Source: a virus
Strand: one strand, 5' to 3'
Length of the DNA stretch: 64,000 nucleotides
Virus record (IMG/VR): IMGVR_UViG_3300023170_000009
Coordinates: 62,001 to 126,000 of that record
Every line of letters starts with the position of its first letter. Position 1 is the stretch's first letter. The notes beneath the pieces were generated by a model, which saw only the letters and a program-made list of their open reading frames with translations, searched no databases and had not been told where the DNA came from. Both the position numbers and the translations under genes were made by a program. Positions 1 through 64,000 of this stretch are shown here, piece after piece.

Positions 1-42
1 AATTCCTGCTTCTACATTTACATTGACATTAGATTCGTTCAT
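1..42 (-). CDS. Start of an unidentified gene, cut by the left window edge
   Basis: An ATG at 42 opens a frame that stays open to the edge (14 codons visible, beginning MNESNVNV). It overlaps the end of the preceding gene by 14 bases, like other junctions in this operon. The ribosome site is weak (an AGG about 15 bases upstream). Too little is visible to name a product; it could also be a chance frame. Confidence 0.45.
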   Translation of the reverse strand, partial: MNESNVNVNVEAGI

Positions 43-400
43 AGTATCTAGTTACCGCCTTAATTTTTTCAATTTGTTTATCTATAACAGCCGTTCTATT
101 GGGCCAGTGGATATATTCCTTTTCAGGATTCTTTTGTAGATTATATAGTAACGGTAATATCAAATCCTCAACCTGCTTTAATTTAGAAGACACATCTCCT
201 TCTAATAAAGTTCTGTGCTCGTTAATCATATCAGAATTGTCTGAGGATAAAACAAGACCTTCTAGTCTTTCTAATTTATCTAAAATAATTTGTAATTGGC
301 TGTCATCAATATTAGCTGTAACAGGTCCTGTAGGTTCCGTTATTGTTGTTGGAATATCATCTACAGCTGTAAAGCCAAAGTCAAACATATCATCTGCCAT
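29..400 (-). CDS. Conserved T4-like phage hypothetical protein
   Basis: A 123-residue acidic protein starting MADDMFDFGFTAVDD, with a helical middle and a C-terminal segment YIHWPNRTAVIDKQIEKI. From memory, both ends look like a conserved protein of marine T4-like phages with no assigned function. It follows def with one base between stop and start and is probably cotranscribed with gp46/gp47, grx and def. No membrane segment, signal peptide or metal motif is visible. The gene is certain; the function is unknown. Confidence 0.8.
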   Translation of the reverse strand: MADDMFDFGFTAVDDIPTTITEPTGPVTANIDDSQLQIILDKLERLEGLVLSSDNSDMINEHRTLLEGDVSSKLKQVEDLILPLLYNLQKNPEKEYIHWPNRTAVIDKQIEKIKAVTRYYERI

Positions 401-401
401 C

Positions 402-941
402 TTAGACTCCTTTTATATTATTTATGTTCCTTTTGAAACGCTTAATTTTTTTGTCTAAGGCTTTTAATGCTCTGTCAAGTTTAAATTTAGATACTCGCAT
501 TGTAAAATTTTTACCTAACATGTGATCGTATTCGTGTAAGGCAATTCTTCCTGCAAGTGATTTGAATGTTTCAAAGACTTCTTTACCTTCAGTGTCTGTA
601 TATCTAAAGGTTGCTTCAGTTGGCCTGTTTACATGTAACCACAATCCAGGAAAGGACAAACACCCCTCTTTTTCTATAGATGTTTCATCACTTACAGATA
701 CTAGCAAAGGATTAAATAGAATACGATTAAAGCCTTCCGCTTGAGGAATATTAATAGTAAAGACTGCCATATCTAATCCTACTTGGTTAGCTGAGAGTCC
801 TGCACCATTGAGCTCTTGTGTTCTCTCTAAAAGAACCTTTGCTACTTCTTTAGCATCGTGTTCCTCATAATTGAAAGGACTAGGAGTCTTTCTTAATAGC
901 TCATGTCCAAAAGGCAGTAATTGTAATTCTTCTTTATTCAT
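402..941 (-). CDS. def: Peptide deformylase
   Basis: A 179-residue metalloenzyme that removes the formyl group from the N-terminal methionine of new proteins. All three deformylase motifs are present: GLSANQVGL (48-56), EGCLS (92-96) with the metal-ligand Cys, and HEYDH (136-140) with the two His ligands and catalytic Glu. The length is normal for the family. Phage deformylases are well known in marine T4-like phages, where they are thought to support rapid protein maturation during infection. The start overlaps the end of the glutaredoxin gene by 8 bases, so the two are translationally linked. Confidence 0.96.
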   Translation of the reverse strand: MNKEELQLLPFGHELLRKTPSPFNYEEHDAKEVAKVLLERTQELNGAGLSANQVGLDMAVFTINIPQAEGFNRILFNPLLVSVSDETSIEKEGCLSFPGLWLHVNRPTEATFRYTDTEGKEVFETFKSLAGRIALHEYDHMLGKNFTMRVSKFKLDRALKALDKKIKRFKRNINNIKGV

Positions 942-1164
942 CTAAAAATTCTCTAAACTCTTTATAGCCTCCGATATGCTTTTCATCTTCTCCAACACAG
1001 ATTTGCGGAAAGGTTCTAGCATCTGGAAACTTTTCAGAGAACTCTTCCATTGTATAGTCAGCATCTAATAAAAGATACTCTGTGTCAAACCCTTTCATGT
1101 TGCTTGTCATCTTTGCCTGATCACAAAATGTGCAACGCAATTTACCATAAATTTTAACTTTCAT
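934..1164 (-). CDS. grx: Glutaredoxin
   Basis: A 76-residue thioredoxin-fold protein with the dithiol active site CTFC at 11-14, the cis-proline region TFPQICV (about 52-58) and the GG motif (65-66). These are the three glutathione-binding elements of glutaredoxins. It probably donates electrons to ribonucleotide reductase or other thiol enzymes in the infected cell, as T4 NrdC does. It lies between gp46 and def in one minus-strand operon; an AAGG about 7 bases before the ATG serves as ribosome site. Confidence 0.93.
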   Translation of the reverse strand: MKVKIYGKLRCTFCDQAKMTSNMKGFDTEYLLLDADYTMEEFSEKFPDARTFPQICVGEDEKHIGGYKEFREFLDE

Positions 1165-1172
1165 ATAATACC

Positions 1173-2843
1173 TTATACCATAACAGAATAATTTTGTTTT
1201 TTCTCAAATCTAATTACACTTCTAAACTTGTCAAACAACTGATCACCTTTATGACTTATGACAAAGACATGTGTGTCTTCGCCTATTGTATTTAATAACT
1301 GCATGACATAATCTGTTCCATTTATATCTAGAGAGCTATCAAAAACCTCATCCAATAAAAGTAGATTCGTACTAGCACTATTTTTCATCTTTGCTATTGT
1401 TCGCCAAGTAAATACAAGTGCTAAGTCAATACGTTGTTTTTCACCTTCACTAAATGAAGCGTAACTAAATTTATCTCGATGTCTGGACTTAATAGTTTCT
1501 TTAAATGTTTCATCTAAATCAAACTGTACGAAAAAGTCCATTGCTGCTAAGTATTTATTAACTAATTTATTAATAACAGGTAAATATTGTCTAATAATCT
1601 TAGTTTTAATACCAGAATCCTTTAACAAAGAACTTGCTATATCGTGATAATGTTTATCTTCATTCAAAGAACTTTTTTCATTTGACTTTCCTACAACATT
1701 TTTAGCAAGTTCTTTTAACTTCTTTTTCTCGTCATCAATGTCTGCAACCTGAGTGGTTACTTCATTCTTTTCAATAGTCAGACGCTGTATTGTTCTTTGG
1801 TCTGCAATAATAGAGTTTTGTGTATCTTGTATCTTACTTTCAATATCACACCACTCCTCATACAATTTATCAAGTTCCTCTAACTTAACATCTAAATCTG
1901 TTAGAGCATTTTCAAATTCTTCTACAGACTTTATTTTTTCATCTGTAATTTTTTGCCTGTGTTCATGTGGAATACCTTGTTTACAAGTAGGACACTCCTC
2001 ATTATCAGAATAGAAATTTAATTCTGTTTTTGCTTCTGAGAGTTTTCTTGTAATTTGTTTTCTGTATTCATTAAACTTTGAGGCTCTTTTTGTAACATCA
2101 CCCAATGAAGTCTTCTGCTCTGTGAGATTTTCAACCTGTTCTGTAAGTGCATTAATTGTCTCTTGCGTTGCATCTATATCCTCTTGTATTTTGCTAACAC
2201 GATTCTTTTTATTTGTCTCTAAAGTATCTATATATTTCTTCTGTAGTGTTGCCTTCTCTTTAGCAATCTCAATCTCACCTTCTAGAAAACGTAGCTTCTC
2301 TTTTAAGCTATCCATTTTTTGTTTCAACACTTTATTCATTGTTGTAAAAATTTGGATATCTAATATATCCTCAATAATTTCTCTTCTAGCACCTAAATGT
2401 AATTGCATAAAAGGTGTGAACGAAGCACTACCCAAGACACTTATCTGTGTAAAAGATTTGTAATTTAGTTTTAAGATGCCTTCTTCTAGATACTTTTGAT
2501 AGTCCCTAACGTTGGCGTCCTGATTTACTCTTTCACCATTAACTTCTATTTCAAAAATACTGGGAGATGCTCCTCGCCTAACTAGGTATTTGTTCTTGCC
2601 TATCTCAAACTCAACTTCCACCATAAGTTTTTTCTTATTAATAGAATTGATGAGCTGTGGTTTGGATATATTTCTAAAGGGCTTGTTAAACAATGCGTAA
2701 GTTAGAGCATCTAGAAGTGTAGACTTACCACTTCCGTTGTCACCCACAATTAATGTATTAGGACTTCTATCTAAAAGGATTTCTGTAAAAGAATTTCCTG
2801 TAGATAGAAAGTTTTTCCAGCGTACCTTCTTAAAATAAATCAC
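1173..2843 (-). CDS. gp46: gp46 recombination endonuclease subunit (Rad50/SbcC-type ATPase)
   Basis: A 556-residue SMC-like ATPase that with gp47 resects DNA ends for recombination-dependent replication and host DNA degradation. Walker A GDNGSGKST is at 34-42, two coiled-coil arms flank a zinc hook CPTC at 284-287, the ABC signature FSEGEKQR lies near 470, and Walker B LLLLDE near 500. The arms are short compared with cellular Rad50 but normal for T4 gp46 (560 residues). Translation starts at GTG; the GTGA overlap with the gp47 stop couples the two genes. No unusual feature. Confidence 0.97.
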   Translation of the reverse strand: MIYFKKVRWKNFLSTGNSFTEILLDRSPNTLIVGDNGSGKSTLLDALTYALFNKPFRNISKPQLINSINKKKLMVEVEFEIGKNKYLVRRGASPSIFEIEVNGERVNQDANVRDYQKYLEEGILKLNYKSFTQISVLGSASFTPFMQLHLGARREIIEDILDIQIFTTMNKVLKQKMDSLKEKLRFLEGEIEIAKEKATLQKKYIDTLETNKKNRVSKIQEDIDATQETINALTEQVENLTEQKTSLGDVTKRASKFNEYRKQITRKLSEAKTELNFYSDNEECPTCKQGIPHEHRQKITDEKIKSVEEFENALTDLDVKLEELDKLYEEWCDIESKIQDTQNSIIADQRTIQRLTIEKNEVTTQVADIDDEKKKLKELAKNVVGKSNEKSSLNEDKHYHDIASSLLKDSGIKTKIIRQYLPVINKLVNKYLAAMDFFVQFDLDETFKETIKSRHRDKFSYASFSEGEKQRIDLALVFTWRTIAKMKNSASTNLLLLDEVFDSSLDINGTDYVMQLLNTIGEDTHVFVISHKGDQLFDKFRSVIRFEKKQNYSVMV

Positions 2844-3895
2844 TCGAAATCTTGTGCCTCAATGTATAAAGTCTGTAAAAGATTTTTTAATCTTTCTTTG
2901 TCTGCATCTGTTGACACCGTATCTACATATTCTTTTAGCAATGTCATCGTGTCTTCTAAGTTGATATCTTCGCCTATAGCCTCGTCCTCAAACTCAGAAA
3001 AGTCTTCAATAATTTTTAACTCTATTGGATTTTGTTGATATAGATTATCTATAAAAGAATCAAATTTAGCAAAGTCTGTTTTCTTAGTAACAATTACCTT
3101 TAAACAGCTGCCACTAAAAACATTATAATCACAACTGTCAGAAACGCAAGAGTCTCCACTATCGTCATAGTATAATTTATGGAACATCCTAAACGGGTTA
3201 TTAACATATTCAAGCTCTGCTTTATGCGTGTCAAATATGGCAAATCCTCTTGGGTCTTCGTAGTCCGACCACGTGATCTCGTAAGGGTTGCCCATGTATG
3301 TGATATTACCTCTGCTATGCCTATGATGAAAATGCCCACTAACCACAAGCTCAAAATTATGAAAGCTAGAAGGGTCCATACCATGAGGATTAGGCATGCC
3401 AGGAAGCATGTCATAACCTGCGAACTCAAAATGCCCGAAGCAAGTCCTCGCGCGCGTGTTTTTAATCTGTTCCATTGATTGTTCATAGTTTTCCCCGCAT
3501 ATCCAAGGCATCATTAAAACTAGATGCCCATCTAAGTCAACTACCTCAGGTTCCTGGTGTATGATTATGTTATCATACTCTTGTAATAACAAGTTAGGAG
3601 AGTTGACATCGTTTGTGTTTTTATAATAAGTGTCGTGATTGCCAGGAATCATATGAATATCAATACCTAAGTCCCTGGCTTTGTCAAAGAAATATTCCTT
3701 ACAAGACTTTAGTGTATTGTAATTTATATATTTTCGTCTGTCGAACGTGTCTCCCAGATCGAAAATAGTTTTAATGCCATGTTCTTCTAAATAGGGGAAA
3801 AAAGTTTTTTCATAAAACTTTCTAAAGTAGGCATCAAACTGTATATTATCGCTTCTTGCACCAAAGTGCAAGTCCGTAATTAGAGCAACCTTCAT
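2840..3895 (-). CDS. gp47: gp47 recombination endonuclease subunit (Mre11/SbcD-type nuclease)
   Basis: A 351-residue calcineurin-like phosphoesterase, the nuclease partner of gp46. Metal-binding motifs are in order: DLHFG (8-12), GDTFD (48-52), GNHD (85-88) and GHFHHR (near 187). It forms the gp46/gp47 complex that generates 3' single strands for strand exchange by UvsX. Length matches T4 gp47 (339). It overlaps gp46 by 4 bases and abuts the QueD-like gene by one, all on one minus-strand transcript. Confidence 0.97.
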   Translation of the reverse strand: MKVALITDLHFGARSDNIQFDAYFRKFYEKTFFPYLEEHGIKTIFDLGDTFDRRKYINYNTLKSCKEYFFDKARDLGIDIHMIPGNHDTYYKNTNDVNSPNLLLQEYDNIIIHQEPEVVDLDGHLVLMMPWICGENYEQSMEQIKNTRARTCFGHFEFAGYDMLPGMPNPHGMDPSSFHNFELVVSGHFHHRHSRGNITYMGNPYEITWSDYEDPRGFAIFDTHKAELEYVNNPFRMFHKLYYDDSGDSCVSDSCDYNVFSGSCLKVIVTKKTDFAKFDSFIDNLYQQNPIELKIIEDFSEFEDEAIGEDINLEDTMTLLKEYVDTVSTDADKERLKNLLQTLYIEAQDFE

Positions 3896-4350
3896 TAATC
3901 AATCTCATATATCGCCGAGTTGGCTCCGTGCTCACTAACTTCACAAGATACACAATAGCATCTACCATTAGTTATATCTTTTACTAACCCATCTGCATAC
4001 CAAAATGCTTGTTCTGCAAACTTTTCACACCCAACACCTGGTAAGACATTTACTACTGCAAGTCCTTTGTCTTGTAATGACATCAATTCTTTTATTTCTG
4101 GATCGTCTTTGTCTACAACAAGAGTATGATCAAAATTATTTTTTAGCCATTCCTTTAAAGGCTTTAACCCACCAAAGTCTACTGCCCAGTTCTTATCATC
4201 AAGTGCATGCGTTCCAAACTTAAATTTAAAAGATAGTGCGTAACCATGCAACAAAGAACAATGACTGTGTGTAGCATTGGGTTGTCTGAAGACACAGGAA
4301 AGTCCTTCATTGTGTCCGTATGTTTTTGTTGACAAATGTCTATGTTGCAT
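3895..4350 (-). CDS. queD: Divergent QueD/6-pyruvoyl-tetrahydropterin synthase-like protein (copy 1)
   Basis: A 151-residue T-fold protein. QueD converts 7,8-dihydroneopterin triphosphate, made by FolE, to 6-carboxytetrahydropterin, the substrate of QueE. The catalytic core HSHCSLLHGY spans 28-37: Cys31 matches the QueD nucleophile and His35 a zinc ligand, but the usual LHGH is LHGY, and the upstream AAHRL ligand motif reads SCVFRQ. The DH pair (74-75) and a PTAEN-like stretch GCEKFAEQ (108-115) are kept. The ATG follows GGAGCAATAA. It sits between a glycosyltransferase and gp47. The altered ligands mean activity is an inference; the fold assignment is fairly sure. Confidence 0.78.
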   Translation of the reverse strand: MQHRHLSTKTYGHNEGLSCVFRQPNATHSHCSLLHGYALSFKFKFGTHALDDKNWAVDFGGLKPLKEWLKNNFDHTLVVDKDDPEIKELMSLQDKGLAVVNVLPGVGCEKFAEQAFWYADGLVKDITNGRCYCVSCEVSEHGANSAIYEID

Positions 4351-5425
4351 TTATTGCTCCTAAATTTTTATATATGTTGTTTGCTGAGAAATATTCCTCA
4401 GAAAGGTGTTGTTTAGTAGTTTCAATTGCCGTTTGTACTTCTTCACTATCAAAGTTTTCAATCAACCATTGTAACTTTTCCTTCATAGGAGTTTTATATT
4501 CTACTAAAAAGTTTTTAGCATTCGTTGTCCATTCTGAAGGATATTTAAAAATATCTGGATACATTTCAGTATAACTTAGTCTATCGGGAACCAAAGGTAT
4601 TCCACCTGCGTGCAATATTTCATAACAGCTTATACCCAATGTTTCCTGTAAGTTTGCTGAGAAAACAACCTTGGACCTTGCCAACAATTTGTGATAAGCA
4701 TCCTTAGTTAAGTTTTTATCTTGGCATGTAATAAATTCATATTCACTTTCCCAAGACAGTGCATTAAAAATATCTACTTGCTTTTCGGGTGCTAACCTGT
4801 GAGGAAAAAGAACAATGTTTTCTTTTTGTTCTGCAGGCTGAATTTGCTCTGAGACATATTCCATAGGCCAACCAGCTCTAGTAACTTTACCACTCGGCAT
4901 GTATCTAATTCTACCCGTTCTTTCATCTACATCTAATAAGTTTTCAAAGAACATCCTAATGTGAAAGTCTGTAGCAAAGTAATTGAAATCGATTGCCTCA
5001 AATAAAGACTTTTCAAAGTTTCTTACCCAACGAGCATCGCCTATAAGTCTGCCTAAAAAGTCTGCGGGGTCATAACTACCAGCATGCCAAAGTGCATGTA
5101 TTTTAATTGGAACATTCAACAGTTCCGACATATATTTTAGATTAATAATACCTGGATGCCAAGCATCAGCAAAAACAAAATGATCGCCAGGATTAATTTC
5201 GTTGTTAGAGAATAATTTAGAAAACTTTTCTACCTGTACAGATTTATATACATTAGTTCCAGAAAAGTTTAAGAATGCACCAGGTGTTGTACATGCCGCA
5301 ATGTGTTCAGGACCATCAATTACTGTAACTTCAAGTCCCTGTTCTTTTATCATTTTAGGAAAGTGTTCTTTCCACTGAGAAGTATATCTACTCTCTACAC
5401 TTTCTAAATCAATTAAATAAATCAT
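4340..5425 (-). CDS. GT-B fold glycosyltransferase (GT4-like)
   Basis: A 361-residue protein. The C-terminal half has the signatures of retaining GT-B enzymes: a nucleotide-sugar site LFPHRLAPEKQ (about 207-217) and the E-x7-E region ETLGISCYEILHAGG (about 262-276). The N-terminal acceptor domain is poorly conserved and no signal or membrane segment is present. It is embedded between the two QueD-like genes, overlapping both by 11-17 bases, which makes phage DNA (as for T4 alpha/beta-glucosyltransferases) a plausible acceptor; a surface glycan or a protein is equally possible. Family is clear, substrate is inference. Confidence 0.82.
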   Translation of the reverse strand: MIYLIDLESVESRYTSQWKEHFPKMIKEQGLEVTVIDGPEHIAACTTPGAFLNFSGTNVYKSVQVEKFSKLFSNNEINPGDHFVFADAWHPGIINLKYMSELLNVPIKIHALWHAGSYDPADFLGRLIGDARWVRNFEKSLFEAIDFNYFATDFHIRMFFENLLDVDERTGRIRYMPSGKVTRAGWPMEYVSEQIQPAEQKENIVLFPHRLAPEKQVDIFNALSWESEYEFITCQDKNLTKDAYHKLLARSKVVFSANLQETLGISCYEILHAGGIPLVPDRLSYTEMYPDIFKYPSEWTTNAKNFLVEYKTPMKEKLQWLIENFDSEEVQTAIETTKQHLSEEYFSANNIYKNLGAINAT

Positions 5426-5771
5426 TTGTTACAATGCCGCCGTTCTCATTATCTTCGTAAACTTCTACTTTAATTCCACGCTTAGGGTAATTAATTTCAA
5501 TGTAGTCTAACAAGTCCTCTGCTAACATTTCACAAGACTTGTAATCAATATCCATAACACCTTCTTCAAATAAATTTTCGAGCTCACGTTTAAATAAAAT
5601 AAATTCAACATCACGGTCATCGTGATGTACTTCTAATGTTACATAGAAATGAAACATGTGGCGATGGGGGTATTGCAAAAACTCTACCCCTTTAAGTTTT
5701 TTTGCTGCTGGGTATTTGTGTATACCCTCTTTTTGAAAACTTACTTTAATATGTCTTTTAGCTACAGGCAT
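5409..5771 (-). CDS. QueD/PTPS-like T-fold protein lacking the catalytic Cys (copy 2)
   Basis: A 120-residue protein starting at an ATG with GGAG 7 bases upstream; the longer frame to 5810 would begin without a good ribosome site. The layout resembles PTPS/QueD: HKYPAAKKL (where family members have AAHRL), PHRHMFHFYVTLEV (for LHGHxF), SCEMLAEDLL (for PTAEN) and a C-terminal VEVYEDNENGG. The first zinc His is Lys and no Cys stands four residues before the H-x-H, so it is probably not a standard synthase. It may be a partner or variant of copy 1, whose residues deviate elsewhere. Assignment rests on pattern only. Confidence 0.6.
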   Translation of the reverse strand: MPVAKRHIKVSFQKEGIHKYPAAKKLKGVEFLQYPHRHMFHFYVTLEVHHDDRDVEFILFKRELENLFEEGVMDIDYKSCEMLAEDLLDYIEINYPKRGIKVEVYEDNENGGIVTNDLFN

Positions 5772-6303
5772 GAAACCACTCCGGTGTTTGTCTATTAGTC
5801 CACACAGCAAACCTAGTTTTGTACTTGTTATAATACTGACGATATGCCGTTACAACATCAGAATGTTTAACGTCGTCTGGCATAGCCTGTGGTACCTCAG
5901 TGCCAGGAATATTAGGAATATTCTCAGGCGGTGTGCTTAGTATATGCTCTAATTTAGTCTGTGTCAAGTGCGTTCTGCCATATCTGAATGTGTATTCTTT
6001 ACACAATTCTAACCAAGCATTATAGAGCTCGTTATAGTTTTCTACAGATTCTCGTACCCACTTTGCCGTTGGATGATTGATGTGCGATGCCTTATATAAA
6101 ATATCTTCTAGTTCAGCATCTTTCATACGCCAACGCTTAATGCGTCGATTGTTAGCAGTTTTGTCAATATACAACTCACCGTCTAATACACGATGTGCAG
6201 TACACATAAGTTGACAATACTCTGTAGGCATCTTAACAGCATGCTTGTCTAAATGATATCTAGCTGCATGCGTAAGATTGTTTGACAGTTTAAAATAATT
6301 CAT
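5758..6303 (-). CDS. Conserved phage hypothetical protein with DKHAVKM motif
   Basis: A 181-residue soluble protein. Visible conserved-looking blocks are DKHAVKMPTEYCQLMCTAHRVLDG (a His/Lys/Glu-rich helix, about 19-42), SHINHPTAKWVRES (about 73-86) and a C-terminal RQTPEWF. I recall this as a widespread phage family found in many dsDNA phages, sometimes loosely annotated as a pyrimidine-dimer glycosylase, but I cannot confirm an activity. It overlaps dsbA by 4 bases. The His/Glu pattern could bind metal; that is speculation. Confidence 0.75.
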   Translation of the reverse strand: MNYFKLSNNLTHAARYHLDKHAVKMPTEYCQLMCTAHRVLDGELYIDKTANNRRIKRWRMKDAELEDILYKASHINHPTAKWVRESVENYNELYNAWLELCKEYTFRYGRTHLTQTKLEHILSTPPENIPNIPGTEVPQAMPDDVKHSDVVTAYRQYYNKYKTRFAVWTNRQTPEWFHACS

Positions 6304-6530
6304 GACATTAAGTTATTAAATAGTTCCTCAAACTCTGAGTTCAAAGTAGTTTCTTCAGAAAAGTTTCCTTTGTGATATGCTCTAGCAATTCTACGTAAAA
6401 GTCTACGATCAATGCCTTCCTCATCGTGAATCTTTTTAATAATTTCTCTAACAAGTTCACGCTCTGATTCTGATCTAGTCATAGAGTTAGAGATTTCTAC
6501 GATAGCGTTTCTAATTTTTTGTGCATCCAT
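6300..6530 (-). CDS. dsbA: DsbA-like dsDNA-binding protein
   Basis: A 76-residue basic/acidic helical protein. The segment DEEGIDRRLLRRIARAYHKGNFSEE (about 36-60) resembles the C-terminal half of T4 DsbA, which has a GVDGKMFNRLLALYHKDN-like stretch and ends in acidic residues. T4 DsbA (89 residues) binds double-stranded DNA near late promoters and modestly affects late transcription. Location in an early/middle block next to gp55-linked genes fits. Assignment is from remembered motif similarity. Confidence 0.65.
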   Translation of the reverse strand: MDAQKIRNAIVEISNSMTRSESERELVREIIKKIHDEEGIDRRLLRRIARAYHKGNFSEETTLNSEFEELFNNLMS

Positions 6531-7792
6531 TATGTAAATAACTCCTCAAGTGATAGTGGTGCTTCTTCCCTAACAGGAGCAGATTTCATACTGCCACCTA
6601 GATAAGGATTGTTGTACCAATAGTTAAACGCATCCGGATCTTTAATATCATATAAATTTCTGTATGCGTGTTCTAGTTTTAACTTACGAGCAAATTTTAA
6701 CAGTTCGTCAGAATTTGTCAAGATCTTTTCTACGTGTTTGGTAAAATTGTGTATGCTCATTAGAATAAAAGCAGTTCTAATCTTTAACCATGTATTTAAA
6801 TCGCTGTTTTCTTCTAACCATGTTGTACTGTTGGTGTTCATAATTTTGTGAAAATCTTTAACAGAAACGCCTAAATCAATCACTTTATTGACGTCATCGT
6901 ACATTTCTAGGTAGTAATTTGAGAATTTTCTATTAAACTTAACTGTGGCCTCATTCATATAATAAAGGCCTGTTTCTACTGCTCTGGAGTGCGTTGTGCT
7001 ATCATATGATATAACAACGTCCTTATATAAACCGTTTTGTAAAAATATAATATAAGGAAGCAACCTACGTAAAGCACCCACACCTAGAATGTGAATGTGT
7101 AGTTTGCCGTTTTCATCTCTAATTGGAACTTGACTAGCAATAAATGCTCGCTGTATATCTTCTAAATTGCCTGTACCCAAGGCAGCAGCACCCATGGCGA
7201 TACCGCCTAGTTTGTTATGTTTCTCTTGTGGTACTTCTTCAAGAATGTAATTTGCCCACTCCATATAGGTATCATAACAATTACCTTGTAAAATTACAAA
7301 TGGTTTACATTTACTGTTAAACTTGTCAAAGATCTCAAATTGTCGTTTGATATTTTTTCCCGTATCTCTTGCACATTTCTCATGTGCCTCACGGTTGAAA
7401 AACCTCCCTTTAACATCATTCCTATCAGAACGATCACCAACCAATGTAACAGGTATCTCGTCAAAACACATTCCGACATCAGCCCATTGTGCCTGATTCT
7501 CATAGACTTTATCTTTTAATTCGGGTGTTATTGTTTTACCTTGAGTTACTACCTGCAAGCCACCGGAGTCTGCATGGATAGACTTAATGTTGTCTTTATA
7601 GACTTTGAATCTTTCACCAAAACTTGATTCTGTATAAGCATTATACAGCATTGAAAACTCATGGGAGTTATGATCTTGTACGGTTTGGGAAAGTAGTTCG
7701 TTTACAATTCCTACATTAATATCATCACCTGCAATCTTAGGATTGCTAAGTCTCATATAGGAAGTTCCGGATACTACATACTCTAATTTCAT
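6530..7792 (-). CDS. dpdA: tRNA-guanine transglycosylase-like protein, candidate DpdA (7-deazaguanine DNA transglycosylase)
   Basis: A 420-residue TIM-barrel protein of the TGT superfamily, whose members swap guanine for a 7-deazaguanine. TGT signatures are in order: ADSGGLQ (74-80) with the catalytic Asp75, CFDE (109-112), GGIAMG (196-201, the GGLAVG base-binding loop), LGVGAL (236-241) and SYDSTTHSR (262-270) with the nucleophile-position Asp264. The TGT C-terminal zinc site (CxCxxC) is absent, as I would expect of DNA-acting DpdA proteins. Queue genes folE, queE and two QueD-like genes lie in the same block, so the likely role is inserting a 7-deazaguanine into phage DNA. A tRNA substrate cannot be excluded. 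Confidence 0.8.
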   Translation of the reverse strand: MKLEYVVSGTSYMRLSNPKIAGDDINVGIVNELLSQTVQDHNSHEFSMLYNAYTESSFGERFKVYKDNIKSIHADSGGLQVVTQGKTITPELKDKVYENQAQWADVGMCFDEIPVTLVGDRSDRNDVKGRFFNREAHEKCARDTGKNIKRQFEIFDKFNSKCKPFVILQGNCYDTYMEWANYILEEVPQEKHNKLGGIAMGAAALGTGNLEDIQRAFIASQVPIRDENGKLHIHILGVGALRRLLPYIIFLQNGLYKDVVISYDSTTHSRAVETGLYYMNEATVKFNRKFSNYYLEMYDDVNKVIDLGVSVKDFHKIMNTNSTTWLEENSDLNTWLKIRTAFILMSIHNFTKHVEKILTNSDELLKFARKLKLEHAYRNLYDIKDPDAFNYWYNNPYLGGSMKSAPVREEAPLSLEELFT

Positions 7793-8328
7793 GATCTCAA
7801 TATATCTAATAATAATTTAGTTTCTGCAACGGCATCGTGCAGTGCGTTATGGTTAACACCTGTTTTTTCAAGACGGCGACCAAGAACATTTGCCATAGTC
7901 CTCAAGCAGTAAATGTCCCAGAACATCCACGGATATTTATTAGTTGGAGGACGTTGACTGTTCCAACCTGTGGCTGTATATGCTGACTCTAAAATAACAA
8001 CGTCAAAGTTAGCACCAAATCCCCAAATAGGAATAGACGTGTCGCCATAAAATAAAGCAAATTTATCCAAAGCCTCATCTAATGGCACAGGGTTTTCTTG
8101 CCACATCTTTCTGGCTTGAGGTGTCTGCTCTTTCCACCACTCTATTGTATGTGGGTCTACATGTAATCCATAGTCTTTGCAAGATCCTGGATCTACATTA
8201 ATAAAAAATTCTTCTGTAATTCCGTCTTGTATTGTAAATGCAACAGCACCGATGCTAACAATACATGCGTTAGGTTGTGTACTTAGCGTCTCTAAGTCTA
8301 CAACAATTTGTCTTTTAGAAACGTCCAC
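7789..8328 (-). CDS. 3'-5' exonuclease, DEDD family (DexA/RNase T-like)
   Basis: A 179-residue RNase H-fold exonuclease. Exo I is VDLETLS (10-16) with the D-x-E pair; Exo II lies in WGFGANFDVVILE (about 100-112, Asp108); the Exo III region is HNALHDAVAET (about 160-170) with the His and Asp of the DEDDh type. It resembles the family of T4 DexA and Rv2179c-like exoribonucleases (T4 DexA is 227 residues). Role may be host DNA or RNA turnover; the substrate is not decided by sequence. It overlaps both neighbours by 4-14 bases. Confidence 0.85.
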   Translation of the reverse strand: MDVSKRQIVVDLETLSTQPNACIVSIGAVAFTIQDGITEEFFINVDPGSCKDYGLHVDPHTIEWWKEQTPQARKMWQENPVPLDEALDKFALFYGDTSIPIWGFGANFDVVILESAYTATGWNSQRPPTNKYPWMFWDIYCLRTMANVLGRRLEKTGVNHNALHDAVAETKLLLDILRS

Positions 8329-9010
8329 TACCCAATTCCTGTAATTCTATATTGTGCATAAATTCATTTTTAAGAGCAGAGTCTGTGCGTAACAAACCTT
8401 TTAGAACTGTGGTTTGTGTAGAACTATTAGAAGATCTAATGCCTCTATTTTCACAACAACCATGTCGTGCTCTAATATAAACACCTACTGCTTTAGACTC
8501 AGTTAGCCTTTCAATTTCTTTAGCAATCATTTCGGTAAGTTCTTCTTGTAGGTGTCCGCGAGATGCTAAGTGTTGTGCTACTCTCGTATATTTAGATAAT
8601 CCAATAACCTTTTGTCCAGGCATACAAGCAATGTAACAAACACCTTGAACGGGTTGATGATGGTGAGAACACATGCTTTTAATGTCTGATCTAATTACAA
8701 TTAATTGTTCGTAATTATCTTCATTAGGAAAGGAAGTAACCGCAGGGGGCTTTTCGTATCTACCACCCATAATTTCTAGTACATACATTTTTGCTAGACG
8801 CCTAGCGGTGTCCCTACTGTTAGGATCATTTTCAGTATCAATAACTAGAGACTCTAGAACACCTTGAAACTTTCCTTCTAGTTCGTTAATTAGTTGATCG
8901 TGCTCCCAGCTCTCAATATGTTGTGAGATGTTATCACACGCAAAGAAACGAACACCTCTTTTCTTAAGGCGTTCTGCGATTTCCTGACTTACAGGCTTTC
9001 TATTTTCCAT
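8315..9010 (-). CDS. folE: GTP cyclohydrolase I
   Basis: A 231-residue enzyme that converts GTP to 7,8-dihydroneopterin triphosphate, first step of folate and 7-deazaguanine synthesis. Zinc-binding motifs are intact: CSHHHQPVQG (114-123; Cys114, His117) and HGCCENRG (183-190; Cys185). GLSKYTRVAQHLASR (137-151) is the conserved GTP-site region. Length fits the bacterial type I family. A perfect sigma70 promoter sits just upstream at 9051-9079 inside the preceding gene, so folE and the genes to its left can be read independently. In this context it most likely feeds QueD/QueE. Confidence 0.95.
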   Translation of the reverse strand: MENRKPVSQEIAERLKKRGVRFFACDNISQHIESWEHDQLINELEGKFQGVLESLVIDTENDPNSRDTARRLAKMYVLEIMGGRYEKPPAVTSFPNEDNYEQLIVIRSDIKSMCSHHHQPVQGVCYIACMPGQKVIGLSKYTRVAQHLASRGHLQEELTEMIAKEIERLTESKAVGVYIRARHGCCENRGIRSSNSSTQTTVLKGLLRTDSALKNEFMHNIELQELGSGRF

Positions 9011-9437
9011 TATTTAAATTCTCCCACGGAAATACTATCCAATTTGCGTTATTATATAACGTCATTCCCTCAATGTCAAGTGCTATATCTGACCGTTTGT
9101 TAAAAATGGTACCGTATTTAGCAAGCTTGGTTTGTGATTTCATTTCAGTTATTGTTTTACCTGTATCTAAAATGTCATCAAATATCAATGTGTCTGGTTC
9201 ATCATTCCTTAATAAGGTACCCAGATCCCGTTGAGATCCGTCCCTTGTTTGCCATATGAATGGTTCGAATGGCACATTTAGGAAGTGTGAGAGCATTACC
9301 CCCGGGACTAATCCTCCTCTTGATACCCCTAAGATTTTGTTTACGGGAAAGTCTAAGTTTTTGCATATTGACTCCATTATTAATTCTAAATCCGACCACT
9401 GCACAAATAATTGTTTTTTACTATCATCTATCTGCAT
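9000..9437 (-). CDS. Purine phosphoribosyltransferase-like protein
   Basis: A 145-residue type I PRTase. The PPi loop region ILGVSRGGLVPG (about 35-46) and the PRPP-binding motif LIFDDILDTGKT (about 84-95) are both complete. The short size and RGG loop resemble xanthine/hypoxanthine-guanine PRTases (Gpt), but base specificity cannot be read from sequence. The ATG at 9437 overlaps the queE stop as TGATG, implying translational coupling. Lying between queE and folE it may supply guanine nucleotides to FolE or salvage a deazapurine base; both are inferences. Confidence 0.85.
   Translation of the reverse strand: MQIDDSKKQLFVQWSDLELIMESICKNLDFPVNKILGVSRGGLVPGVMLSHFLNVPFEPFIWQTRDGSQRDLGTLLRNDEPDTLIFDDILDTGKTITEMKSQTKLAKYGTIFNKRSDIALDIEGMTLYNNANWIVFPWENLNNGK
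9051..9079 (-). promoter_or_regulatory. Consensus sigma70 promoter for folE operon
   Basis: TTGACA (9074-9079 on the minus strand), 17-base spacer, TATAAT (9051-9056). Transcription would start near 9044, about 34 bases before the folE ATG. All 12 consensus bases match. It lies within the 3' end of the phosphoribosyltransferase gene. Confidence 0.85.
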
Positions 9438-10324
9438 CACGTACCTATTTGGTTGCCAAACACATAAGCATGATTACGAGTAGCAACCTTGTATCCTCGT
9501 TTCATAGCTTCGACACAAATGTCTGCTACTTCTTCTTGTTCTTCTTTTGTAGCACCCACAGGCATAATCCAAATATCTGGCATAGTCATTTCTGCAAAAG
9601 AACAATACTCTTGAACTTGCCGTACATATTCTTCTAGTTCAAACCAACTTTCTTCTGATCCGTTACAAACAAATTTAAGACAACCAGTGCTAACAGTATT
9701 AAAAAGGTAAGACATAAAGTTGTCTACATCTACCCTGTCTATTTCGCCTGCGGTATGTAAAGTCTTTGGACTAATAGCCCAATGCCAACGAATGCCCATT
9801 TCAGCTAAGAATATGTTTATATAATCTTGTAAATCTTTGCTTAGTTTTTTTGTGCCGTTTGTTTCTACTGTAATGATCTTAGGAACATTTCCTCGAATAA
9901 GAAACTCATTAACAATGGCTTTCATTTGCCTTTGTTGTAGCATAGGCTCACCACCAGTAAAGGCAAGCATATTTTCTTGTTTTGTTATAGGATGTGTAAA
10001 CTTACCGTAAGGTAAAAGTTCTTCTAATTTATTACAAGCTTCTTCTGGGTTTGTATCTTGTGCGAGATGTTTATACTTCATAGACCAAGAATAGGAAGAG
10101 TCGCAACCATACTCCCACACAGGAAGGTCTTCTACACGCTTAACATCTATTAAGTCATAATCTTTATAGGGAAGTTTCCATGTGCTTGGATCTGAGGGAG
10201 TAGCTTGTCCAAAACCATTACACTCTAAGTTACAACCAAAAAATCTAATCCAAACAGTTGGAGTTCCTGCGAGCTCTGCCTCACCTTGGAACGAATAGAA
10301 CATTTCTGAATAACGAACTTTCAT
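9437..10324 (-). CDS. queE: 7-carboxy-7-deazaguanine synthase (radical SAM)
   Basis: A 295-residue radical SAM enzyme that converts 6-carboxytetrahydropterin to 7-carboxy-7-deazaguanine (CDG). The cluster motif is split: GCNLEC supplies Cys31 and Cys35, and the third Cys (Cys74, in YGCDSSYSW) comes after an insertion of nearly 40 residues, an arrangement I recall from cyanophage QueE. N-terminal SEMFYSFQGEA is the family start motif; TGGEP (123-127) binds SAM. A perfect sigma70 promoter lies directly upstream. It leads the queE-PRTase-folE-exonuclease-dpdA run. No queC is visible in the window. Confidence 0.93.
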   Translation of the reverse strand: MKVRYSEMFYSFQGEAELAGTPTVWIRFFGCNLECNGFGQATPSDPSTWKLPYKDYDLIDVKRVEDLPVWEYGCDSSYSWSMKYKHLAQDTNPEEACNKLEELLPYGKFTHPITKQENMLAFTGGEPMLQQRQMKAIVNEFLIRGNVPKIITVETNGTKKLSKDLQDYINIFLAEMGIRWHWAISPKTLHTAGEIDRVDVDNFMSYLFNTVSTGCLKFVCNGSEESWFELEEYVRQVQEYCSFAEMTMPDIWIMPVGATKEEQEEVADICVEAMKRGYKVATRNHAYVFGNQIGT

Positions 10325-10349
10325 GATATACCTGTGTTAAATAAAACGA

Positions 10350-10378
10350 ATTATATTATTATTTAGAAGAAATGTCAA
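10350..10378 (-). promoter_or_regulatory. Consensus sigma70 promoter for queE operon
   Basis: TTGACA (10373-10378, minus strand), 17-base spacer, TATAAT (10350-10355). The start point would be near 10343, about 20 bases before the queE ATG at 10324. It overlaps the 3' end of the gp55 gene. Perfect match to the host consensus marks it as an early-type promoter. Confidence 0.88.
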
Positions 10379-10946
10379 GCTCTTCTGTGTTTGAATCTGA
10401 CCTTTTATCTAAATACTTTGGTCTTCGTTTAATAACCTTTTTCTTGGACTGTTCTTCTTTATGCTTGGCTTCTTCTCTAGCATTGTTGTCCAATTGTTCT
10501 TGCATCCACTTTAGATATTCATTTGTTTGCGGGTCGTTGTCACCAACCTCATCCATTAAACTTTGTATATCTATACTCTGAAGATACTTAATCTTTTTGT
10601 TAATCATGTCTTTCTCTTTCTGTATTCTGCGCAAGAAAGCATAATAGGTTATTTGTGTGAAGTATGCGAATGGGTTTTTAGATTTTTCTGGATCAAAGTT
10701 ATCAATATATGTTAAACAGTTTTCAATGCCGTCCAACACCATTTCATCTCTAAAAGTATAATTGATAAAATTAGATTTCATAGATAAGTGATTTGCAATC
10801 TTAATAAAGCACTCACCTAAATAGTCCGTTACAGGTGGTTTGTCCCGCCCTTCTTCCTGGGCAGCTAAAACACTCTTCTTATACTCTGATATTTTTTGAT
10901 AGAACTCTTTGTTGTCAACATAGTGAGCTCTTACGTTTTCTTTCAT
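10359..10946 (-). CDS. gp55: gp55 sigma factor for late transcription
   Basis: A 195-residue sigma70-family protein that directs host RNA polymerase to the TATAAATA late promoters. The core NPFAYFTQITYYAFLRRIQKEK stretch (about 90-111) is the region-2 helix typical of T4 gp55 and stationary-phase sigmas, preceded by NFDPEKSKN. The ATG at 10946 is preferred since GGAG lies 6 bases upstream; the longer frame would start at TTG without a ribosome site. The C-terminus is Lys-rich. Matching late promoters are present across the virion genes. Confidence 0.93.
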   Translation of the reverse strand: MKENVRAHYVDNKEFYQKISEYKKSVLAAQEEGRDKPPVTDYLGECFIKIANHLSMKSNFINYTFRDEMVLDGIENCLTYIDNFDPEKSKNPFAYFTQITYYAFLRRIQKEKDMINKKIKYLQSIDIQSLMDEVGDNDPQTNEYLKWMQEQLDNNAREEAKHKEEQSKKKVIKRRPKYLDKRSDSNTEELDISSK

Positions 10947-10972
10947 TTTGGTCTCCATTATAAAAATTTTTC

Positions 10973-11001
10973 TTGACAAGCGTAACGCTTAGTCGTATAA
11001 T
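10973..11001 (+). promoter_or_regulatory. Orphan perfect sigma70 promoter facing antisense to the operon
   Basis: TTGACA (10973-10978), 17-base spacer, TATAAT (10996-11001) on the plus strand. All genes to the right as far as 32 kb are on the minus strand, so it would give an RNA antisense to the 11044-13374 genes or a short non-coding RNA. Two small palindromes border the -10 box. Confidence 0.75.
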
Positions 11002-11015
11002 TCGCTATGTAGCGA
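10978..11015. repeat. Pair of short inverted repeats around the -10 box
   Basis: AAGCG-TAA-CGCTT (10978-10990) lies between the -35 and -10 boxes of the plus-strand promoter, and TCGCTA-TG-TAGCGA (11002-11015) straddles its start point. Both are perfect. They could be an operator, RNA hairpins, or processing signals between the 11044-11469 gene and gp55. Confidence 0.7.
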
Positions 11016-11043
11016 CAAAAGGATAATACACTTTAGTAATTAT

Positions 11044-11469
11044 TTAATGTACTGTCTTTTTAACATTGTTCATAGCATCAATCATTTTATTTAATGCTTC
11101 CTCTTCCTCAGCGGAAACATAATCATCTTCAAATATTCCTTCATCTTCAACAAATGATCCTGTATACTCTACACTCTGTTTGTATACGGTGTCAACCAAT
11201 TGTTTATATGAACGGTAAAACCTTTCTGATAAGGGATATGTTGTTATAACATTTATATCGTCAAAAGTTACTTGAATAGAATCCGTCATAGTCAAATAAG
11301 GTCTAATATGATTTATTTCTCCCAACCCTCTAGGGCCTGGTGCTGGCATTGACAAATACTCCAAAGGATACAAAACTGTAATTCCTTCTTGGGTTCTGTC
11401 TGTATAGCCTATAATATTTTGTCCACCTAACAGGCGAACAACTAATATTTGGCTTTCCTCATTTAACAT
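11044..11469 (-). CDS. Conserved hypothetical protein, possible Sm-like beta domain
   Basis: A 141-residue acidic protein. The N-terminal half (about 6-36: VVRLLGGQNIIGYT, then VLYPLEYL) reads like a small beta-barrel of the Sm/Hfq kind, followed by a helical acidic tail ending in KMIDAMNNVKK. It sits between uvsW and gp55 and overlaps uvsW by 11 bases. I recall similar proteins at this place in marine T4-like phages without known function. The Sm-like reading is a guess from pattern. Confidence 0.75.
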   Translation of the reverse strand: MLNEESQILVVRLLGGQNIIGYTDRTQEGITVLYPLEYLSMPAPGPRGLGEINHIRPYLTMTDSIQVTFDDINVITTYPLSERFYRSYKQLVDTVYKQSVEYTGSFVEDEGIFEDDYVSAEEEEALNKMIDAMNNVKKTVH

Positions 11470-12937
11470 CTATCTTTACCAACTTATAGTTAAACTTTTC
11501 TTCATTATATATTTTGATCCTTTCTATCATATGTAGAAGTGTATAATTCTTCTTAGACTTCCAGGATAAGTCGTCTCCTATATCAAACAGATTACAAGAA
11601 ACTTTATTATCACCCTTTCTCAAACCCCTTCCTATTGACTGTAAGTTCCTAATTCTAGACTTACTAGGAGAAGCAAAAACAATATTATGTAAGTTCCTTA
11701 TATTTATACCCGTTGAAAATGTGCCGTATGATGCGATGATAATTGCATCTGATTCTTTTTCTGTAATAGAACGAATCTGTTCTCTAGTTTCTGTATCTGT
11801 ACCACCGAATACAAAAAAGACCTTCCTGCCATCATTTACCTTTTCTTTGATCATCTCATAAAGGACTTTACCATGCTTCTCTACATATTGAAAAAGTACA
11901 AGGGTATTTCCTTTTTGTGTTATAGATAAGTTTCTAATAATTACATTACGACTATGATTTGTAACAAGCCAATCCATCTCTTCTTGATAGTTCATTTTTT
12001 TAACTAACTGACGATCAGAATCTTTATACTCTAAAATCATTCCTATAATTTTTAAATCGGCAACCTGGTTTTCATCCATAAGTTTTTTAGTGGTTGTAAC
12101 CTTGTATACAGATCCGAAGATGCCTTCTAAAACCAACTTATGTGTTTTAGTGCCATCCAAAGTTCCAGTAGTTCCTATTCTATAAGGAGTATTAGAGCAT
12201 TTGTCAAGGATTGTAGTTAATGATTTTGCTTTAAACTGATGTGCTTCGTCGCCATAGACAACATCAAACTTTTCAAACCAGGACTTTGGAAACTTATAGA
12301 TTGATTGCCAGGTTGAAATTGTGATAGGAAACTCGTTGGACTTTTCTTTGCCACCGTAAATCCTATGACAGTTTTCAGAGACCTTCCAATCAACTGCTGT
12401 AGCATAGTCTTGAAAGTCTCCGTACATCTGTTCTACCAACGAAGTGGTTGGTACTATGATTAATTGTTTTCTTCCTAGCTGTTGATGATAACGAACCAGG
12501 GAATATATAATGAGAGACTTGCCTGAAGCAGTGGGAGACAATAGGAGACTCCTACCTCTATTAATTGCTTCTGTGATTCCGTCAACTTGATAGTCTCTAA
12601 CTTCAATATCTTTTCCATTGCTTTGTAGTTTTAACTCCTTTGTAAAGGTTTCAACGTAAGTCTTTGATACGGGATCGCCAATATCTTTGACATCTAAATT
12701 TAAATCGTACTCCAGTGTGTTGGCAAACTCTTGCAAATACGGCAAAAGCCCAACATATAATTCTTTTCTGTATATGTTAAATAATCTAGCTTTACCGTCC
12801 CACATACGATTACGGTAAAGAGGCATAAAACGAGCACCTGGAACATCAAACGTAAAATAGTCGTTGAGTTCTTGAGCGATACCTGGATCAGTATCGACTA
12901 ATAAATGTACTTCGTTTTTCTTTGTGACTTTGATCAT
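11459..12937 (-). CDS. uvsW: UvsW RNA-DNA helicase
   Basis: A 492-residue superfamily 2 helicase. Q-like motif VRDYQVDGI (113-121), Walker A PTASGKS (135-141), DEAH (230-233), TGTLDG (about 256-261) and the motif VI region QSIGRGLRKG (about 437-446) are all visible. T4 UvsW (503 residues) unwinds R-loops and branched DNA, shutting origin-dependent replication off in favour of recombination-dependent replication. It overlaps uvsY by 4 bases, behind the sigma70 promoter at 13404-13431. Confidence 0.95.
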   Translation of the reverse strand: MIKVTKKNEVHLLVDTDPGIAQELNDYFTFDVPGARFMPLYRNRMWDGKARLFNIYRKELYVGLLPYLQEFANTLEYDLNLDVKDIGDPVSKTYVETFTKELKLQSNGKDIEVRDYQVDGITEAINRGRSLLLSPTASGKSLIIYSLVRYHQQLGRKQLIIVPTTSLVEQMYGDFQDYATAVDWKVSENCHRIYGGKEKSNEFPITISTWQSIYKFPKSWFEKFDVVYGDEAHQFKAKSLTTILDKCSNTPYRIGTTGTLDGTKTHKLVLEGIFGSVYKVTTTKKLMDENQVADLKIIGMILEYKDSDRQLVKKMNYQEEMDWLVTNHSRNVIIRNLSITQKGNTLVLFQYVEKHGKVLYEMIKEKVNDGRKVFFVFGGTDTETREQIRSITEKESDAIIIASYGTFSTGINIRNLHNIVFASPSKSRIRNLQSIGRGLRKGDNKVSCNLFDIGDDLSWKSKKNYTLLHMIERIKIYNEEKFNYKLVKIDVK

Positions 12938-13374
12938 AACAAACCGTTCGTGAACTTAGTCCACTCTACTGCATTCTTGATATCCCATGTACGACTGTTC
13001 AGGGATCTCATGACAGTTTCAACAAATTGGAAACATGTTTTAGCATACTCTAACCTGTCTGCAAGTTTTATAATATCTGCATCGCTATCTAAAAACTCTT
13101 GCATTTCATTTTTAAGTGGCTGGTTTCCCAAATACTGATCCCAACCAAGAGCCTCTAACTCTTCTCTACTGAGTTCACCTCTGTAGTATTTCCACTTTGT
13201 CCTACGTAAAGCAAGCATCTGAGATTCATACTTACGAACCATAAGTCTATAGTTAGACAAATGATTTAAATATTTAGAATGTAACTCTGCTGTACGAACT
13301 GACTCTGAGCCTAAATTAAGCTCATCTATTTTACAATCCTGTTGCCACATATTCTGTATTTCATCAAGTCGCAT
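12934..13374 (-). CDS. uvsY: UvsY recombination mediator
   Basis: A 146-residue helical protein beginning MRLDEIQNMWQQD, like T4 UvsY (137 residues, MRLEDLQEEL). The middle YESQMLALRRTKWKYYRGE matches the basic region of UvsY that has an aromatic YY(S/R)G stretch, and the C-terminal RTWDIKN aligns with T4 RGFAIKH. UvsY loads the UvsX recombinase onto gp32-coated single strands. uvsX itself is not in this window. First gene of the transcription unit starting at 13404-13431. Confidence 0.9.
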   Translation of the reverse strand: MRLDEIQNMWQQDCKIDELNLGSESVRTAELHSKYLNHLSNYRLMVRKYESQMLALRRTKWKYYRGELSREELEALGWDQYLGNQPLKNEMQEFLDSDADIIKLADRLEYAKTCFQFVETVMRSLNSRTWDIKNAVEWTKFTNGLL

Positions 13375-13403
13375 AATATACTCCTAGGTGCTATATATAA
13401 GAC

Positions 13404-13431
13404 ATTATACACGAAACGGTAAAGATGTCAA
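13404..13431 (-). promoter_or_regulatory. Consensus sigma70 promoter for uvsY-uvsW
   Basis: TTGACA (13426-13431, minus strand), 16-base spacer, TATAAT (13404-13409). The start would be near 13397, about 23 bases before the uvsY ATG; AGGAG lies in that leader. It occupies the gap between a late structural gene and the recombination operon. Confidence 0.85.
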
Positions 13432-13447
13432 CGGTTAAGAATACCGT

Positions 13448-14032
13448 TTATATTTCTGCACTGATAATGTATTGTCTATACCTAAATGTAGCTAGTCCTT
13501 GGAAATACTCTGTATTACCTGAGGATATATCAAAGTCTAACCCACTTAAAGCAATAGGGAAAGCATCTTCAAATATAATTCTAGCGATTGGGTTATTATT
13601 AGAGTCCAAAACGAATAATGTGGCATCGCTTTTTTCTCCTAAATTGCCCTGTCTATGTTGCTTAAGATCAGGGAACCTGTAAGCCTGTTTTTGGGCATAC
13701 TCTTTATACTCATCATGGTCTTCTGGGAAACCCAAACCCCTAAGCCAATTATAGAGTTCAGTATAGTTTAAAAGGTTCTCCTGTATTAGGAACCTAATTT
13801 GTAGCTCGCCAAACTGTAACTTATCGCCCGGTTCAGCATAGTCCACTAAGGGTGTTGCTACAATAGGAGTACCCATTGAAACATCCGGTATGTTTGCAGA
13901 CTGACAAAAGAAAGACACGTTTGGAATATTGTGAACTAAAAACTTAAATCCGTTTGGCCTTAAATAATCTAACTCACTTGGATTGCTAGCTTCAAAACTT
14001 GCCTCTGTTATGTTTATCAGTTTGTCTACCAC
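13448..14032 (-). CDS. Tail-tube-fold structural protein (gp19/gp54-like)
   Basis: A 194-residue protein with the layout of T4-like tube proteins: an N-terminal NGFKFLVHNIPNVSFFCQSANIPD block, a central QIRFLIQENLLNYTELYNWLRGLG segment and a C-terminal GLATFRYRQYIIS strand. It resembles the true gp19 encoded at 20026-20541 in general design but is a distinct gene placed next to gp23. It may be a baseplate tube protein (gp54-like) or another tube-ring component. Start is GTG, overlapping the upstream small gene as TAGTG. Late expression is likely from the TATAAATA at 14217. Confidence 0.75.
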   Translation of the reverse strand: MVDKLINITEASFEASNPSELDYLRPNGFKFLVHNIPNVSFFCQSANIPDVSMGTPIVATPLVDYAEPGDKLQFGELQIRFLIQENLLNYTELYNWLRGLGFPEDHDEYKEYAQKQAYRFPDLKQHRQGNLGEKSDATLFVLDSNNNPIARIIFEDAFPIALSGLDFDISSGNTEYFQGLATFRYRQYIISAEI

Positions 14033-14193
14033 TACCTACCTTGCCCTCTATACTTTTTATATGAACGTTTTTTATGCTTGTTCATATGAGACATTGAGCA
14101 CTTTACGCTCCTGCCTCTGCCACCTACACCTTGCGAGGTAGCTTTTTTAACGTGGTTAATCACTGCTTTACCACTGTTCCATTGTTTAGCCAT
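14032..14193 (-). CDS. Small basic protein, 53 residues
   Basis: A short gene with a good ribosome site (AAAGGAG, 7 bases before ATG) and a late promoter 24 bases upstream. The product begins MAKQWNSGKAVINHVKK and is rich in Lys, Arg, Gly and His, ending KKRSYKKYRGQGR, with one Cys. The charge suggests nucleic-acid or capsid binding. From memory, similar small proteins with a SYKKYRGQGR-like end occur beside gp23 in marine T4-like phages. The stop overlaps the next GTG. Function unknown; the gene is well supported. Confidence 0.82.
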   Translation of the reverse strand: MAKQWNSGKAVINHVKKATSQGVGGRGRSVKCSMSHMNKHKKRSYKKYRGQGR

Positions 14194-14216
14194 AATATTA
14201 CTCCTTTAACTAACGT

Positions 14217-14224
14217 TATTTATA
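14217..14224 (-). promoter_or_regulatory. T4-type late promoter
   Basis: TATAAATA on the minus strand, 23 bases before the ATG of the 53-residue gene and immediately after the gp23 terminator, so it restarts transcription for the two genes that follow. Confidence 0.8.
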
Positions 14225-14228
14225 AAAC

Positions 14229-14285
14229 AAAAAAAGAGGGGCTAATGCCCCCCTTCAAAAATGTTCCCTAGGGGAATCTTTTTAT
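14229..14285 (-). terminator. Tandem terminator after gp23
   Basis: On the minus strand the first hairpin TTCCC-CTA-GGGAA (14264-14276) is followed by ATTTTT, and the second GGGGC-ATTA-GCCCC (14238-14251, extendable by two pairs) by seven T. The second is a classic factor-independent terminator. The first also has a T-rich run (TCTTTTTATTTTT) in the plus direction and could stop plus-strand readthrough. Confidence 0.85.
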
Positions 14286-14290
14286 TTTTA

Positions 14291-15556
14291 TTACATAAGG
14301 TTTGTAACCTTAACTGATCTGTAGTATTGGTTTCTATCTGCAGTAAAGTTATCTGCGTCTGTAGAACCATCGGATGCCAATACAAACGGGTTAGCGATCA
14401 TTCCATATCGAGTTTTGAAACCGATTTTAGGCTGGAATGTGCTAGGATCAATTGCTCTGACCATCTGTAAAGGAACATACGGACAGTAGAAAAGACCTGC
14501 GTCATAAGGGCTAGTTCCTTTGTAACCTACAACATAGAACTGGCTAGCAGCGCCTGTGTTTGCAGAATAAGGATCAATGTATACTCTGTAGCGACCGTTT
14601 AATACACCAGCGAAAGTGTTACCTGTGTCATCAACGTTTAAGTTAGTTGAAAGTGCTGGAGCGTAGTCAAGTACACCTGCCATTGCCATTGCAGAAGCTA
14701 CGTCTGCGGAACAGATAATAAAGTTACCTTTTCCTCTACGTGTGTCTTGTGCAATTACGTTAGCGTCTCTTTCGATGTTGAACAATAAGCCCTTGAATCT
14801 TTCAACTGACCAACGTCCATTTGCATCAACGTCTAAGTCAAAAGTACCAGGGGTTGCTGTAGAAGCAGAACCTGTTTTAGCTACTTTGTAAATAGTTCTA
14901 ATAACTTCTCTGTTGATTTCAGCTAAGATCTCTTGAGAGAGGATGTTAGAAAGTTCTGATTCTGCATCAAGACCATGAATAGCTTTAAGGTCCTGTGCAA
15001 GTTCAACAGTGTATTCTGCTTTCAGTGCTCTGGACTTAGCTGTAACGGTTGTCTTCTCGATCGAGAAAGCCATTTCGTTAAGTGTTGTAGAGTCACCAAA
15101 ACCTTCTGCTGTAGAAGTAGAAACACCATTACCTGTTGTGTAAGTACCATCAACAGGGTTGGAGCCGGCATGTGTGCCTGCGCCAGAGAAGTCTGTATCG
15201 GCTTCGTTGAACAGGGCTTCTGTGCCTGTCTGAGAAGAGTAGTGAGACTTCATGGCAAAGATTAAGCCTGTAGGTCCAGTCATTGGCTGAACACCACAAA
15301 CATCATAAGCCATAAGATTAGGCAATGCACGTCTAACTAAGCTGATCAAAATAGGATCATAGTTATCAATGCTTGAACCTGTTTGGTTTGCGTGTGTTGC
15401 TTCGAAAAGAGCAGCCTTTTCTTCACGAAGAGCTTTCTCTTGGTTTTCGAGAACAACTGTGGTTACTGCCTTTTTGTAGCTATCTTTGATCTCAGAAAGA
15501 TCAGGATGAGCTAAAACTGGCTCCCACTTTTTTTGTAGTTCTTCTGTTAGAAACAT
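14291..15556 (-). CDS. gp23: gp23 major capsid protein
   Basis: A 421-residue HK97-fold capsid subunit. The N-terminal FLTEELQKKWEPVL and NYDPILISLVRRALPNLMAYD (about 64-84) segments and the TGPTGLIFAMKSHY motif (about 91-104) are characteristic of T4-like gp23. A likely gp21 cleavage site is LFE|A at 52-53, removing the scaffold-binding arm. Shorter than T4 gp23 (521), as in marine T4-like phages lacking the insertion domain. Own late promoter (15601-15608), ribosome site AAGGAG and downstream terminator fit very high expression. Confidence 0.97.
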   Translation of the reverse strand: MFLTEELQKKWEPVLAHPDLSEIKDSYKKAVTTVVLENQEKALREEKAALFEATHANQTGSSIDNYDPILISLVRRALPNLMAYDVCGVQPMTGPTGLIFAMKSHYSSQTGTEALFNEADTDFSGAGTHAGSNPVDGTYTTGNGVSTSTAEGFGDSTTLNEMAFSIEKTTVTAKSRALKAEYTVELAQDLKAIHGLDAESELSNILSQEILAEINREVIRTIYKVAKTGSASTATPGTFDLDVDANGRWSVERFKGLLFNIERDANVIAQDTRRGKGNFIICSADVASAMAMAGVLDYAPALSTNLNVDDTGNTFAGVLNGRYRVYIDPYSANTGAASQFYVVGYKGTSPYDAGLFYCPYVPLQMVRAIDPSTFQPKIGFKTRYGMIANPFVLASDGSTDADNFTADRNQYYRSVKVTNLM

Positions 15557-15600
15557 TTAAATTTCTCCTTGTTTTTACAGTTACTATTATATAACTTATT

Positions 15601-15608
15601 TATTTATA
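15601..15608 (-). promoter_or_regulatory. T4-type late promoter of gp23
   Basis: TATAAATA on the minus strand, about 44 bases before the gp23 ATG, in the gap after gp22. Confidence 0.88.
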
Positions 15609-15624
15609 ATAAATTACTTTTTGA

Positions 15625-16809
15625 TTAAAACTTTTGCGACTTAGAAATAGCTGCTGTGTATCTAGACATTACACTATTTTCAACTAAAGCTTCAGCCTCA
15701 ACAGTATCCTCTAACTTCTCAGAATCAACTGACTGCTCTTTGGGGAAATAATTTTCCTTAACTACAGTAAGTTTCTGTCTGTAAAGCTCTTCGCTACCAT
15801 AAGAAATATCTTCTACTAACGATGCAAATTTCTCTGCCTCTGTAGAAGCTAAGTCTTCAGCTACTTCAGCGAAAACTCTTTCTTTCTTAAGTTGGTTAGC
15901 TTCGTTACTAAGTTCAACGTTGCTCTCGGTTTGCTCGTTTAAACGAGATTCCAATTCGTCGATCTTTTGCTGCATCTCACCAAGAACATCATATTTTTCT
16001 TCTGGAAGTTCAATGTAGTGCTCTGTGAACACCTGTTGCATGCTCTTAATAAAGGACTCAGTAACTTCTGTTCTGATTCCACTCTCAAGTGCAAGCTCAT
16101 TTTCCTTCATCCAGTTCTCAGTAACATAAGAGAGGTATTTGTCGATGCTCTCAACTAATCCTTCTTTAGCTGCTTCAAATTCTGTGTTAAACTGTTCAGT
16201 AAGTTCGGCTTCAATAGCTTCGACTTCTGATGTGACACGTGCTGTTAAAACTGCCTCAAAAATGTTTGCGGCCTTAACTTTGAACTCTTCGCTGAGATGT
16301 TCTTCGTCTGCGAACAAGGCTTCTAGGTCAGCCTCGAAAAGTGCTTCGGCTTCTTCATCAGTGTCTTCTTCTACAAGTTCTTCAGCTTCGGCTTCAACTT
16401 CCTCAACTTCATCTTCTTGCAAAACTTCTTCTTCTGCTTCTGCTTCAACAACTTCGTCTTCAACAATAACTTCTTCTTCTGACTCTTCAACTTCTTCTTG
16501 GTGAACGTTACCAGCAGATGTAGACTGAGCTACAACTTTTCTGGGGTCTTCCTTATCGTCGAAGTTAGGTGCCTTACCAGCGCCTTGTCCTGCTGGAAGA
16601 GTATTGTCTTTAGAAGACTTAGCAGATGCTGCCTTTCCTACCTCTGATGTTAATCCGCCTTCTGCATTGCCAGTACCACTAAGGTCTTGCATTTCAGGAT
16701 TTGGATTAGAATCGCCTTGGGTAGGGTTAGTAGCATCACCTTGCTGCTTATCTAAAGGACGGTTTGCGGCGCCCTCCATAAGTTCTCTAATTTTGGATTC
16801 TACTCCCAT
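15625..16809 (-). CDS. gp22: gp22 prohead core scaffold
   Basis: A 394-residue scaffold protein by position between gp21 and gp23 and by composition: a Gly/Asn/Pro/Ser-rich N-terminus, a very acidic tract of Glu/Ala/Val repeats (about 107-175) and long helical coiled-coil segments. Several potential gp21 sites (LxE, such as ALFEAD) lie in the acidic tract, fitting proteolytic destruction during head maturation. Longer than T4 gp22 (269) because of the N-terminal and acidic extensions. Late promoter at 16852. Confidence 0.9.
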   Translation of the reverse strand: MGVESKIRELMEGAANRPLDKQQGDATNPTQGDSNPNPEMQDLSGTGNAEGGLTSEVGKAASAKSSKDNTLPAGQGAGKAPNFDDKEDPRKVVAQSTSAGNVHQEEVEESEEEVIVEDEVVEAEAEEEVLQEDEVEEVEAEAEELVEEDTDEEAEALFEADLEALFADEEHLSEEFKVKAANIFEAVLTARVTSEVEAIEAELTEQFNTEFEAAKEGLVESIDKYLSYVTENWMKENELALESGIRTEVTESFIKSMQQVFTEHYIELPEEKYDVLGEMQQKIDELESRLNEQTESNVELSNEANQLKKERVFAEVAEDLASTEAEKFASLVEDISYGSEELYRQKLTVVKENYFPKEQSVDSEKLEDTVEAEALVENSVMSRYTAAISKSQKF

Positions 16810-16851
16810 TGTTTTCTCCCTTTTACGGTTGTTTAGTTTACTTCTAAATTA
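16810..16851 (-). other. gp22 leader
   Basis: Short untranslated leader between the late promoter and the gp22 ATG; it holds the GGGAG ribosome site and an AT-rich stretch. Nothing else is visible. Confidence 0.5.
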
Positions 16852-16859
16852 TATTTATA
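16852..16859 (-). promoter_or_regulatory. T4-type late promoter of gp22
   Basis: TATAAATA on the minus strand, 42 bases before the gp22 ATG, followed by GGGAG ribosome site. Confidence 0.85.
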
Positions 16860-16864
16860 TTTAT

Positions 16865-17527
16865 TTAAATTTTGGACAATTTATTCAAGAAACTTTCAAA
16901 AACTTTTAACTTTGTTGCCTCAAGTTCTCTTGACTGAGCCTTTTTAATGGCTTCCTGTGCTAAATAAGCGTCTTGTTCTTTCCAAACACCATTAACAAAA
17001 GCCCACTCTTTATTCTCCATAATACCACGTACAAAGGCGTCTGGTGCTGAGGGGTCAGCTACAATGTCTGCTGCTGTTGCTAACATAAAATCGTCCTGGA
17101 CTTCGTTAACACCATCCTTGGTCTCTTTAAGAGTACCTAACCCTCTTGAGCTAACACCAAGGTTAGCACCTTCGTCTATAAGTTCCTTGACGATTCTACC
17201 CATAGGCGTGTCAAGAATCTTTGCCTTTCCAATAAAATTGTCTCCGTCCTCTTTTAGACCGACAATCATATGTGAAACTCTATCTAAATTAATTGTAGGA
17301 CCATCAGGGTGACCAAGTTCGCCGTAGGCACGTTTTTTGTCGATGTTCTCTTTAGTGTAACGTGCAACCTCTTTCTCCATGATCTCTCTAGGATACATAC
17401 GTCCATTTCTGTTTGTAATGTTAGACTGTAAGAAAGGCCCTTCAATAAAGTAAGACTTCTTACCTGTCTCTTCATTTAACTCAGAAAGGTATTTAATTTC
17501 TTCTGTTACTTCTGTAATAAGTTTCAT
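16865..17527 (-). CDS. gp21: gp21 prohead protease
   Basis: A 220-residue herpes/HK97-type serine protease that processes the scaffold and gp23. The catalytic His is in GELGHPDG (His73) and the nucleophile region is LGVSSRG (Ser126/127). The N-terminal NRNGRMYPREIM and conserved ILDTPMGR (105-112) are typical of T4 gp21. Length matches T4 (212). The gene follows a small virion protein with one base between, and precedes gp22. Confidence 0.96.
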   Translation of the reverse strand: MKLITEVTEEIKYLSELNEETGKKSYFIEGPFLQSNITNRNGRMYPREIMEKEVARYTKENIDKKRAYGELGHPDGPTINLDRVSHMIVGLKEDGDNFIGKAKILDTPMGRIVKELIDEGANLGVSSRGLGTLKETKDGVNEVQDDFMLATAADIVADPSAPDAFVRGIMENKEWAFVNGVWKEQDAYLAQEAIKKAQSRELEATKLKVFESFLNKLSKI

Positions 17528-17528
17528 G

Positions 17529-17918
17529 TTATCCTAAACTCCCTAAAGCACCTTGATGCTGTTGTGATCCATAACCTGCGGATTTGTTAAGTTCGAGAAT
17601 GAGAACTGCATCACCATTAGAAATATTAATGTCAATGTCTGATGTGTTTTCTGTGTTCTCAACGAAACCATACCAATCGGTAAACCCTACACCGTGCAAG
17701 TGTGCAATAGTTGTGCCGTTTCTAGCAATTGTAATTGCAGAGTTTTTATCGCAGTACCAGTGTATCTTTGTAATGTTTACTTCTGGTGTGCCTACCGTTT
17801 CGGATGCCTTTTTGATATCAACATCCAAGTCGATTGTCCCTGTGTCCCCGCCAGTTCCGCTGACTCTGACGACGGCTTGGACTTGTGTCAACTTTAAATT
17901 AGAACTAGCGAATGCCAT
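17529..17918 (-). CDS. Putative virion protein, beta-rich
   Basis: A 129-residue protein with alternating beta-strand pattern, one WYC and a HLHGVGFTDWYGFVEN stretch, and a Gly/Gln-rich C-terminus. It lies between the gp68-position gene and gp21 in the head-assembly cluster, so a capsid or decoration role is plausible. I do not recognise a named family. Ribosome site GGGAG before ATG. Gene certain, function unknown. Confidence 0.75.
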   Translation of the reverse strand: MAFASSNLKLTQVQAVVRVSGTGGDTGTIDLDVDIKKASETVGTPEVNITKIHWYCDKNSAITIARNGTTIAHLHGVGFTDWYGFVENTENTSDIDINISNGDAVLILELNKSAGYGSQQHQGALGSLG

Positions 17919-17940
17919 CTATGTGTCTCCCGGTTATTAA

Positions 17941-18240
17941 TTACTTCTTCTTATGATTACCGTGAGAGCCTTCTTCCAAAACTTCTACATCTGGATCGTC
18001 TATCTCTACGGTTTCTACTCCATGCTCAAACATTACTTTGTACCAAGAAACATGCCCCAAGTCATCTGGTTGTGCATGTTCCCCTAAAATAGGTGTACCC
18101 TCTTTCCACTCTTTGTGGAAAATTTTGCTTGCGCACATGTGTTGATCGCCTGGCAAAGAACCTTTCTCTACGCCATCAACAGGTGCCTCAGCGATGTCAT
18201 CTACTTCAACACCATTTCTAAAATCTTTAAACGTCTTCAT
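17941..18240 (-). CDS. Small protein in the gp68 position
   Basis: A 99-residue acidic protein starting MKTFKDFRNGVEVDDIAEAPVDG and ending in a basic HGNHKKK. It occupies the position of T4 prohead core gene 68, between the gp67-like gene and the protease region, but is shorter than T4 gp68 (141) and I see no decisive similarity. It contains a WYKVMFEHGVE motif that looks like a small folded domain. Overlaps the gp67-like gene by 14 bases. Confidence 0.7.
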   Translation of the reverse strand: MKTFKDFRNGVEVDDIAEAPVDGVEKGSLPGDQHMCASKIFHKEWKEGTPILGEHAQPDDLGHVSWYKVMFEHGVETVEIDDPDVEVLEEGSHGNHKKK

Positions 18241-18505
18241 CGTCGTCTCCTGTTTGTTGGTCTAGATCCACAGTTTCAGGTTCTGCGGCTGGGTCCACTT
18301 CATGTATGTGTTCCTCGCCGTCTGCCAAACCCATTGCTTGCAAATCTGGATTTTTAAATACGGATGAAGCTAATTCTGCCTTAAAATCATTGATAGCATT
18401 ATTAGCTCTATCCTGCATAATTGAATTAAACTTGTCCTGGACCTCACTAGCTTTTCCACTAGCAATGCTGTCCATCATATCTTTAATCGCCTGTTGTTGG
18501 TCCAT
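18227..18505 (-). CDS. gp67: gp67-like prohead core protein
   Basis: A 92-residue protein with a helical N-terminus (AIKDMMDSIASGK, a segment repeated in style in T4-like prohead core proteins) and a highly acidic C-terminus (DDDEDV). Directly downstream of the portal gene as in T4, where gp67 (PIP, 80 residues) is an acidic internal core peptide precursor. Overlaps gp20 by 23 bases. Named by position and composition. Confidence 0.7.
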   Translation of the reverse strand: MDQQQAIKDMMDSIASGKASEVQDKFNSIMQDRANNAINDFKAELASSVFKNPDLQAMGLADGEEHIHEVDPAAEPETVDLDQQTGDDDEDV

Positions 18506-20000
18506 TATCTTCTCCTTCTTGATCTGGATTAAGAGGCTGTTCTAACATCATCTCTCTTTCCATTTCTTCAATCTCTTCATCTGTTAGCATTAAAATATTT
18601 TTTTGTACATACTTTTTGCTGTACAATGTGCCTATATAACTAGACACCCCGTTTAAAACTTCTACCCTGCTTCTTAAAATTTCTTGATTTTTTGACTCTG
18701 TATAATAAGCGTCAGAAGCAAATTCGTATATAATGTCATCTCTGATAGATTTCCAATCTTCTTCTGTAATTACTTTCTTTAAAACTAATTGTGTCTTAAG
18801 CAAGTCATCAAAGATGATAGCAAATTTATTTCTTAACTTAGCAACGAACTTTGTAAATTTTAATTCGTCTCTATTAATTTCTGCAGCTCTGCCAAAGTTT
18901 AAACCTGCTTGCTGCTGTAGGCGAGAAACCGGAACATTTAAAGACTGATACAATTTCTTTTGAAAGTATTCAACGTCCTCAATCTGCCCCAAGTTTTGTC
19001 CGGCGGGGAGTGTGTCTATATTTGTGCCGTTGCTACCTTCTCTACGTGGAAGCCAAAAATCTTCCAACATAGACATAAACTTCTTATCGTCTCTAATCTC
19101 GCCAGTGGATGCATCGTATACTAACTTATTACGATAACGATCCATAATGTCTTTTAGATATTGTTCTGCCTTTTGCGCTGGCAAGTTACCAACATCTACA
19201 TAAAATATCCTTCGTTCTGGCGCCCTTGTAATACGATAAATTACAACAGCGTTTTCCATCATTCTAAGTTGATTAGCGGGCCTTATTGCCTTATGTAAGT
19301 AAGATAAAGCAATTCCTTTATCTTGATCTACTAATCCACTTGGCGCGTATGTTATCGCGTCTTTAGTAATCTTTAAGGCCTGATCGTTAGCTGTGGCCTT
19401 ATATTGTCCTGGCTTATTAGCAATGCCTTTGTCATTAAAAATAAAGAACTCTTCTACACTCTTAACAAACTGTATACCATCTGCGTTCTTTTCTTTTTTA
19501 ACTTCTCGGACCTTTGTAATTTTTCTAGGGTCAATATATCTAATGTCCCTAATACCTTGCCGAGGCTTTTCCATGTCGATAACTTTGTGGAAGTACATTC
19601 TTCCATCAATGTACCAACGTCTAAAGTAATCCTGTGCTCTATTTTTAAAATCTAAAATATCTGTTATATTTTCAAACTCTGCTAGAATTTGTTTTTTAAC
19701 AGAAGCACTTAATTGTACCTTATCCAAATTTAAAGTAATTGGATCTTCATCTTCTAAATTACTTAGACTATCATTGACAATATCCTCAATGGCAGCATCC
19801 ACGTCAGCCATTAAGGATATGTCTCTATACCTTTTAATAAGCTCGGCTTCATTATTAGCAACCCCTTCTATATCTAGATAGGTGCCGTAATAGCCACCGG
19901 CTCTAATGCTCTCTACTGAGCCCTCGTCGGAAGGAGCCACAAAGGATTTCTCACTTTGTGGCATCTTCTCTCGAGTTATGTTAAACCCAAAAATCTTCAT
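18483..20000 (-). CDS. gp20: gp20 portal vertex protein
   Basis: A 505-residue portal protein forming the dodecameric DNA gate at the head vertex. Recognised by segments diagnostic for T4-like portals: DAAIEDIVNDSLSNLED (about 66-82), RRWYIDGRMYFHKVI (about 128-142), RYIDPRKI, RRIFYVDVGNLPAQKAEQYL (about 267-286) and EDFWLPRREGSNGTNIDTLPGG-like region (about 321-342). Length is near T4 gp20 (524). The leader has no TATAAATA; it probably continues from gp19 or an unseen promoter. Confidence 0.97.
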   Translation of the reverse strand: MKIFGFNITREKMPQSEKSFVAPSDEGSVESIRAGGYYGTYLDIEGVANNEAELIKRYRDISLMADVDAAIEDIVNDSLSNLEDEDPITLNLDKVQLSASVKKQILAEFENITDILDFKNRAQDYFRRWYIDGRMYFHKVIDMEKPRQGIRDIRYIDPRKITKVREVKKEKNADGIQFVKSVEEFFIFNDKGIANKPGQYKATANDQALKITKDAITYAPSGLVDQDKGIALSYLHKAIRPANQLRMMENAVVIYRITRAPERRIFYVDVGNLPAQKAEQYLKDIMDRYRNKLVYDASTGEIRDDKKFMSMLEDFWLPRREGSNGTNIDTLPAGQNLGQIEDVEYFQKKLYQSLNVPVSRLQQQAGLNFGRAAEINRDELKFTKFVAKLRNKFAIIFDDLLKTQLVLKKVITEEDWKSIRDDIIYEFASDAYYTESKNQEILRSRVEVLNGVSSYIGTLYSKKYVQKNILMLTDEEIEEMEREMMLEQPLNPDQEGEDNGPTTGD

Positions 20001-20025
20001 ATTATATTAAACTCTTACGGTCGCC

Positions 20026-20541
20026 TTAAACGACGTCGTAATTCTGGTACTGGAATGTAACTGTAAACTCTTCGATAATATCGTTCTGTGCATACTGGAG
20101 TGCAATTTCTGACATTTGAATCGGAAATGCACTTCTTAATGTATATGTGCCGCCTGGCAATACATCGTCGTTACGGTCCAAGTGCTGAACTACGATATCG
20201 GCTTGGTAATCTGATGGATTTAGAGTACCTTCGTTATCTTCTTTGCCGTTCATCCCTTCCATCCAGAGTTCGAAAGCTTGTCTTAAAGACTGGCTTGTGT
20301 CGTTTACAATAGTAATTGTCCACGGATCGAAAATTCTTTCGCCTGCCAATTTTACTTCACGACCTCTGTACTGTATAATAGCTGGGTTAACAGTTGAAGC
20401 AGGAAGTGCTGCACCTGTAACCAATAAGCTATATGACGGATCAACGCCTGGAACATAACTAGGGAAGCCTAATAACACCCTAAACTGATTAGGACGTGCT
20501 CCACCTGCGCCAAGTCGGGCTTTAAATTCTGAAATATTCAT
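20026..20541 (-). CDS. gp19: gp19 tail tube protein
   Basis: A 171-residue tail-tube subunit. It starts MNISEFKARLGAGGARPNQFRV and has the conserved WTITIVND and C-terminal EIALQYAQNDIIEEFTVTFQYQ strand typical of T4 gp19 (163 residues). Stacked hexamers form the DNA channel inside the sheath. Preceded by the sheath gene and its own late promoter (20563), with a GGAG ribosome site 7 bases from ATG. Confidence 0.95.
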   Translation of the reverse strand: MNISEFKARLGAGGARPNQFRVLLGFPSYVPGVDPSYSLLVTGAALPASTVNPAIIQYRGREVKLAGERIFDPWTITIVNDTSQSLRQAFELWMEGMNGKEDNEGTLNPSDYQADIVVQHLDRNDDVLPGGTYTLRSAFPIQMSEIALQYAQNDIIEEFTVTFQYQNYDVV

Positions 20542-20562
20542 TAATGTCTCCTATTTACTTTT

Positions 20563-20570
20563 TATTTATA
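20563..20570 (-). promoter_or_regulatory. T4-type late promoter of gp19
   Basis: TATAAATA on the minus strand in the 33-base gap after gp18, 21 bases before the gp19 ATG. Confidence 0.85.
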
Positions 20571-20574
20571 ACCC

Positions 20575-22269
20575 TTAAGCGCCAACTTCCTCAAAAGAAA
20601 CTCCTGTTCTTGTTGCGATGAAGTTAAGTTGAATAAAGTTAATAGACTTCGCAGGCTTCAAGTAAATGTCTGCAACAAACTCTTGTCTGTCAATTACTTC
20701 TTGAGTATTGTTGTTTTCATTACATACCACTTTAAAGTCATATAAACCTTTTCTGCCTTGAACGTCTCTCAAGAAAGGCTCTACTAAGCTAGTGAACTGT
20801 GCTCTTGTGAAAGCATCGTTAAATTCAAATAGCTGGAACTTAGCTGCTGTAGCTATTGCTTTTTCTAATACAATAAACAATCTTCTAACGTTGATTCTGT
20901 CGAAAGCGGAAGGCTTGTCTAACATAGTTCTGTCACCAAATAACAGGATGCCAGAGCCAGGGAAACCAACAATCGGGTTAACGCCTGCTTTGTAAATTGT
21001 ATCTCTGTCTGTTTTCTTAGGTGAGTAAGCTAGTTTAACAGCATTCTTAATTTGACCTCTGTTGTAACCTGCTGGCGAATACCAAGGATCTGCTACTGTG
21101 TCAGTAATAACACAAAGTCCTGCGGTGTCACCGTTACAAGGAACAGTTCTATAAATGTCGTTGTATCTGTCGTACATTACTTTCCATCCACTGTCCATAA
21201 CGGAGTAAGATGTTGTAGTGTAAGAATTTCTATCAGAAACAATGTCTGCTGCCTCTGAACCTGCGTTGTTTACTACGCTAGATCTCTGAGGTGAAACAAA
21301 TGTTAAACAGTCTTTTCTTACTGTAGAAACATTGTCCTGAATCCACTTACCTACTGTAATGCTATGTCCTGCGGCCATGATCAAGGAAACGTCTACCTGC
21401 TCATCATTAGCAAATAGTTCGTAACCATTCTGAAGATCTCCGTCGCTAGGAGCTGCATCTGCGCCTGCTTGTAAAGAAGCATCTGCTACAGATGGTGCAA
21501 TGTCCGTATCGTCCAAGACCTGGAACGTTGTTCCTGCCATGGTAGAACCCCAGTTAGATGCAGAAGCATCTTTCTTGGCTGGGTGATCCATCCAGTGAAT
21601 CCACTCACTTTCACGATTAAGAACATTTTTATAATAGTTAGTTTCGCCCACAGAGTTTGTAGCGTCTACTGCTTTAGACAATCCTGCAAATTTTTCTAGG
21701 ATTGTGCCTGCGACTCCTGTAATAGCTCCGTCTTCGTCAATGACGATAACGTGCATCTCATCTTGAGAACCGCCTGCTGCTGTAGCAGAAGCTGTGGTAC
21801 CTGGAGTGTAATCGAAGTTACCTGCATAAGTCCACGTGCTAAAAGTTGCGCTGTCTGCGAAGGATACCTTAATGCTATTGCCTAAGGTTCCTGGGAATTT
21901 TGCTGCCCACATACCAACAGAATTATTTCCGCCGGCGTGGTTAAAAGCGTAATCATCAGCGTTCGATACAAGTACGCCTGCTCCAGATGCTGTAGCATTT
22001 AAAGCAGTGCTTCCAACTTTACGCACAACCTGAAGGTTGTTGCCATAAGCAAGGAAAGAAGCAGCTGTAAACCATACATCTGCTACGTCATTGTCAGGAA
22101 CACCAAAGTATTTTCTTAAATTATTTTCTGAATCTATAGTGCGAATCTCGCCAACTGGACCCCACTTGAAATAACCACAGATGCCGCCAGATGTGGTAGC
22201 GACCGCAGGTACTACAGTAGTTAAATCCTTTTCTGTAACGAGTACGCCTGGTGATAGCTGAAAAGCCAT
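20575..22269 (-). CDS. gp18: gp18 tail sheath protein
   Basis: A 564-residue contractile sheath subunit. N-terminal SPGVLVTEKDLTTVVPAVATTSGGI and the C-terminal domain (VNPIVGFPGSGILLFGDRTM, INVRRLFIVLEKAI, FVADIYLKPAKSINFIQLNF) are the conserved sheath core that slides on contraction. The surface-exposed middle (about 70-280), rich in Ala/Gly/Asp, is variable. Shorter than T4 gp18 (659). Own late promoter at 22320 and ribosome site GAGGAG. Confidence 0.97.
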   Translation of the reverse strand: MAFQLSPGVLVTEKDLTTVVPAVATTSGGICGYFKWGPVGEIRTIDSENNLRKYFGVPDNDVADVWFTAASFLAYGNNLQVVRKVGSTALNATASGAGVLVSNADDYAFNHAGGNNSVGMWAAKFPGTLGNSIKVSFADSATFSTWTYAGNFDYTPGTTASATAAGGSQDEMHVIVIDEDGAITGVAGTILEKFAGLSKAVDATNSVGETNYYKNVLNRESEWIHWMDHPAKKDASASNWGSTMAGTTFQVLDDTDIAPSVADASLQAGADAAPSDGDLQNGYELFANDEQVDVSLIMAAGHSITVGKWIQDNVSTVRKDCLTFVSPQRSSVVNNAGSEAADIVSDRNSYTTTSYSVMDSGWKVMYDRYNDIYRTVPCNGDTAGLCVITDTVADPWYSPAGYNRGQIKNAVKLAYSPKKTDRDTIYKAGVNPIVGFPGSGILLFGDRTMLDKPSAFDRINVRRLFIVLEKAIATAAKFQLFEFNDAFTRAQFTSLVEPFLRDVQGRKGLYDFKVVCNENNNTQEVIDRQEFVADIYLKPAKSINFIQLNFIATRTGVSFEEVGA

Positions 22270-22319
22270 GTTTTTCTCCTCGGTTTATTATGAATGACAC
22301 AAGTTTTGTTTCATTCAAT

Positions 22320-22327
22320 TATTTATA
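22320..22327 (-). promoter_or_regulatory. T4-type late promoter of gp18
   Basis: TATAAATA on the minus strand in the gap after gp17, 50 bases before the gp18 ATG. Confidence 0.87.
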
Positions 22328-22331
22328 AAAA

Positions 22332-23978
22332 TTAAAATTTAAGTCCTAATTCCTGTACTTTTTTTGCGTATTCTTCGTCCAACAACCAGTAGTCTCCGCC
22401 AATAACTTCTCCTTCTGGCTCATCATTTGACTTACGCATAACAAATGGCGTAAGATTTTGCTGAATACTTTTCATTTGCTGGTTATATAATCCCTCTCTA
22501 GTGTTTACATCTGTTAATTCCTTAAAAAAAGGATTAGCAGATAACCAACCAAATAATACCATACACATTACACAATCATCGTGATATCCTTCATCTGCCT
22601 GATAAGTATTACCTTTTTCAACAAACGTTGACATCTCATGTATAATGTCTGCGTCAAAACATAGAAGTTTTTGCTCTTCCATTAAAGATTTAAAAGCAAA
22701 ACACCCCTGTCTCTTTACTTGTTTAGAAGTAGTTACTCCTAATTTAGTAGTTCTTCCAAAACCAGGAGACACAAACTGTCGTCCTTTCTCGGTTACTGTA
22801 CTAAAAATATTATCGTATTCTATTTCCTCATGTAATATTTGTACGACTTGTTGGCCTATGTCGTTTGTTTCTACTAAGACATAAGCATTATTATAATCTT
22901 TTCCCACCTTAGATACCACTTCTGGGTATAACATAGGTGCGATCTTGTTATCTCTATACTTTGCTACAACCTTATAGGGCATTTCTGTTATATCAAAAAC
23001 AACAAAGGCGGAATAATCTCCACCTATACCCCTAGCAGTGTCTACCGTTATAGCATAGAACCTATTTTCTTTAGGCTCTTCATATATATCCAAACCATTA
23101 TTTTGAAAAACAGGATCAATTGAACTTAAATTAGCAATAGTTCTAGCATTAATAAGTGTATTAGATGACCCTAAAAATTCACATAAAACCTCTTGGTTGA
23201 ATTTTAGCTCGCCAAGAAGTTTAAATTGTTCTTCTGCCCACTTCTCGTCTCTTCCTGGAATCTCGCTATAGTGAATAAAATGATTTACAAACCCATTAGC
23301 ATTCTTTTCTGATTCGTTCCAAAACTTCCAGAAGTGGTTGTAACCCAATGGAGTAGATGTGAGAAGAATTTTTGTTGTCTCACCAGCAGAAATAGTAGGA
23401 TAAACAGAAGCAAAAAACTCGTCTGCAACATTGTTTGGAATAATTGCCGCCTCATCAATGTATAGCCAGTTTACAGATTTACCTCGAATACCTGAGGTTG
23501 TTGTTGCTGCTGTAAAAACTTTACAATTATTTTCTAACTCAACGTCACCCTTGTTCCATGTCTTTACACCTTGCTGCATCCATATTGGTAAATTCTCATA
23601 CATAATTTGGTAACGAGATAATACTTCTCTAGCAGCCGCCGTCTTGTTACCCATTATAGCGACTGTTTTATCTTCCTGAAATATTGTGTACCATAAAATA
23701 CAAGCTGCAGCTGTAACCGTTTTACCTTGCTGTCTGCCCTCCATTAAGATAACTTTACGATTTTTTAGAATAATATCTACTTTTGTTTTTTGACAATCGT
23801 ATAATTTAAAGAGTTGTAACCCTCTATCCAATGTGATAATTTGACAGAAGTTTTCTATAAAGTAGATTGGATCTTCTTTACACTTAACATATTCTTGTAA
23901 TTGTTCTTTGGTGAATTGATGTTGGTAACCGACGGCCTTTAGATTGGGATTGCCGTGGTAAGAGGTTTGATCTTCCAT
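22332..23978 (-). CDS. gp17: gp17 terminase large subunit
   Basis: A 548-residue packaging motor with ATPase and headful nuclease domains. Walker A GRQQGKT (81-87), Walker B WLYIDEAA (about 170-177), coupling motif TSTP (about 208-211), and nuclease ITVDTARGIGGDYSAFVV (about 311-328) with its catalytic Asp; a further acidic site is in HDDCVMC (about 473-479). Length and order match T4 gp17 (610, uninterrupted here by intron or intein). Follows gp16 with an 7-base gap. Confidence 0.97.
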   Translation of the reverse strand: MEDQTSYHGNPNLKAVGYQHQFTKEQLQEYVKCKEDPIYFIENFCQIITLDRGLQLFKLYDCQKTKVDIILKNRKVILMEGRQQGKTVTAAACILWYTIFQEDKTVAIMGNKTAAAREVLSRYQIMYENLPIWMQQGVKTWNKGDVELENNCKVFTAATTTSGIRGKSVNWLYIDEAAIIPNNVADEFFASVYPTISAGETTKILLTSTPLGYNHFWKFWNESEKNANGFVNHFIHYSEIPGRDEKWAEEQFKLLGELKFNQEVLCEFLGSSNTLINARTIANLSSIDPVFQNNGLDIYEEPKENRFYAITVDTARGIGGDYSAFVVFDITEMPYKVVAKYRDNKIAPMLYPEVVSKVGKDYNNAYVLVETNDIGQQVVQILHEEIEYDNIFSTVTEKGRQFVSPGFGRTTKLGVTTSKQVKRQGCFAFKSLMEEQKLLCFDADIIHEMSTFVEKGNTYQADEGYHDDCVMCMVLFGWLSANPFFKELTDVNTREGLYNQQMKSIQQNLTPFVMRKSNDEPEGEVIGGDYWLLDEEYAKKVQELGLKF

Positions 23979-23985
23979 ACTTTAC

Positions 23986-24450
23986 TTACCCCTCAATAAC
24001 TTTCGGATCTTTTTCTTCTCTACCAAGTGCCTTTAAAAGATCTTTTGTGCTTCCAACAAATAGATTATTATTTGTTACCTTTGAAGACTTTCCTGTCTCA
24101 CCTTTAACTCTTTTTGCTTTGTCCTGCACGTCTAACATACCCTGTGCATTGTCTTGTAGAGTTTTAATTAACTGTCCTGCAACCTCATAAGCCCTAGGGT
24201 GATCACTATTTTTTGCGATATTAAGGATGCCCTGTATTGCCTCTTCACTATAAGTAGCTGTTCTTTTTAAAATATCTCTGGCTTCTTGAAAATCTGATTC
24301 TAACTGCTTATCATGCGTTTCAGCAGGAACAGGCAAATCCTTTTCTTCCCTAACTTTAGTTAATGTCTTATCTAAAGCAGCCGTAGGACTTGTTTTAAAT
24401 TTTTTATCTAATTTCTCAAATGGATTTTCAGCCGACATCTTCACCCTCAA
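23986..24450 (-). CDS. gp16: gp16 terminase small subunit
   Basis: A 154-residue helical protein directly before gp17. The central RDILKRTATYSEEAIQGILNIAKNSDHPRAYEVAGQLIKTLQDN (about 53-96) is the coiled-coil oligomerisation region characteristic of T4-like gp16 (164 residues), which forms rings and regulates gp17. C-terminal NNNLFVGSTKDLLKAL is also typical. Overlaps the gp15 end by 23 bases; a TATAAATA inside gp15 could serve it. Confidence 0.92.
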   Translation of the reverse strand: MRVKMSAENPFEKLDKKFKTSPTAALDKTLTKVREEKDLPVPAETHDKQLESDFQEARDILKRTATYSEEAIQGILNIAKNSDHPRAYEVAGQLIKTLQDNAQGMLDVQDKAKRVKGETGKSSKVTNNNLFVGSTKDLLKALGREEKDPKVIEG

Positions 24451-25228
24451 AACTTTCCAATATGTTGGTTATGTAATCATAATCATCTGCTGGAGTTAAC
24501 TCTTTATTTATAGTTCCATCAGAACCTATAGCACCAGAAACTTTTACTTGCTTTAAGGCATCTAAGTTTATATCTGTATAAAGCCTTGCAATAGACTCTT
24601 TAATAACGGTTGCTGATCCTACATAGCCAAAGAAATTAATTCTCATATTAAAATTTAAAGTCCAAATAATACTCTGTCTTTGAGAGAAATCTCCTTCATA
24701 TTGGTCCTCATAATCTACGCTGTCTAATGTGATTTTAATGTCTCTTTTAATACCTAGTTCAGGAAGTTCATTAACTGTAACATTGAAATCTGGATTAAAG
24801 TATGGGAAAATTTGCTCTACAATTTGTAAAGCATCTTCTTGATTTTTAGCAAACACATATAAAGACAGCTGCATATTATATGGAGTAGAAACAAAAGACT
24901 GTCTAACTGTATTAGTGTCGTCTCCGGCACCAACTGCTCTATTTTTTTGTATGGGTGATATCTTTCTAGAAGGATCATATGTTAAAGAAGTTATTTCAAA
25001 ACCCATTCTAGGAAGAATTAATTGAACATCTCTGAACTGTTCATCAGGCACAGCTCTAATTCTAGATAAAAACTTTTGTTTTGTTGAGTATGCCAAAGGA
25101 ACCCTTAGCGACTGATTAACTACACCATCACTATCCTTCCTTTCAATGTTTATATTATTAAAGATGGTACCAAAAGCTATAATAGCCTTTTTTATGTGTT
25201 GGTTGTAAAATGTTTTATTCTTAAACAT
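24428..25228 (-). CDS. gp15: gp15 tail sheath stabiliser / tail completion protein
   Basis: A 266-residue protein. T4 gp15 (272) forms the hexameric ring ending the tail and docking it to the head. Diagnostic parts are the N-terminal YNQHIKKAIIAFGTIFNNI, SRIRAVPDEQFRDVQLILPRMGFEI and RQSIIWTLNFNMRINFFGYV. Position between gp14 and gp16 is as in T4. Overlaps gp14 by 8 bases. Confidence 0.95.
   Translation of the reverse strand: MFKNKTFYNQHIKKAIIAFGTIFNNINIERKDSDGVVNQSLRVPLAYSTKQKFLSRIRAVPDEQFRDVQLILPRMGFEITSLTYDPSRKISPIQKNRAVGAGDDTNTVRQSFVSTPYNMQLSLYVFAKNQEDALQIVEQIFPYFNPDFNVTVNELPELGIKRDIKITLDSVDYEDQYEGDFSQRQSIIWTLNFNMRINFFGYVGSATVIKESIARLYTDINLDALKQVKVSGAIGSDGTINKELTPADDYDYITNILESFEGEDVG
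24505..24512 (-). promoter_or_regulatory. Possible T4-type late promoter of gp16
   Basis: TATAAATA on the minus strand within the 3' part of gp15, 54 bases before the gp16 ATG, a leader length like those of gp18, gp22 and gp23. Being within a coding sequence, it may be fortuitous. Confidence 0.5.
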
Positions 25229-25970
25229 CTAATAGCTCTCCAAACGGATTTCTTTCAGAGAAATCTAATATACCCTCAACGGAATTTAGATTTGCGAAAT
25301 CCTCATTATCTGTATTGGCATTAGTTTTTTGTGATGAGTATTCTTCTAATATCATTGTACTAGCATCTTCCAAAGTAAACAGTCCGCCGTCCTCAAGTAA
25401 GAATTGATATCGTAACATATCTAGACTGTTTGTCTCCATGATATCATCTGCATCTGTTCCAGTATCGAGAACCTCTGAACTGTATACAAACAATTCACAT
25501 TGCAATTTAAATACATATAGCTTGCCTGCCTGATAAAAAGGGTCCGCAAACTCCACGTACTTAATTTCAAATATAGAATTTGTCTTTGGAAAATATAAAA
25601 GATCTCCTTCGACAGGACGAGAATCTAACTGAAATTCTCCCTCTGTAGAGTGAACCATTTCTTCCCATCTACGTCTTGCCAATATAAAGGTAGCTTGATC
25701 TCTTATCTCTATACCAAACTTACTAAACAGCTCTCCTTCTCCCTCGAAGCCGTTTACATTTTCCAAATACATTTCTAAAGGATATGCCTGTGTAAATTGA
25801 GATAACTGATCTTCATCAAAGATAGTATCTTCATTTACAAGCGTTCTAGGCATGTAATAGATGTCGTGTCCGTATATTTTTAAGGACTCTATGATTAGGT
25901 CTTCAATAAGACGTTGTTCAGAGGTAACTCCAATTGCATCGCCTGATTGAAAATAAAAATTTGTAGGCAT
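25221..25970 (-). CDS. gp14: gp14 neck protein
   Basis: A 249-residue neck protein. N-terminal EQRLIEDLIIESLKIYGHDIYYMPR and KFGIEIRDQATFILARRRW are hallmarks of T4 gp14 (256), followed by PVEGDLLYFPKTNSIFEIKYVE. gp13 and gp14 form the neck that seals the filled head and joins the tail. One base separates it from gp13. Confidence 0.95.
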   Translation of the reverse strand: MPTNFYFQSGDAIGVTSEQRLIEDLIIESLKIYGHDIYYMPRTLVNEDTIFDEDQLSQFTQAYPLEMYLENVNGFEGEGELFSKFGIEIRDQATFILARRRWEEMVHSTEGEFQLDSRPVEGDLLYFPKTNSIFEIKYVEFADPFYQAGKLYVFKLQCELFVYSSEVLDTGTDADDIMETNSLDMLRYQFLLEDGGLFTLEDASTMILEEYSSQKTNANTDNEDFANLNSVEGILDFSERNPFGELLDV

Positions 25971-25971
25971 C

Positions 25972-26940
25972 TTATCCTACCATAAACGTTGGAGGCAATT
26001 CATATCTCTTTTGCATTTCATCTTCTATAACATTTATCTCCTGAACTGCTTCTTGAAATATTTGATCTCCGTTGAGTGTAACTCCTCCTGGTAATTGTAT
26101 CCCCCCAAACTTTTTCATATTTTCGCCCCACTGTCTTTTAATGAGAGCGGTGGCATATTTTTTAAGGAACATGTCATCATATACTTCGGCATAATCTGCA
26201 GGGTCTAAAATTGCGTATGCCTCAGCAACAACATAGTCACCAGGGTTGAATGTTTTATCCCAATCTGTATCTATATAAAGTTTATTAGTTTTTCTATTCC
26301 ATCTAATCTGTCTAGATGATACTAATAATTGTTCTAATGTTGTTAAGTGAGATTGCACTATTGTATAATATTGCATATCCGCACCCATTAGATTATATAG
26401 ATCATTTTGTCTAAACTGATACATAATATCAAAGAGGTTGCCGTCTCTTGTGTTAGCTGTGGCTGCACCTCCAAAATTAAACAGCCTCACAATACCTGTA
26501 ATGCCATTGGAAATTGGGATCCAACCCTTTTCAATATCTCCCTCTTCATAATGAGACCCCGAAGATAAAGTAGCAACGTATCCAGATTCTGAGCCTTGAA
26601 TTTGCTCACCTGCTTGAAATGTTCCAGAAACTTTTTCTACAGTTATTTCAGAACCACTTGCGGCATGTATAACAGTTGTTGCACCAGATGTATTCCCTGT
26701 AACTTTCTCTCCTTTGTTAAAGTTACTTGCCACAGGAGCCTGTAAATTTAATTTGCTTCCTGTTATCTCGTGCTGAACATAAGTTCTTTCTGTACCATCG
26801 AAATGATACTCTTGCCAATACTGCAAGGCATCGTCAATCCTATCATTGATTTGATCTTCATCAACATTGATCTCTATAACAGGAAACCCTAGCCTCCTGA
26901 GACAGTAATCAATAAGTTCTTGCCTTGTAGATAATGCCAT
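25972..26940 (-). CDS. gp13: gp13 neck protein with inserted domain
   Basis: A 322-residue head-completion protein. N-terminal TRQELIDYCLRRLGFPVIEINVDEDQINDRIDDALQYW and C-terminal YATALIKRQWGENMKKF and GGVTLNGDQIFQEA are typical of T4 gp13 (309). Between them lies a segment of about 60 residues (about 68-130) with the paired pattern GEKVTGNTSGAT ... GEQIQGSESG, a small beta module absent from T4 gp13 as I remember it. This could be surface-exposed on the neck. Overlaps the next gene by one base. Confidence 0.95.
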   Translation of the reverse strand: MALSTRQELIDYCLRRLGFPVIEINVDEDQINDRIDDALQYWQEYHFDGTERTYVQHEITGSKLNLQAPVASNFNKGEKVTGNTSGATTVIHAASGSEITVEKVSGTFQAGEQIQGSESGYVATLSSGSHYEEGDIEKGWIPISNGITGIVRLFNFGGAATANTRDGNLFDIMYQFRQNDLYNLMGADMQYYTIVQSHLTTLEQLLVSSRQIRWNRKTNKLYIDTDWDKTFNPGDYVVAEAYAILDPADYAEVYDDMFLKKYATALIKRQWGENMKKFGGIQLPGGVTLNGDQIFQEAVQEINVIEDEMQKRYELPPTFMVG

Positions 26941-27251
26941 TAACTTAATGCTCCTAAATCTTCTGTTTTTTCTTGTCCTCCGGGAGTTACTTTATTATCA
27001 AAGTTAGCGACTAAACTAACTCCAAAAGCATCCGTTCCGCTAGACAAAGAGCCTAGATCTCCTGTTGGAAATACAAGACTCGGATCTGATACAGAATAAT
27101 TGCTAACTTGCACAATGTTACCATTTGAGTCTTTAACAAATATTGCTTTATCAGAGAGATTGATAGCCATTTCCCCCACTGCTAGATCACTAGCAGTAGG
27201 AGAGGATGAAGCTGTCTCACTTCTTTTAGGTTTTATGACGACATTATTCAT
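26940..27251 (-). CDS. Short fibre-like virion protein (IKPKRSETASS family)
   Basis: A 103-residue protein. It begins VVIKPKRSETASSSPTASDLAVGEMAIN, the head-binding type N-terminus seen again at 29224-29580 and, more loosely, in other fibre genes here, followed by AIFVKDSNGNIV. The C-terminus is EDLGALS. Likely a small neck or fibre-associated structural protein; similar N-termini occur on phage tail fibres. Function inferred from architecture and position just after the fibre cluster and before gp13. Confidence 0.75.
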   Translation of the reverse strand: MNNVVIKPKRSETASSSPTASDLAVGEMAINLSDKAIFVKDSNGNIVQVSNYSVSDPSLVFPTGDLGSLSSGTDAFGVSLVANFDNKVTPGGQEKTEDLGALS

Positions 27252-27263
27252 ATATTTAACCTA

Positions 27264-28988
27264 TTAGTTTAATAATGTACCACTAGAATCATATATGTTG
27301 ATTCTAAATCTGCTATTAGCTGCTGCTGCTGTCATCAAAACAGTATCTGAATCACTAAAGGACTCACCGCTTGTCTGAACATTAGCACCTGCTAACATGG
27401 CAAACTCTACTGTACCTGCACCAATTGTTGCAGTTAATGAAGCATTAGCACTTCCATCTATACTAACTGAACCAGATAAATCTCCGCCTAAGCTAAGAGT
27501 TCTAGCTGTTGTCCAGGCTGCTGCAGATGTTGCTGTAGCTGCATTTCCTGAGGTATCTTGGTCACCGGCTGTGTTAACTCCAGGCAAGTTGATATTAGCA
27601 GTACCATCAAATGATACTCCACCAATAGTTCTTGCAGTTTCTAAAGCAGTTGCTGTGGCAGCATTTCCTGAGGTATCTTGGTTACCGGCTGCGTTAACAC
27701 CTGGTAAGTTGATGTTAGCAGTACCATCAAAACTAACTCCACCAATAGTTCTGGCAGTTGCTAGTGCTGTTGCTGTGTCGGCATTACCTGTAACATCACC
27801 GGTTACGTCACCTGTTAAGTTTGCTTCAACTGTTCCAGCTACAAATGTCTCTGAACCAATCGTCCACTTATCATTTGTTTCGTCCCACAAGAATGTTTTG
27901 GCAGTTGAACCGCCTCTGCTGATGCTAAGTCCAGCATCTTCTGTGGGTGAACCAGATGTAAAGTTACTGTTTAAAACAATAGTATTGTCTGCTAAATTAA
28001 TAGTCTCAGAGTTAACTGTAGTGGTTGTACCGCCTACTGTTAGGTTACCTGTAATGTTGATGTCGTCATTAACAGTTACATTACCTGTACCGTTACCACT
28101 TAATACTAGGTTAGTATCAGTAGATTTGGTTGTAATCTGATCAACTTTAATGTTGTTAGCAAATGTAATATCGTTTCCTGCACTGTTTGTAATGTTTTGT
28201 CCATCTTCAATTTGAAGTGTACCTTTAATTTGAACAGTACCTGAACCTGTAGGATCAAGTTCAATATCACCAGATCCGCTAGTTTGTACAGCAACGTTTT
28301 GGTTGGAGTCTGCAGAAATTGTAATAGTACCTGAGTTATCGGATACAACCTGTTGTCCGTTAACATATAACGAACCAGGACCTACATAAATATCCCTCCA
28401 TTGCTTTGTAGATGAACCCAAGTCGTAAGTAACATCTGCACTAGGCACAATACTTCCGTCTAAGGTTGTTAATAAAGATTTTACTCTAGCATCTGTGTAG
28501 TAGACGTTTGTTGAACCTTCTGATAAATCATCGGTGTCAAACGCCGACATATTAACTGCAATATCATCAGCATTAACAGTAATACCTGTTCCTGCTCCAA
28601 TATTAAGTGTAACTTCTCCGGTTGTACCGCCTCCGGTTAAACCAGAGCCCGCAGCTACACTTTCAATATCACCTGCATCATTAGTAAAACTAATAACACC
28701 TGTGCTGCTATCATATGTTAAGTCTCCACTTACACTAATTGCTGATCTTGCTCTTGCTGTTGTATGGTAAAGATTACTAGAACCCTCAGAGAGATTATCT
28801 GTATCAATACCACTAGCGCCTGTCAGGTTAGAACCGTCTGCTAATGCTATCTCAAATCCCCCTTGGGTACTGCCATCATGAACTACTAAAGTATCTTTAG
28901 AAGTGTTGACGGTTACTTCACCTTCAGAGCCTGTAAACGACGCGTGTTCTGTTGTTGTACCACGTCTTAATTGTAATATTGTTGGCAT
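27264..28988 (-). CDS. Fibre-like structural protein with internal repeats
   Basis: A 574-residue protein starting LQLRRGTTTEHASFTGSEGEVTVNT, shared with the 74-residue protein at 29000. The body is beta-rich with Gly/Thr/Asn-rich repeats: two YYTDARVKS/YHTTARARS-type blocks, then ARTIGGVSFDGTANINLPGVN repeated exactly 40 residues apart (DNA repeat 27541-27780), as found in tail-fibre shafts. The C-terminus is NSRFRINIYDSSGTLLN. Probably a long fibre or whisker subunit; receptor or neck location cannot be read. Confidence 0.8.
   Translation of the reverse strand: MPTILQLRRGTTTEHASFTGSEGEVTVNTSKDTLVVHDGSTQGGFEIALADGSNLTGASGIDTDNLSEGSSNLYHTTARARSAISVSGDLTYDSSTGVISFTNDAGDIESVAAGSGLTGGGTTGEVTLNIGAGTGITVNADDIAVNMSAFDTDDLSEGSTNVYYTDARVKSLLTTLDGSIVPSADVTYDLGSSTKQWRDIYVGPGSLYVNGQQVVSDNSGTITISADSNQNVAVQTSGSGDIELDPTGSGTVQIKGTLQIEDGQNITNSAGNDITFANNIKVDQITTKSTDTNLVLSGNGTGNVTVNDDINITGNLTVGGTTTTVNSETINLADNTIVLNSNFTSGSPTEDAGLSISRGGSTAKTFLWDETNDKWTIGSETFVAGTVEANLTGDVTGDVTGNADTATALATARTIGGVSFDGTANINLPGVNAAGNQDTSGNAATATALETARTIGGVSFDGTANINLPGVNTAGDQDTSGNAATATSAAAWTTARTLSLGGDLSGSVSIDGSANASLTATIGAGTVEFAMLAGANVQTSGESFSDSDTVLMTAAAANSRFRINIYDSSGTLLN
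27541..27780 (-). repeat. 120-bp tandem direct repeat within fibre gene
   Basis: Two adjacent 120-base units, each starting GCATTTCCTGAGGTATCTTG on the plus strand (27541 and 27661), differ at a limited number of positions, mostly third-codon. They encode two 40-residue units containing ARTIGGVSFDGTANINLPGV. A third, more diverged unit follows. Confidence 0.85.
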
Positions 28989-28999
28989 TGTCTATTCTC

Positions 29000-29224
29000 C
29001 TAGTATGTTCCACCGTCAAGTGCATCAACCTGGGCCCCGGGTATTGTAGCGTTGCTAGGCAGATTATCTAAATCTGCTCTCAATATCTCGTGTCCCCCCT
29101 GTGTGCTACCGTCATGTAGTACCAAAGTATTTTTAGTGGTATTTACAGTAACTTCAGCCTGCGACCCTGTAAAGGAGGCATGTTGTGTTGTAGTACCACG
29201 TCTTAATTTTACTCTCGCTGCCAT
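29000..29224 (-). CDS. Short fibre-like protein ending LDGGTY
   Basis: A 74-residue protein consisting almost only of the module KLRRGTTTQHASFTGSQAEVTVNTTKNTLVLHDGSTQGG, nearly the same as the N-terminus of the 574-residue fibre, plus a short linker and the C-terminal tag DALDGGTY. One base overlap with the next gene. Probably a structural accessory to the fibres. Confidence 0.72.
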   Translation of the reverse strand: MAARVKLRRGTTTQHASFTGSQAEVTVNTTKNTLVLHDGSTQGGHEILRADLDNLPSNATIPGAQVDALDGGTY

Positions 29225-29580
29225 TAGGTTAACCCTCCGTAATCTACTGAGTTATAACCAATAACAGAATCTGTGATCGATCCATAATCTAAATCTGCTG
29301 TTTGAGTACAGCGAACAATTGCAGTTCCTGCGGATGTGGTTGTGTCGACGGTAAAGTTTCCGAATGTAGTATCCAAGAAAGATATGGTACTAACATCTGC
29401 TGATGTACTTCCGTCATTGACTGCTAACCCACCCCCAATAGCTTTTATATTATCGCTAGAATCTCTAACATACAGCTTTTTATCGGCTGTGTTAATAGCA
29501 AATTCGCCGACCTCTAGATCACTTGTAGTCGGAATCGAGCTTGCTGTCTCCGATCTCTTGGGCTTGATTACTATCGCCAT
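29224..29580 (-). CDS. Short fibre-like virion protein (IKPKRSETASS family)
   Basis: A 118-residue paralogue of the 26940-27251 product: VIKPKRSETASSIPTTSDLEVGEFAINTADKKLYVRDSSDNI at the N-terminus and a C-terminal DYGGLT, comparable to DLGALS in the paralogue. Its start lies within the 3' end of the coiled-coil gene (62-base overlap in another frame). Likely a neck or fibre structural component. Confidence 0.72.
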   Translation of the reverse strand: MAIVIKPKRSETASSIPTTSDLEVGEFAINTADKKLYVRDSSDNIKAIGGGLAVNDGSTSADVSTISFLDTTFGNFTVDTTTSAGTAIVRCTQTADLDYGSITDSVIGYNSVDYGGLT

Positions 29581-30064
29581 TTAAATTCTCCTGTGTTTCT
29601 AAATATTGTGCTAACTGTAATTTTAATGACTCAATTTTTTTATCTGCCTGCTCTAATTCTCTGCTAAGTATAGCATTAGTATTTTCATAATGTTTTACTC
29701 TAGCTTCGTCTACAACAATCTCTGTTGGCTTTCCTTCAACCTTTGCCAAAAGATTTTTATTATCTTCTTTTAAACGCTCAACTTTTTCTAAAAGTTTCGC
29801 ATTTTTTTCTTCCAAAACCCTTGTTGTATCTAGAAGACCTTCAATCTCATCTGAACCTTTTTTAGTAGAAACCTCTGTTTGTTCTTCAAAACTATTTCTA
29901 AGTTCAACAATGTAATTGTTAGCCTTTTCAAGTTCTACGCTTGCCTGTTTATACTTTGCCTCATGTAAAACAGATTCCATTGTTTTATCAGTTAACGCCT
30001 TTGATAAACTTTTAATATATTCATTAATTAAGGCATCATTTGTATTTTGTGCTTCCATTTTCAC
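29519..30064 (-). CDS. Coiled-coil protein
   Basis: A 181-residue, strongly helical protein with Leu heptads from about 40 to 165 (for instance RVLEEKNAKLLEKVERLKEDNKNLLAKVEG and ILSRELEQADKKIESLKLQLAQYLE). No enzyme motif. It sits among fibre genes and could act as a chaperone for fibre assembly, or as a structural rod; neither is shown. Ribosome site GGAG precedes ATG; a G6/C6 hairpin lies just upstream. Confidence 0.8.
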   Translation of the reverse strand: MKMEAQNTNDALINEYIKSLSKALTDKTMESVLHEAKYKQASVELEKANNYIVELRNSFEEQTEVSTKKGSDEIEGLLDTTRVLEEKNAKLLEKVERLKEDNKNLLAKVEGKPTEIVVDEARVKHYENTNAILSRELEQADKKIESLKLQLAQYLETQENLNGDSNQAQEIGDSKLDSDYK

Positions 30065-30075
30065 TCCAAAATGTA

Positions 30076-30092
30076 GGGGGGCTAAACCCCCC
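30076..30092 (-). terminator. G6-C6 stem-loop between fibre and coiled-coil genes
   Basis: On the minus strand GGGGGG-TTTAG-CCCCCC follows the stop of the 496-residue fibre gene. The next bases are TACATTTTGG, so the U-tract is poor; it may be a partial terminator or an mRNA-stabilising hairpin. The loop resembles that of the gp23 terminator. Confidence 0.6.
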
Positions 30093-30105
30093 TTGTTAAT
30101 TTAAA

Positions 30106-31596
30106 TTAATAAGAACCACCATCTAAAGTAGATGCCCACTCAGGTGTTCCGTTATTAGAAACCAAGAACTGTCCATTGGCACCGGCTGCTGTAACTTGTA
30201 AAGCGCCTGTACCGTTACCGTATACGATACCGTTAGATGTAAACGAAGTAGCTCCTGTACCACCGTCTGCAACACCAATTGCTGCTGACAACCCAGAAAC
30301 TGTACCGCCTGATAATGAACCAGTAACATTACCGGTTACATCACCTGTCAAGTCACCAGTAACATCACCCTCAATGTTTGCTACCATTGTAGCTACAGAG
30401 TAACCTGTTGCTGATGTGTCTACAGTTGTTGTAGGTGCAGATTGTGTGTCTTTAAACAGCTTCCACTTACCATCGTTAGCGTCTCTGAATAAACCTGCAT
30501 AAAGGTCTTGAGAGCCTGAGGTGTCATATAAACCGAAGAAACCAATGTCTACTGCATCTGAGCTATTGTTGCCAGAAGCTAATTGGAACAAAGGATCGCT
30601 AACTGTTAAGTTTGTGGTGTCAACCTGTGTAGTAGTACCAGCTACTGTTAAGTTACCAGAAACTGTTAAGTTACCACCAATTGTTGGGTTAGTAACAAGA
30701 CCAATTGCTACTTGGTTACCAGAAACAGTAACATCTGTTTCGTTAGATGTTCCTGCAAAAGTAAGAGTTTCACCACCGTTAACTGTATCAGTGTTTGAAC
30801 CATCTGAAATATCAAATGATGTAGCAATTGCTGCTGTACTTGCTGATGTAATTCTACCTTGTGCGTCAACTGTAATAACAGGAATCGCTGTTGTAGAACC
30901 ATAAGAAGTAGCAGTAACACCGGTAGCCGGCATGCTAATTTGTCCTGCCGACTTGCTAAGTGTAGAGTCTACTGAAATAGCACCTTGTGCTCTTGCATCT
31001 GTAAAGTAAAGGTTAGAAGAACCTTCGCCTAAATCATCGGTATCAAATGCTGACATATCAACGTTAAGTGTAACGTCTCCTGATGTGCCACCACCTGTTA
31101 AACCTGTACCTGCTACAACACTCTCAATGTCACCAGCGTCGTTTGTGAAGCTAATAACACCTGTTGAGGAGTCGTAACTTAAATCACCACCAACACTGAT
31201 TGCACTTCTTGCTCTTGCATCTGTAAAGTAAAGGTTGGTTGAACCCTCACTAATGTCATCTGTGTCGTGGTTGCTTACATCACTAACCGTACCAGTTACA
31301 TCACCGGTTAAGTCAGCAGTAATTGTGCCTGCTGTAAAGTTGCCTGAGGAATCCCTCTTAACAATAGCAGAGGCTGTGTTGGAGTTTGTAGCTCCATCAA
31401 CAAGATCAGTGTAGTATTTACCACCTACTTTCTGAATAACCGCTGAGCCGTTTGAGTCCAAGGACTCAATGTACATAATAGCACTTGCACCGTCATTGGA
31501 TGCATCTTGGCTATACGCTAATTCGGCTTCGGCTAAGTCACTTGTAGTAGGTGCGGCTACACCACTAGATCTTTTAATCTGAATAACTGTTGCCAT
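30106..31596 (-). CDS. Fibre-like structural protein ending LDGGSY
   Basis: A 496-residue beta-rich protein. It starts VIQIKRSSGVAAPTTSDLAEAELAYSQD (variant of the fibre N-terminal module), contains two NLYFTDARAR.AIS blocks like those of the 27264 gene, a NLTVSGNLTVAGTTTQVDTTNL shaft segment, and ends with GVADGGTGATSFTSNGIVYGNG and the tag STLDGGSY. Architecture points to a tail or neck fibre. SD TAGGAGAAAAAT precedes ATG. Confidence 0.8.
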   Translation of the reverse strand: MATVIQIKRSSGVAAPTTSDLAEAELAYSQDASNDGASAIMYIESLDSNGSAVIQKVGGKYYTDLVDGATNSNTASAIVKRDSSGNFTAGTITADLTGDVTGTVSDVSNHDTDDISEGSTNLYFTDARARSAISVGGDLSYDSSTGVISFTNDAGDIESVVAGTGLTGGGTSGDVTLNVDMSAFDTDDLGEGSSNLYFTDARAQGAISVDSTLSKSAGQISMPATGVTATSYGSTTAIPVITVDAQGRITSASTAAIATSFDISDGSNTDTVNGGETLTFAGTSNETDVTVSGNQVAIGLVTNPTIGGNLTVSGNLTVAGTTTQVDTTNLTVSDPLFQLASGNNSSDAVDIGFFGLYDTSGSQDLYAGLFRDANDGKWKLFKDTQSAPTTTVDTSATGYSVATMVANIEGDVTGDLTGDVTGNVTGSLSGGTVSGLSAAIGVADGGTGATSFTSNGIVYGNGTGALQVTAAGANGQFLVSNNGTPEWASTLDGGSY

Positions 31597-31650
31597 TTAT
31601 TTTTCTCCTAATTAAAAATTTTTATTTTAGCTAAAATAATATAATATAAT

Positions 31651-31887
31651 TTAGTAAGTACCGCCATCCAATCTTGTTACCGTTGTTGCCAACTCACTAG
31701 CGGGTGCTGCCTCCCAGTTTCCTGTTGCTGCGTCATAAACCAATGTATAACCATCTTCTGCCCCAGCTGTATCTACACCATTTAAATTATCTAAGGTTGT
31801 AGCTGTGGTAACTTTAGACTTTGTTGTAACATTAGAAACTGTTCCACTTCTATTCGTTAAAGGTACTGTTACCTTAAATGTTGCCAT
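31651..31887 (-). CDS. Short structural protein ending LDGGTY
   Basis: A 78-residue protein, MATFKVTVPLTNRSGTVSNV at the start, a GAEDGYTLVYDAATGNWEAAP middle that reads like a fibre repeat, and the C-terminal tag TRLDGGTY shared with two other fibre-cluster proteins. Overlaps the upstream gene by one base. Function unknown, presumably virion-associated. Confidence 0.72.
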   Translation of the reverse strand: MATFKVTVPLTNRSGTVSNVTTKSKVTTATTLDNLNGVDTAGAEDGYTLVYDAATGNWEAAPASELATTVTRLDGGTY

Positions 31888-32216
31888 TATCGTGTTACCT
31901 CCGGAGTTATGGTTATAATACCCTCTAAAACTCTAACCGTTTCACTATTTCCTTCAATCTCTATATCATACACATATCTTCCAGCCTTCAATTCGGAAGT
32001 TTGTGTAGCAGTTAATGAAATGGTTATTTCGCCTTCTAAATCTACTTTAGAGGTTGTAAAACTTGTATAAGTATTAGAGTAATAGCTTTTTCTAAGTTGA
32101 GCGCGTACTGTATAATTAGATAGATCTTTACCAGATCCATCGTCATTAGTTAGTCCTATTGTGAAATCGAAGGTAGTACCCTGATCTATAACAATGTTTT
32201 TTACGGTAGCCATCAA
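31887..32216 (-). CDS. Small beta-sandwich virion protein (BppU/Ig-like)
   Basis: A 109-residue protein with the pattern NIVIDQGTTFDFTIGLTNDDGSGKDLSNYTVRAQLRKS, followed by EITISLTATQTSELKAGRYVYDIEIE and LEGIITITPEVTR. This matches the general form of small Ig-like or baseplate BppU-type N-terminal domains in many phages. It leads the fibre unit behind a late promoter (32236) and borders the plus-strand island. Confidence 0.75.
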   Translation of the reverse strand: MMATVKNIVIDQGTTFDFTIGLTNDDGSGKDLSNYTVRAQLRKSYYSNTYTSFTTSKVDLEGEITISLTATQTSELKAGRYVYDIEIEGNSETVRVLEGIITITPEVTR

Positions 32217-32235
32217 CTTTTCCTATTACTTTTGT

Positions 32236-32243
32236 TATTTATA
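32236..32243 (-). promoter_or_regulatory. T4-type late promoter of the fibre unit
   Basis: TATAAATA on the minus strand, 19 bases before the ATG of the 109-residue gene, in the 34-base divergent gap between the fibre unit and the plus-strand island. Confidence 0.82.
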
Positions 32244-32250
32244 AGAAATT

Positions 32251-32907
32251 TTGATTACAATGAACACCATTTTAACATTAAAATACGGAAACAAATACAC
32301 GTCGAATGACGTTAATTCTATTTATGAAAAAACAAGACCCCACAATTTTGTCTGTGTCACAGATAATCCTGAGGGTCTAGATCCAAATATACAAGTTATT
32401 CCTATAACTTGGGAAATAGAAGGACATTGGGAAAAGGTTAAGTTAATGCGTTATAATAATCTAGGCTCTGTATTGTACCTAGATTTAGATATTCGTATAC
32501 AAAAAAATGTAGATAATTTTTTTAAAATGCTTGACAAAACCCCTATGATTTGTTATACTTATTGGAAACCTAATGATCTAGCGTTCATCAAATCTAAAGA
32601 CTGGTCTTATAATTATTTAAGTAACTATAACTCTAGTGTCATGATGTGGCAAGATGCTACTCACATATATAATTATTGGAAGGAAAACTCCGACTATTAT
32701 ATGGTAAAATATGCAGGAGATGATAGATTTCTATTTCATGAGGGATTTACTTTTGAACACTTCCCAGAAGGAGAAGTATATTCCTTTTGGTTTGACGGCG
32801 GAAAGATAAAACCAAAGGCAACAATTGCTTTATTAAATGGACAAGAAAGTATAGAGGAAAATATAGCAAAGCATTATGATGAACTTTATTTGCATCAAAT
32901 GGGGTGA
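32251..32907 (+). CDS. GT-A glycosyltransferase-like protein, island paralogue 1
   Basis: A 218-residue protein. Shared family features: N-terminal LKYGNKYTSNDVNSIYE, VCVTDNPEGLD, YLDLDIRIQKNVD (about 72-84) with a D-x-D metal site, and a late YSFWFDGG. The pattern resembles GT8-like nucleotide-sugar transferases but is short. No Shine-Dalgarno is visible before the ATG. It opens a six-gene-plus block of overlapping plus-strand genes. Acceptor unknown. Confidence 0.78.
   Translation: MITMNTILTLKYGNKYTSNDVNSIYEKTRPHNFVCVTDNPEGLDPNIQVIPITWEIEGHWEKVKLMRYNNLGSVLYLDLDIRIQKNVDNFFKMLDKTPMICYTYWKPNDLAFIKSKDWSYNYLSNYNSSVMMWQDATHIYNYWKENSDYYMVKYAGDDRFLFHEGFTFEHFPEGEVYSFWFDGGKIKPKATIALLNGQESIEENIAKHYDELYLHQMG
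32531..32559 (+). promoter_or_regulatory. Near-consensus sigma70 promoter inside glycosyltransferase 1
   Basis: TTGACA (32531-32536), 17-base spacer, TATACT (32554-32559); 11 of 12 consensus bases. It could drive the next glycosyltransferase genes. It lies in coding sequence, so chance is possible. Confidence 0.5.
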
Positions 32908-33655
32908 TAAATATTCTCCTGAATATGTAAACAACCTCAAAAACATGGTCGAAAAAAACTTTACACGGCCGTGTACATTCACCTGTTTCACAGACGATCC
33001 TGCAGGATTAGAATGTGAATATCTACCTATTCCAGATGTACAACCATTGCATCCTAAATACTGGTTTGGTAAAGATAACTATTGTTGGGATAGAGCTAAA
33101 TTCTTTGTGTTTAATGCACACAATATTTTAGGTTATAAAGGCAAGTATTGCTATTTTGATTTAGATGTAATAATTCAAAACAATATAAACGACTTAGAAA
33201 TATTGGCAAAAAAACCAAGACTTGTACATTCCAAATGGCAACCAGACGGACAACAACACGATAGATTTTTTATAGACATTCGTGGCACATATTATAATAC
33301 AAGTATGATGTGCTGGGAATACAATCAATGTGAGCAAATATATTACGATGTTTTAGAGCATCAAGATGTTGTGTTCAAAACATTTTTTAAAGGATCAGAT
33401 AACTACCATTATTGGAGACAGCGTAATTTCTGGGGCAACATTCCTTTTGATTGGGTATACTCTTATAACAGAGGAGCTCATTGGAAAGAGGATAACGACA
33501 AGTATAAATATAGAAAAGAATACAAAGTTTGTATTTTTAACACAGATTTAACACCCGATCCTGCAGCTAAGGATCAAATTAAGATTAGTGATTTACAAGA
33601 TGAGAAACTTTTGAGGCATTGGCATGGAGCTAACTTTAATAGCAAATCTACTTGA
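32876..33655 (+). CDS. GT-A glycosyltransferase-like protein, island paralogue 2
   Basis: A 259-residue protein starting MMNFICIKWGDKYSPEYVNNL. Motifs: CFTDDPAGL (about 40-48), HPKYWFGK (about 60-67), YFDLDVIIQNNI (about 93-104, D-x-D), WRQRNFWGNIPFDWVYSYNRG (about 182-202) and VCIFNTDLTPDP. It closely parallels the 35359 gene in all these blocks, so the two are recent paralogues. Overlaps paralogue 1 by 32 bases. Confidence 0.82.
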   Translation: MMNFICIKWGDKYSPEYVNNLKNMVEKNFTRPCTFTCFTDDPAGLECEYLPIPDVQPLHPKYWFGKDNYCWDRAKFFVFNAHNILGYKGKYCYFDLDVIIQNNINDLEILAKKPRLVHSKWQPDGQQHDRFFIDIRGTYYNTSMMCWEYNQCEQIYYDVLEHQDVVFKTFFKGSDNYHYWRQRNFWGNIPFDWVYSYNRGAHWKEDNDKYKYRKEYKVCIFNTDLTPDPAAKDQIKISDLQDEKLLRHWHGANFNSKST

Positions 33656-35123
33656 TACCAAGTATACCCAAGTCCAAGTAAATAATTTTTACACTCAAGC
33701 AAAAAACTTGATAAAGGATCCTTTTGAGTTTGTTGTCTTTACTACACAAGAAGAACTAGATGAAATGGTAGAGACAAACAAAATCAAAGGGTATGCCATG
33801 CCCTTTAAAATACATGTACCGAAATATGGACATGAATGGTTAGAGATAGATTTAATAAAACATACACCAAAATATGGCGTATCTTTATTTGTTACACCCA
33901 ATATTCTTTTAAACAATCCAGAGAAAATCCTGGAGTATAAAACTGCTGGTATAGACAAGTGTATTATGCAAGACGGCAATGTTGCATACTTCGTTAACCA
34001 TAACAAATTTGTTAGCAACGTTTTACAAAAATGGGAAAGAGAAGAAAACGATTTAACTTTTTATAATCACGAATTTAAACAAGAATTTCAAGTTAATGAA
34101 ATGGATACTTTACCATTTCTAAATTCTAAAAATAAAGAATATCCTGTAAGTCTAGATGATCCTATAGTAGCTTTTCCTTTTTGGTATACACATAAAGTTG
34201 ACAGCTATATAGAATCCTGTTATAATAGATCTACAGATTTATATCCATATCTACCGAGAGCACTTGAAATAGAAATATGTGGATTTACTGTAGAAGAAAT
34301 AAAAAATATCTTTACTGAGGACTATACAAATTTAGCTAGAATGTCTAAAATAGTATTATCCAATGATGAAGAAGAACCTACTAACTGTAAAGACTTTTAT
34401 GATATATGTGAATATCTAATGGAAACAAGAAATATTAGTATTGACTTACTAACAGATTTAACAAACTTTGACAAGTATTGGTGGGGAACAGTAGGCATAC
34501 TATTTAAAAATATGGGAAACATCACAGTAACCATAAACGACATATATAATAGAGAAATAGAAAAACAGATGTCAAATGCTGAGGCATTGTTACAAAGTGG
34601 AGCTAGAGTATTTTGGCAATACACTAGAACAACACAAACAGATGAGGACATAGAGAAAGCTAAAGCACTTTCTAAAAAACATAAGTTCTCAGGATTTAAC
34701 TTTATTGAAAATAAAGTCGAAGAAAAAATAAATGTAGTAGAGGTAGAGGAAAAAGAAGACTTGCCTGACTACAAGTTAATAGAGTTGGAGACAATCAAAC
34801 TTAGGCAAAAAGACGCTGAGTATTTAGACGTTAAGGTAAAATTTGATAAACAAGTAAGATGCTTAGCAAAAATAGAAAACAAGGCCTATATTGATAAAGA
34901 AGGAAACGTTTTTCCATGTGTATTTACTGCTAAAAACATATTAGTAGCAAAAATAAATCCTTACGAGGAAACAGATATTTTGTACGATTGGAAAAGTAAT
35001 AACTGTAAAGTACACGGATTGAAAAAAATATTCACTAACAAATTTTTCACATCTTACTTTACCAACAAACTAAAATTAGATCCTAGTCTAATTTGTAATA
35101 AAAAATGTGGAGTATTAAAATGA
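33624..35123 (+). CDS. Fusion: degenerate GT-like domain plus radical-SAM/SPASM-like domain
   Basis: A 499-residue protein, not recognised as a known family. Residues 1-195 begin like the neighbouring glycosyltransferases (IANLLDTKYTQVQVNNFY, FVVFTT) but have no D-x-D. Residues 198-499 follow the layout of radical SAM proteins: CYNRSTDLY at the place of CxxxCxxC (only the first Cys kept), KIVLSNDEEEPTNCKDF where the GNYGDP-type strand would be, a barrel-like middle (SIDLLTDLTNF, VTINDIY, FWQYT), and a SPASM-like end with IDKEGNVFPC (Cys432) and Cys491/Cys495. Loss of the cluster implies a non-radical or pseudo-enzyme role. Inference from pattern only. Confidence 0.7.
   Translation: MELTLIANLLDTKYTQVQVNNFYTQAKNLIKDPFEFVVFTTQEELDEMVETNKIKGYAMPFKIHVPKYGHEWLEIDLIKHTPKYGVSLFVTPNILLNNPEKILEYKTAGIDKCIMQDGNVAYFVNHNKFVSNVLQKWEREENDLTFYNHEFKQEFQVNEMDTLPFLNSKNKEYPVSLDDPIVAFPFWYTHKVDSYIESCYNRSTDLYPYLPRALEIEICGFTVEEIKNIFTEDYTNLARMSKIVLSNDEEEPTNCKDFYDICEYLMETRNISIDLLTDLTNFDKYWWGTVGILFKNMGNITVTINDIYNREIEKQMSNAEALLQSGARVFWQYTRTTQTDEDIEKAKALSKKHKFSGFNFIENKVEEKINVVEVEEKEDLPDYKLIELETIKLRQKDAEYLDVKVKFDKQVRCLAKIENKAYIDKEGNVFPCVFTAKNILVAKINPYEETDILYDWKSNNCKVHGLKKIFTNKFFTSYFTNKLKLDPSLICNKKCGVLK
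34198..34226 (+). promoter_or_regulatory. Perfect sigma70 promoter inside the fusion gene
   Basis: TTGACA (34198-34203), 17-base spacer, TATAAT (34221-34226), all 12 bases matching. It lies at the boundary between the two halves of the fusion protein (codons 192-201) and would transcribe the C-terminal half and the genes to 38.1 kb. Confidence 0.7.
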
Positions 35124-35362
35124 ACACGACAAGAGAAATAAGAAAGTCAACCGCATATATGGGTTCCTTTAATGATTGGAATAATGAGGATACAGACTTC
35201 GTTATTGATTCTGTAAGAGGAGGCAGGTTTGTTTCTATTGTAGTTAAAGGTCCCAGGGAACAGTTTGACGATACATCTAGCAATATTGTATGTGAACTTG
35301 TAAATTATGGTTTGATGTACGGCAGAGACTTTATTCTACAAAACCTGACGGAGACATCATGA
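35120..35362 (+). CDS. Small unknown protein
   Basis: An 80-residue protein starting MNTTREIRKSTAYMGSFNDW; this ATG overlaps the preceding stop (AATGA), which fits the coupled style of the island better than an earlier start at 35105. It has mixed alpha/beta pattern (FVSIVVKGPREQF, LVNYGLMYGRDFIL) and no motif I recognise. It ends in an ATGA overlap with the next glycosyltransferase. Confidence 0.7.
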   Translation: MNTTREIRKSTAYMGSFNDWNNEDTDFVIDSVRGGRFVSIVVKGPREQFDDTSSNIVCELVNYGLMYGRDFILQNLTETS

Positions 35363-36171
35363 GAGTAAATGTCGTATGTTGTAAATGGGGAACCAGGTAT
35401 GGTCCTCACTATGTTAATCGTTTATATAACATGTCTAAAAAGAATATAAACGATAAGCACGAGTTTCATTTTTACTGTTATACAGACGACAGCGAGGGCC
35501 TATTAGATGACATTAAAGTTATACCATTTCCTGATATTCCTAATATCCATCCTAAGTATTGGTTTGGCAGCGATGATTTCAAGTTTGGAATGGCAAGGTG
35601 CTGGGACAGGCCTAAAACATTTATTTTTAATACGCATAACTTTGCTGATGATAAGCCTCATGGCCGCTTTATCTTTTTTGATTTAGACGTTGTAATACAA
35701 AGAGATTTAGAACCTGTTCTAACTTACAATATGGAACGTCCAACAAAAATGAGATCTTGGTGGCAGGATCCTCGCCCAATGAAAACAAGAAGATTTAAGT
35801 TAGCACATGGAGCGCATACCAACGGCTCTTGTCAGGTATGGAGCGATGATCAATGTGAGGTAATATGGGAAGATGTATTACAAAACCAAGATAAAATATG
35901 GTTCACTTATACAGACGGAACAGATAATTATCACAGTTGGAAGTGGAGAGACTTATGGGATCACTTTCCCTCAGAATTTGCCTACTCCTATAACAGAGGA
36001 AGGGACTGGGAGTCAGGTGATTTAGAAGTTGGTATATATAGGGAAGGTTGCATTCTTTGCGTATTTAATGTGGACATACTTCCTTTTGAGGATAACAGTC
36101 GAGGACATGTAAAACAAGATGACCTCGCAGATCCTAAATTATTAAAGCATTGGACAGTGAATGAACTTTGA
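35359..36171 (+). CDS. GT-A glycosyltransferase-like protein, island paralogue 3
   Basis: A 270-residue protein with all shared blocks: VVCCKWGTRYGPHYVNRLY, CYTDDSEGL, HPKYWFG, RFIFFDLDVVIQRDL (about 104-118; D-x-D), WKWRDLWDHFPSEFAYSYNRGRDWE and CVFNVDILP. This is the best-preserved member of the set and nearest to paralogue 2. Acts in the cytoplasm of the host (no signal or membrane segment). Acceptor may be phage tail proteins, host glycans or DNA. Confidence 0.84.
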   Translation: MRVNVVCCKWGTRYGPHYVNRLYNMSKKNINDKHEFHFYCYTDDSEGLLDDIKVIPFPDIPNIHPKYWFGSDDFKFGMARCWDRPKTFIFNTHNFADDKPHGRFIFFDLDVVIQRDLEPVLTYNMERPTKMRSWWQDPRPMKTRRFKLAHGAHTNGSCQVWSDDQCEVIWEDVLQNQDKIWFTYTDGTDNYHSWKWRDLWDHFPSEFAYSYNRGRDWESGDLEVGIYREGCILCVFNVDILPFEDNSRGHVKQDDLADPKLLKHWTVNEL

Positions 36172-36781
36172 AGAAATTGTAAAGTTAAGTCCTGAAATAA
36201 GTAATGTTTTTGATTATGAAGTATTTGAAAATGTTATTAACTTGTTGGGCAAAGACGAAGTACATATACTAGAAATTGGAAGTTGGAAAGGAGCGTCTGC
36301 AGTTGCTTGGTCCGAGATTTGTATTAAAAAGGGAATAAAGTATTCTGTGGAATGTTTAGACTGTTGGGATAATAGTCCAACAACAACATCAAATTTTGTC
36401 TGGAAAATGTTTGAGGAAGAGAAAGGACAAAACAAAAAAAATTATGAGTGTTTTTTAAAGAACACGAAAGACTACAATATTAGTCATAAGAAGATTCCTT
36501 ACAGCTACCCAATATTTTGGAACGAACACCGAGCCAGTAGAGGGACTTACGATATAGTGTATTATGATGCAGCACATGACAAAAACTCTACTTTTAATAG
36601 TTTAATCTACTGGTCGCCTAAAGCAAGTTACATGGTTGTAGATGATTATTTTGAAGGTTTTGATAAACAACAATTATGGCAAAAAGAATGTACTATAGGT
36701 ATTAATTTAGCAGCAGATTATTTAGGAAAAACAATAGTCAAACAATCTGCAACAAACAAAGTGATATATTGGGAATGTTAA
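36161..36781 (+). CDS. Class I SAM-dependent methyltransferase-like protein
   Basis: A 206-residue Rossmann-fold protein. Motif I is VHILEIGSWKGASAVAW (about 31-47), an acidic end of strand 2 is CLDCWD, and DIVYYDAAHDKNSTFNSL (about 126-143) followed by YMVVDDYF matches the Methyltransf_24 type found in sugar and glycan methylation loci. Overlaps the flanking glycosyltransferase genes by 11 and 7 bases. Likely methylates a sugar made or attached by the neighbours; inference. Confidence 0.8.
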   Translation: MNFEEIVKLSPEISNVFDYEVFENVINLLGKDEVHILEIGSWKGASAVAWSEICIKKGIKYSVECLDCWDNSPTTTSNFVWKMFEEEKGQNKKNYECFLKNTKDYNISHKKIPYSYPIFWNEHRASRGTYDIVYYDAAHDKNSTFNSLIYWSPKASYMVVDDYFEGFDKQQLWQKECTIGINLAADYLGKTIVKQSATNKVIYWEC

Positions 36782-37458
36782 ACATCTATACAGTTAAATG
36801 GGGAACAAAATATTCCCCCAAGCACGTTGAGGCTATTTACAATAGTTGTAAAAAGTTTATAACCTGCGACTTTAATTTTTATTGTTTAACAGAAGATCCT
36901 AAAAACTTACACGAGGATATAAAAGTTATTCCATTGCCAAACGATAATAAATTAGAAGTTTGGTGGAATAAAATGTATTTGTTTGATGAGAATGTTGTAA
37001 GACAAAAAGGAGAAAAATTATTCTTTGACTTAGACATTATTATACAAAGAAATATAGATGAGCTTGTTAATTACGACCCCGAGGATTGTTTGTGCTTTTT
37101 AAAAACACATTGGCACGACATGGAAACGCAGTATAAAGAAACAAGGCATATACCTCATAAGTATACAGACTTAAACTCTTCTGTATTACGTTGGAACGAC
37201 AATTTAAATACAGAAGAAATAACATTGTATTTTAAAAAACATATAAAACAAATTTTATGGTATTATAGAGGAATAGATAATTTTTTCCACCATCGTGGTG
37301 TGGCTAGAATTAAATATTTTCCTATAGGATGGGCATATAGTTATAACGTAGGATATATATACCCACATGATATAGAAACACACGTCTATAGACAAATTCC
37401 CTACGTTTGTCTATTTGACTCAATGGGAAGAAAAGAAGATGTCAAACTTGAACTTTAA
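36775..37458 (+). CDS. GT-A glycosyltransferase-like protein, island paralogue 4
   Basis: A 227-residue protein; the ATG at 36775 gives MLNIYTVKWGTKYSPKHVEAIY, matching the paralogue N-termini better than the ATG at 36769. It keeps CLTEDPKNL, LFFDLDIIIQRNID (about 84-97; D-x-D), a RGIDNFFHHRG block and WAYSYNVG, and ends with VCLFDSMG. It overlaps the methyltransferase stop and the next gene. Confidence 0.82.
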   Translation: MLNIYTVKWGTKYSPKHVEAIYNSCKKFITCDFNFYCLTEDPKNLHEDIKVIPLPNDNKLEVWWNKMYLFDENVVRQKGEKLFFDLDIIIQRNIDELVNYDPEDCLCFLKTHWHDMETQYKETRHIPHKYTDLNSSVLRWNDNLNTEEITLYFKKHIKQILWYYRGIDNFFHHRGVARIKYFPIGWAYSYNVGYIYPHDIETHVYRQIPYVCLFDSMGRKEDVKLEL

Positions 37459-38116
37459 TTTTTTAAACAATTTAAAACATTGGGGAGATGGCTTAGCTAA
37501 GGTAGAACATGAAATGCCCCACAAGCATGATGACTTTAGACAGTCTCTGAACCCAAATACAATGGAAGGTGCTATTTGGTTAGTCGAAGAACTTAAAAAA
37601 GTTTTAGACGAACACTATATGAAAGAAAGCGACTTTAATATATTAGTCCTTAATTCTTGGCTAGGTGTTCCACTTGTTCCTTTATTGTGTGAAAATTTAT
37701 CTGTAGGACAATTACACTTAGTTGATATAGACCCCGAGGCTTTAGAACTTTCTAAAGTATTTAACTCGCATTATATAACAGAAGAATTTATTAAAATACA
37801 ACACTGGAACCTAGATGTTCCGTTTGCTTTTGATGAATTAAATCAACTGAACGTAGATGTTGTTATCTCTTTAGGGTGTGAACAAATGTATCCTTTACAA
37901 GAACTAATAACAGCTAACAAACACGCAATATTTGCTTGTCAGTCTTCTAATGTTATTGAGGAAATGTACGGTATTAATTGTGTTGATACTACAGAAGCAC
38001 TAATTGAAAACGTTGGGCTAGAAGAAGTATATAGTTCTGGAAAAACAATTCAATACTATTATTCTTGGGACGGTAAAAAGTTTTACGATAGATTCCAAGT
38101 TATTGGAAAAAAATAA
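37439..38116 (+). CDS. Methyltransferase-like Rossmann protein
   Basis: A 225-residue protein. The start at 37439 has GGAAGAAAAGAAG upstream and is chosen over 37415. The core NILVLNSWLGVPLVPLL (about 64-80) and LHLVDIDPEALELSKVF (about 87-103) resemble motifs I and II of class I methyltransferases, with VDVVISLGCEQMYPL as motif IV position; the glycine-rich loop is atypical (NSWLG). Conserved PHKHDD lies near the N-terminus. It closes the coupled part of the island. Confidence 0.7.
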   Translation: MSNLNFNFLNNLKHWGDGLAKVEHEMPHKHDDFRQSLNPNTMEGAIWLVEELKKVLDEHYMKESDFNILVLNSWLGVPLVPLLCENLSVGQLHLVDIDPEALELSKVFNSHYITEEFIKIQHWNLDVPFAFDELNQLNVDVVISLGCEQMYPLQELITANKHAIFACQSSNVIEEMYGINCVDTTEALIENVGLEEVYSSGKTIQYYYSWDGKKFYDRFQVIGKK

Positions 38117-38117
38117 T

Positions 38118-38125
38118 TATAAATA
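38118..38125 (+). promoter_or_regulatory. T4-type late promoter 5 nt from the hesB/iscA-like ATG
   Basis: TATAAATA on the plus strand followed by TTTTT and then ATG. By the usual T4 late start point the transcript would begin at the A of the ATG, giving a leaderless mRNA. No Shine-Dalgarno is present. Confidence 0.6.
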
Positions 38126-38130
38126 TTTTT

Positions 38131-38514
38131 ATGTCTAGCGTAATCGAAATCACAGATAATGCGATACAGAAACTTCTTGAAAAACAAGAAAAAGACGGCT
38201 TTAAAAACATCCGACTCGGAATTACAGGCGGAGGTTGCGCTGGCTTTGAATACGTTTTCGACTCTATTAATGATAACGGCGATGTGTCTGATGATATATT
38301 TGTTGATTATGGTAGGTTCGGCGTAGTAATAGATAAAGTATCTATACCTTACATAGTGGGAATGACATTAGATTGGCAAACAGAAGGTCTAAATGAATTT
38401 TTTAAATTTGTAAACCCTAAGGAAAAGGATTCTTGTGGGTGTGGGGTGAGTATAAACTTTGACTTAGAACAAGTTGAAATAGATACAAATAAAATTACAG
38501 CAATAAATATTTAA
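38131..38514 (+). CDS. hesB: HesB/IscA-type iron-sulfur carrier protein
   Basis: A 127-residue A-type carrier. It starts with IEITDNAIQKLLEK, has GGGCAGFEYVF (Cys36) and the C-terminal CGCG pair (Cys102, Cys104), which together are the three cluster-binding cysteines of IscA/HesB proteins. Such proteins deliver Fe-S clusters; in this phage the radical SAM QueE would need one. HesB genes are known in marine T4-like phages. It is convergent with the 2OG-oxygenase-like gene (4-base overlap of the ends). Confidence 0.93.
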   Translation: MSSVIEITDNAIQKLLEKQEKDGFKNIRLGITGGGCAGFEYVFDSINDNGDVSDDIFVDYGRFGVVIDKVSIPYIVGMTLDWQTEGLNEFFKFVNPKEKDSCGCGVSINFDLEQVEIDTNKITAINI

Positions 38515-39161
38515 CTAAACATCGAGGCGTCTTCCCCAGATATGTCCTCAATCATATTTCTCCACATATCTGCATTAGGAATAACAAACCCTAAAGTTAC
38601 ACGTGGCTCATGTGAGCCAGCACAATGATAATAAACTTTGTCTGGCTCTCTTCCCCTTCCGTAATAACCAACCTTAGCAGTCCAGCCAGGCTTATCTTTC
38701 ATTGTTATTATTTCGTGTGTCAACGGATCTCTATATCTAAAAAATCCGTTTCCATTAGGAGTACAAGATAACAAAATATTATAACCATGTGCATTCCAAT
38801 TATTATGCCATCCCATGAAACCATCTTTAGGATAAAAAACTTGAACTGCTTGATTTCTAGCACCTAAATAAGAACAAAGCTCTTGATTAAGTTTTTGACA
38901 GGCTTCCCTGTGTTCTCTAGGTGCTCTTCCATCCATTAAAATATCTATGGATCTAGTATGTTCTGGATATCCTATGTGTTCTCCATCTTTTTCTACAATC
39001 ATTTTAAGATACTCTTCACCGCAGGCAGTCTCTAAAGTTTCATCTCCTGCTCTTTTAGTATCTATAGATTGCTCTAGTTCAGTTAAGTCTTGAGAAAAGA
39101 ACCAATCTGAATATGGTGTTAGAATTTCTAATAATTCTTCACCGACGTTTATCCATCTCAT
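38511..39161 (-). CDS. 2OG-Fe(II) oxygenase-like protein with altered metal site
   Basis: A 216-residue protein of the double-stranded beta-helix type. GWHNNWNAHGYNILLS (117-132) resembles the first metal motif of a cyanophage oxygenase family I remember as WHTN; His119 is present but the usual Asp/Glu two residues on is Asn121. FFRYRDP (140-146), a distal His179 (YYHC) and Arg187 (EPRVTLGF) complete the layout, giving a possible H-x-N...H site. Substrate unknown. Last gene of the operon from the 40562 promoter. Confidence 0.72.
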   Translation of the reverse strand: MRWINVGEELLEILTPYSDWFFSQDLTELEQSIDTKRAGDETLETACGEEYLKMIVEKDGEHIGYPEHTRSIDILMDGRAPREHREACQKLNQELCSYLGARNQAVQVFYPKDGFMGWHNNWNAHGYNILLSCTPNGNGFFRYRDPLTHEIITMKDKPGWTAKVGYYGRGREPDKVYYHCAGSHEPRVTLGFVIPNADMWRNMIEDISGEDASMFS

Positions 39162-39892
39162 CTAGCATCCAAGTCCCATTGCGGGATAGTGTAGTGATAC
39201 AAAACTCTTTCTGTATCTCCTAGTTCTTCAACCTTGTAACCGTTAACAAAGTTCCAACGAGCATCTGGCTCGTCTATAAATCCCCAATCTACTCCGTGAT
39301 CACTGTAAGTGAGAAGCCTCCACATTGTAAAGGTATCCCACTTTATAGAGTCTCTTGGATAATGAGCAATGTCATAATCAGGTTCCTGTTGATGACAATA
39401 CTCTCCCCACCAAGCACTCATTAAAGCTAATGTTTGTGGTTTGTCATTGTATATAAACCAACCACAATGTGCAGTCATTTCTTCTGAATTAGAAAGTCTG
39501 GTTAATTTAGCATTGTATGGACGTATCTTTGTAAATACTAAGTCCTTATCTCCTAGTAGTTTAAAGATATCCTTAATGTCCTCATGCTCGCAATACATGT
39601 CGCAATCTAGATAACATGTAGTTTCATATGGTGTATGTTCCAAAGCCCATAGCTTTGCCCTAACGTGCCTAGGAACCTCCCATGTAATTACGTTCTCAAA
39701 TAATTGATAATCCCCTGTCCCCAAAGCACACTCAGGACTAGTCTGGTCTATCCAACGCTCCTCAGTAAACAGAGTTATTCTTGCCTCGGGCCAAAAGTCT
39801 AAAATAGATTCAGCTAGTTTTACTGCCGCTTTATAGTATCCTACTCTGTTTGTTGCAACTAAAACAAACCCTTCGCCTTTACGCTTTGCCAT
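39158..39892 (-). CDS. GT-A glycosyltransferase-like protein
   Basis: A 244-residue protein. GFVLVATNRVGYYKAAVKLAESI at the start resembles nucleotide-sugar transferases of GT8/GT32 type; AKLWALEHTPYETTCYLDCDMYC (about 80-102) carries the D-x-D (LDCD), and HCGWFIYND and DSIKWDTFTMWRLL follow. It is not a close paralogue of the plus-strand set. Overlaps both operon neighbours by 4-14 bases, coupling it to the oxygenase-like gene, with which it may modify a common target. Confidence 0.78.
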   Translation of the reverse strand: MAKRKGEGFVLVATNRVGYYKAAVKLAESILDFWPEARITLFTEERWIDQTSPECALGTGDYQLFENVITWEVPRHVRAKLWALEHTPYETTCYLDCDMYCEHEDIKDIFKLLGDKDLVFTKIRPYNAKLTRLSNSEEMTAHCGWFIYNDKPQTLALMSAWWGEYCHQQEPDYDIAHYPRDSIKWDTFTMWRLLTYSDHGVDWGFIDEPDARWNFVNGYKVEELGDTERVLYHYTIPQWDLDAR

Positions 39893-40529
39893 TGTCCAAT
39901 GCCTTCTGCATAATAATAGATGATATAATTAAAACCTCAGTAACGCTTTCTGCACTATGCAATCTTTGCTTTAGTTTATCTCTAGATGCTTTTATTTCTG
40001 GAATTTCTAAGGCATCCATTTTTGCTTGTACAATGGGATCCTGCTTTCTTTCTTTATCTAATAACAAAGTTGTGAAAGCGGAAACTTCCATTGGGGACTT
40101 AGCTCTTCGGATAAGTTTTTTGTACTCTGTGTCTTTAGAGTTTTTAATTTCTGCAATCTCAAAGGCTTCAAGTTTAGCTCCAAATAATCCCTCTTGCTTT
40201 GCTCTTGCCGCTTCTGCTTCACGCCTTTCCATTGAGCGACGAACATTTTCGTTTCTTCTCTTTAAACCTTCATCTGTATTTTTATCTATCTGCTCAATAG
40301 TAAACTCTTCCATAATCCTTTGATAATCTGGATTACTGCCATCCTTATCCATTATAGATGCAAGATGACGTCTTCCATCAGGATGAACTATTGTAACAAT
40401 AATGTGCTTGGCATCCTTATTGGACCAATAAGGATATTCGAATTTGAGAGGATCTTTATTTGCTTTTTTAGGATCGACTAAATCTACTTTGACATCTTTG
40501 ATATCAAATTTCTTTTTTCGTCTTGCCAT
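39879..40529 (-). CDS. Charged helical hypothetical protein
   Basis: A 216-residue Lys/Glu-rich protein: basic start MARRKKKFDIKDVKVDLVDP, a small beta segment with YPYWSNKDAKHIIVTIVHPDGRRHLASI (about 32-60), then long helices, including two similar stretches EAFEIAEIKNSKDTEYKKLIRRAKSPMEVSAF and DALEIPEIKASRDKLKQRLHSAESVTEV, an internal duplication. First gene after the perfect sigma70 promoter. I recall similar virion-associated or hypothetical proteins in cyanophages; role unknown. Confidence 0.75.
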   Translation of the reverse strand: MARRKKKFDIKDVKVDLVDPKKANKDPLKFEYPYWSNKDAKHIIVTIVHPDGRRHLASIMDKDGSNPDYQRIMEEFTIEQIDKNTDEGLKRRNENVRRSMERREAEAARAKQEGLFGAKLEAFEIAEIKNSKDTEYKKLIRRAKSPMEVSAFTTLLLDKERKQDPIVQAKMDALEIPEIKASRDKLKQRLHSAESVTEVLIISSIIMQKALDNGKA

Positions 40530-40561
40530 TTATTCACTCCATTATGTAGAATATAATTTAC

Positions 40562-40590
40562 ATTATATGATATATATAATGTTTTGTCAA
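40562..40590 (-). promoter_or_regulatory. Perfect sigma70 promoter of the 40.5-38.5 kb operon
   Basis: TTGACA (40585-40590, minus strand), 17-base spacer, TATAAT (40562-40567). The start would be near 40555, about 26 bases before the ATG at 40529, with GGAG in between. Confidence 0.88.
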
Positions 40591-40597
40591 GTATTTT

Positions 40598-41944
40598 TTA
40601 TGCTGTCCTTATCCAAAGCTTAATGCTAGATACTGTTTCAGTAGTTGCCTGAATCGTGTCACCTGCATAAGTTCCACTATAGTAACCTGTATAAGTCCCA
40701 GTATAACTTCCTGAATAAGCAGATGTTCCAACGTAGTGGCCTGTATATGTTCCACTATAGTATCCTGTATAAGTTCCAGAATAAGTAGAAGTTCCTACGT
40801 AGTTGCCTGTGAAATATCCAGTGTAAGTGCCGGTGTAATAACCTGTATAAGTTTTAGGTCCTGTGTAATAACCTGTATATGTTCCACTATAGTATCCTGT
40901 ATATGTAGCATGTGCATATCCAGAGTAATAAAGAACATAGTTGCCTTGATAAGAACCAGAGTAAGATCCAGAATACCCAGAAGTACCAACATAGTTACCT
41001 TGATAAGAACCGGAATAGTTGCCTGAGTAGTTTCCAGAATATGTTTTGGAACCAACATAACCACCAACATAGTTACCTGCATAAGAACCGGAATAGTTTC
41101 CGGAATATGTTTTCGCACCTACGTAAGCACCTACATAAGAACCAGAATAATTACCTGTGTATGCTCCTACGTAGTTTTCAGATGCAACCTCTTGTCTTGT
41201 ATCATCAAACTGTGATCCCATCTGTACCCAAGTTCCACCAGACGTCGGCGCCGTTGCTTGAACTTTATATGTGCCTACGCCGGTATCAATAATTCTATTT
41301 CTAAAGTTAGGAACCATCTGCTCAATTTCTGCTGCTGTCATCTGTGTAATAGATGATCCATCTGTTTTAACAGAAGCTAAATCAGAGTTTGCAGATGATG
41401 TGGGTGCTGTTTTTTGCCAAAGATATGTGTTATTATTTCCGCCTTGTGCGGTATCTGTGATCGTATATCTAGAAGTCCAAGTACCACCTGTAGGGGCAGA
41501 TGGTTGCAACACATACTGTCCAACAGTATAATCAGATTCAGAAACCATATCAGACAATGCTTTATCTAAAATATCTGTATCAATGGCAGAATCAGACATT
41601 TGTTTTACACCTGAATCATAACCCGCAGGTCTTGCAGTAATACTTTCTGAGGCCGCAGATGTAACCTGTTTAAAGGTATATGTGTTACTACTTGTAGCTC
41701 CTGCTGTAGGATGTGAGCCTATCGAATCTTGTCTAATAGTATTTGTAAAAGTACCTATAGATGTACCAGAAGCACCATCAACATTTAATTCTCCTGTTCC
41801 TGTGCCATCTGTATCTGTAGCAAATTTGTTTGTTAAAACGTAAGAAAGATACTGTTGTATCTCTCCATCTGTCATTTCCTGCAATCCTGTAAAATTGCTT
41901 GATGTGATCGGTGTTCCCGATGCTTTAATTCTTAACGGCCTCAT
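40598..41944 (-). CDS. Fibre-like protein with Tyr-x-Gly repeat domain
   Basis: A 448-residue protein. The N-terminus RPLRIKASGTPITSSNFTGLQEMTDGEIQQYL and two further TQMTAAEIEQM/KQMSDSAIDTDIL type segments are the part usually found on marine phage fibres. From about 260 to 425 it is built of tandem Y-(S/T/V)-G-x-Y units (YSGNYSGSY, YTGYYSGTY), Tyr and Gly rich, and it ends VSSIKLWIRTA. The repeat would form a stiff beta structure exposed to the solvent. Upstream of the sigma70 promoter, downstream of the other fibre gene. Confidence 0.8.
   Translation of the reverse strand: MRPLRIKASGTPITSSNFTGLQEMTDGEIQQYLSYVLTNKFATDTDGTGTGELNVDGASGTSIGTFTNTIRQDSIGSHPTAGATSSNTYTFKQVTSAASESITARPAGYDSGVKQMSDSAIDTDILDKALSDMVSESDYTVGQYVLQPSAPTGGTWTSRYTITDTAQGGNNNTYLWQKTAPTSSANSDLASVKTDGSSITQMTAAEIEQMVPNFRNRIIDTGVGTYKVQATAPTSGGTWVQMGSQFDDTRQEVASENYVGAYTGNYSGSYVGAYVGAKTYSGNYSGSYAGNYVGGYVGSKTYSGNYSGNYSGSYQGNYVGTSGYSGSYSGSYQGNYVLYYSGYAHATYTGYYSGTYTGYYTGPKTYTGYYTGTYTGYFTGNYVGTSTYSGTYTGYYSGTYTGHYVGTSAYSGSYTGTYTGYYSGTYAGDTIQATTETVSSIKLWIRTA
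40660..41175 (-). repeat. Tandem Tyr-x-Gly coding repeats
   Basis: Degenerate tandem units of 12-24 bases, with plus-strand words such as CCTGTATA, CCAGAATA and ACGTAG recurring, encode Y-x-G-x-Y-x-G. Larger blocks of about 90 bases (for example around 40675-40790 and 40795-40905) are near copies, indicating expansion by duplication. Confidence 0.75.
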
Positions 41945-41954
41945 TCATTTTCCC

Positions 41955-42458
41955 CTAGTTTATTCTCGAACCTGAACTATCATAAACAATAATATCATCA
42001 ATGGTTACCCATTCTGTACCAGATATGGCTACACATTGTAGCTTTGCTCCGGGTGATAAATCTTTTGCTACTCCAACGCCAGCGCTGTTTATTTCATCTG
42101 CGCTCTGAGGATAAACCTTAATATTGACGCTTGCTGAGGTATTATTAATTACAGTAACAACCTTACCTGTAACGGCATCCGGGAGTATAACTCCCTGATT
42201 AGCAGTACCACCGGTAACTACATTAAAGCTGTCTGATAATGTAGTCGCATCATTTATATTTGACCCTGCTGCTGTAACTGCAGAAGCACTGAATGTTGTT
42301 TCGCCTGAAACGCTTAAATCGCCGGTAGCTACGACATTTCCGACATTGACATTGTCTCCGGATTCATATTTGTCGTTGTTAAGGTTGGTAAAGTTAGAAT
42401 CTACCTCATTGTTCGTTAAAGGGCTACCCTTAACCGATCTTAATGTAATTGTTGCCAT
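41955..42458 (-). CDS. Short tail fibre-like protein
   Basis: A 167-residue protein starting TITLRSVKGSPLTNNEVDSNFTNLNNDKYESGDNV, a common fibre N-terminus in marine myoviruses, followed by NVVATGDLSVSGETTFSAS, and a beta-rich end GKVVTVINNTSASVNIKVYPQSADEIN. Short for a fibre, so likely an accessory or adaptor segment. Transcribed after the 79-residue coiled-coil gene. Confidence 0.78.
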   Translation of the reverse strand: MATITLRSVKGSPLTNNEVDSNFTNLNNDKYESGDNVNVGNVVATGDLSVSGETTFSASAVTAAGSNINDATTLSDSFNVVTGGTANQGVILPDAVTGKVVTVINNTSASVNIKVYPQSADEINSAGVGVAKDLSPGAKLQCVAISGTEWVTIDDIIVYDSSGSRIN

Positions 42459-42469
42459 CTCTTTACCTT

Positions 42470-42709
42470 TTAGTTAATTTTAGAAATTATTCTTGATAAC
42501 AAAGCTTTTATCTCTGCTATATCATCCTTTAAGTTATTTATATCACCTACACAGCGTTCCAAAGTTTGCATATTCTGTTCAGCTATTCTTTTCTTTTCCT
42601 TATATGCCATCAATTTAGTTGTATTTGTAGACAATAAGGCTTTTGAATTAACGTCCCGAATATAATCTGCGTGCTCTGTTCTTAAGTGTGTAGTATTTAT
42701 ATTTGTCAT
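42470..42709 (-). CDS. Small coiled-coil protein
   Basis: A 79-residue protein. The ATG at 42709 follows the stop of the giant tail protein by 4 bases, with an AGG 11 bases upstream; a longer frame to 42787 would overlap that gene out of frame and is unlikely. The sequence is helical (KALLSTNTTKLMAYKEKKRIAEQNMQTLE, then INNLKDDIAEIKALLSRIISKIN). Function unknown; location suggests a fibre or baseplate accessory. Confidence 0.72.
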   Translation of the reverse strand: MTNINTTHLRTEHADYIRDVNSKALLSTNTTKLMAYKEKKRIAEQNMQTLERCVGDINNLKDDIAEIKALLSRIISKIN

Positions 42710-42713
42710 AATT

Positions 42714-45700
42714 TTAAGCCTGTAATGCAATAGCTCTAAGTTCTTTAATAGTAGGAACTTTTGCTGGTTGTGAGGATATTGGCACAATCTTCACTGCAAA
42801 CTCTTTATAAGAGGTGTAAGTAATAGTTGTTTGACTTGCCGTTGCTGTAGCATCTACCGAAGCACCTCCTCCAGAAATTGTTACTGTTACGGTACCGCCT
42901 GTATATCCTCTTCCAGGATTTACAATGTCTATGCCTGTTACTAAACCAGTTGCCGTATTAACATTAGCAACCGCTGTTGCTCCATAGCCATTCCCTGAGT
43001 GTTCTATTGTTACAGAAGGTTGTGAAGTGTACCCAACACCTGGTGTTGAAAGTGTTATACTATCAATAACATCTACATCATACTCAAACTTTAAGCTAGT
43101 TGGATTTAATCCGTAAGAATCACCCGGTGCTTTTTCAGGTATTGAATAAACATAATCCTGTTGAGCTCCTGTAACGTTACTATTCTCTCTAGCTAAATCG
43201 CCTTGGAGTTGTAAAGGTATCCAGTATGCATCTTCAAATAATTCACCACTATCCTGTCCGTTTAAGAACTTGCCATATACTTTTACATCTGTACCTGCTG
43301 GTAGAGAGTTGGATAGATACACATTTAGATCTTCTGCATCTTGTCCTTCATCCAATATAACCTTCCTAGTTATATATCTTGAACGAGCATCTCCACCGCT
43401 TCTTTGATCTTCATTGGTATAAACATCATCAATATCATTTTTAAATATTAATTGATTTAACTGTAAGGTATCAACTAATGGAGATACATTAGGATTGTTT
43501 GTGCTTAAAACTAATTTTACAGCAACATCTCTAGCATCTGCATTGTCTCCTTCAGAAGTGTAAATATTAGAAATAGATCTAACCATTCTTCTTTCTAAAA
43601 GTTCCTCTGTTCTTCCCAGCTCAAACGCTGTCCAATTGGAATCCTGTGTTCCTGCAGTATCTCTTAATTTGTAATATGCTTGTACAGATGTGCCAGGTGG
43701 CTCTACTATAGATTTGGAAAGAGCTAATGCATCAATATATCTACTGTCAATGCTTTCTATTTCATCATTGGTGATATCAGATGTTCCAAACCAAGGTCCG
43801 ATCATAATCTTATCTCCTGGTTCAAATGCTACGTCATTAGCCGCTCCACCGATATAACCTGTAAAGGAATTAATAGACCAAGTTTCCACCTCAAGATATT
43901 CTCTTAATGGATGAACTTGTATAATATCTCCATTAACCACGAATATATCTACGGTTGCATCTTGAGTAGCACCACCACCAGTAACGGTTGCTGTTAAATT
44001 GTCCCACCAAGCCACCGTTTCTGTTCCAGCGCTAATAACATTGACACCTGTCATCTCTCCTGTAACAGTATCAACTACCGCCTCAAGAGTAACTCCTTTA
44101 TTTGTACCATCAAAGACAGACTCTACAGTTATAGTAGGCGTGCTAGTATAACCGGCACCTGGACTTGTTACAGATGCCTTAACAGTATGTATCATATGGC
44201 GTGGTTGGATAGAATTATACTTGCTAGGGTCACTAAGTTTTATATAATCTCTTGTCGCATTTCTTATGTGCAGTTCTCTACCTGAACCAACTTCAAATGA
44301 ACACTTGTTAATTGCAAACATCATATCTAAAGACTGTTGAGGAGTCCAAGAAACATTATTGGCAGATGTAAACATAATACCATTATGAGGTTGTTTAGCA
44401 ATTCTTGTCTCTGTTCCTACTTGGAATTCTCCTAATTCTGAAATCCATATTTCCCAACCTGGGTTGTTGTTAGCGGGGATTGGAACAAAACAGTATTCTG
44501 TCTCGTTCAAAAGATAAACGGGCTTATTAAATCTAAACATCGACGGTACAAACTGTACTGCACCCCCCTCAGATTCTTCAGACGGTGTAATCTCCCAGTT
44601 GCTCATAGTGCAACTTCCCAATACCTTCTCGCCAGGAACACCATTGACAACTTCTCTTATTTGTAAAGTTACTTCTGCCCATTCATATGCTGGATCTGGG
44701 ACAGTTCTAAAATATAGTTGAACGTCCCGTAAGAATACGCCCCCAGATTCTCCGCTTACTCTAAATGTTTGTGCTAGAGGATCTTGATATCCCCAGCCCC
44801 AACCGCGTTCTCCACCACCAATCCATAGGTCGTCCCATATTCTAATCGATAGATCTGGAATAACAAAAGACCAAGGTGTTTGAGCAGGCGCCGGAGGAAT
44901 AACTGGCGGCTCTGGTGTGGCAGCTGGAGGTTCTGGTGTTGCTACCGGAGGCTCTGGTGTTGCTGGAGGAGGATCTGCAGGCCCTGCAGGTGGGGGAACA
45001 GGCTGTTGGGTTGTCTTATTGTGTGCAACCATTCCGTTCGCCACGTAATTGTGCGAGCCATCTGTTTCAAAGTTATATACTTTTACTGTCTGCAGTCCCA
45101 TCCATTGAATACTTGTAACTTCTTTTTCTGAAACTGTGCCATCAAGTTCAATAGAAATAATTCTATCACCAACTTCTAACTTACTAACTTCTAAATTGTA
45201 TTGTTCGTATACACCTATTTCTTTTGTTATGTCTGGATTAATAGATTTCCATCCATCTGTTGTCATAAATGGGTGACCGGGTGTTACACCACCAACGCCG
45301 TTAATTTGAAATATATCCTGCGGCGCTTCTGTGATATGGTGAACCTTAACTACAGTATTTACTGTATAGTGCTTACCTGCTAACCCACTTATACCTGCGA
45401 CTTTATCCCCCGCTTCAATCTCTTCAATAGGTTTGACGCCATTCTCTGCCATTAAAATTTCTGTTCCCGCAATAAAACATAGTGTGTGCGTTCTTGGAGG
45501 AGGATCAATTCTAGTCCAATCCAAATCTGGATCAAAGGTTGCTGGTTCAAAAATAACAGTTGTTACCGGCCAAGGTACATAATTCGGAATAGGAATAGGA
45601 TTAGGAATAATCTCAGGAGGAGGTAAAGGAACACCGCCACCCGCCACATATTCATATACTTTATCTGTTACTACTCTATCATCTGTAACCGTATTTTTTG

Positions 45701-48700
45701 TAACATTTACAGTTCTTGTAGAAACGATTGTGTTTTGTTTTGTCTGGGACATTCCAGAGCTTTGGAATGTTGCCTCACAAGACGTTGTCGTAAACCTATC
45801 TCTATTTAAACTATCGTCAGTAAACATCATAACCCTGACGCCTGTTTGGAAAACTCCTGCAGGTACCCTAAAGTATCCGTATAAAGAACCTACAGAATCC
45901 GTAACTAAAGAGCCACCTGGATTAGGATAAACCCAAGTTCTATCCGTACCCGGCAATGCCATTGTTGCGGGATCTTCTGCAGCAAATGTAGCATATTGTC
46001 CTGTATCTACAGACTGGCCTGATAACCTAATCGGTGTTTGCGGTTTAGGAACTCCTCCTTCTTTTAATCTTGCAGTGGCTCCACAATATTGTGAAACATT
46101 AACACCATCAAAGAAAGGATAAACTCTTGTGTTTGGTTTCATATTTTTCAAGTGGAAGTGAATTACTCTAGGCCTCATATAGCCCAAGATTGATGTATCT
46201 ACTACCATGTTTCCTAGAGAATAAGATTCTAAACCTCCTTCAGAAACATCTATTGTTGTTCCACTTCTTGTTTGATTTTGGCTAGTAGTGTATGTAATAA
46301 ATGAATCGGAACCGCCCGTTGCATTGTCAACCTGTCTTGTAATAGTTTCTCGGTCGGTCTCAACCTTTGTCATTGCTCCAACGTCCTCCCAGTCACCCCA
46401 TTGAGTACCGAAAGCGTCTTCCATCTTTTTCCAAGCATCATAATTTCCACTAAACTCTACGGAAACTTCTGGTGCAGTATCTGTGTCTACCCAGTTATCT
46501 ACTGAAGGAGACAAAGTACAGGTTCCTCTGTAATTAAACAGTAATTCAGAAACTAGGTTCTTAGGTTGGCTGGCAAACATATTAGCTGTCAATCTTGTTC
46601 CTTCATATGGAATTGTTGCCCAAAGTCCAGAATCTCCTGACTCCCAAGCCCAGGCTGTTTGTGCTGTGGTATTTGTCCAATCCATGTCTGCGTCTAAAGA
46701 TTCACTATAAAAATACGGACGCAAATGCTTCTTCTTAAAATCCATTGAGCAATGATAATCTGGATCTTCTACGGCTCCTACAGAGTGTCCTGTAAAATTA
46801 TCTACAAGTATGCCGTTTTTAAATCTATTTAATCCACTGTTAGCGTTTGTAATTTGTAAAGATTCTGCTGCCTTTTCTAGCAAAGTTAATGTAGTGTAAT
46901 ATTCTAGATTTTTAATTCTTTTCTCTAAAACACCAATATCTCTCATTGTAAAACGTCTATTGTCTGACTGTTTTACAACAATATCGTAATCGTATCTGTT
47001 TAATCTCTTAGCTGCCTTTGCCGACAAACATGGATATTGCGGCAAGTTAAAGGAAGCCAACTTCATGCTTGCTTCTGGGGTTTGTGGGAACTTGGGACTA
47101 GCAGAGTAAGCTGACTCAATTACTCTAAACTCGCCATGTTCATCTAAAACAATAATTGCGTTTCTGCCTAGATAGTATTCTAAATCTGTTGTAAACTGTT
47201 CTGTTGGAATAGGATTAGTTAACCCTGTATTGGGTCTAAAAATTATTTCTACTTCCGAAGGATTTAAAGGCGCGCCCGCAAGTGTTGATGTTGGCGTAAC
47301 AGTGCTTTGCATCATAGGCCTAAAATCAATACAGTCCCTAAGATCCATATTTCCAAAATACTTGGACTTATACAGTGGTATTTCTTCAGTTTTAATTCCA
47401 GTAGCTCCTGTATCATCTACGGGATAAGAATTAATACAGAAGAAAGATGCTGTACTATAAGAATGTGAGAAGTAATCAAATGTTACTTGTAAATAAGGAT
47501 ATGTTGAAAGATTTACAGACGCTGTTTTCTTTTTAACTAACTTTGCATGTCCATAAAAACTGTCCTTTTGTCCGTTGTCCATTGTAAATTGATTTGTAAC
47601 ATCTATAGGACTGCTAAAGTTTGAGTTGGCAGATGCATATACAGATTTAATTTGAAAACCATCTGCAACCCCTAGACTCCAAGGTCCACCGATTCCTTTA
47701 GGGTGGGCTGCAACGTTAAATGTTACAATTTTATCTGACTGTAAAGACTTAGATGCAGGAGTTCCATCAATATGTTGTAGATTTGCATATACTCGAACTT
47801 GGTTTGCTGATCCCGTTAAAACACCTAAATTAATTGTGATGTGCTTAGAGCTATTTAAAGTAAATGTTGCTCCAGATAAATCAATATGCTCACCTGCAGC
47901 ATAAGTAATACCACCGAGGATTACCTGTTCTCTAGCAACTGCTAAGAAATTGTCTTCAATCACAGTTTGTGTGAAACTTGAATATGGGAATGTGTCGTTT
48001 GGCAAATTATACTGTGAGCTACTAGAGCTAATATCTAGTTCTACGTTACCAGAACTATCTGCAGTTACATCAAACTCTCTACTGTAGATAAAGGAGTAAT
48101 CGTAACCACCGTTGTCTGTTGCCATGTTTTTAACAGCATTGTATGGAAGTTTCCATAACATTTTATTGAAAGAATTTTCTTTTAATACGGCGCTGTCAGG
48201 AGTACCATCTCCTGTTGTATCTTCTAAAATAAGATCTGCATAACCATCGGTTTGTGCGTGATCAAAATGCAAGCCTCTTACGGATGTAAAAGGGCCGTTG
48301 AGCATTTGAATATCATACAAATATATTCTATATTTTGCTGATGCTAAACCAGGTGTTCCTTCTTCTAAAGCTATATGTCTTACTCTTGCTTTACCTACTA
48401 CGCTTCCTGTGCTTGTTCCTGATGTAATAAACCCAGGTGCGGTGTCTAATAAATCTACTCTACCGCCACCATCGACATCAAACAATCCATAAACTTCATT
48501 TGCCAAAACATAATTGCCATATGCTGTTCCAATAGAAGCACCTTCAACATATTTGTATTCTGTTGATTTATTAATCTCTATTCTTTTTGTTTGCTCTAGT
48601 CTTCTAGGATACCCAGCAACAACAGCTTCACCCGCATCAATATTTACTAGGAGTTTTGTTGCATCTCCTCCTTCTGCAGATGTAAAGAATCCAGAATTTT

Positions 48701-49703
48701 CTCCGTCATTCAAGTGTTCTTGTACTGTAACTTTTAATCCTCTTACAACATAATCACCAGATTCGTTGTATGTTCTTTTTGCTAACTCTTTACCTAAAGC
48801 GTTAAAAGGATCAGTTTTTGTTTGTACTACAGTAGGCGAACCAAATTGGTATTGCCCATACTGTACAAAGTTTTCAGGCTGTATGATGCCTGTGTCTGCA
48901 CCCCTAACGTTAGTGGTGAAAGATGTTAAGCCTATAGTATATCTAAGTCTGTCTGCACCCGGTGCGTTTTCGTTATAAGATCCAGCTGCCGGATCTAACA
49001 GCGAGCTGTCTTCACCTGAGTTTATAATTTCTTCATATAAAGTAAATCCAACATTAATTAATTTATCTTCGTGAGAATATCTGTGAAGATAAGTTGATAT
49101 TTGGTTGGACTGTACAAAGGCACCGTTTATATAAATTAACCCGGGAGAAAGTGTTATTTTTCTTGATTTTCCGTAATAACTGTTTTCACTTACACCCGTT
49201 GAACTTCCAACCACCACTGTTGAATTATTTAAACTAGAGGTATTAGAATAAATGTCTAATACTTCTCCTGGTTGAAATACTTGATAAGTTCCTGTAGTGT
49301 CGCCTGATGTGTATCGAATATAAAACGTTTTTGTGTCAGGTGCTTCCGCCTGTGTGCCTGTTGCAACTTCTAGGACTTTGGCTTGTATACCTGTTGTTCT
49401 TCCTACAACAATAGCATTGACATATCCAGCAAGAGTTTCATCTGCTAAATCTATACCATTAATATCTGTATCATTAATTTTAATCCAATCAATATCCGCT
49501 AAATCTTCTTTACAACCAGAGACAATGGTACCTTCTCTTAAAACATAGGTTCCTAATTGAGAAACTTGGTTGCTCAATATACTTTGTAGCTGTGTTAGCT
49601 CTCTTGCCTGTACAGCAACACCTGGCTTAAAAAGAATCCTCTGAAACTTTTTACCTTCAGAGAAATCGTCGAAATATGGTGCTGAATTTAAATTAATTGC
49701 CAT
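42714..49703 (-). CDS. Giant baseplate/tail protein with N-terminal DUF4815 and internal HINT domain
   Basis: A 2329-residue protein. The start NLNSAPYFDDFSEGKKFQRILFKPG is the N-terminus of the DUF4815 virion family of cyanophages. Residues about 1360-1408 and 1563-1620 are Pro-rich (PEPP repeats on the C-side) and flank a HINT domain at 1409-1562: CFIAGTEI block A, TPGHPF block B, and SHNYVANGMVAHN block G. The next residue is Lys1563, not Cys/Ser/Thr. The C-terminal part has three copies of a G-Y-x3-P-T beta module shared with gp8 and the gp7-position protein. It follows gp8, where T4 has gp9/gp10; role in the baseplate is inferred. Confidence 0.9.
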   Translation of the reverse strand: MAINLNSAPYFDDFSEGKKFQRILFKPGVAVQARELTQLQSILSNQVSQLGTYVLREGTIVSGCKEDLADIDWIKINDTDINGIDLADETLAGYVNAIVVGRTTGIQAKVLEVATGTQAEAPDTKTFYIRYTSGDTTGTYQVFQPGEVLDIYSNTSSLNNSTVVVGSSTGVSENSYYGKSRKITLSPGLIYINGAFVQSNQISTYLHRYSHEDKLINVGFTLYEEIINSGEDSSLLDPAAGSYNENAPGADRLRYTIGLTSFTTNVRGADTGIIQPENFVQYGQYQFGSPTVVQTKTDPFNALGKELAKRTYNESGDYVVRGLKVTVQEHLNDGENSGFFTSAEGGDATKLLVNIDAGEAVVAGYPRRLEQTKRIEINKSTEYKYVEGASIGTAYGNYVLANEVYGLFDVDGGGRVDLLDTAPGFITSGTSTGSVVGKARVRHIALEEGTPGLASAKYRIYLYDIQMLNGPFTSVRGLHFDHAQTDGYADLILEDTTGDGTPDSAVLKENSFNKMLWKLPYNAVKNMATDNGGYDYSFIYSREFDVTADSSGNVELDISSSSSQYNLPNDTFPYSSFTQTVIEDNFLAVAREQVILGGITYAAGEHIDLSGATFTLNSSKHITINLGVLTGSANQVRVYANLQHIDGTPASKSLQSDKIVTFNVAAHPKGIGGPWSLGVADGFQIKSVYASANSNFSSPIDVTNQFTMDNGQKDSFYGHAKLVKKKTASVNLSTYPYLQVTFDYFSHSYSTASFFCINSYPVDDTGATGIKTEEIPLYKSKYFGNMDLRDCIDFRPMMQSTVTPTSTLAGAPLNPSEVEIIFRPNTGLTNPIPTEQFTTDLEYYLGRNAIIVLDEHGEFRVIESAYSASPKFPQTPEASMKLASFNLPQYPCLSAKAAKRLNRYDYDIVVKQSDNRRFTMRDIGVLEKRIKNLEYYTTLTLLEKAAESLQITNANSGLNRFKNGILVDNFTGHSVGAVEDPDYHCSMDFKKKHLRPYFYSESLDADMDWTNTTAQTAWAWESGDSGLWATIPYEGTRLTANMFASQPKNLVSELLFNYRGTCTLSPSVDNWVDTDTAPEVSVEFSGNYDAWKKMEDAFGTQWGDWEDVGAMTKVETDRETITRQVDNATGGSDSFITYTTSQNQTRSGTTIDVSEGGLESYSLGNMVVDTSILGYMRPRVIHFHLKNMKPNTRVYPFFDGVNVSQYCGATARLKEGGVPKPQTPIRLSGQSVDTGQYATFAAEDPATMALPGTDRTWVYPNPGGSLVTDSVGSLYGYFRVPAGVFQTGVRVMMFTDDSLNRDRFTTTSCEATFQSSGMSQTKQNTIVSTRTVNVTKNTVTDDRVVTDKVYEYVAGGGVPLPPPEIIPNPIPIPNYVPWPVTTVIFEPATFDPDLDWTRIDPPPRTHTLCFIAGTEILMAENGVKPIEEIEAGDKVAGISGLAGKHYTVNTVVKVHHITEAPQDIFQINGVGGVTPGHPFMTTDGWKSINPDITKEIGVYEQYNLEVSKLEVGDRIISIELDGTVSEKEVTSIQWMGLQTVKVYNFETDGSHNYVANGMVAHNKTTQQPVPPPAGPADPPPATPEPPVATPEPPAATPEPPVIPPAPAQTPWSFVIPDLSIRIWDDLWIGGGERGWGWGYQDPLAQTFRVSGESGGVFLRDVQLYFRTVPDPAYEWAEVTLQIREVVNGVPGEKVLGSCTMSNWEITPSEESEGGAVQFVPSMFRFNKPVYLLNETEYCFVPIPANNNPGWEIWISELGEFQVGTETRIAKQPHNGIMFTSANNVSWTPQQSLDMMFAINKCSFEVGSGRELHIRNATRDYIKLSDPSKYNSIQPRHMIHTVKASVTSPGAGYTSTPTITVESVFDGTNKGVTLEAVVDTVTGEMTGVNVISAGTETVAWWDNLTATVTGGGATQDATVDIFVVNGDIIQVHPLREYLEVETWSINSFTGYIGGAANDVAFEPGDKIMIGPWFGTSDITNDEIESIDSRYIDALALSKSIVEPPGTSVQAYYKLRDTAGTQDSNWTAFELGRTEELLERRMVRSISNIYTSEGDNADARDVAVKLVLSTNNPNVSPLVDTLQLNQLIFKNDIDDVYTNEDQRSGGDARSRYITRKVILDEGQDAEDLNVYLSNSLPAGTDVKVYGKFLNGQDSGELFEDAYWIPLQLQGDLARENSNVTGAQQDYVYSIPEKAPGDSYGLNPTSLKFEYDVDVIDSITLSTPGVGYTSQPSVTIEHSGNGYGATAVANVNTATGLVTGIDIVNPGRGYTGGTVTVTISGGGASVDATATASQTTITYTSYKEFAVKIVPISSQPAKVPTIKELRAIALQA
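45018..45479 (-). other. HINT (BIL-type) autoprocessing domain
   Basis: Codons 1409-1562 of the giant protein: begins with Cys, ends with His-Asn, 154 residues, no homing endonuclease. Lys at +1 fits bacterial-intein-like type A domains, which cleave more than splice. Pro-rich linkers on both sides suggest that cleavage would free an N-terminal part of about 1408 and a C-terminal part of about 767 residues. Confidence 0.88.
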
Positions 49704-49712
49704 TTATCGTTC

Positions 49713-51308
49713 CTAAAATCTTATCAATGTTTTTATTGTTTCCACCTGATCTGATGATCTATTAATCGGCGGCCTATTTTCTAAATATATTACTTCACCG
49801 GTTTTAACATTAACCTCTGGAGTCGTAAGACTATTTATAACGAGATTTAGATCTCCTGTAGAATTATTCGTTAATGTTGATGTGTTTAATATAATTGGTA
49901 CCATGGCTACTAAATACACGTCAAAAGTTCCATCACTTTTTTCTACTATTTGAGAAACTTGGAAAGTCCCGCCATCGCTGGTTACTATTTCATCATCAAT
50001 ATTATAATACTGATTGTCAGATACATTTACGACAAAACAAGGAGTTCCTGTTAGTTCTGTGAAAAGCGTTGCGCTGTCGTAACCGTATATATTCTTAATC
50101 AGTCCTACTTGTCTAAAGTCATTACCCTTGATTAAATCTGCGTTGGCATTATCAGAAAAAGATAATGTTAATCCCAATGTCTTTGCAAAAAGTTCTTTGG
50201 GAGCATTTGATCCGTGTCCCCCTTTAGGAGAAATGATAGCATTACAAATAGCCCCTTGTCCTATACCAACGCTGTTTTGAATTGTAATGTTTGCCCAAGT
50301 ATATCCGGTACCTGCATTCGTTACAATAACTTCAATTACAGAACCTGTAGCATCTGCAATTCTAACTGAGGCCTCTGCACCCGACCCATCTCCAGATATA
50401 ACTACAGTGGCATCTCCTTCAGAATAATCTTGCCCTGTGGATACTATATCTATTCTATCAATTGTACCATCAATAGCTGAGCCTTCAACTAAACTCTGTA
50501 ATGTTGGTAATGGATCATCATCACCTAAACTTACCGTTGCTGTTGCACCATTACCTGAATCTGAATTTAAAGCAATAAATGCAAACGTATATCCTGTTCC
50601 AGGGGTATCAATTGTTATGCTGTCAACTGTATCTCCGGACAAAGTTGCTGTCGCTGTAGCACCTTCGCCGTCTCCAGATATAACTACAGTAGGAGCAGAA
50701 ATATAACCACTGCCCCCGCTTGTAACGCTAATTGAATCTAATTCACCATTGACATCGAATGTGGGGTTACCTGTTAGTTTCCTAACAGGTATGTGCCCAG
50801 CATCTAAATATTTGGTTTGATCTGCTGCAGAAACTTGATACATAAATTTCCAAATATATCCATCTGATAACTGCTCAGGGCTTGTGCCTGTGCCTGTTGG
50901 TTTTATTGTGCTATAACTATTTCTATTATTGTCTAAGCACTTATAAACCTTATATTCATCTGTCAGGACATAAAAGTTTGCAGTAGATAAGGATGTGGCT
51001 CCCGAAAAAGCTGGATTGTTCGTATTATAATTATTATTATAGGAATCGTATATTGTTCCGTACGCCCAATCAATTCTTCTAACTAAAAGACATGCATCTG
51101 CAGAAGTAACTCTTTGTAGAAACATTAAACGTTTTCTAAAGTCGTTAACATAATAATCAGAGTCTATAGGAGACTCTGGATTATCTTCATCTTCCCAGCT
51201 ATTAGTTTTACCAACTCCTACATAAAAGTAATCGTTAGTATTACGGATGTCTCGGTAATAGGATCGAGCTAACTCAACCCTACCCATGTCCCTTAGTATT
51301 AGAGCCAC
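49713..51308 (-). CDS. gp8: gp8 baseplate wedge protein with inserted beta modules
   Basis: A 531-residue protein. The gp8 frame is recognisable at both ends: DYFYVGVGKTNSWED and RRIDWAYGTIYD near the N-terminus, LSDGYIWKFMYQVS, and the C-terminal GEVIYLENRPPINRSSDQVETI, which parallels T4 gp8 GEMIYMENRPPI. Residues about 185-345 hold two to three copies of a beta module (SGGSGYISAPTVVISGDGEGATATATL type) that T4 gp8 (334) lacks, explaining the extra length. Wedge assembly role as in T4. Confidence 0.92.
   Translation of the reverse strand: MALILRDMGRVELARSYYRDIRNTNDYFYVGVGKTNSWEDEDNPESPIDSDYYVNDFRKRLMFLQRVTSADACLLVRRIDWAYGTIYDSYNNNYNTNNPAFSGATSLSTANFYVLTDEYKVYKCLDNNRNSYSTIKPTGTGTSPEQLSDGYIWKFMYQVSAADQTKYLDAGHIPVRKLTGNPTFDVNGELDSISVTSGGSGYISAPTVVISGDGEGATATATLSGDTVDSITIDTPGTGYTFAFIALNSDSGNGATATVSLGDDDPLPTLQSLVEGSAIDGTIDRIDIVSTGQDYSEGDATVVISGDGSGAEASVRIADATGSVIEVIVTNAGTGYTWANITIQNSVGIGQGAICNAIISPKGGHGSNAPKELFAKTLGLTLSFSDNANADLIKGNDFRQVGLIKNIYGYDSATLFTELTGTPCFVVNVSDNQYYNIDDEIVTSDGGTFQVSQIVEKSDGTFDVYLVAMVPIILNTSTLTNNSTGDLNLVINSLTTPEVNVKTGEVIYLENRPPINRSSDQVETIKTLIRF
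49832..49839 (-). promoter_or_regulatory. Possible T4-type late promoter for the giant tail gene
   Basis: TATAAATA on the minus strand within the 3' end of gp8, 128 bases before the giant gene ATG. Long leader and coding location make it uncertain. Confidence 0.35.
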
Positions 51309-51320
51309 TAAATATTACCT

Positions 51321-51779
51321 TTAGCTAATTGTTACAGTCCAGGTTACAGTCATTGTATCATCTGCACCCTTATTAACCACATTAAATGTAGTTCTGCAAA
51401 GCATAGTACCGCCTGTGCCTGCATTTAAAACGCCTGCCTCAGTTACAGCACCTGTGCCTGTGCCTGCGCCAAAAGTAGCAACAAACTCTATAGCATTATC
51501 AGTAACAGTATCGCTACTTAATGATACTCTAGCTAATTCACTTTGCAATGTAGAATCGCCATCAGCAGGAGTAGAAGCACCATTGTTGCCATCACCCTGA
51601 CCAATAGCCATGTGAGACATTGCTGCATCTGCTGTGCTGTTCATTCTAGCTGTAATAAAATCTAAACCGTCTCCAACCACTAAGTTATTAACAGTAAAGT
51701 CCTCTTTTACAAAACCGTTTTTATCTGTGACTACTACATTTACTTTACCTGTAGCGCCAATCTTATTTTTATAAAACAT
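51321..51779 (-). CDS. Small virion protein of the baseplate cluster
   Basis: A 152-residue beta-rich protein: GKVNVVVTDKNGFVKEDFTVNNLVVGDGLDFITARM, HMAIGQGDGN and a C-terminal RTTFNVVNKGADDTMTVTWTVTIS. I recall this pattern from many phage tail regions, where it is annotated only as hypothetical or structural. It sits between gp8 and the gp7-position gene. Gene certain, role unknown. Confidence 0.78.
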   Translation of the reverse strand: MFYKNKIGATGKVNVVVTDKNGFVKEDFTVNNLVVGDGLDFITARMNSTADAAMSHMAIGQGDGNNGASTPADGDSTLQSELARVSLSSDTVTDNAIEFVATFGAGTGTGAVTEAGVLNAGTGGTMLCRTTFNVVNKGADDTMTVTWTVTIS

Positions 51780-51797
51780 TGTTAAATCTCCATATGT

Positions 51798-54383
51798 TTA
51801 TGTAATTGTAGATGAAGTTCCTACATAATCCTCTTTAAAGAATCCTTGGGAATATGTTTCTAATACATAACTACCCGATTCTGCTGTAGTTGCTTCGTCT
51901 GTTTTTGTTGTTTGAGTTCCTTTAGAAACTACCTCGGTAGGTTGTAAAGAATCTGCTAATTGCTTATATCTATTTATAAAGCTTATTACGGTGCCTACGT
52001 AATCTTCTAGGAAATAATCTTCAGAGACATATCCCTGAATGTTAAGTTCGACACCTTCAAAAGTTAATACTTCTTCATCATAAGGGTTGATATTGTTATG
52101 CAACCCTATAGAGTCTAGAACTGTTATACTTTCACTGTGAGCTCCTTGTGTAAAGGAAATGCTAGGAATCTCAGAAGTAGAAATTAATTCTGACTTATTT
52201 AAACTGAGATCAAAGCTACTATCCTCAGACATATTTGCTGAGGTTGTAATAAACTTGCCTACCGATAAACTGTCTAGGTTTTCTGTAGCAAGATTATTTT
52301 CTGTAAAACTTCTAATATAAGTTATTACATCTGAGTAAGAATCTATAGCATTTAAGCTTTCTGATCTTTCTCTATTATATGTAACCACTAATTCTGTTAC
52401 ATCTGCAATGTTTGTAGAATCAGTTTTTCTCAATATGAGATCAAATATCCTATCATTATCAGTTAAAGTAACAGAATCTTCTTTTGCTAATTGAGCATTA
52501 AATCTAAAGAATTCGCTAGTATTAACTACGTCTATTGGAATATTCTTAGTAAAGTCTAGTTCCACAAGTGCTGTTGCTGCATCTATAACATCTACAGTAA
52601 TATATTTACTTAGGTTATATCCATCTGTAACCACAGAAAGATTTGTAGAAAAATCTATCTCATGCTTTAAAAGAAGATCTCCGAAAACTTCCATACCCGC
52701 TGGGTGTACAAGTTTTCTTATATCATTGTTCCATTTAGATTGAGGAATGCCGGATTTTACAACATAAGAATATTTTTGGTATCTATAGTTATCTTGCAAC
52801 TTGTTAGCATCAGACAGTTTTCCTCTATCGTCTAAATATTTTCCTGGATAAGAAAATAAATGTCCTGTCCTGATGGTTACATCAATTTGTTGTCCTGCTT
52901 TTGAAATAATAGGTATAATAGTAGACGTTGAGAAGAACCCTCCTCCAGAGTTTACAATAGACCACCTGGTGGGTACATTGTTACTATCAACTTCTTCTAC
53001 TTTAATATAACTCTTATTATTACCTCCGATTATTACATAATTATCTTGGAAGTAATCTAAAGCATATCCTCTTCCATCATCACCCGTTTCGTTAACAACA
53101 AAGATATCACCTACACTAAATCCCATATTGGAACTATAAGTTCCCGTTGTTTCAACACTAACGAGTGTTCTATCTAGATACCCCTCTACATCTGTATAAT
53201 GGGCACCTCTTAATAAAATTTGTGTTTCAGTACCTTCTGTAACTATATCTATAAAAGGATTAGTATAATTCTCTCCTCCTTCCAATATAGTAACGCTGGT
53301 AATGACACCGTCTGTTACATTTGCTCTTAGTACAGCCCCTTCGCCAATACCCGTGTCAAAAACTCGTAATGTTGGAGCCTGTATATATTCTTCTCCTCCT
53401 CCTAAGACAGTAACGCTATCAATAACGCCGTTGTTCGTTGAAAGTGTAAAACTACCACCACTGCCCGGCCCAGGAATAGATGTTATTTTAGTGTCAAACT
53501 CTACGTTTAACTCATATATTGGAGGAAATGTATATGCTATTTTTGATACATTTTTTACAGTTGCAGGAATTGTTTCTAAAGTTGTAATACTACCTATGGT
53601 TCTACCATAAGTTATGTCTATTAGTTTTCCTTGAACATCTAATAGATCTTTTCCTTCTGCTGCTCTGGCAACAACCGCTTGCTCTTCTACCCATCTTCCG
53701 TCTGAAGGTACAAGAATGAATTTTTGGGGATAGTATACCTCTACTTCTTCGTTATACAAAAGTCTAAAAAACATTTCTATGGATCTTCTAGATCCTTTTG
53801 TTTCATATAAATCTTTTATTCTTTTGTAAATTTTTTTTCTATCTACAGCTAAAGATTCAGGAACATCTATAGCTAATTGTCTTCCCCAAAGTTTTAGGAT
53901 TTGATCCTCATGTTCTCCTTCCGGAACATCTGGTGCAGAATCAATATCTAAAAATTTTGGTTGGTATAATGCAGAATTAGGTTTTAAATTCAACTCCATC
54001 CATTCAAAATATTTGTTGATGAATGCTAAAAACTTAGGATAATCTGTTTGAATAAATTCTGGAAGTTGTCTAGTAACTAATAAAGAAGGTTTTGATTCAT
54101 ACTCTGAACCAGTGCCAGCAGCAAAAGATAATGATGCTGCTAAATCTGCTCCAAAGCCACCCCCGCCCAATACAGTTATTGTCGGTGCTGTAAAATAGCC
54201 TGTTCCAATATTTGTAATTGTAACAGTTTGTATTGAACCATTATATATGGTACACGTCGCAGTTGCACCAGAACCCCCGCCGCCACTAATTGTTAAAGTG
54301 GGTATTGAAGTATAGTTGTTTCCGCCATCTAAAATAGTTATCTTAGAAACATACCTATAATAGCTAGGAATATAATTCGACAT
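51798..54383 (-). CDS. Baseplate protein in the gp7 position
   Basis: An 861-residue protein between gp6 and gp8, where T4 has gp7 (1032). Residues about 10-90 and 295-385 hold the GY-P-T/GGGG-GA beta module also found in gp8 and the giant protein. Between them, FIQTDYPKFLAFINKYFEWMEL and KRIKDLYETKGSRRSIEMFFRLLYNEEVEVYYPQ (about 180-220) are a conserved core typical of marine T4-like baseplate proteins. The C-terminal third is Ser/Asp/Glu-rich repeats of DSVTLTDN, DSTNIADV type. The gp7 name is positional, not by similarity. Confidence 0.82.
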   Translation of the reverse strand: MSNYIPSYYRYVSKITILDGGNNYTSIPTLTISGGGGSGATATCTIYNGSIQTVTITNIGTGYFTAPTITVLGGGGFGADLAASLSFAAGTGSEYESKPSLLVTRQLPEFIQTDYPKFLAFINKYFEWMELNLKPNSALYQPKFLDIDSAPDVPEGEHEDQILKLWGRQLAIDVPESLAVDRKKIYKRIKDLYETKGSRRSIEMFFRLLYNEEVEVYYPQKFILVPSDGRWVEEQAVVARAAEGKDLLDVQGKLIDITYGRTIGSITTLETIPATVKNVSKIAYTFPPIYELNVEFDTKITSIPGPGSGGSFTLSTNNGVIDSVTVLGGGEEYIQAPTLRVFDTGIGEGAVLRANVTDGVITSVTILEGGENYTNPFIDIVTEGTETQILLRGAHYTDVEGYLDRTLVSVETTGTYSSNMGFSVGDIFVVNETGDDGRGYALDYFQDNYVIIGGNNKSYIKVEEVDSNNVPTRWSIVNSGGGFFSTSTIIPIISKAGQQIDVTIRTGHLFSYPGKYLDDRGKLSDANKLQDNYRYQKYSYVVKSGIPQSKWNNDIRKLVHPAGMEVFGDLLLKHEIDFSTNLSVVTDGYNLSKYITVDVIDAATALVELDFTKNIPIDVVNTSEFFRFNAQLAKEDSVTLTDNDRIFDLILRKTDSTNIADVTELVVTYNRERSESLNAIDSYSDVITYIRSFTENNLATENLDSLSVGKFITTSANMSEDSSFDLSLNKSELISTSEIPSISFTQGAHSESITVLDSIGLHNNINPYDEEVLTFEGVELNIQGYVSEDYFLEDYVGTVISFINRYKQLADSLQPTEVVSKGTQTTKTDEATTAESGSYVLETYSQGFFKEDYVGTSSTIT

Positions 54384-54386
54384 TTA

Positions 54387-56291
54387 TTACTCGTCTACTC
54401 TTGCAATCGTTTCTATTTTTATGCCTTCTCTTAATCCAGAAATTACATTGTATACACTATCATCTTTTGCTAATATTGTGTTTTTTGCTGGCAAAGGAAC
54501 AACCGCAGATTGTGATTCTGGGTTTGTTCTAGTTAAGATATCGGTTGTTATGTCCTTAATAGTATCATGCGGTTCAACTGTTACATGTAATTTTGTAGCG
54601 TTACCATATAGAGATATAACATTAAAGTCTGGTAAAGAAAGTTTTCCTAAATCATAATCAATGGTTCCAACTTCTGCTATTCGTCTATTATCTTCAGTTA
54701 CTAAAAATAATCTCCCAGATCCGTTATAATTAGGAGCAACAACATTTCTATTAGGTTCATCTTCCAACCTAACTTTATAGATAACATTGCCAACATTCTT
54801 ATCAAACCAATTAGTTGTAAGAGTTCTGGGGGTCAATTTATTATTGAAACTAATTTTAGTTGTTCCTATAGCATTAACTTCTGTTAAACTAAATCTTTTC
54901 TGTAAAGTAAAATTGATTGTAACAGACTTCATTGCCTCTGAACTTCCATATACAATTTTGTGTAAATCTGAAAAATACAAATGTCTATTCAAATAATTTA
55001 AATTATTTTTAAAGTAGTTATCAATATTTACTTGAGCTCCTTGAATAATCTGTCCAGATGTTAATGTTGTCTTTTTAACATCGTAAGCTAATTTAGCTTT
55101 AACACCAACATATAGATATTCTGGATCAACAAATTCTGGTTGTATAGCAATAGGTGTTCTTGGTTCTATGATTTCCGTAACAATTTGATCTTTATCGCCT
55201 TGTGTAATAATAGATCCTTGATATGGATTTAAGGAAATAAAAACCTTCCCATATATGGGCGGATCGTTGTCCTCGCCTCCCCAGACAGAAACAGATTGTA
55301 TGTTTTGATTTTTTGCTTTAATTAAGGAAACATAATCTTGAGCAGTTACGGCTCTTTCTTTTGTAGAGTTGTATCTAGGTGCATTTCTTTTTATACTAGA
55401 AACCGTTTCTCTAACTGCACCACCGTAAGATGGAGTTGTTGTTAAAGTAATAAGTCTTTCGTTATTTCCTGTTATAGTTGTTCTGCAAGTAAACTGCTCT
55501 GAATTATTAGCAGGAGCACCATTTGTGTTCAAGTAATCTATTAGAACAATGTTGCCAGGATTTAATTTTTGCCCAACAACACCGTCTCCGAACAAAATTC
55601 TATATAAGCCATCAGAACCTTCTTCTAAGAACCAAGCTCGATCTGTTGCCTTTACATCTGCAAATTTATCCTTATATTGAAAAGATTTTACAGCAAAATC
55701 TGTTCCAGAATTTTGAACCCTAACTCTTAAAGTTGTCGTATCGACACCTTGATTGGGTATAATAAAAGGTCCAGATACAGTATTGGCATCTACAGAAAAA
55801 TTGTTATTAACTCTAAAACCCTCTTTTATCTCAATACCTGAGAAATAAAAGGCATCCCCTTGTCCAAAGTTTTGAAGGATTGTTGTTTTATCAGTCTGCG
55901 GGTAAAAGGAATATGTAACTCCATCAATAGTAGATGTGAACTGTGTATTTCTAGTTAAAGTTAGAACTGTGTTTTCAAAAGTGGGATCAGGAAAAACAAT
56001 TAACACCACTTCCGCCCTAGAAGCTCTTTTAGATGTTGGTGTGTAGCCAAGAGACTTTGCTATAGAAACTACAGAAGATCTCTTAACAGCGCTATCTAAA
56101 AAGGATTCGTTTGCCAACATGTGAGCTAAGACAGCGTTGTAATGGGTGTTGTATGCCAAAGTGTCCAGCAAAACGCTCATAGCAGAACCTTCAAAATTGT
56201 AATCTGAAAATTCCTCTTGAGATTGAAGATACTGTTTGAGATTTTGTTTTATATTATCAAAATCTAATTCTGTTACCTTTAGCTGAGACAT
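54387..56291 (-). CDS. gp6: gp6 baseplate wedge protein
   Basis: A 634-residue wedge protein that forms the inner continuous ring of the baseplate. Conserved N-terminal QLKVTELDFDNIKQNLKQYLQSQEEFSDYNFEGSAMSVLLDTLAYNTHYNA and SVVSIAKSLGYTPTSKRASRAEV, then RAVTAQDYVSLIK and SVSVWGGEDNDPP in the J-like middle domain are as in T4 gp6 (660). Order gp25-(small)-gp6 matches marine T4-like phages. Confidence 0.96.
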   Translation of the reverse strand: MSQLKVTELDFDNIKQNLKQYLQSQEEFSDYNFEGSAMSVLLDTLAYNTHYNAVLAHMLANESFLDSAVKRSSVVSIAKSLGYTPTSKRASRAEVVLIVFPDPTFENTVLTLTRNTQFTSTIDGVTYSFYPQTDKTTILQNFGQGDAFYFSGIEIKEGFRVNNNFSVDANTVSGPFIIPNQGVDTTTLRVRVQNSGTDFAVKSFQYKDKFADVKATDRAWFLEEGSDGLYRILFGDGVVGQKLNPGNIVLIDYLNTNGAPANNSEQFTCRTTITGNNERLITLTTTPSYGGAVRETVSSIKRNAPRYNSTKERAVTAQDYVSLIKAKNQNIQSVSVWGGEDNDPPIYGKVFISLNPYQGSIITQGDKDQIVTEIIEPRTPIAIQPEFVDPEYLYVGVKAKLAYDVKKTTLTSGQIIQGAQVNIDNYFKNNLNYLNRHLYFSDLHKIVYGSSEAMKSVTINFTLQKRFSLTEVNAIGTTKISFNNKLTPRTLTTNWFDKNVGNVIYKVRLEDEPNRNVVAPNYNGSGRLFLVTEDNRRIAEVGTIDYDLGKLSLPDFNVISLYGNATKLHVTVEPHDTIKDITTDILTRTNPESQSAVVPLPAKNTILAKDDSVYNVISGLREGIKIETIARVDE

Positions 56292-56309
56292 TTGTTTTCC
56301 TCGATGTTA

Positions 56310-56696
56310 TTATGCTACTGTCCAATCTTCATTGGCATCAACTGTTGAAACAGTAAGTGTAATCCCATGCTCTGTGTTATGTGCCTTTCTAGCTGTAAAC
56401 AGCTCATGTTCTGGATCAGAAAAAATTACAGGATCTGCATCAGTGTGTCTTATATGAACTTCTTTTTCTACACCCCAATCCTCTGCTGTACTAATTACAA
56501 GTTCAGCGCCTAATCCTTCAACCTCTTCTGTAGTAGGCCAAGAAGGATCAATGTTCAATGTATCATTGATAACATGAGGATGAAGACCGGTAGTTCTAGG
56601 ACCTTCAGAGTAATCCTGTTGGGACTCTAGAACATCCTCAAACCACTGAGCTTCTGAAGGCTTTTCTTCTCTAATTATAGTTAATTTTTTAGCCAT
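56310..56696 (-). CDS. Unknown small protein between gp25 and gp6
   Basis: A 128-residue acidic protein starting AKKLTIIREEKPSEAQWFEDVLESQQDYSEGPRT, with a beta-rich C-terminal half (AEDWGVEKEVHIRHTDADPVIF, TEHGITLTVSTVDANEDW). It abuts gp25 by a one-base overlap. Its place among wedge genes suggests a virion or assembly role; I do not recognise a family. Confidence 0.72.
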   Translation of the reverse strand: MAKKLTIIREEKPSEAQWFEDVLESQQDYSEGPRTTGLHPHVINDTLNIDPSWPTTEEVEGLGAELVISTAEDWGVEKEVHIRHTDADPVIFSDPEHELFTARKAHNTEHGITLTVSTVDANEDWTVA

Positions 56697-57100
56697 TATC
56701 GTATTCTCCGTAAAAAAGCTCCTAGTTGCTGTGGCCCTTCGACTCCTACAACATAGAAGTTTATGGTTAGACTATAACCATTGTTATCGTAATCAGGGTC
56801 AGAAATAACTTTTATTACTTTAACCCTGGGTTCGTAATTTTTCAACAGTTGAGTTACAGACTGCGATATTGCAGCTGATACTGTTGGGTTTATTGTTTCA
56901 AACAAAAGTCCTTGAAGACCTGTTCCCAAATTTGGTTGAAATGGTCTTTCAAAATAGTTTGTTTGCAACAAAATTTTTATTGACTGCTTAACAGAATTCA
57001 CGTCTATCTTTTTTGCAATGTCTCCTGTTGCAGGATTTTTTGCAAAAGATAAATCTAAATCTTTGTAAACTTTTTCAAGTTTTAAATTCTGGGCTGCCAT
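56696..57100 (-). CDS. gp25: gp25 baseplate wedge protein (sheath initiator)
   Basis: A 134-residue protein. DLDLSFAKNPATGDIAKKIDVNSVKQSIKILLQTNYFERPFQPNLGTGLQGLLFE contains the EPR-like wedge/sheath handshake fold of gp25, with the conserved NYEPRVKV (about 92-99). T4 gp25 (132) nucleates sheath assembly on the baseplate. A TATAAATA stands exactly 5 nt before the ATG, and there is no Shine-Dalgarno. Confidence 0.95.
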   Translation of the reverse strand: MAAQNLKLEKVYKDLDLSFAKNPATGDIAKKIDVNSVKQSIKILLQTNYFERPFQPNLGTGLQGLLFETINPTVSAAISQSVTQLLKNYEPRVKVIKVISDPDYDNNGYSLTINFYVVGVEGPQQLGAFLRRIR

Positions 57101-57105
57101 ATTCG

Positions 57106-57113
57106 TATTTATA
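57106..57113 (-). promoter_or_regulatory. T4-type late promoter 5 nt from the gp25 ATG
   Basis: TATAAATA on the minus strand, then CGAAT and ATG. Spacing is the same as for the hesB-like gene, so transcription should start at or next to the A of the start codon. Confidence 0.72.
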
Positions 57114-57118
57114 AAGGT

Positions 57119-59203
57119 TTAACCCTTTGGTCCTCCATAAAGTTTAGGTGCTTGGAAGTTTGTGAAAGAAGCAACTGTTTCTTTTTTCTTAGCTGAAACA
57201 TCTATAATAAGTGTTGGTTTTGGCAACTCTGGAAGTTCATATCCTTTAATTAAATCGACGGCATCAAATTCAGGAATAGTTATTGGAGTAGCCTTAACTG
57301 ATACAGACCCATCGTAGCTTTCAGAGACATTGGGTAACATTTTACATAAACTATCTAAATCTGTAGCACCTGTCCTCAATAACGTCTGCATTAATGTTAT
57401 AACATCATAAAAAGTTTCTATTGGGTTGCCATCATTGTCTATAAGACCCCCCAAACCATCAATAATACCTTCCCACTTTGTTGCAAGAGTTTTCAGTTTT
57501 AAGGCAGCATTTATCGCGGCTTCACCTCCAGCTGCCACAACAGCAGCAAGCTCTAATCCTTCCTTAACTCCGTCTTCAAATGTTTTAGCTGCTCCTTTAA
57601 AGGATTCGGGTATCATACTTTCTAAAGAACCCTTAACTTTATTTACCTCATTAGATACAATACTATTGATGCTGTCTAAAAGATCACCAATGCCATCAGT
57701 TGCTGTTGCTAATAAAGCATCTGTTGATGCTTCAACGGCTGCAAGTTTATCAGCCAAATCTCTTAATCCATCTCCTGGACCACAATCTGAGGCACCACTT
57801 AACGGTTGTATCTGAAACGGGCCGCCTGAAAATGACGGAGCTGGGCCCGGTGGGGGACCCGATGTTGGAGGGGGACCCGATGTTGGAGGCGGTGCTGATG
57901 CTGTTCTTTCTGTTACATTGAAAGTGTCTCTTGCTACTGCTGTTTCAGAAGAATAAGAATCTCCATTATCATCTGTATATACAAGATAAAGGGTTATTGT
58001 GTTAATATAAGTTCCTAACCCGAAACCTCCTTGCTCAGCATCAAAGTTTTTAGCATATAATTGATAGTTACCGCCTACCTTTGCAAAACCACTATTGAGG
58101 GTTATAAGTTTAGACTTGCCTCCTTGTTTCTCTAGTCTCCAGATATATTCTAATTTGTAACGATCGTCTGTTGCAGGATCGTGTCCCAAAAACCCATTGT
58201 CTGGTAGATTTAGATTTACTGCAATGCCCATAGTTGAATGGGAATATGTGCCGTCAGGATTAATTACTTTTTCAGGTTCTCTATAAATATTTGTGGCTAA
58301 TATCGGAGTTGCAGGTACTTTGCTTTCATTTCCTTGTGGAGGAGTTACATTTTCTCTAACAATTCTAAACCTAGCACCGTAAGCATTATCCCAACCACCA
58401 TTAACTCCTAAAGCAGGATCATAATATTCTTCGATTGGAATATCTGTTCCAGTTTCAACAATATAGTAGTTGAATGCTACCTGTTCTGGAGAAGTAGCCA
58501 CCACACCGTCTGAATAGACATAAGTTATAAGATCAGAACCCCGAGTAGGAAAATGTAAAGTGTTTATACCCTCACTAGGTTCATCACTTTGTTTTAGGAA
58601 AAACTCTCCTATCTTTTCTATTGTATCGCTGTTAGGATTGTAATCTTTTGTTAGAGGAATTCTAATAACATTATTATTAAAATTTCCTCCCTCTTCTTCT
58701 GTTGGGTAACCTCTATCACCACGAGCATATGGTGGGTCTCTGTCAATAAAATAATTTTTTCTTAAGGCATTACCACCAATTGTATCAAAGTGAGGAAAAG
58801 ACCAACTACCTGTTTTACCTAGTGATGCCTCGTCAATGTTAAACGTATGTTTCTGTTGAGCTCCTCTTATTGCAGGGTCTTTATCTGTTAAAGTTATAAC
58901 TAATTCATAGGTTTTCCCGTTAGCACTACCTGGAGGTAACAACATTGGAACTTTTTCAAAGGTCTCCAATGTAAATTTATCAACACCGTCTCTACCAGGT
59001 GAAATAGCAAGGTAGACTAAATTATCACTATCAAAATCAATACCTTGATCGCTGTACCCTGCTGCTATATATGGCGAGTCGTCAGCAAATGCAATTGAAT
59101 TGTCTTTATGTGTACTTCTTGTTTTTATTGAAACGGCTTCTGAGGCAGTAAGTCCCACACCCCCGGTGTCTGTAAAATATCTACCAAATATTTCTAATGC
59201 CAT
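57119..59203 (-). CDS. Two-part structural protein with Pro-rich linker
   Basis: A 694-residue protein. Residues 1-430 are beta-rich with Ig-like pattern (LVYLAISPGRDGVDKFTLETF, KTYELVITLTDKDP). A linker of PPPTSG repeats (about 433-455) joins a helical C-terminal domain beginning DCGPGDGLRDLADKLAAVEASTDAL that holds long amphipathic helices and an Ala/Gly-rich segment. It lies between gp25 and the PAAR tip gene, so it is probably a baseplate hub or peripheral component. I recall related C-terminal domains in marine myoviruses but no function. Confidence 0.8.
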   Translation of the reverse strand: MALEIFGRYFTDTGGVGLTASEAVSIKTRSTHKDNSIAFADDSPYIAAGYSDQGIDFDSDNLVYLAISPGRDGVDKFTLETFEKVPMLLPPGSANGKTYELVITLTDKDPAIRGAQQKHTFNIDEASLGKTGSWSFPHFDTIGGNALRKNYFIDRDPPYARGDRGYPTEEEGGNFNNNVIRIPLTKDYNPNSDTIEKIGEFFLKQSDEPSEGINTLHFPTRGSDLITYVYSDGVVATSPEQVAFNYYIVETGTDIPIEEYYDPALGVNGGWDNAYGARFRIVRENVTPPQGNESKVPATPILATNIYREPEKVINPDGTYSHSTMGIAVNLNLPDNGFLGHDPATDDRYKLEYIWRLEKQGGKSKLITLNSGFAKVGGNYQLYAKNFDAEQGGFGLGTYINTITLYLVYTDDNGDSYSSETAVARDTFNVTERTASAPPPTSGPPPTSGPPPGPAPSFSGGPFQIQPLSGASDCGPGDGLRDLADKLAAVEASTDALLATATDGIGDLLDSINSIVSNEVNKVKGSLESMIPESFKGAAKTFEDGVKEGLELAAVVAAGGEAAINAALKLKTLATKWEGIIDGLGGLIDNDGNPIETFYDVITLMQTLLRTGATDLDSLCKMLPNVSESYDGSVSVKATPITIPEFDAVDLIKGYELPELPKPTLIIDVSAKKKETVASFTNFQAPKLYGGPKG

Positions 59204-59204
59204 A

Positions 59205-59507
59205 TTAGCCTCCTATATACACCTTACTACAACCAGTATCTACAGTAGCTCCGCAGTCCACACTATCACCTATTCTTGCTGCAGCTTTATTCTCAATAAA
59301 AACATTTGATGAACCTGAAGATATTTTAGGTGCTCCTGATGTATTATGTGTGGTGCTGCCTTTGCTGTGTGCCGTTGTTGCGTCACCTACTCTAGCTGCA
59401 AGTTTACTCTCTATATAGGTTTTACTTGCGCCTTCTGTGATATCAAATGGTGAGGGTGACCACCCTTCGTGTACACATTTATCTTCCTTTCTACTAGCTA
59501 TAGGCAT
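59205..59507 (-). CDS. PAAR-domain spike tip protein
   Basis: A 100-residue protein with the duplicated PAAR pattern: AARVGDATTAHSKG and AARIGDSVDCG, each followed by beta segments VFIENK and VYIGG. PAAR proteins form the metal-bound sharp tip on the gp5 or VgrG needle (T4 gp5.4, 97 residues). Candidate metal ligands are His/Cys residues in CVHEGW, TAHS and DCG. Adjacent to gp5, one-base overlap, as expected for a tip cap. Confidence 0.93.
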   Translation of the reverse strand: MPIASRKEDKCVHEGWSPSPFDITEGASKTYIESKLAARVGDATTAHSKGSTTHNTSGAPKISSGSSNVFIENKAAARIGDSVDCGATVDTGCSKVYIGG

Positions 59508-61174
59508 TAGTTAATATCCACCCTACTTGATCCATCAATGTCAACATTAGCACCTTTAAGTTTCCATGTATTCGTAACAGTTGAATCTATGCTCTTTGCA
59601 GTTTCTTTAATGTCTGTAGCCACCTTAACAATTTGATTTGCTTTTGTTTCTAATGTCATTGTTTGTTTTGATTTTATTGTAGACGTTTTACCTGCTCCCA
59701 TACTGTACAACCCAGCAACACCCAAATTATAATCACCACCTACAAGAGTTGTATAATTGCTCCCTACAGTTACCTTCATATCTGATAAATGCTTTTCACT
59801 AACTTTTCCTGAAACAGTTGTCCTTTTATCTTGTCCTACAGAATGTGTTTGATTGCCTACGATTGTTTCTGTGTCGTCTCCTGTTACACGACAACCACGT
59901 TGACCGTTTATCTGTGTGTTTTGGCTAGACAATACCTCTAACAAATCATTTCCGCCAACTTTTGTTACGCGGTTGCCTTTAATAGAATTAAATTGATTAC
60001 CATCTACTTCTGTATACATATCACCTTGAACATACAATGAGGCATCTCCTGCAACATGTATATCACAGCTTCCACGTATCTCAACACGCTTGTCTTTTAA
60101 TGTTATATCATAACCGTCACCAACAACCTTTGTTATCTTAGTACCGTCAGCCTGTATTTCTTCAAATGTTCCGGAGTTGTGGTAGTTACTTATTCTTCCA
60201 TTGCCAGGAGTATCATCTACTTCAAAACAATGTCCTGTTTCTGTTTCCCAAACCTTATTAAAAGGATACATGGAAGTTTTGCCGTCTTGAATTAAATCAC
60301 TTTCCGGTTTTGTGCCTATAGGAACATAACCTTCCCACTCTGTAGTAACTTCATTATTTTCTACGTATCCTAACCCATCTTCACTTGGACCCATGTCACT
60401 AAATCTATGAGCAGGTTCTTGCCAAGTTCCTCTATCGTATCTTGTATTAGGCAATTTCTCAAATATGGAAGATACATTAGGAGCTGTTGCTCTAGGTATA
60501 TCAATTAACCTTGTATCTCTTTTATTAATATTTACAAAGTGATGTTCTGCATCGGCACCTCTTGCCAATCTAGAACTATCGGGTTCTTTTAAGTAGTTAA
60601 ATCCTGTGCCCTTTCCATCTCTAGGAAATATTCCTCTAGGATCAACAAACCCTTGATAATCCAGAGCAATACCTGTAGTAGATGACAAATCCTCTATCTG
60701 CTTTTTTAATAAATCCCTTTTTTCTTCTAAAGCATCCCGTTGTAAGTCGTTTATATCTTCTGCCAGAGCTGTTTCTACTGATGCTAATTGTCTTTGTAAT
60801 TCTGCTAGAGCCTCTTGTCTATATTCCTTCCATTTCTCATTAGATTCCTCATCTAATAGTGTTGGGCCTACCTGTGGCAAACTTGTAAACGAACCAAATA
60901 TAATTGGCTGCTGTCCATCTTCTCCATCAGCAAAGAAACCAATTACTGAAGATCCTTCTACCAAAGCGCTTGACTGCCCTACGCCTGAGATACTAGCAGA
61001 TGTTACAGGCATAACAGGAACTGCCCATGGCAATTCATTTGTTGGTAGTATTGCTTTATTACCCGTATGGTAACCTAATATTCTTACTCTATATCTTCCT
61101 AAAAATTCTGGATCAGCTCTATCCTCAACAATTCCTATCCACCAAAAGAACTTTGGCACTGACATATTACTCAT
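59507..61174 (-). CDS. gp5: gp5-like baseplate spike lacking the lysozyme domain
   Basis: A 555-residue spike protein. The N-terminal OB-fold is KFFWWIGIVEDRADPEFLGRYRVRILGYH (about 8-36) with LPWAVPVMPV and GSSVIGFFADGEDGQQPIIFGSF. In place of the T4 gp5 lysozyme comes a coiled-coil stretch (about 124-172, EALAELQRQLASVETALAEDIN). The C-terminal half (about 335-555) is a VgrG-like triple beta-helix with repeating VxGD/VxGN units (HVAGDASLYVQGDMYTEVDGN). It punctures the outer membrane; peptidoglycan cleavage must come from another protein. Confidence 0.92.
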   Translation of the reverse strand: MSNMSVPKFFWWIGIVEDRADPEFLGRYRVRILGYHTGNKAILPTNELPWAVPVMPVTSASISGVGQSSALVEGSSVIGFFADGEDGQQPIIFGSFTSLPQVGPTLLDEESNEKWKEYRQEALAELQRQLASVETALAEDINDLQRDALEEKRDLLKKQIEDLSSTTGIALDYQGFVDPRGIFPRDGKGTGFNYLKEPDSSRLARGADAEHHFVNINKRDTRLIDIPRATAPNVSSIFEKLPNTRYDRGTWQEPAHRFSDMGPSEDGLGYVENNEVTTEWEGYVPIGTKPESDLIQDGKTSMYPFNKVWETETGHCFEVDDTPGNGRISNYHNSGTFEEIQADGTKITKVVGDGYDITLKDKRVEIRGSCDIHVAGDASLYVQGDMYTEVDGNQFNSIKGNRVTKVGGNDLLEVLSSQNTQINGQRGCRVTGDDTETIVGNQTHSVGQDKRTTVSGKVSEKHLSDMKVTVGSNYTTLVGGDYNLGVAGLYSMGAGKTSTIKSKQTMTLETKANQIVKVATDIKETAKSIDSTVTNTWKLKGANVDIDGSSRVDIN

Positions 61175-61175
61175 A

Positions 61176-62567
61176 TTATATCTCCTCTCCCAACGATTTA
61201 CCTACGCCGTTTTTAACAATCTCTAAAGTCATTGAATGTTTTGTAACATCAAACTTATGATGTATGGCTGTGATTAAATAAGGACCTGACAATATAGGAT
61301 CAAAAGCATTATCAGGATCCACATCAAACTCCTCTTCTTTTGCTTTGGGTGTTGGGAATAACAAATTAATAACCCTTCCAACTTCTATATCTGTTCTTCC
61401 AGGAACATCCATTCTAAATTTAAATTGATTAAACGAATTTGAATAAGATGTTCTAAAAGAAACGTTTCCTATATAATCTTCTTGTAAACTATAGTCGTCA
61501 AATAAATGAGAATTTAATGAAACAAAAGAAACATTAGAGTAAGGTGTTCTATCAACATAAGCGGGAATAGCTATACCTGCATCTGTTCTAATCATCTTTT
61601 TCATTTGCTCTCTAAAATCAAAATTACTTTCAAATTGTTCTCTTGTTGTAAAATTGTAAGCCCTAACACCATTCGCATAAAATCCAGAATCCTGTCCTTC
61701 CAATATGTCCATTGTTTTAGGAATCGTAATATCTTCAATTTTTGTGAATTCTGGAGGAAGGCTAACAGAATTGTAAACATAACTTCCTTGTCGTCTTACG
61801 AGATTAATACCCACGGGCTCATATACATATTCATCAAATAGCCCTTGTTTTAATTGCATAGCAATCAACCATTCTAAAGTACAAAAATAAAAAAACTTAT
61901 TCGACTCAAAAAATTGAAAGTCTGTAGAATTTAGTGTTGCTCCTTTAGCATATTTAGAAATAAAGTTTATATTTCTAAAGGGAGTCCAAAAATTTGAAAC
62001 ATATCTAACATTAGAAATATGATCTGTATCACCAATAACAAGTCCCGTGGTGCCTACTTCTCTAGGCTCAAAAACGTTATCAGATACTTCTGTATTTTCT
62101 ATTAATCTTGGAGTTTGTAAATACTCTGTATATATTTTGTCTACGATGTCAGAAGTTACACCTTTAAATGATTTAGAAATTGGAGAACATTGATCTACCA
62201 ATCCCTCTCTAGACATAAAACAAAGTCTATAGTCTTGTTGTCTATCAGTAGCTAATACCCTATCTTCAATCGCATATAATTGAAAAGTTTTTTGTATTAT
62301 TTGTGTTGGATTGTCTTCAAACGTGGGTGTTCTAAGTTTTAATGTAAGCAACTCGTTACCTAATATTGGAAACTCAGTTATAACATTCAAACCGTCAGAT
62401 ATGATAACATTACCAAACATAACAGGAGAAAATACATCTTCAAATAGATTTATTTCTGCAGTGAAGTTTTTTAGATTTAAACTATCGCCAGAAATCAAAT
62501 TAGTTAGAAATATTTCTTCTAATCTATAATCACCGGCCTTTAGTATTCTTTCTTCATCTATTGACAT
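61176..62567 (-). CDS. gp27-like baseplate hub protein
   Basis: A 463-residue protein just upstream of gp5. The N-terminal half LEEIFLTNLISGDSLNLKNFTAEINLFEDVFSPVMFGNVIISDGLNVI is the tube-like hub fold start seen in marine T4-like hub proteins, and GRTDIEVGRVINLLFP, GPYLITAIHHKFD near the C-terminus is typical of gp27/gpD-family hubs. Trimeric hub that connects the tube to the spike. Named by fold-type motifs and order; T4 gp27 is 391 residues. Confidence 0.85.
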   Translation of the reverse strand: MSIDEERILKAGDYRLEEIFLTNLISGDSLNLKNFTAEINLFEDVFSPVMFGNVIISDGLNVITEFPILGNELLTLKLRTPTFEDNPTQIIQKTFQLYAIEDRVLATDRQQDYRLCFMSREGLVDQCSPISKSFKGVTSDIVDKIYTEYLQTPRLIENTEVSDNVFEPREVGTTGLVIGDTDHISNVRYVSNFWTPFRNINFISKYAKGATLNSTDFQFFESNKFFYFCTLEWLIAMQLKQGLFDEYVYEPVGINLVRRQGSYVYNSVSLPPEFTKIEDITIPKTMDILEGQDSGFYANGVRAYNFTTREQFESNFDFREQMKKMIRTDAGIAIPAYVDRTPYSNVSFVSLNSHLFDDYSLQEDYIGNVSFRTSYSNSFNQFKFRMDVPGRTDIEVGRVINLLFPTPKAKEEEFDVDPDNAFDPILSGPYLITAIHHKFDVTKHSMTLEIVKNGVGKSLGEEI

Positions 62568-62573
62568 AATATT

Positions 62574-63083
62574 TTACTTTTGAATTAATGACTTATATTG
62601 TGATACAAATTCTCTTAGATAATCTTTCTTTAATAAAAATATTTGTCTCTTTTTGTCATTTAGTTCTTCTTCATATTGATAGTTTGTTACATCTAAAATT
62701 TCACCGGTTGCATATTGTCCTGGATCGTAATCAACAATAATTTCTTCTTCACCTCGAAGTTTGTAATGGTGTACATCTGTTGCGTTTCCTGTACCGTATT
62801 TGCTCTCACAAAATTCAAACAAATCATTGCTATGTATGGGCCATTCTTCTGTGACATTTACAATATCATTATACAATAATATTACCCAGTGATATTTACT
62901 AGAGCCGTAATAATTGTGTGCAATATGCTCAGGCTTCTCTCCGTCTTGTACAAAATAAGCAAAGGAAAAGGCTCTATTCTTTTTGCCTAAAGGAAAGACT
63001 CCCACTCTTCTGTGTATATCTGTTACATAAAAATTTTCATCACCAAATGGATAAACAATTTTTGGAACGGATTTAAAATACAT
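62574..63083 (-). CDS. gp53: gp53 baseplate wedge protein
   Basis: A 169-residue protein. DGEKPEHIAHNYYGSSKYHWVILLYNDIVN (about 47-76) is the LysM-like core characteristic of gp53 (T4, 196 residues), followed by EEWPIHSNDLFEFCESKYG. It anchors wedges around the hub. Overlaps the gp48-like gene by one base and precedes the hub gene. Confidence 0.93.
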   Translation of the reverse strand: MYFKSVPKIVYPFGDENFYVTDIHRRVGVFPLGKKNRAFSFAYFVQDGEKPEHIAHNYYGSSKYHWVILLYNDIVNVTEEWPIHSNDLFEFCESKYGTGNATDVHHYKLRGEEEIIVDYDPGQYATGEILDVTNYQYEEELNDKKRQIFLLKKDYLREFVSQYKSLIQK

Positions 63084-64000
63084 TATAATCCTCCTTGTTT
63101 GATTCTATCTGCGGTTAGTGTTTCTAGTTCTGTGAAGGATAAATTCATTTGAATATCATTAGGAGCACCTTGTGTTCCTTGTATTGTATTAAATGTTCCG
63201 TCAGGTGAACCATATGTTACTTGCATATCTGTTAAAACACATGAGGATATTTTAGAAACATATTGGTTTTCCTCATTCATATAACGATATTCAATGTTAA
63301 ACTCAGAAGGATAAATTAAAAAGAACCCATTACTTCCTTTGTCTGGGTGCATGTGGTATTTAAACAATTTAATAATATTCATAACATTATTAAACTCTGA
63401 AGGATTCTTTGGCATAAATCTATATTCAAACCCAAATTTTCTAAATCCCATAGACTTAAATAATTGTTCTTTGTATGGGTTAGATACTTTCTTTGAGGTT
63501 GCCTCTATTGCAGCACCGATATTTTCTTGCCCCAAACCTAGTTCTTTAGGAACATTAGCTGCCGCACCAATAACACCCCTAGCTAAGTATTCTGCTCCAC
63601 CTAGAATATCAGATAAACTAGCTCTACCACTTGCTAATAAACCCACTGCTGCACCTAAACTTTCTTCGTTCCAGTTTGCCGTATATTTTGCTGAAGGTGC
63701 AGATTGAACATGTAATTGTATAACCGATAAAAGACGTAAAGTTGTGCTTGTGTTTACAAGTGATCCTGTTACAGCACCCGCTGCAAAAGCTGTGCCTGCA
63801 GCTAATAAAGGAACAGCCAAGGCGGAAGCATTGTCGCCTGTTAATTTACTTCCTGCTGCAACAGTTGCACCTAATGCAGCTACGGCTGCTGCCCCACCTA
63901 AAACGGTGTCTGCTTGTTCTGATTTTGCTCTGTTTTCTGCAGAGTATTGATCCTCTAAATCTGACTGTGCAGCTCTCCAATCTGCTGCTGTTCCGGCACC
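63083..64000 (-). CDS. gp48: gp48-like baseplate tail-tube cap protein, cut by the right edge
   Basis: The frame stays open to the window edge (at least 305 residues), so the TTG at 63820 is not the true start. The upstream part reads RAAQSDLEDQYSAENRAKS, then a Gly/Ala-rich hydrophobic stretch (GGAAAVAALGATVAAGSKL). The C-terminal half FGFEYRFMPKNPSEFNNVMNIIKLFKYHMHP, then FFLIYPSEFNIEYRY and a last strand MQVTYGSPDG, is the tube-like domain of gp48/gp54. Position next to gp53 fits gp48 in marine T4-like phages. Confidence 0.82.
   Translation of the reverse strand, partial: GAGTAADWRAAQSDLEDQYSAENRAKSEQADTVLGGAAAVAALGATVAAGSKLTGDNASALAVPLLAAGTAFAAGAVTGSLVNTSTTLRLLSVIQLHVQSAPSAKYTANWNEESLGAAVGLLASGRASLSDILGGAEYLARGVIGAAANVPKELGLGQENIGAAIEATSKKVSNPYKEQLFKSMGFRKFGFEYRFMPKNPSEFNNVMNIIKLFKYHMHPDKGSNGFFLIYPSEFNIEYRYMNEENQYVSKISSCVLTDMQVTYGSPDGTFNTIQGTQGAPNDIQMNLSFTELETLTADRIKQGGL

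Follow-up and report, generated by a model that had tools for sequence, protein, structure and literature searches.

A conserved fusion of glycosyltransferase-like and radical-SAM/SPASM-like domains in marine phages, a probable helper of the neighbouring glycosyltransferase

Introduction

What could be the function of a protein in which two enzyme folds are joined and both appear to have lost the residues of their classic chemistry? The question is raised by an uninterrupted open reading frame in a viral DNA stretch of 64,000 nucleotides (the window, positions 62,001 to 126,000 of record IMGVR_UViG_3300023170_000009). A sequence-only reading of the window had described the frame as an intact fusion of a glycosyltransferase-like (GT-like) N-terminal part and a radical-SAM/SPASM-like C-terminal part; the frame was confirmed, from the ATG at 33624 to the stop codon ending at 35123 on the plus strand (499 amino acids), and both parts are seen in the predicted fold. 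The record belongs to a virus of 162,417 bases with T4-type structural genes, and the named phages that come closest to it in the major capsid protein are Methylophilales phage Melnitz (71%) and the Pelagibacter phages HTVC008M and Mosig (69%).

Architecture and family of the fusion protein

The fusion is divided as follows, with the evidence in brackets.

33624..35123, plus strand: pseudo-GT / pseudo-radical-SAM / SPASM-like fusion, 499 aa (open reading frame, orthologues with conserved architecture, fold)
33624..34250, plus strand: N-terminal GT-A/GT8-like domain, residues 1-209 (fold, hhalign to neighbouring GTs)
33894..33902, plus strand: TPN at the place of the GT DxD motif, residues 91-93 (TPN in 51/51 distinct proteins)
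34239..34706, plus strand: radical-SAM-type barrel of six strands that lacks the CxxxCxxC loop, residues 206-361 (strand and helix order of the model, structural matches)
34860..35120, plus strand: SPASM-like end with C413, C432, C491 and C495, residues 413-499 (Pfam SPASM, cysteine conservation)

The AlphaFold2 model was made from an alignment of 28 orthologues, a subset of the 33 distinct proteins known at that stage, which contained zero radical-SAM or GT rows. Its mean pLDDT is 72; the GT-like domain and the barrel are the best parts, and residues 364-414, 433-452 and 482-499 lie below 50. In the predicted model the N-terminal domain has a GT-A fold, and VIA-align places residues 1-209 on the GT8 structure 3tzt (Z 11.3, rmsd 4.9, 197 residues), GlyE (Z 10.7) and glycogenin-2 (Z 9.7). 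Six alternating strand and helix elements at residues 213-361 form a predicted partial (beta/alpha)6 TIM-type barrel, and residues 206-486 match PqqE (Z 16.2, rmsd 3.8, 212 residues), SuiB (Z 16.1), SkfB (Z 14.3) and MoaA (Z 13.3). Foldseek agrees with VIA-align on these folds, including in a viral library search. The sequence-only reading depended on the C-terminal part being a TIM-type barrel with a SPASM-like end, and in the predicted structure it has this form.

By sequence, a search of 50,697 named phage records with the whole fusion gave no match at E 0.01, and at the sensitivity of these searches none of the named phages carries it. The C-terminal part has zero matches there even at E 10, and seven scattered weak matches of the N-terminal part (E 0.9-8, mostly DNA ligase genes) were dismissed as chance. 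A PDB sequence search returned nothing credible.

The architecture had been called unusual. The architecture itself stands, but it is not a one-off, since it is conserved in a family that counts 51 distinct members in uncultured marine phages. A viral-contig alignment scan gave 60 loci, a scan with patterns from the C-terminal part added more, and a single genome-contig scan gave one MAG contig (L130). The scans overlap in loci (L034 and L107 are one contig), and counts are therefore given as distinct proteins. The frame is intact in 50 of the 51, the exception being a frameshifted copy at L183:3404-4444 (346-aa ORF), and relatives with 41-45% identity to the window protein still have the architecture. 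The combination of two apparently inactivated halves with an intact frame is supported across the family.

The same phage is represented in other samples by four contigs (L001-L004), all of which stop in the middle of the gene at window positions 34365-34405, with overlaps of up to 41 nt. Two pattern scans of both flanks found no alternative continuation around these positions, and the 53 full-length loci and 50 intact distinct proteins rule out an assembly chimera. The L130 contig (PCBP01000045.1) carries the full fusion cassette and is binned as a Flavobacteriales MAG; the bin probably holds a phage contig, and host inference from it is therefore unsafe. The carriers of the fusion are uncultured marine myophage-like viruses.

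Gene neighbourhood

The fusion is part of a plus-strand cassette with the order gtA-gtB-fusion-gtC-(methyltransferase)-gtD-p37415, which is flanked by tail-fibre/neck genes on one side and a 2329-aa structural giant on the other. The neighbours in the window are the following.

31887..32216, minus strand: small protein, 'L-shaped tail fiber protein assembly' (phrog_3304; phrog match)
32251..32907, plus strand: gtA, glycosyltransferase (phrog_1962; phrog match, BLASTP, locus order)
32876..33655, plus strand: gtB, GT8-like glycosyltransferase with intact DxD, the proposed partner (upstream neighbour in 59/59 loci)
35359..36171, plus strand: gtC, glycosyltransferase, the best conserved GT of the cassette (BLASTP to gtB 40%)
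36161..36781, plus strand: Methyltransf_24 protein (of the 62 loci compared, the window alone has this label)
36769..37458, plus strand: gtD, glycosyltransferase (phrog_1962; phrog match, BLASTP, locus order)
37415..38116, plus strand: p37415, conserved last cassette gene (methyltransferase-like by eye only; no family match)

The motif [FLM]DLD is intact in all distinct proteins of the four transferases (gtA 31/31, gtB 33/33, gtC 29/29, gtD 24/24). The fusion lies directly downstream of gtB in each of the 59 loci with upstream sequence (62 loci examined), and in all 59 the two frames overlap by 20-35 nt (32 nt in the window). Downstream of the fusion, gtC follows in 39 of 53 loci and another ORF in 14.

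Several further features of the neighbourhood were recorded. The 14 ORFs include a gene lying between the fusion and gtC (L078:6685-7356, L080:4449-5132, L111:2619-3332 and others), which we take to be ThyX-like from a motif read by eye in six distinct sequences; with this motif and zero link to GT or radical-SAM profiles, it was rejected as a further GT. An opposite-strand ORF of 108-114 aa adjoins gtA in most loci. Among named phage records gtC has no match at 1e-5, and gtD has two matches. An A-type Fe-S carrier gene (38131-38514; TIGR00049, 88.4 bits against a cut-off of 58.8) adjoins the cassette, among the 62 loci compared, only in the window. The giant protein (42714-49703, minus strand) has weak Hint/intein-like matches at residues ~1409-1562 (Intein_splicing, Vint and Hom_end_hint, all under their cut-offs), and an intein or Hint domain is possible there.

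Relatives in which gtB carries a covalent tail

A viral scan with gtC, taken for the best 80 of 280 relatives, gave 74 new loci that were classified. The window-type fusion is present in 32 of these 74, and in 38 a single long protein occupies the gtA-gtC slot. Two loci (L251, L269) are incomplete because their contigs end there. In L252 and L255, gtB (259 aa, 68% to the window gtB) stands directly before gtC with neither fusion nor tail; gtB can therefore exist without the module, which is not universally needed.

The long protein has 438-912 aa when complete and consists of a gtB-like GT with DLD followed by a tail of ~200 residues; a pattern locates DLD in 21 of the 22 distinct complete proteins, and L207 reads IDLD. 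Where the protein is longer, GT and tail are separated by a helical linker; L216:995-3511, L226:772-3495 and L238:755-3493 contain a repeated linker, 'GDMISMHKKFLADFP...WNKD', which in L216 gives a sub-threshold DUF6557 match. The tail profile is aligned by hhalign to the C-terminal part of the fusion at E 1.2e-21 and to intact radical-SAM proteins at E 6e-13, compared with 0.25-0.32 for reversed tails. The tails lack a large part of the barrel's second half, and in the alignment they read 'ELTNK-x-ND', where shown, against 'ELSSxCNAxC' in intact proteins. All 22 distinct full-length proteins have CxxxCxxC, a SPASM-side motif, at the extreme C-terminus; Pfam SPASM scores 21.8 bits on L206. The structure prediction of L206 has a mean pLDDT of 48.8 and was left unused. 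The pseudo-GT domain is absent from this fused architecture. Among named phages, a gtB-tail protein matched Mosig over the GT part only.

Proposed role

The invariant gene order with overlapping frames, together with the covalent gtB-tail proteins, makes gtB the natural partner, and judged from this arrangement the fusion is probably a helper of gtB. In the sequence-only reading the protein was a possible scaffold from which the neighbouring transferases receive a substrate; a partnership is supported and can be narrowed to gtB, in which the module may bind and present a substrate or may instead stabilise or regulate gtB. We assign a probability of about 0.5 to the reading that the radical-SAM/SPASM fold has been co-opted as a non-catalytic subunit of gtB. 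Its more detailed form is put forward tentatively: the stripped fold would be an acceptor-binding or regulatory subunit of the GT, attached covalently or through the pseudo-GT, in which a Cys/His metal site is retained.

In the window lineage the radical-SAM/SPASM module would be supplied to gtB in trans. GT-A domains often pair, and the pseudo-GT domain may dock on gtB; since this domain is missing from the fused architecture, the docking role is a guess. With C413, C432 and the C-terminal Cys/His as ligands, the SPASM-like end would enclose a metal or an Fe-S site, and it may bind or position the acceptor. More weakly, the acceptor could be either a polypeptide of the phage tail fibre or a glycan on the host surface, because the cassette sits between tail-fibre and baseplate genes.

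The acceptor is also the subject of a different reading, according to which host lipopolysaccharide is the target of the cassette (superinfection exclusion) and the fusion aids that activity, not the modification of phage proteins. A section of PMC7029224 gives this reading for GT clusters in host-recognition islands of pelagimyophages, and we infer that the island of the cassette may be equated with these. However, the closest solved folds of the C-terminal half are peptide/protein SPASM enzymes (PqqE, SuiB, SkfB), and the cassette has a tail-fibre-assembly-like gene at its side; neither point is decisive, and we regard the lipopolysaccharide reading as rather unlikely. It is compatible with the helper role.

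A comparable arrangement is known for P450 homologues. According to a section of PMC3391682, the glycosyltransferase EryCIII is stabilised by EryCII, which is homologous to P450s and is described as having no heme, and EryCII also activates it allosterically. Like EryCII and DesVIII in that section, the fusion is a cofactor-less homologue of an unrelated enzyme and is encoded with a GT, on which its action is in our case presumed. Unlike them, it unites radical-SAM/SPASM and GT-A parts and is not a P450 without the heme cysteine. The EryCII complex is proven, whereas a complex between the fusion and gtB is suggested by gene order, frame overlap and the gtB-tail relatives; these relatives are fused, whereas the section on EryCII and DesVIII describes no covalent fusion (PMC3391682). 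Cofactor-less GT helpers are already known for P450s, and in the portions of the open-licence PMC literature that were searched no degenerate radical-SAM/SPASM protein is described as a GT partner.

Two aspects give the helper reading a wider meaning. First, the proteins form a natural series, from intact radical-SAM/SPASM proteins to a full pseudo-barrel on a pseudo-GT and a half-barrel on a DxD-bearing GT, which allows the role of the SPASM end to be studied apart from radical chemistry. Second, the cassette offers a testable glycosylation system in uncultured marine phages, where it adjoins the tail-fibre genes.

The SPASM-like end

The only Pfam match to the fusion is sub-threshold SPASM (PF13186; residues 417-495 of the window protein, 19.1 bits, cut-off 21.5), which reaches 21.7 bits with neighbours in frame. 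Among the full-length distinct relatives, C413 is kept in 50/50 and C432 in 44/50. At the C-terminal end at least one cysteine is present in 50/50; in 48 of these it is a single cysteine, the end reading H...C (47) or W...C (1), and CxxxCG occurs in two, the window protein with CNKKCG and L185 with CKLKCGAC. For the most part, the SPASM cysteines of the sequence-only reading are retained, and at the C-terminus there are exchanges of Cys for His. Non-cysteine ligands have been proposed for SPASM clusters in a section of PMC5491770, and the change from Cys to His fits that proposal. Nevertheless, C432 is lost in 6/50 and the C-terminal ligands are variable, so that a conserved metal site is uncertain, and owing to the low pLDDT of the SPASM-like end a meeting of the predicted ligands could not be shown.

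The same residues could be understood as those of a redox or metal sensor, in which the Fe-S state of the SPASM-like end switches the neighbouring GTs. The constancy of C413 and of at least one C-terminal cysteine (both 50/50), the C-terminal CxxxCxxC of the 22 gtB-tail proteins and of L185, and the A-type Fe-S carrier gene beside the window cassette would agree with such a subunit. However, with C432 missing in six of 50 proteins, a C-to-H change in 47 of 50 tails and the carrier gene adjoining the cassette solely in the window among the loci compared, a sensor appears improbable.

The N-terminal pseudo-glycosyltransferase domain

The likeness of the N-terminal third to the neighbouring GTs, as noted in the sequence-only reading, is found in the predicted fold and is weaker by sequence. 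BLASTP gives no match between the N-terminal part and the neighbouring GTs better than E 0.29; its first 43 residues are aligned to them by hhalign at E 2.4e-6, the reversed-sequence control giving E 0.1. It is the predicted fold, not sequence, that settles the GT-like identity of this part. A derivation specifically from gtB was rejected (hhalign to gtB alone E 0.83; gtA is best, E 5e-4).

The absence of D-x-D, which had also been pointed out, proved to be general: the window protein reads VTPN ('LFVTPN') in its place, and TPN occupies the DxD position in 51/51 distinct fusion proteins. With the GT8/GT-A enzymes (gtA-gtD, phrog_1962) the domain shares the predicted GT-A fold and an N-terminal D-x-x-Y stretch. 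Unlike gtA-gtD, it has TPN for DxD, is shorter (by ~60 residues relative to gtB/gtC) and has no match to phrog_1962. GtfB of the streptococcal GtfA/GtfB pair is an inactive GT subunit; the fusion resembles it as an apparently dead GT homologue beside an active one and differs from it in having a radical-SAM/SPASM part.

It may be asked whether the N-terminal domain is still an active GT that works without a DxD-bound metal, with the pseudo-radical-SAM part as its acceptor-binding domain. Metal-independent GT-A enzymes exist, the predicted GT-A fold is kept, and N8, D11 and Y14, which lie in the segment that holds the nucleotide in GT8 enzymes, are invariant in 33 distinct proteins. However, the replacement of DxD is without exception, the domain is short, an intact GT always adjoins the fusion, and the fused relatives use gtB itself without the pseudo-GT. 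An active enzyme is therefore considered quite improbable.

The barrel without its cluster motif

An intact radical-SAM/SPASM paralogue with CNAECLFC is encoded by the same phage (L006:958-2073, minus strand), and it matches residues 223-497 of the fusion by BLASTP at E 3e-10. The orthologue profile of the C-terminal part matches 41 intact phage radical-SAM/SPASM proteins over 275 columns (E 4e-36, probability 99.9). At least five further radical-SAM-type ORFs occur in this phage, at 11-15 kb, 44-46 kb and 138-154.5 kb of the G000 record (L027, L028, L029); two of them have ~500 aa and are twitch-like by eye.

A barrel without CxxxCxxC, the motif of radical-SAM enzymes (PF04055), had been read from the window protein, and the motif is absent across the aligned relatives as well. 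It occurs in none of the 53 full-length proteins among the 62 examined, and after the first barrel strand the cysteine loop is gapped in 50/50 aligned relatives. Homologues retaining the barrel CxxxCxxC were absent among the relatives found by pattern-based scans, which recover only relatives keeping the chosen peptides, so that cysteine-bearing fused homologues could escape. Individual residues (L006 numbering) were compared with 37 of the 41 intact rows, the four most distant (L010|291, L049|597, L059|6252 and L060|7443) being dropped, as was the frameshifted L183 on the fusion side. The three cysteines and R27 are present in 37/37 intact rows and 0/50 fusion proteins. D130, G131, Y139, R140 and N172 are likewise each present in 37/37; in the fusion they are mostly N/T, gaps or L/S, with D130-G131 changed to N (46/50) and T (48/50) and the Y139-R140 pair gone in 50 proteins. 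On the other hand, W287, W331 and structural residues are retained, as are the SPASM cysteine and glycine positions. The fusion therefore shares with the SPASM/twitch proteins (PqqE, SuiB, SkfB, L006:958-2073) the predicted barrel fold, the order of elements, C413, GNVFPC432 and, in part, a GxxGDP-like turn, and differs from them in lacking CxxxCxxC, D-G and Y-R, in having fewer SPASM cysteines and in being joined to a pseudo-GT. In a tree with 12 fusion rows, made by a quick method and subject to a long-branch warning, the fusion clade is separated from the intact proteins by a branch of length 1.74 (SH-aLRT 100).

A radical enzyme whose CxxxCxxC cluster site has been relocated to the C-terminus is suggested by CKLKCGAC in L185 and by the C-terminal CxxxCxxC of all 22 distinct gtB-tail proteins, but the window protein has only CNKKCG, 48/50 relatives have a single C-terminal cysteine, further residues invariant in the intact relatives are gone and in the gtB-tail proteins the barrel is without its second half, which makes such an enzyme very hard to credit.

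Selection on the fusion

The median dN/dS among relatives is 0.208 (NG86), with 0.219 for the N-terminal part, 0.273 for the barrel and 0.129 for the SPASM part; the method is simple and the median dS of ~1.2 is near saturation, so these values are rough. Judged from them, the fusion is clearly under purifying selection. It is the fastest-evolving gene of the cassette, gtA-gtD and p37415 having lower values of 0.053-0.150, and its speed fits a binding role but also a relaxed constraint. This speed and the frameshifted L183 copy are what a functionless, decaying relic would have in its favour, but 50 of 51 frames are intact, the architecture persists at 41-45% identity, and the median dN/dS rejects a pseudogene, so that a relic is scarcely tenable.

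Follow-up and report, generated by a model that had tools for sequence, protein, structure and literature searches.

An apparently intact A-type BIL-like Hint domain at the hinge of a phage VrlC baseplate protein

A 2329-residue VrlC/DUF4815 baseplate protein is encoded in a 64,000-nucleotide window of DNA from an uncultured virus of bacteria (the whole stretch analysed, positions 62,001 to 126,000 of IMG/VR record IMGVR_UViG_3300023170_000009). To judge from its sequence, it carries at its hinge a complete, genuine and apparently intact A-type BIL-like Hint domain. We believe that this Hint is active and processes VrlC after translation, most likely by cleavage into chains of about 155 and 83 kDa, with a probability of roughly 0.55. 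Cleavage is the likeliest outcome because the phage Hints often end in HN followed by Lys or Arg at the DPLAQTF motif, because their catalytic residues are near-invariant, and because separate C-part genes of relatives start at that motif. The Hint of the window is one member of a recurrent phage Hint branch at the VrlC hinge and not a one-off.

The precursor protein and its Hint domain

In profile searches the precursor (Table 1) matched PF16075 (2.5e-45) and phrog_358 (E=0). The profile covered both parts of the protein, and the position of the gene after gp8 fits VrlC. The gene order gp8, VrlC, a small gene and fibre genes is common to the window and to cultured relatives such as Pelagibacter phages HTVC008M and Mosig, Methylophilales phage Melnitz, Ochrobactrum phage OC and Sinorhizobium phage phiM7. 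These profiles and the gene order bear out the initial annotation, which had placed the domain in a baseplate or tail protein of this length. For Ackermannviridae, VriC has been discussed among the components of the baseplate (PMC11721090). The only solved VrlC homologue found was ORF65 of the phi812 baseplate (9euf and related entries), with a profile E value of 7e-103. The gene also occurs on a second, near-identical contig, where the Hint and linkers show no codon changes and 10 codons differ elsewhere. When either the Hint or the N-part served as a single-sequence query against viral contigs, nothing beyond this contig was found. The GC content of the Hint (0.387) lies inside the range of the gene, so it gives no sign of recent transfer.

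Table 1. Features of the VrlC precursor in the window
Feature	Position	Strand	Basis
VrlC/DUF4815 baseplate precursor with Hint, 2329 aa	42714..49703	-	ORF; PF16075; phrog_358; gene order
N-part, residues 1-1408, 154.7 kDa predicted	45480..49703	-	ORF translation
N-anchor, folded beta domain before hinge, residues 1175-1316	45756..46181	-	AF2 model; phi812 ORF65 alignment
Disordered Pro-rich N-linker, residues 1320-1408	45480..45746	-	pLDDT < 50; 22% Pro
A-type BIL-like Hint domain, residues 1409-1562, 154 aa, 16.7 kDa	45018..45479	-	Profiles, model, Foldseek
Cys1409, block A nucleophile	45477..45479	-	Cys in 65/65 copies
Block B TxxH, Thr1474 and His1477	45273..45284	-	T/S in 65/65, His in 64/65 copies
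Block F His1551	45051..45053	-	28/65 family copies, so not invariant
Block G His1561-Asn1562 (Asn1562 at 45020-45018)	45018..45023	-	Invariant where aligned
Lys1563, +1 residue	45015..45017	-	K/R in 60/65 copies
Disordered Pro-rich C-linker, residues 1563-1638	44790..45017	-	pLDDT < 50; 28% Pro
C-part, residues 1563-2329 and stop, 83.0 kDa predicted	42714..45017	-	ORF translation

Other genes of the window were also noted. A putative fibre protein at 40598-41944 (-) has a long Gly/Tyr/Ser repeat run (NYSGSYVGNYVG type); it gave a weak glycine-zipper match and no other family match. At 59205-61174 (-), a PAAR tip protein adjoins a gp5-like spike; OB and trimerisation domains were seen in this spike, but no Pfam lysozyme match. 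Glycosyltransferase-like, methyltransferase (PF13578) and weak SPASM-like genes occupy 32251-38514 (+), while the structural genes run on the other strand, and an IscA-type Fe-S carrier (PF01521) lies within this glycosyltransferase-like block at 38131-38514 (+).

The initial annotation had reported a HINT domain at 45018-45479, and Cys1409, His1561-Asn1562 and the Lys at +1 were found at exactly these positions on the minus strand. The NCBIfam profile intein_Cterm (TIGR01443) matched the Hint with 23.7 bits against a cutoff of 15.6, and Pfam Intein_splicing matched residues 1416-1562 at 1.2e-5, under its gathering score. The evidence from the single Pfam profile is modest, and it is the predicted fold that settles the identity of the domain. 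The AlphaFold2 model of the Hint, built from 65 family sequences, had a pLDDT of 88.4 and a pTM of 0.82. In Foldseek, Tetrahymena BIL2 was the top match (6tmm/6y75, E ~1e-10, TM 0.83 of the target). BIL2 and the Clostridium thermocellum BIL 2lwy took ranks 1-5, and mini-inteins and Hedgehog came after. The family profile gave the same order against solved structures (6y75 2e-22, 2lwy 6e-21). The fold likeness to BIL2 is just slightly above that to other inteins. A 5-row alignment was the query of the genome scan for the Hint, and for one structure model the alignment rows came from the scan-retrieved contigs, annotated phage records being left out.

The domain shows the features of A-type BILs: an N-terminal Cys, TxxH, a C-terminal His-Asn, no Cys, Ser or Thr at +1, a fold and profile nearest to BILs, and a hypervariable location. 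A canonical intein was ruled out by the Lys at +1 and by the site, which is a variable Pro-rich linker and not a conserved site. A PT-HINT of a polymorphic toxin was ruled out by the conserved VrlC block, instead of a toxin domain, downstream. Fold, profile and conservation ruled out a chance match. Pfam AXH matches to the Hint were read as cross-matches because the fold of the whole domain is Hint. A Pfam search gave no homing endonuclease match in the 154-aa Hint.

Conservation was measured in 65 non-redundant Hint copies (< 80% identity). Cys1 was present in 65/65, the block B Thr or Ser in 65/65 and its His in 64/65, and HN was invariant where aligned; in copies outside the scan patterns, Cys1 was found in 22/22. 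The catalytic residues stayed near-invariant down to about 25% identity, tandem copies included. The +1 residue was Lys in 49 copies, Arg in 11, Gly in 3 and Ser in 2, and never Cys or Thr. K/R at +1 in 60/65 compares with a background K+R of 8% at +2 to +40. In bacterial and archaeal Hint loci the +1 residue was mixed (K 30, A 14, T 10, D 7, Q 6, others). A basic residue at +1 thus sets the phage virion branch apart.

The hinge and the point of cleavage

In the model of residues 1175-1830, two beta domains and the Hint between them were folded, and segments with pLDDT < 50 at about 1320-1404 and 1566-1638 joined these three units. The N-anchor was modelled confidently (AF2) apart from one loop. 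Pro-rich linkers had been described on both sides of the domain, and they are there: the Pro content was 22% in residues 1340-1408 and 28% in residues 1563-1640. The hinge-region model also matched the phi812 baseplate protein in 9eui/9euj/9euf, and the profile aligned to phi812 ORF65 on both sides of the hinge, with four residues between the blocks (chain 786 to 791). Where the window protein has its Hint, seven cultured relatives have a linker of 19-47 residues. The median hinge length was 27 residues in 72 hinges (first-set environmental loci and the seven cultured phages). L011, at 48% identity the closest relative, is a single chain with a long proline-rich linker and no Hint. Relatives have other insertions at the hinge, which are Pro-rich, Gly-rich or further segments. 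Other folded-looking inserts occur at the hinge in L035, L041, L079 and L083, and they may resemble DUF4214-type repeats.

The hypervariable hinge (11-333 residues) may simply tolerate insertions and gene breaks, which speaks against the cleavage reading. In another reading, the Hint fold would be a spacer or decoration that is unreactive in the virion. The other insertions and the absence of the Hint from most relatives agree with this reading, but a mere spacer would not keep near-invariant catalytic residues in 65 copies, and we consider it distinctly improbable.

In the cleavage reading, Cys1409 would attack the preceding peptide bond in an N-S acyl shift assisted by T1474 and H1477, and Asn1562 would cyclise with the assistance of H1561. 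With Lys instead of Cys, Ser or Thr at +1, most molecules would be cleaved and not spliced. The products would be an N-part of ~155 kDa, a Hint of ~17 kDa and a C-part of ~83 kDa; the sizes of about 150 and 80 kDa proposed earlier agree with the computed 154.7 and 83.0 kDa (Hint 16.7 kDa). The N- and C-parts would be held together through baseplate assembly. We infer the activity of the Hint, the dominance and timing of cleavage, and the persistence of the parts in the virion.

The position of the last Hint relative to the C-part supports this reading. The conserved block of the C-part begins at DPLAQTF, residue 1641. In five loci (L099, L101, L102, L107 and L112) the last Hint ends in HN and Lys or Arg directly before a DPLAQTF-type motif, and in L135, L105, L095 and L097 it does so within five residues of the motif. 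In L043, L087, L053, L092/L094 and L103 the C-part is a separate gene starting 0-22 residues before the motif, and several of these genes have a plausible ribosome site. Hint C-cleavage and gene fission thus give nearly the same N-terminus. VrlC is split at the hinge into two genes without a Hint in L043, L053 and L087. In L137 (same contig as L050) and L104 the N-part stops exactly at HNK-stop, and what remains of VrlC is encoded by a second gene that has a start of its own. A split of VrlC into two genes at a recurrent upstream site, also without a Hint, was seen in L046, L052, L061 and L086.

The initial annotation had argued that Lys at +1 favours cleavage over splicing. Cleavage is indeed the likeliest outcome, but A-type BILs without a +1 nucleophile can also splice (PMC4031507). 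These domains have a His-Asn end and can splice by aminolysis, with cleavage products predominating (PMC4031507, PMC7664689), so Lys at +1 does not by itself rule out splicing. This residue only shifts the balance, and the separate C-part genes that start at the predicted Hint C-cleavage point are the better argument. Splicing would excise the Hint and join residue 1408 to residue 1563 by A-type BIL aminolysis, giving a continuous VrlC of ~238 kDa. Most VrlC proteins are continuous chains, and the residues for the N-S shift and Asn cyclisation are all intact, as splicing would need. However, the +1 residue is Lys or Arg and never Cys or Thr, the two parts are separate genes in relatives, and removal from a hypervariable linker would be unnecessary. 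In addition, 9/65 copies end in HNK-stop and have nothing downstream to join, so they cannot splice in cis. We therefore regard splicing as improbable.

The release of two structural parts, which the initial annotation had expected, cannot be the whole purpose of the Hint, because some Hint-ended N-parts already have a separate C-part. L103, L123 and L092 likewise keep Hints while encoding the C-part on its own, so splitting VrlC is not the only job of the domain. Most VrlC proteins, L011 included, are single chains without a Hint; cleavage is therefore not needed for function. Judging by these gene arrangements, the chemistry of Hints on already separate N-parts must serve release, transfer or something else. 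This further role may be release or, by analogy with Tetrahymena BIL2, lysine conjugation. BIL2 reportedly makes isopeptide bonds with Lys and hands its N-extein over to other proteins (PMC8616854). In the window protein, the Cys1409 thioester would be attacked by the side chain of Lys1563 or by a Lys of another virion protein, and the N-part would become isopeptide-linked. BIL2 is the closest solved fold, Lys is at +1 in 49/65 copies, and terminal Hints are kept on N-parts with a separate C-part gene. On the other side, 11/65 copies have Arg at +1, the likeness to BIL2 barely exceeds that to other inteins, and the window Hint has no ubiquitin-like partner. Such conjugation is, in our view, unlikely.

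Occurrence among relatives and tandem arrays

Apart from the window's own type, a VrlC Hint was found in just one of the 80 VrlC loci closest to the window, L050. A scan of environmental viral contigs with a two-sequence Hint alignment gave 159 relatives, of which 79 loci were retrieved. In these 79 loci the family profile detected at least 126 Hint copies, many of them in VrlC ORFs. The Hint counts are lower bounds because the main seed pattern demands C-F-[IV]-A-G-T. Three Hint queries against 50,697 phage records matched helicase, terminase and a few others, and no VrlC. Among the largely open-access papers searched, those on phage Hints describe terminase, helicase, reductase and a nicotinamide phosphoribosyltransferase-type gene, and no baseplate case. 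A built-in maturation step of this kind had been called unusual; this holds for the cultured phages in these records, whereas in environmental phages the VrlC Hint is recurrent, as a single copy or even in tandem.

Two Hints occur at the VrlC joint in L097, L099, L101, L102, L103, L105 and L135, and four in L107 (2514-11579), L110 and L112 (3591-12350). L123 (3366-10565) has four and a partial one, and L100 (1571-7084) has seven in a glycine-rich protein; in both, the last copy is degenerate and lacks the HN end. Neighbouring tandem Hints (L100, L107, L112 and L123) are often linked by a single Lys (HN-K-C). Among other phage hosts, L126 has the Hint in a tail protein of phrog_2048, L111 in a glycine-rich minor-tail-like protein and L108 in a virion structural protein. 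In L131 (4364-7849), L132-L134 and L138, a central-tail-fibre-J-like protein has the same Hint type close to its N-terminus, at residue 61. In a Thermoplasmata archaeon MAG (L192, 1-6753), nine tandem Hints were seen in one ORF, mostly with very short Thr-containing links.

By analogy, the phage Hints could be covalent assembly devices, in which a thioester at the end of a baseplate or tail module is passed to a lysine. Instead of simple cutting, tandem Hints and the conserved Lys/Arg at +1 would then let proteins of the adhesion apparatus be cross-linked or conjugated without ATP. We hold this idea to be doubtful.

In the tree of VrlC N-parts, the Hint was present on 18/102 tips with 8 changes, and 500 shuffles gave a mean of 16.8 and a minimum of 13. 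Hint tips adjoin Hint-less tips with support of 0.97-1.0 (L091/L011, L105/Melnitz and L095/L081). This patchy distribution would suit a selfish mini-intein that landed by chance in a structural gene. But the Hint has neither an endonuclease nor a +1 nucleophile, lies in a hypervariable linker instead of a conserved site, forms tandem arrays and recurs in other tail proteins. A selfish origin is very improbable.

Comparison with known systems

What purpose BILs serve has been a question ever since they were described, because the bacterial proteins that hold them are variable and little understood. The BIL-like Hint of the window is found at one defined joint of a baseplate protein with a solved homologue, and relatives of this protein have no Hint, a single one, several, or a broken gene. 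This variation at the same joint offers a clean comparison for the question of BIL function. Should cleavage be confirmed, contractile tails would have a maturation step of a new kind built into them; should it be ligation, this would be a new way to build a virion covalently. The tandem arrays and the Lys/Arg signature at +1 define a recognisable phage Hint branch.

The window Hint resembles A-type BILs, such as that of Clostridium thermocellum (2lwy), in its fold, Cys1, TxxH, VYNF block F and His-Asn end, and also in its hypervariable location and the absence of Cys, Ser or Thr at +1 (PMC7765530, PMC4031507). It differs from them in that the phage Hints are found in virion proteins, at a recurrent domain-boundary site, in tandem, and with Lys or Arg nearly always at +1. 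BIL2 of Tetrahymena BUBL1 (6y75, 6tmm) is the best structural match and is likewise an intein-like domain between two independent modules, but these modules are ubiquitin-like domains, whereas the window Hint is flanked by baseplate domains. The isopeptide chemistry was reported for BUBL1 BIL2 (PMC8616854), and the phage Hint resembles this domain in fold.

The window protein belongs over both parts to the VrlC/VriC DUF4815 proteins (phrog_358; phi812 ORF65, 9euf), yet a Hint is absent from those solved or cultured members that were examined, and the phi812 hinge is about 4 residues long. PT-HINT domains of polymorphic toxins are also Hints of the autoprocessing type, and some tandem phage copies score as PT-HINT; unlike the Hints of toxins, the window Hint has no toxin domain downstream and is flanked by baseplate domains. 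The Peptidase S74 chaperone of tail spikes and fibres cleaves itself within a phage tail protein (PMC7824862), as is predicted for the Hint. In contrast to the Hint, it is an unrelated domain with Ser/Lys chemistry that helps fibre-type proteins to fold, as their chaperone.
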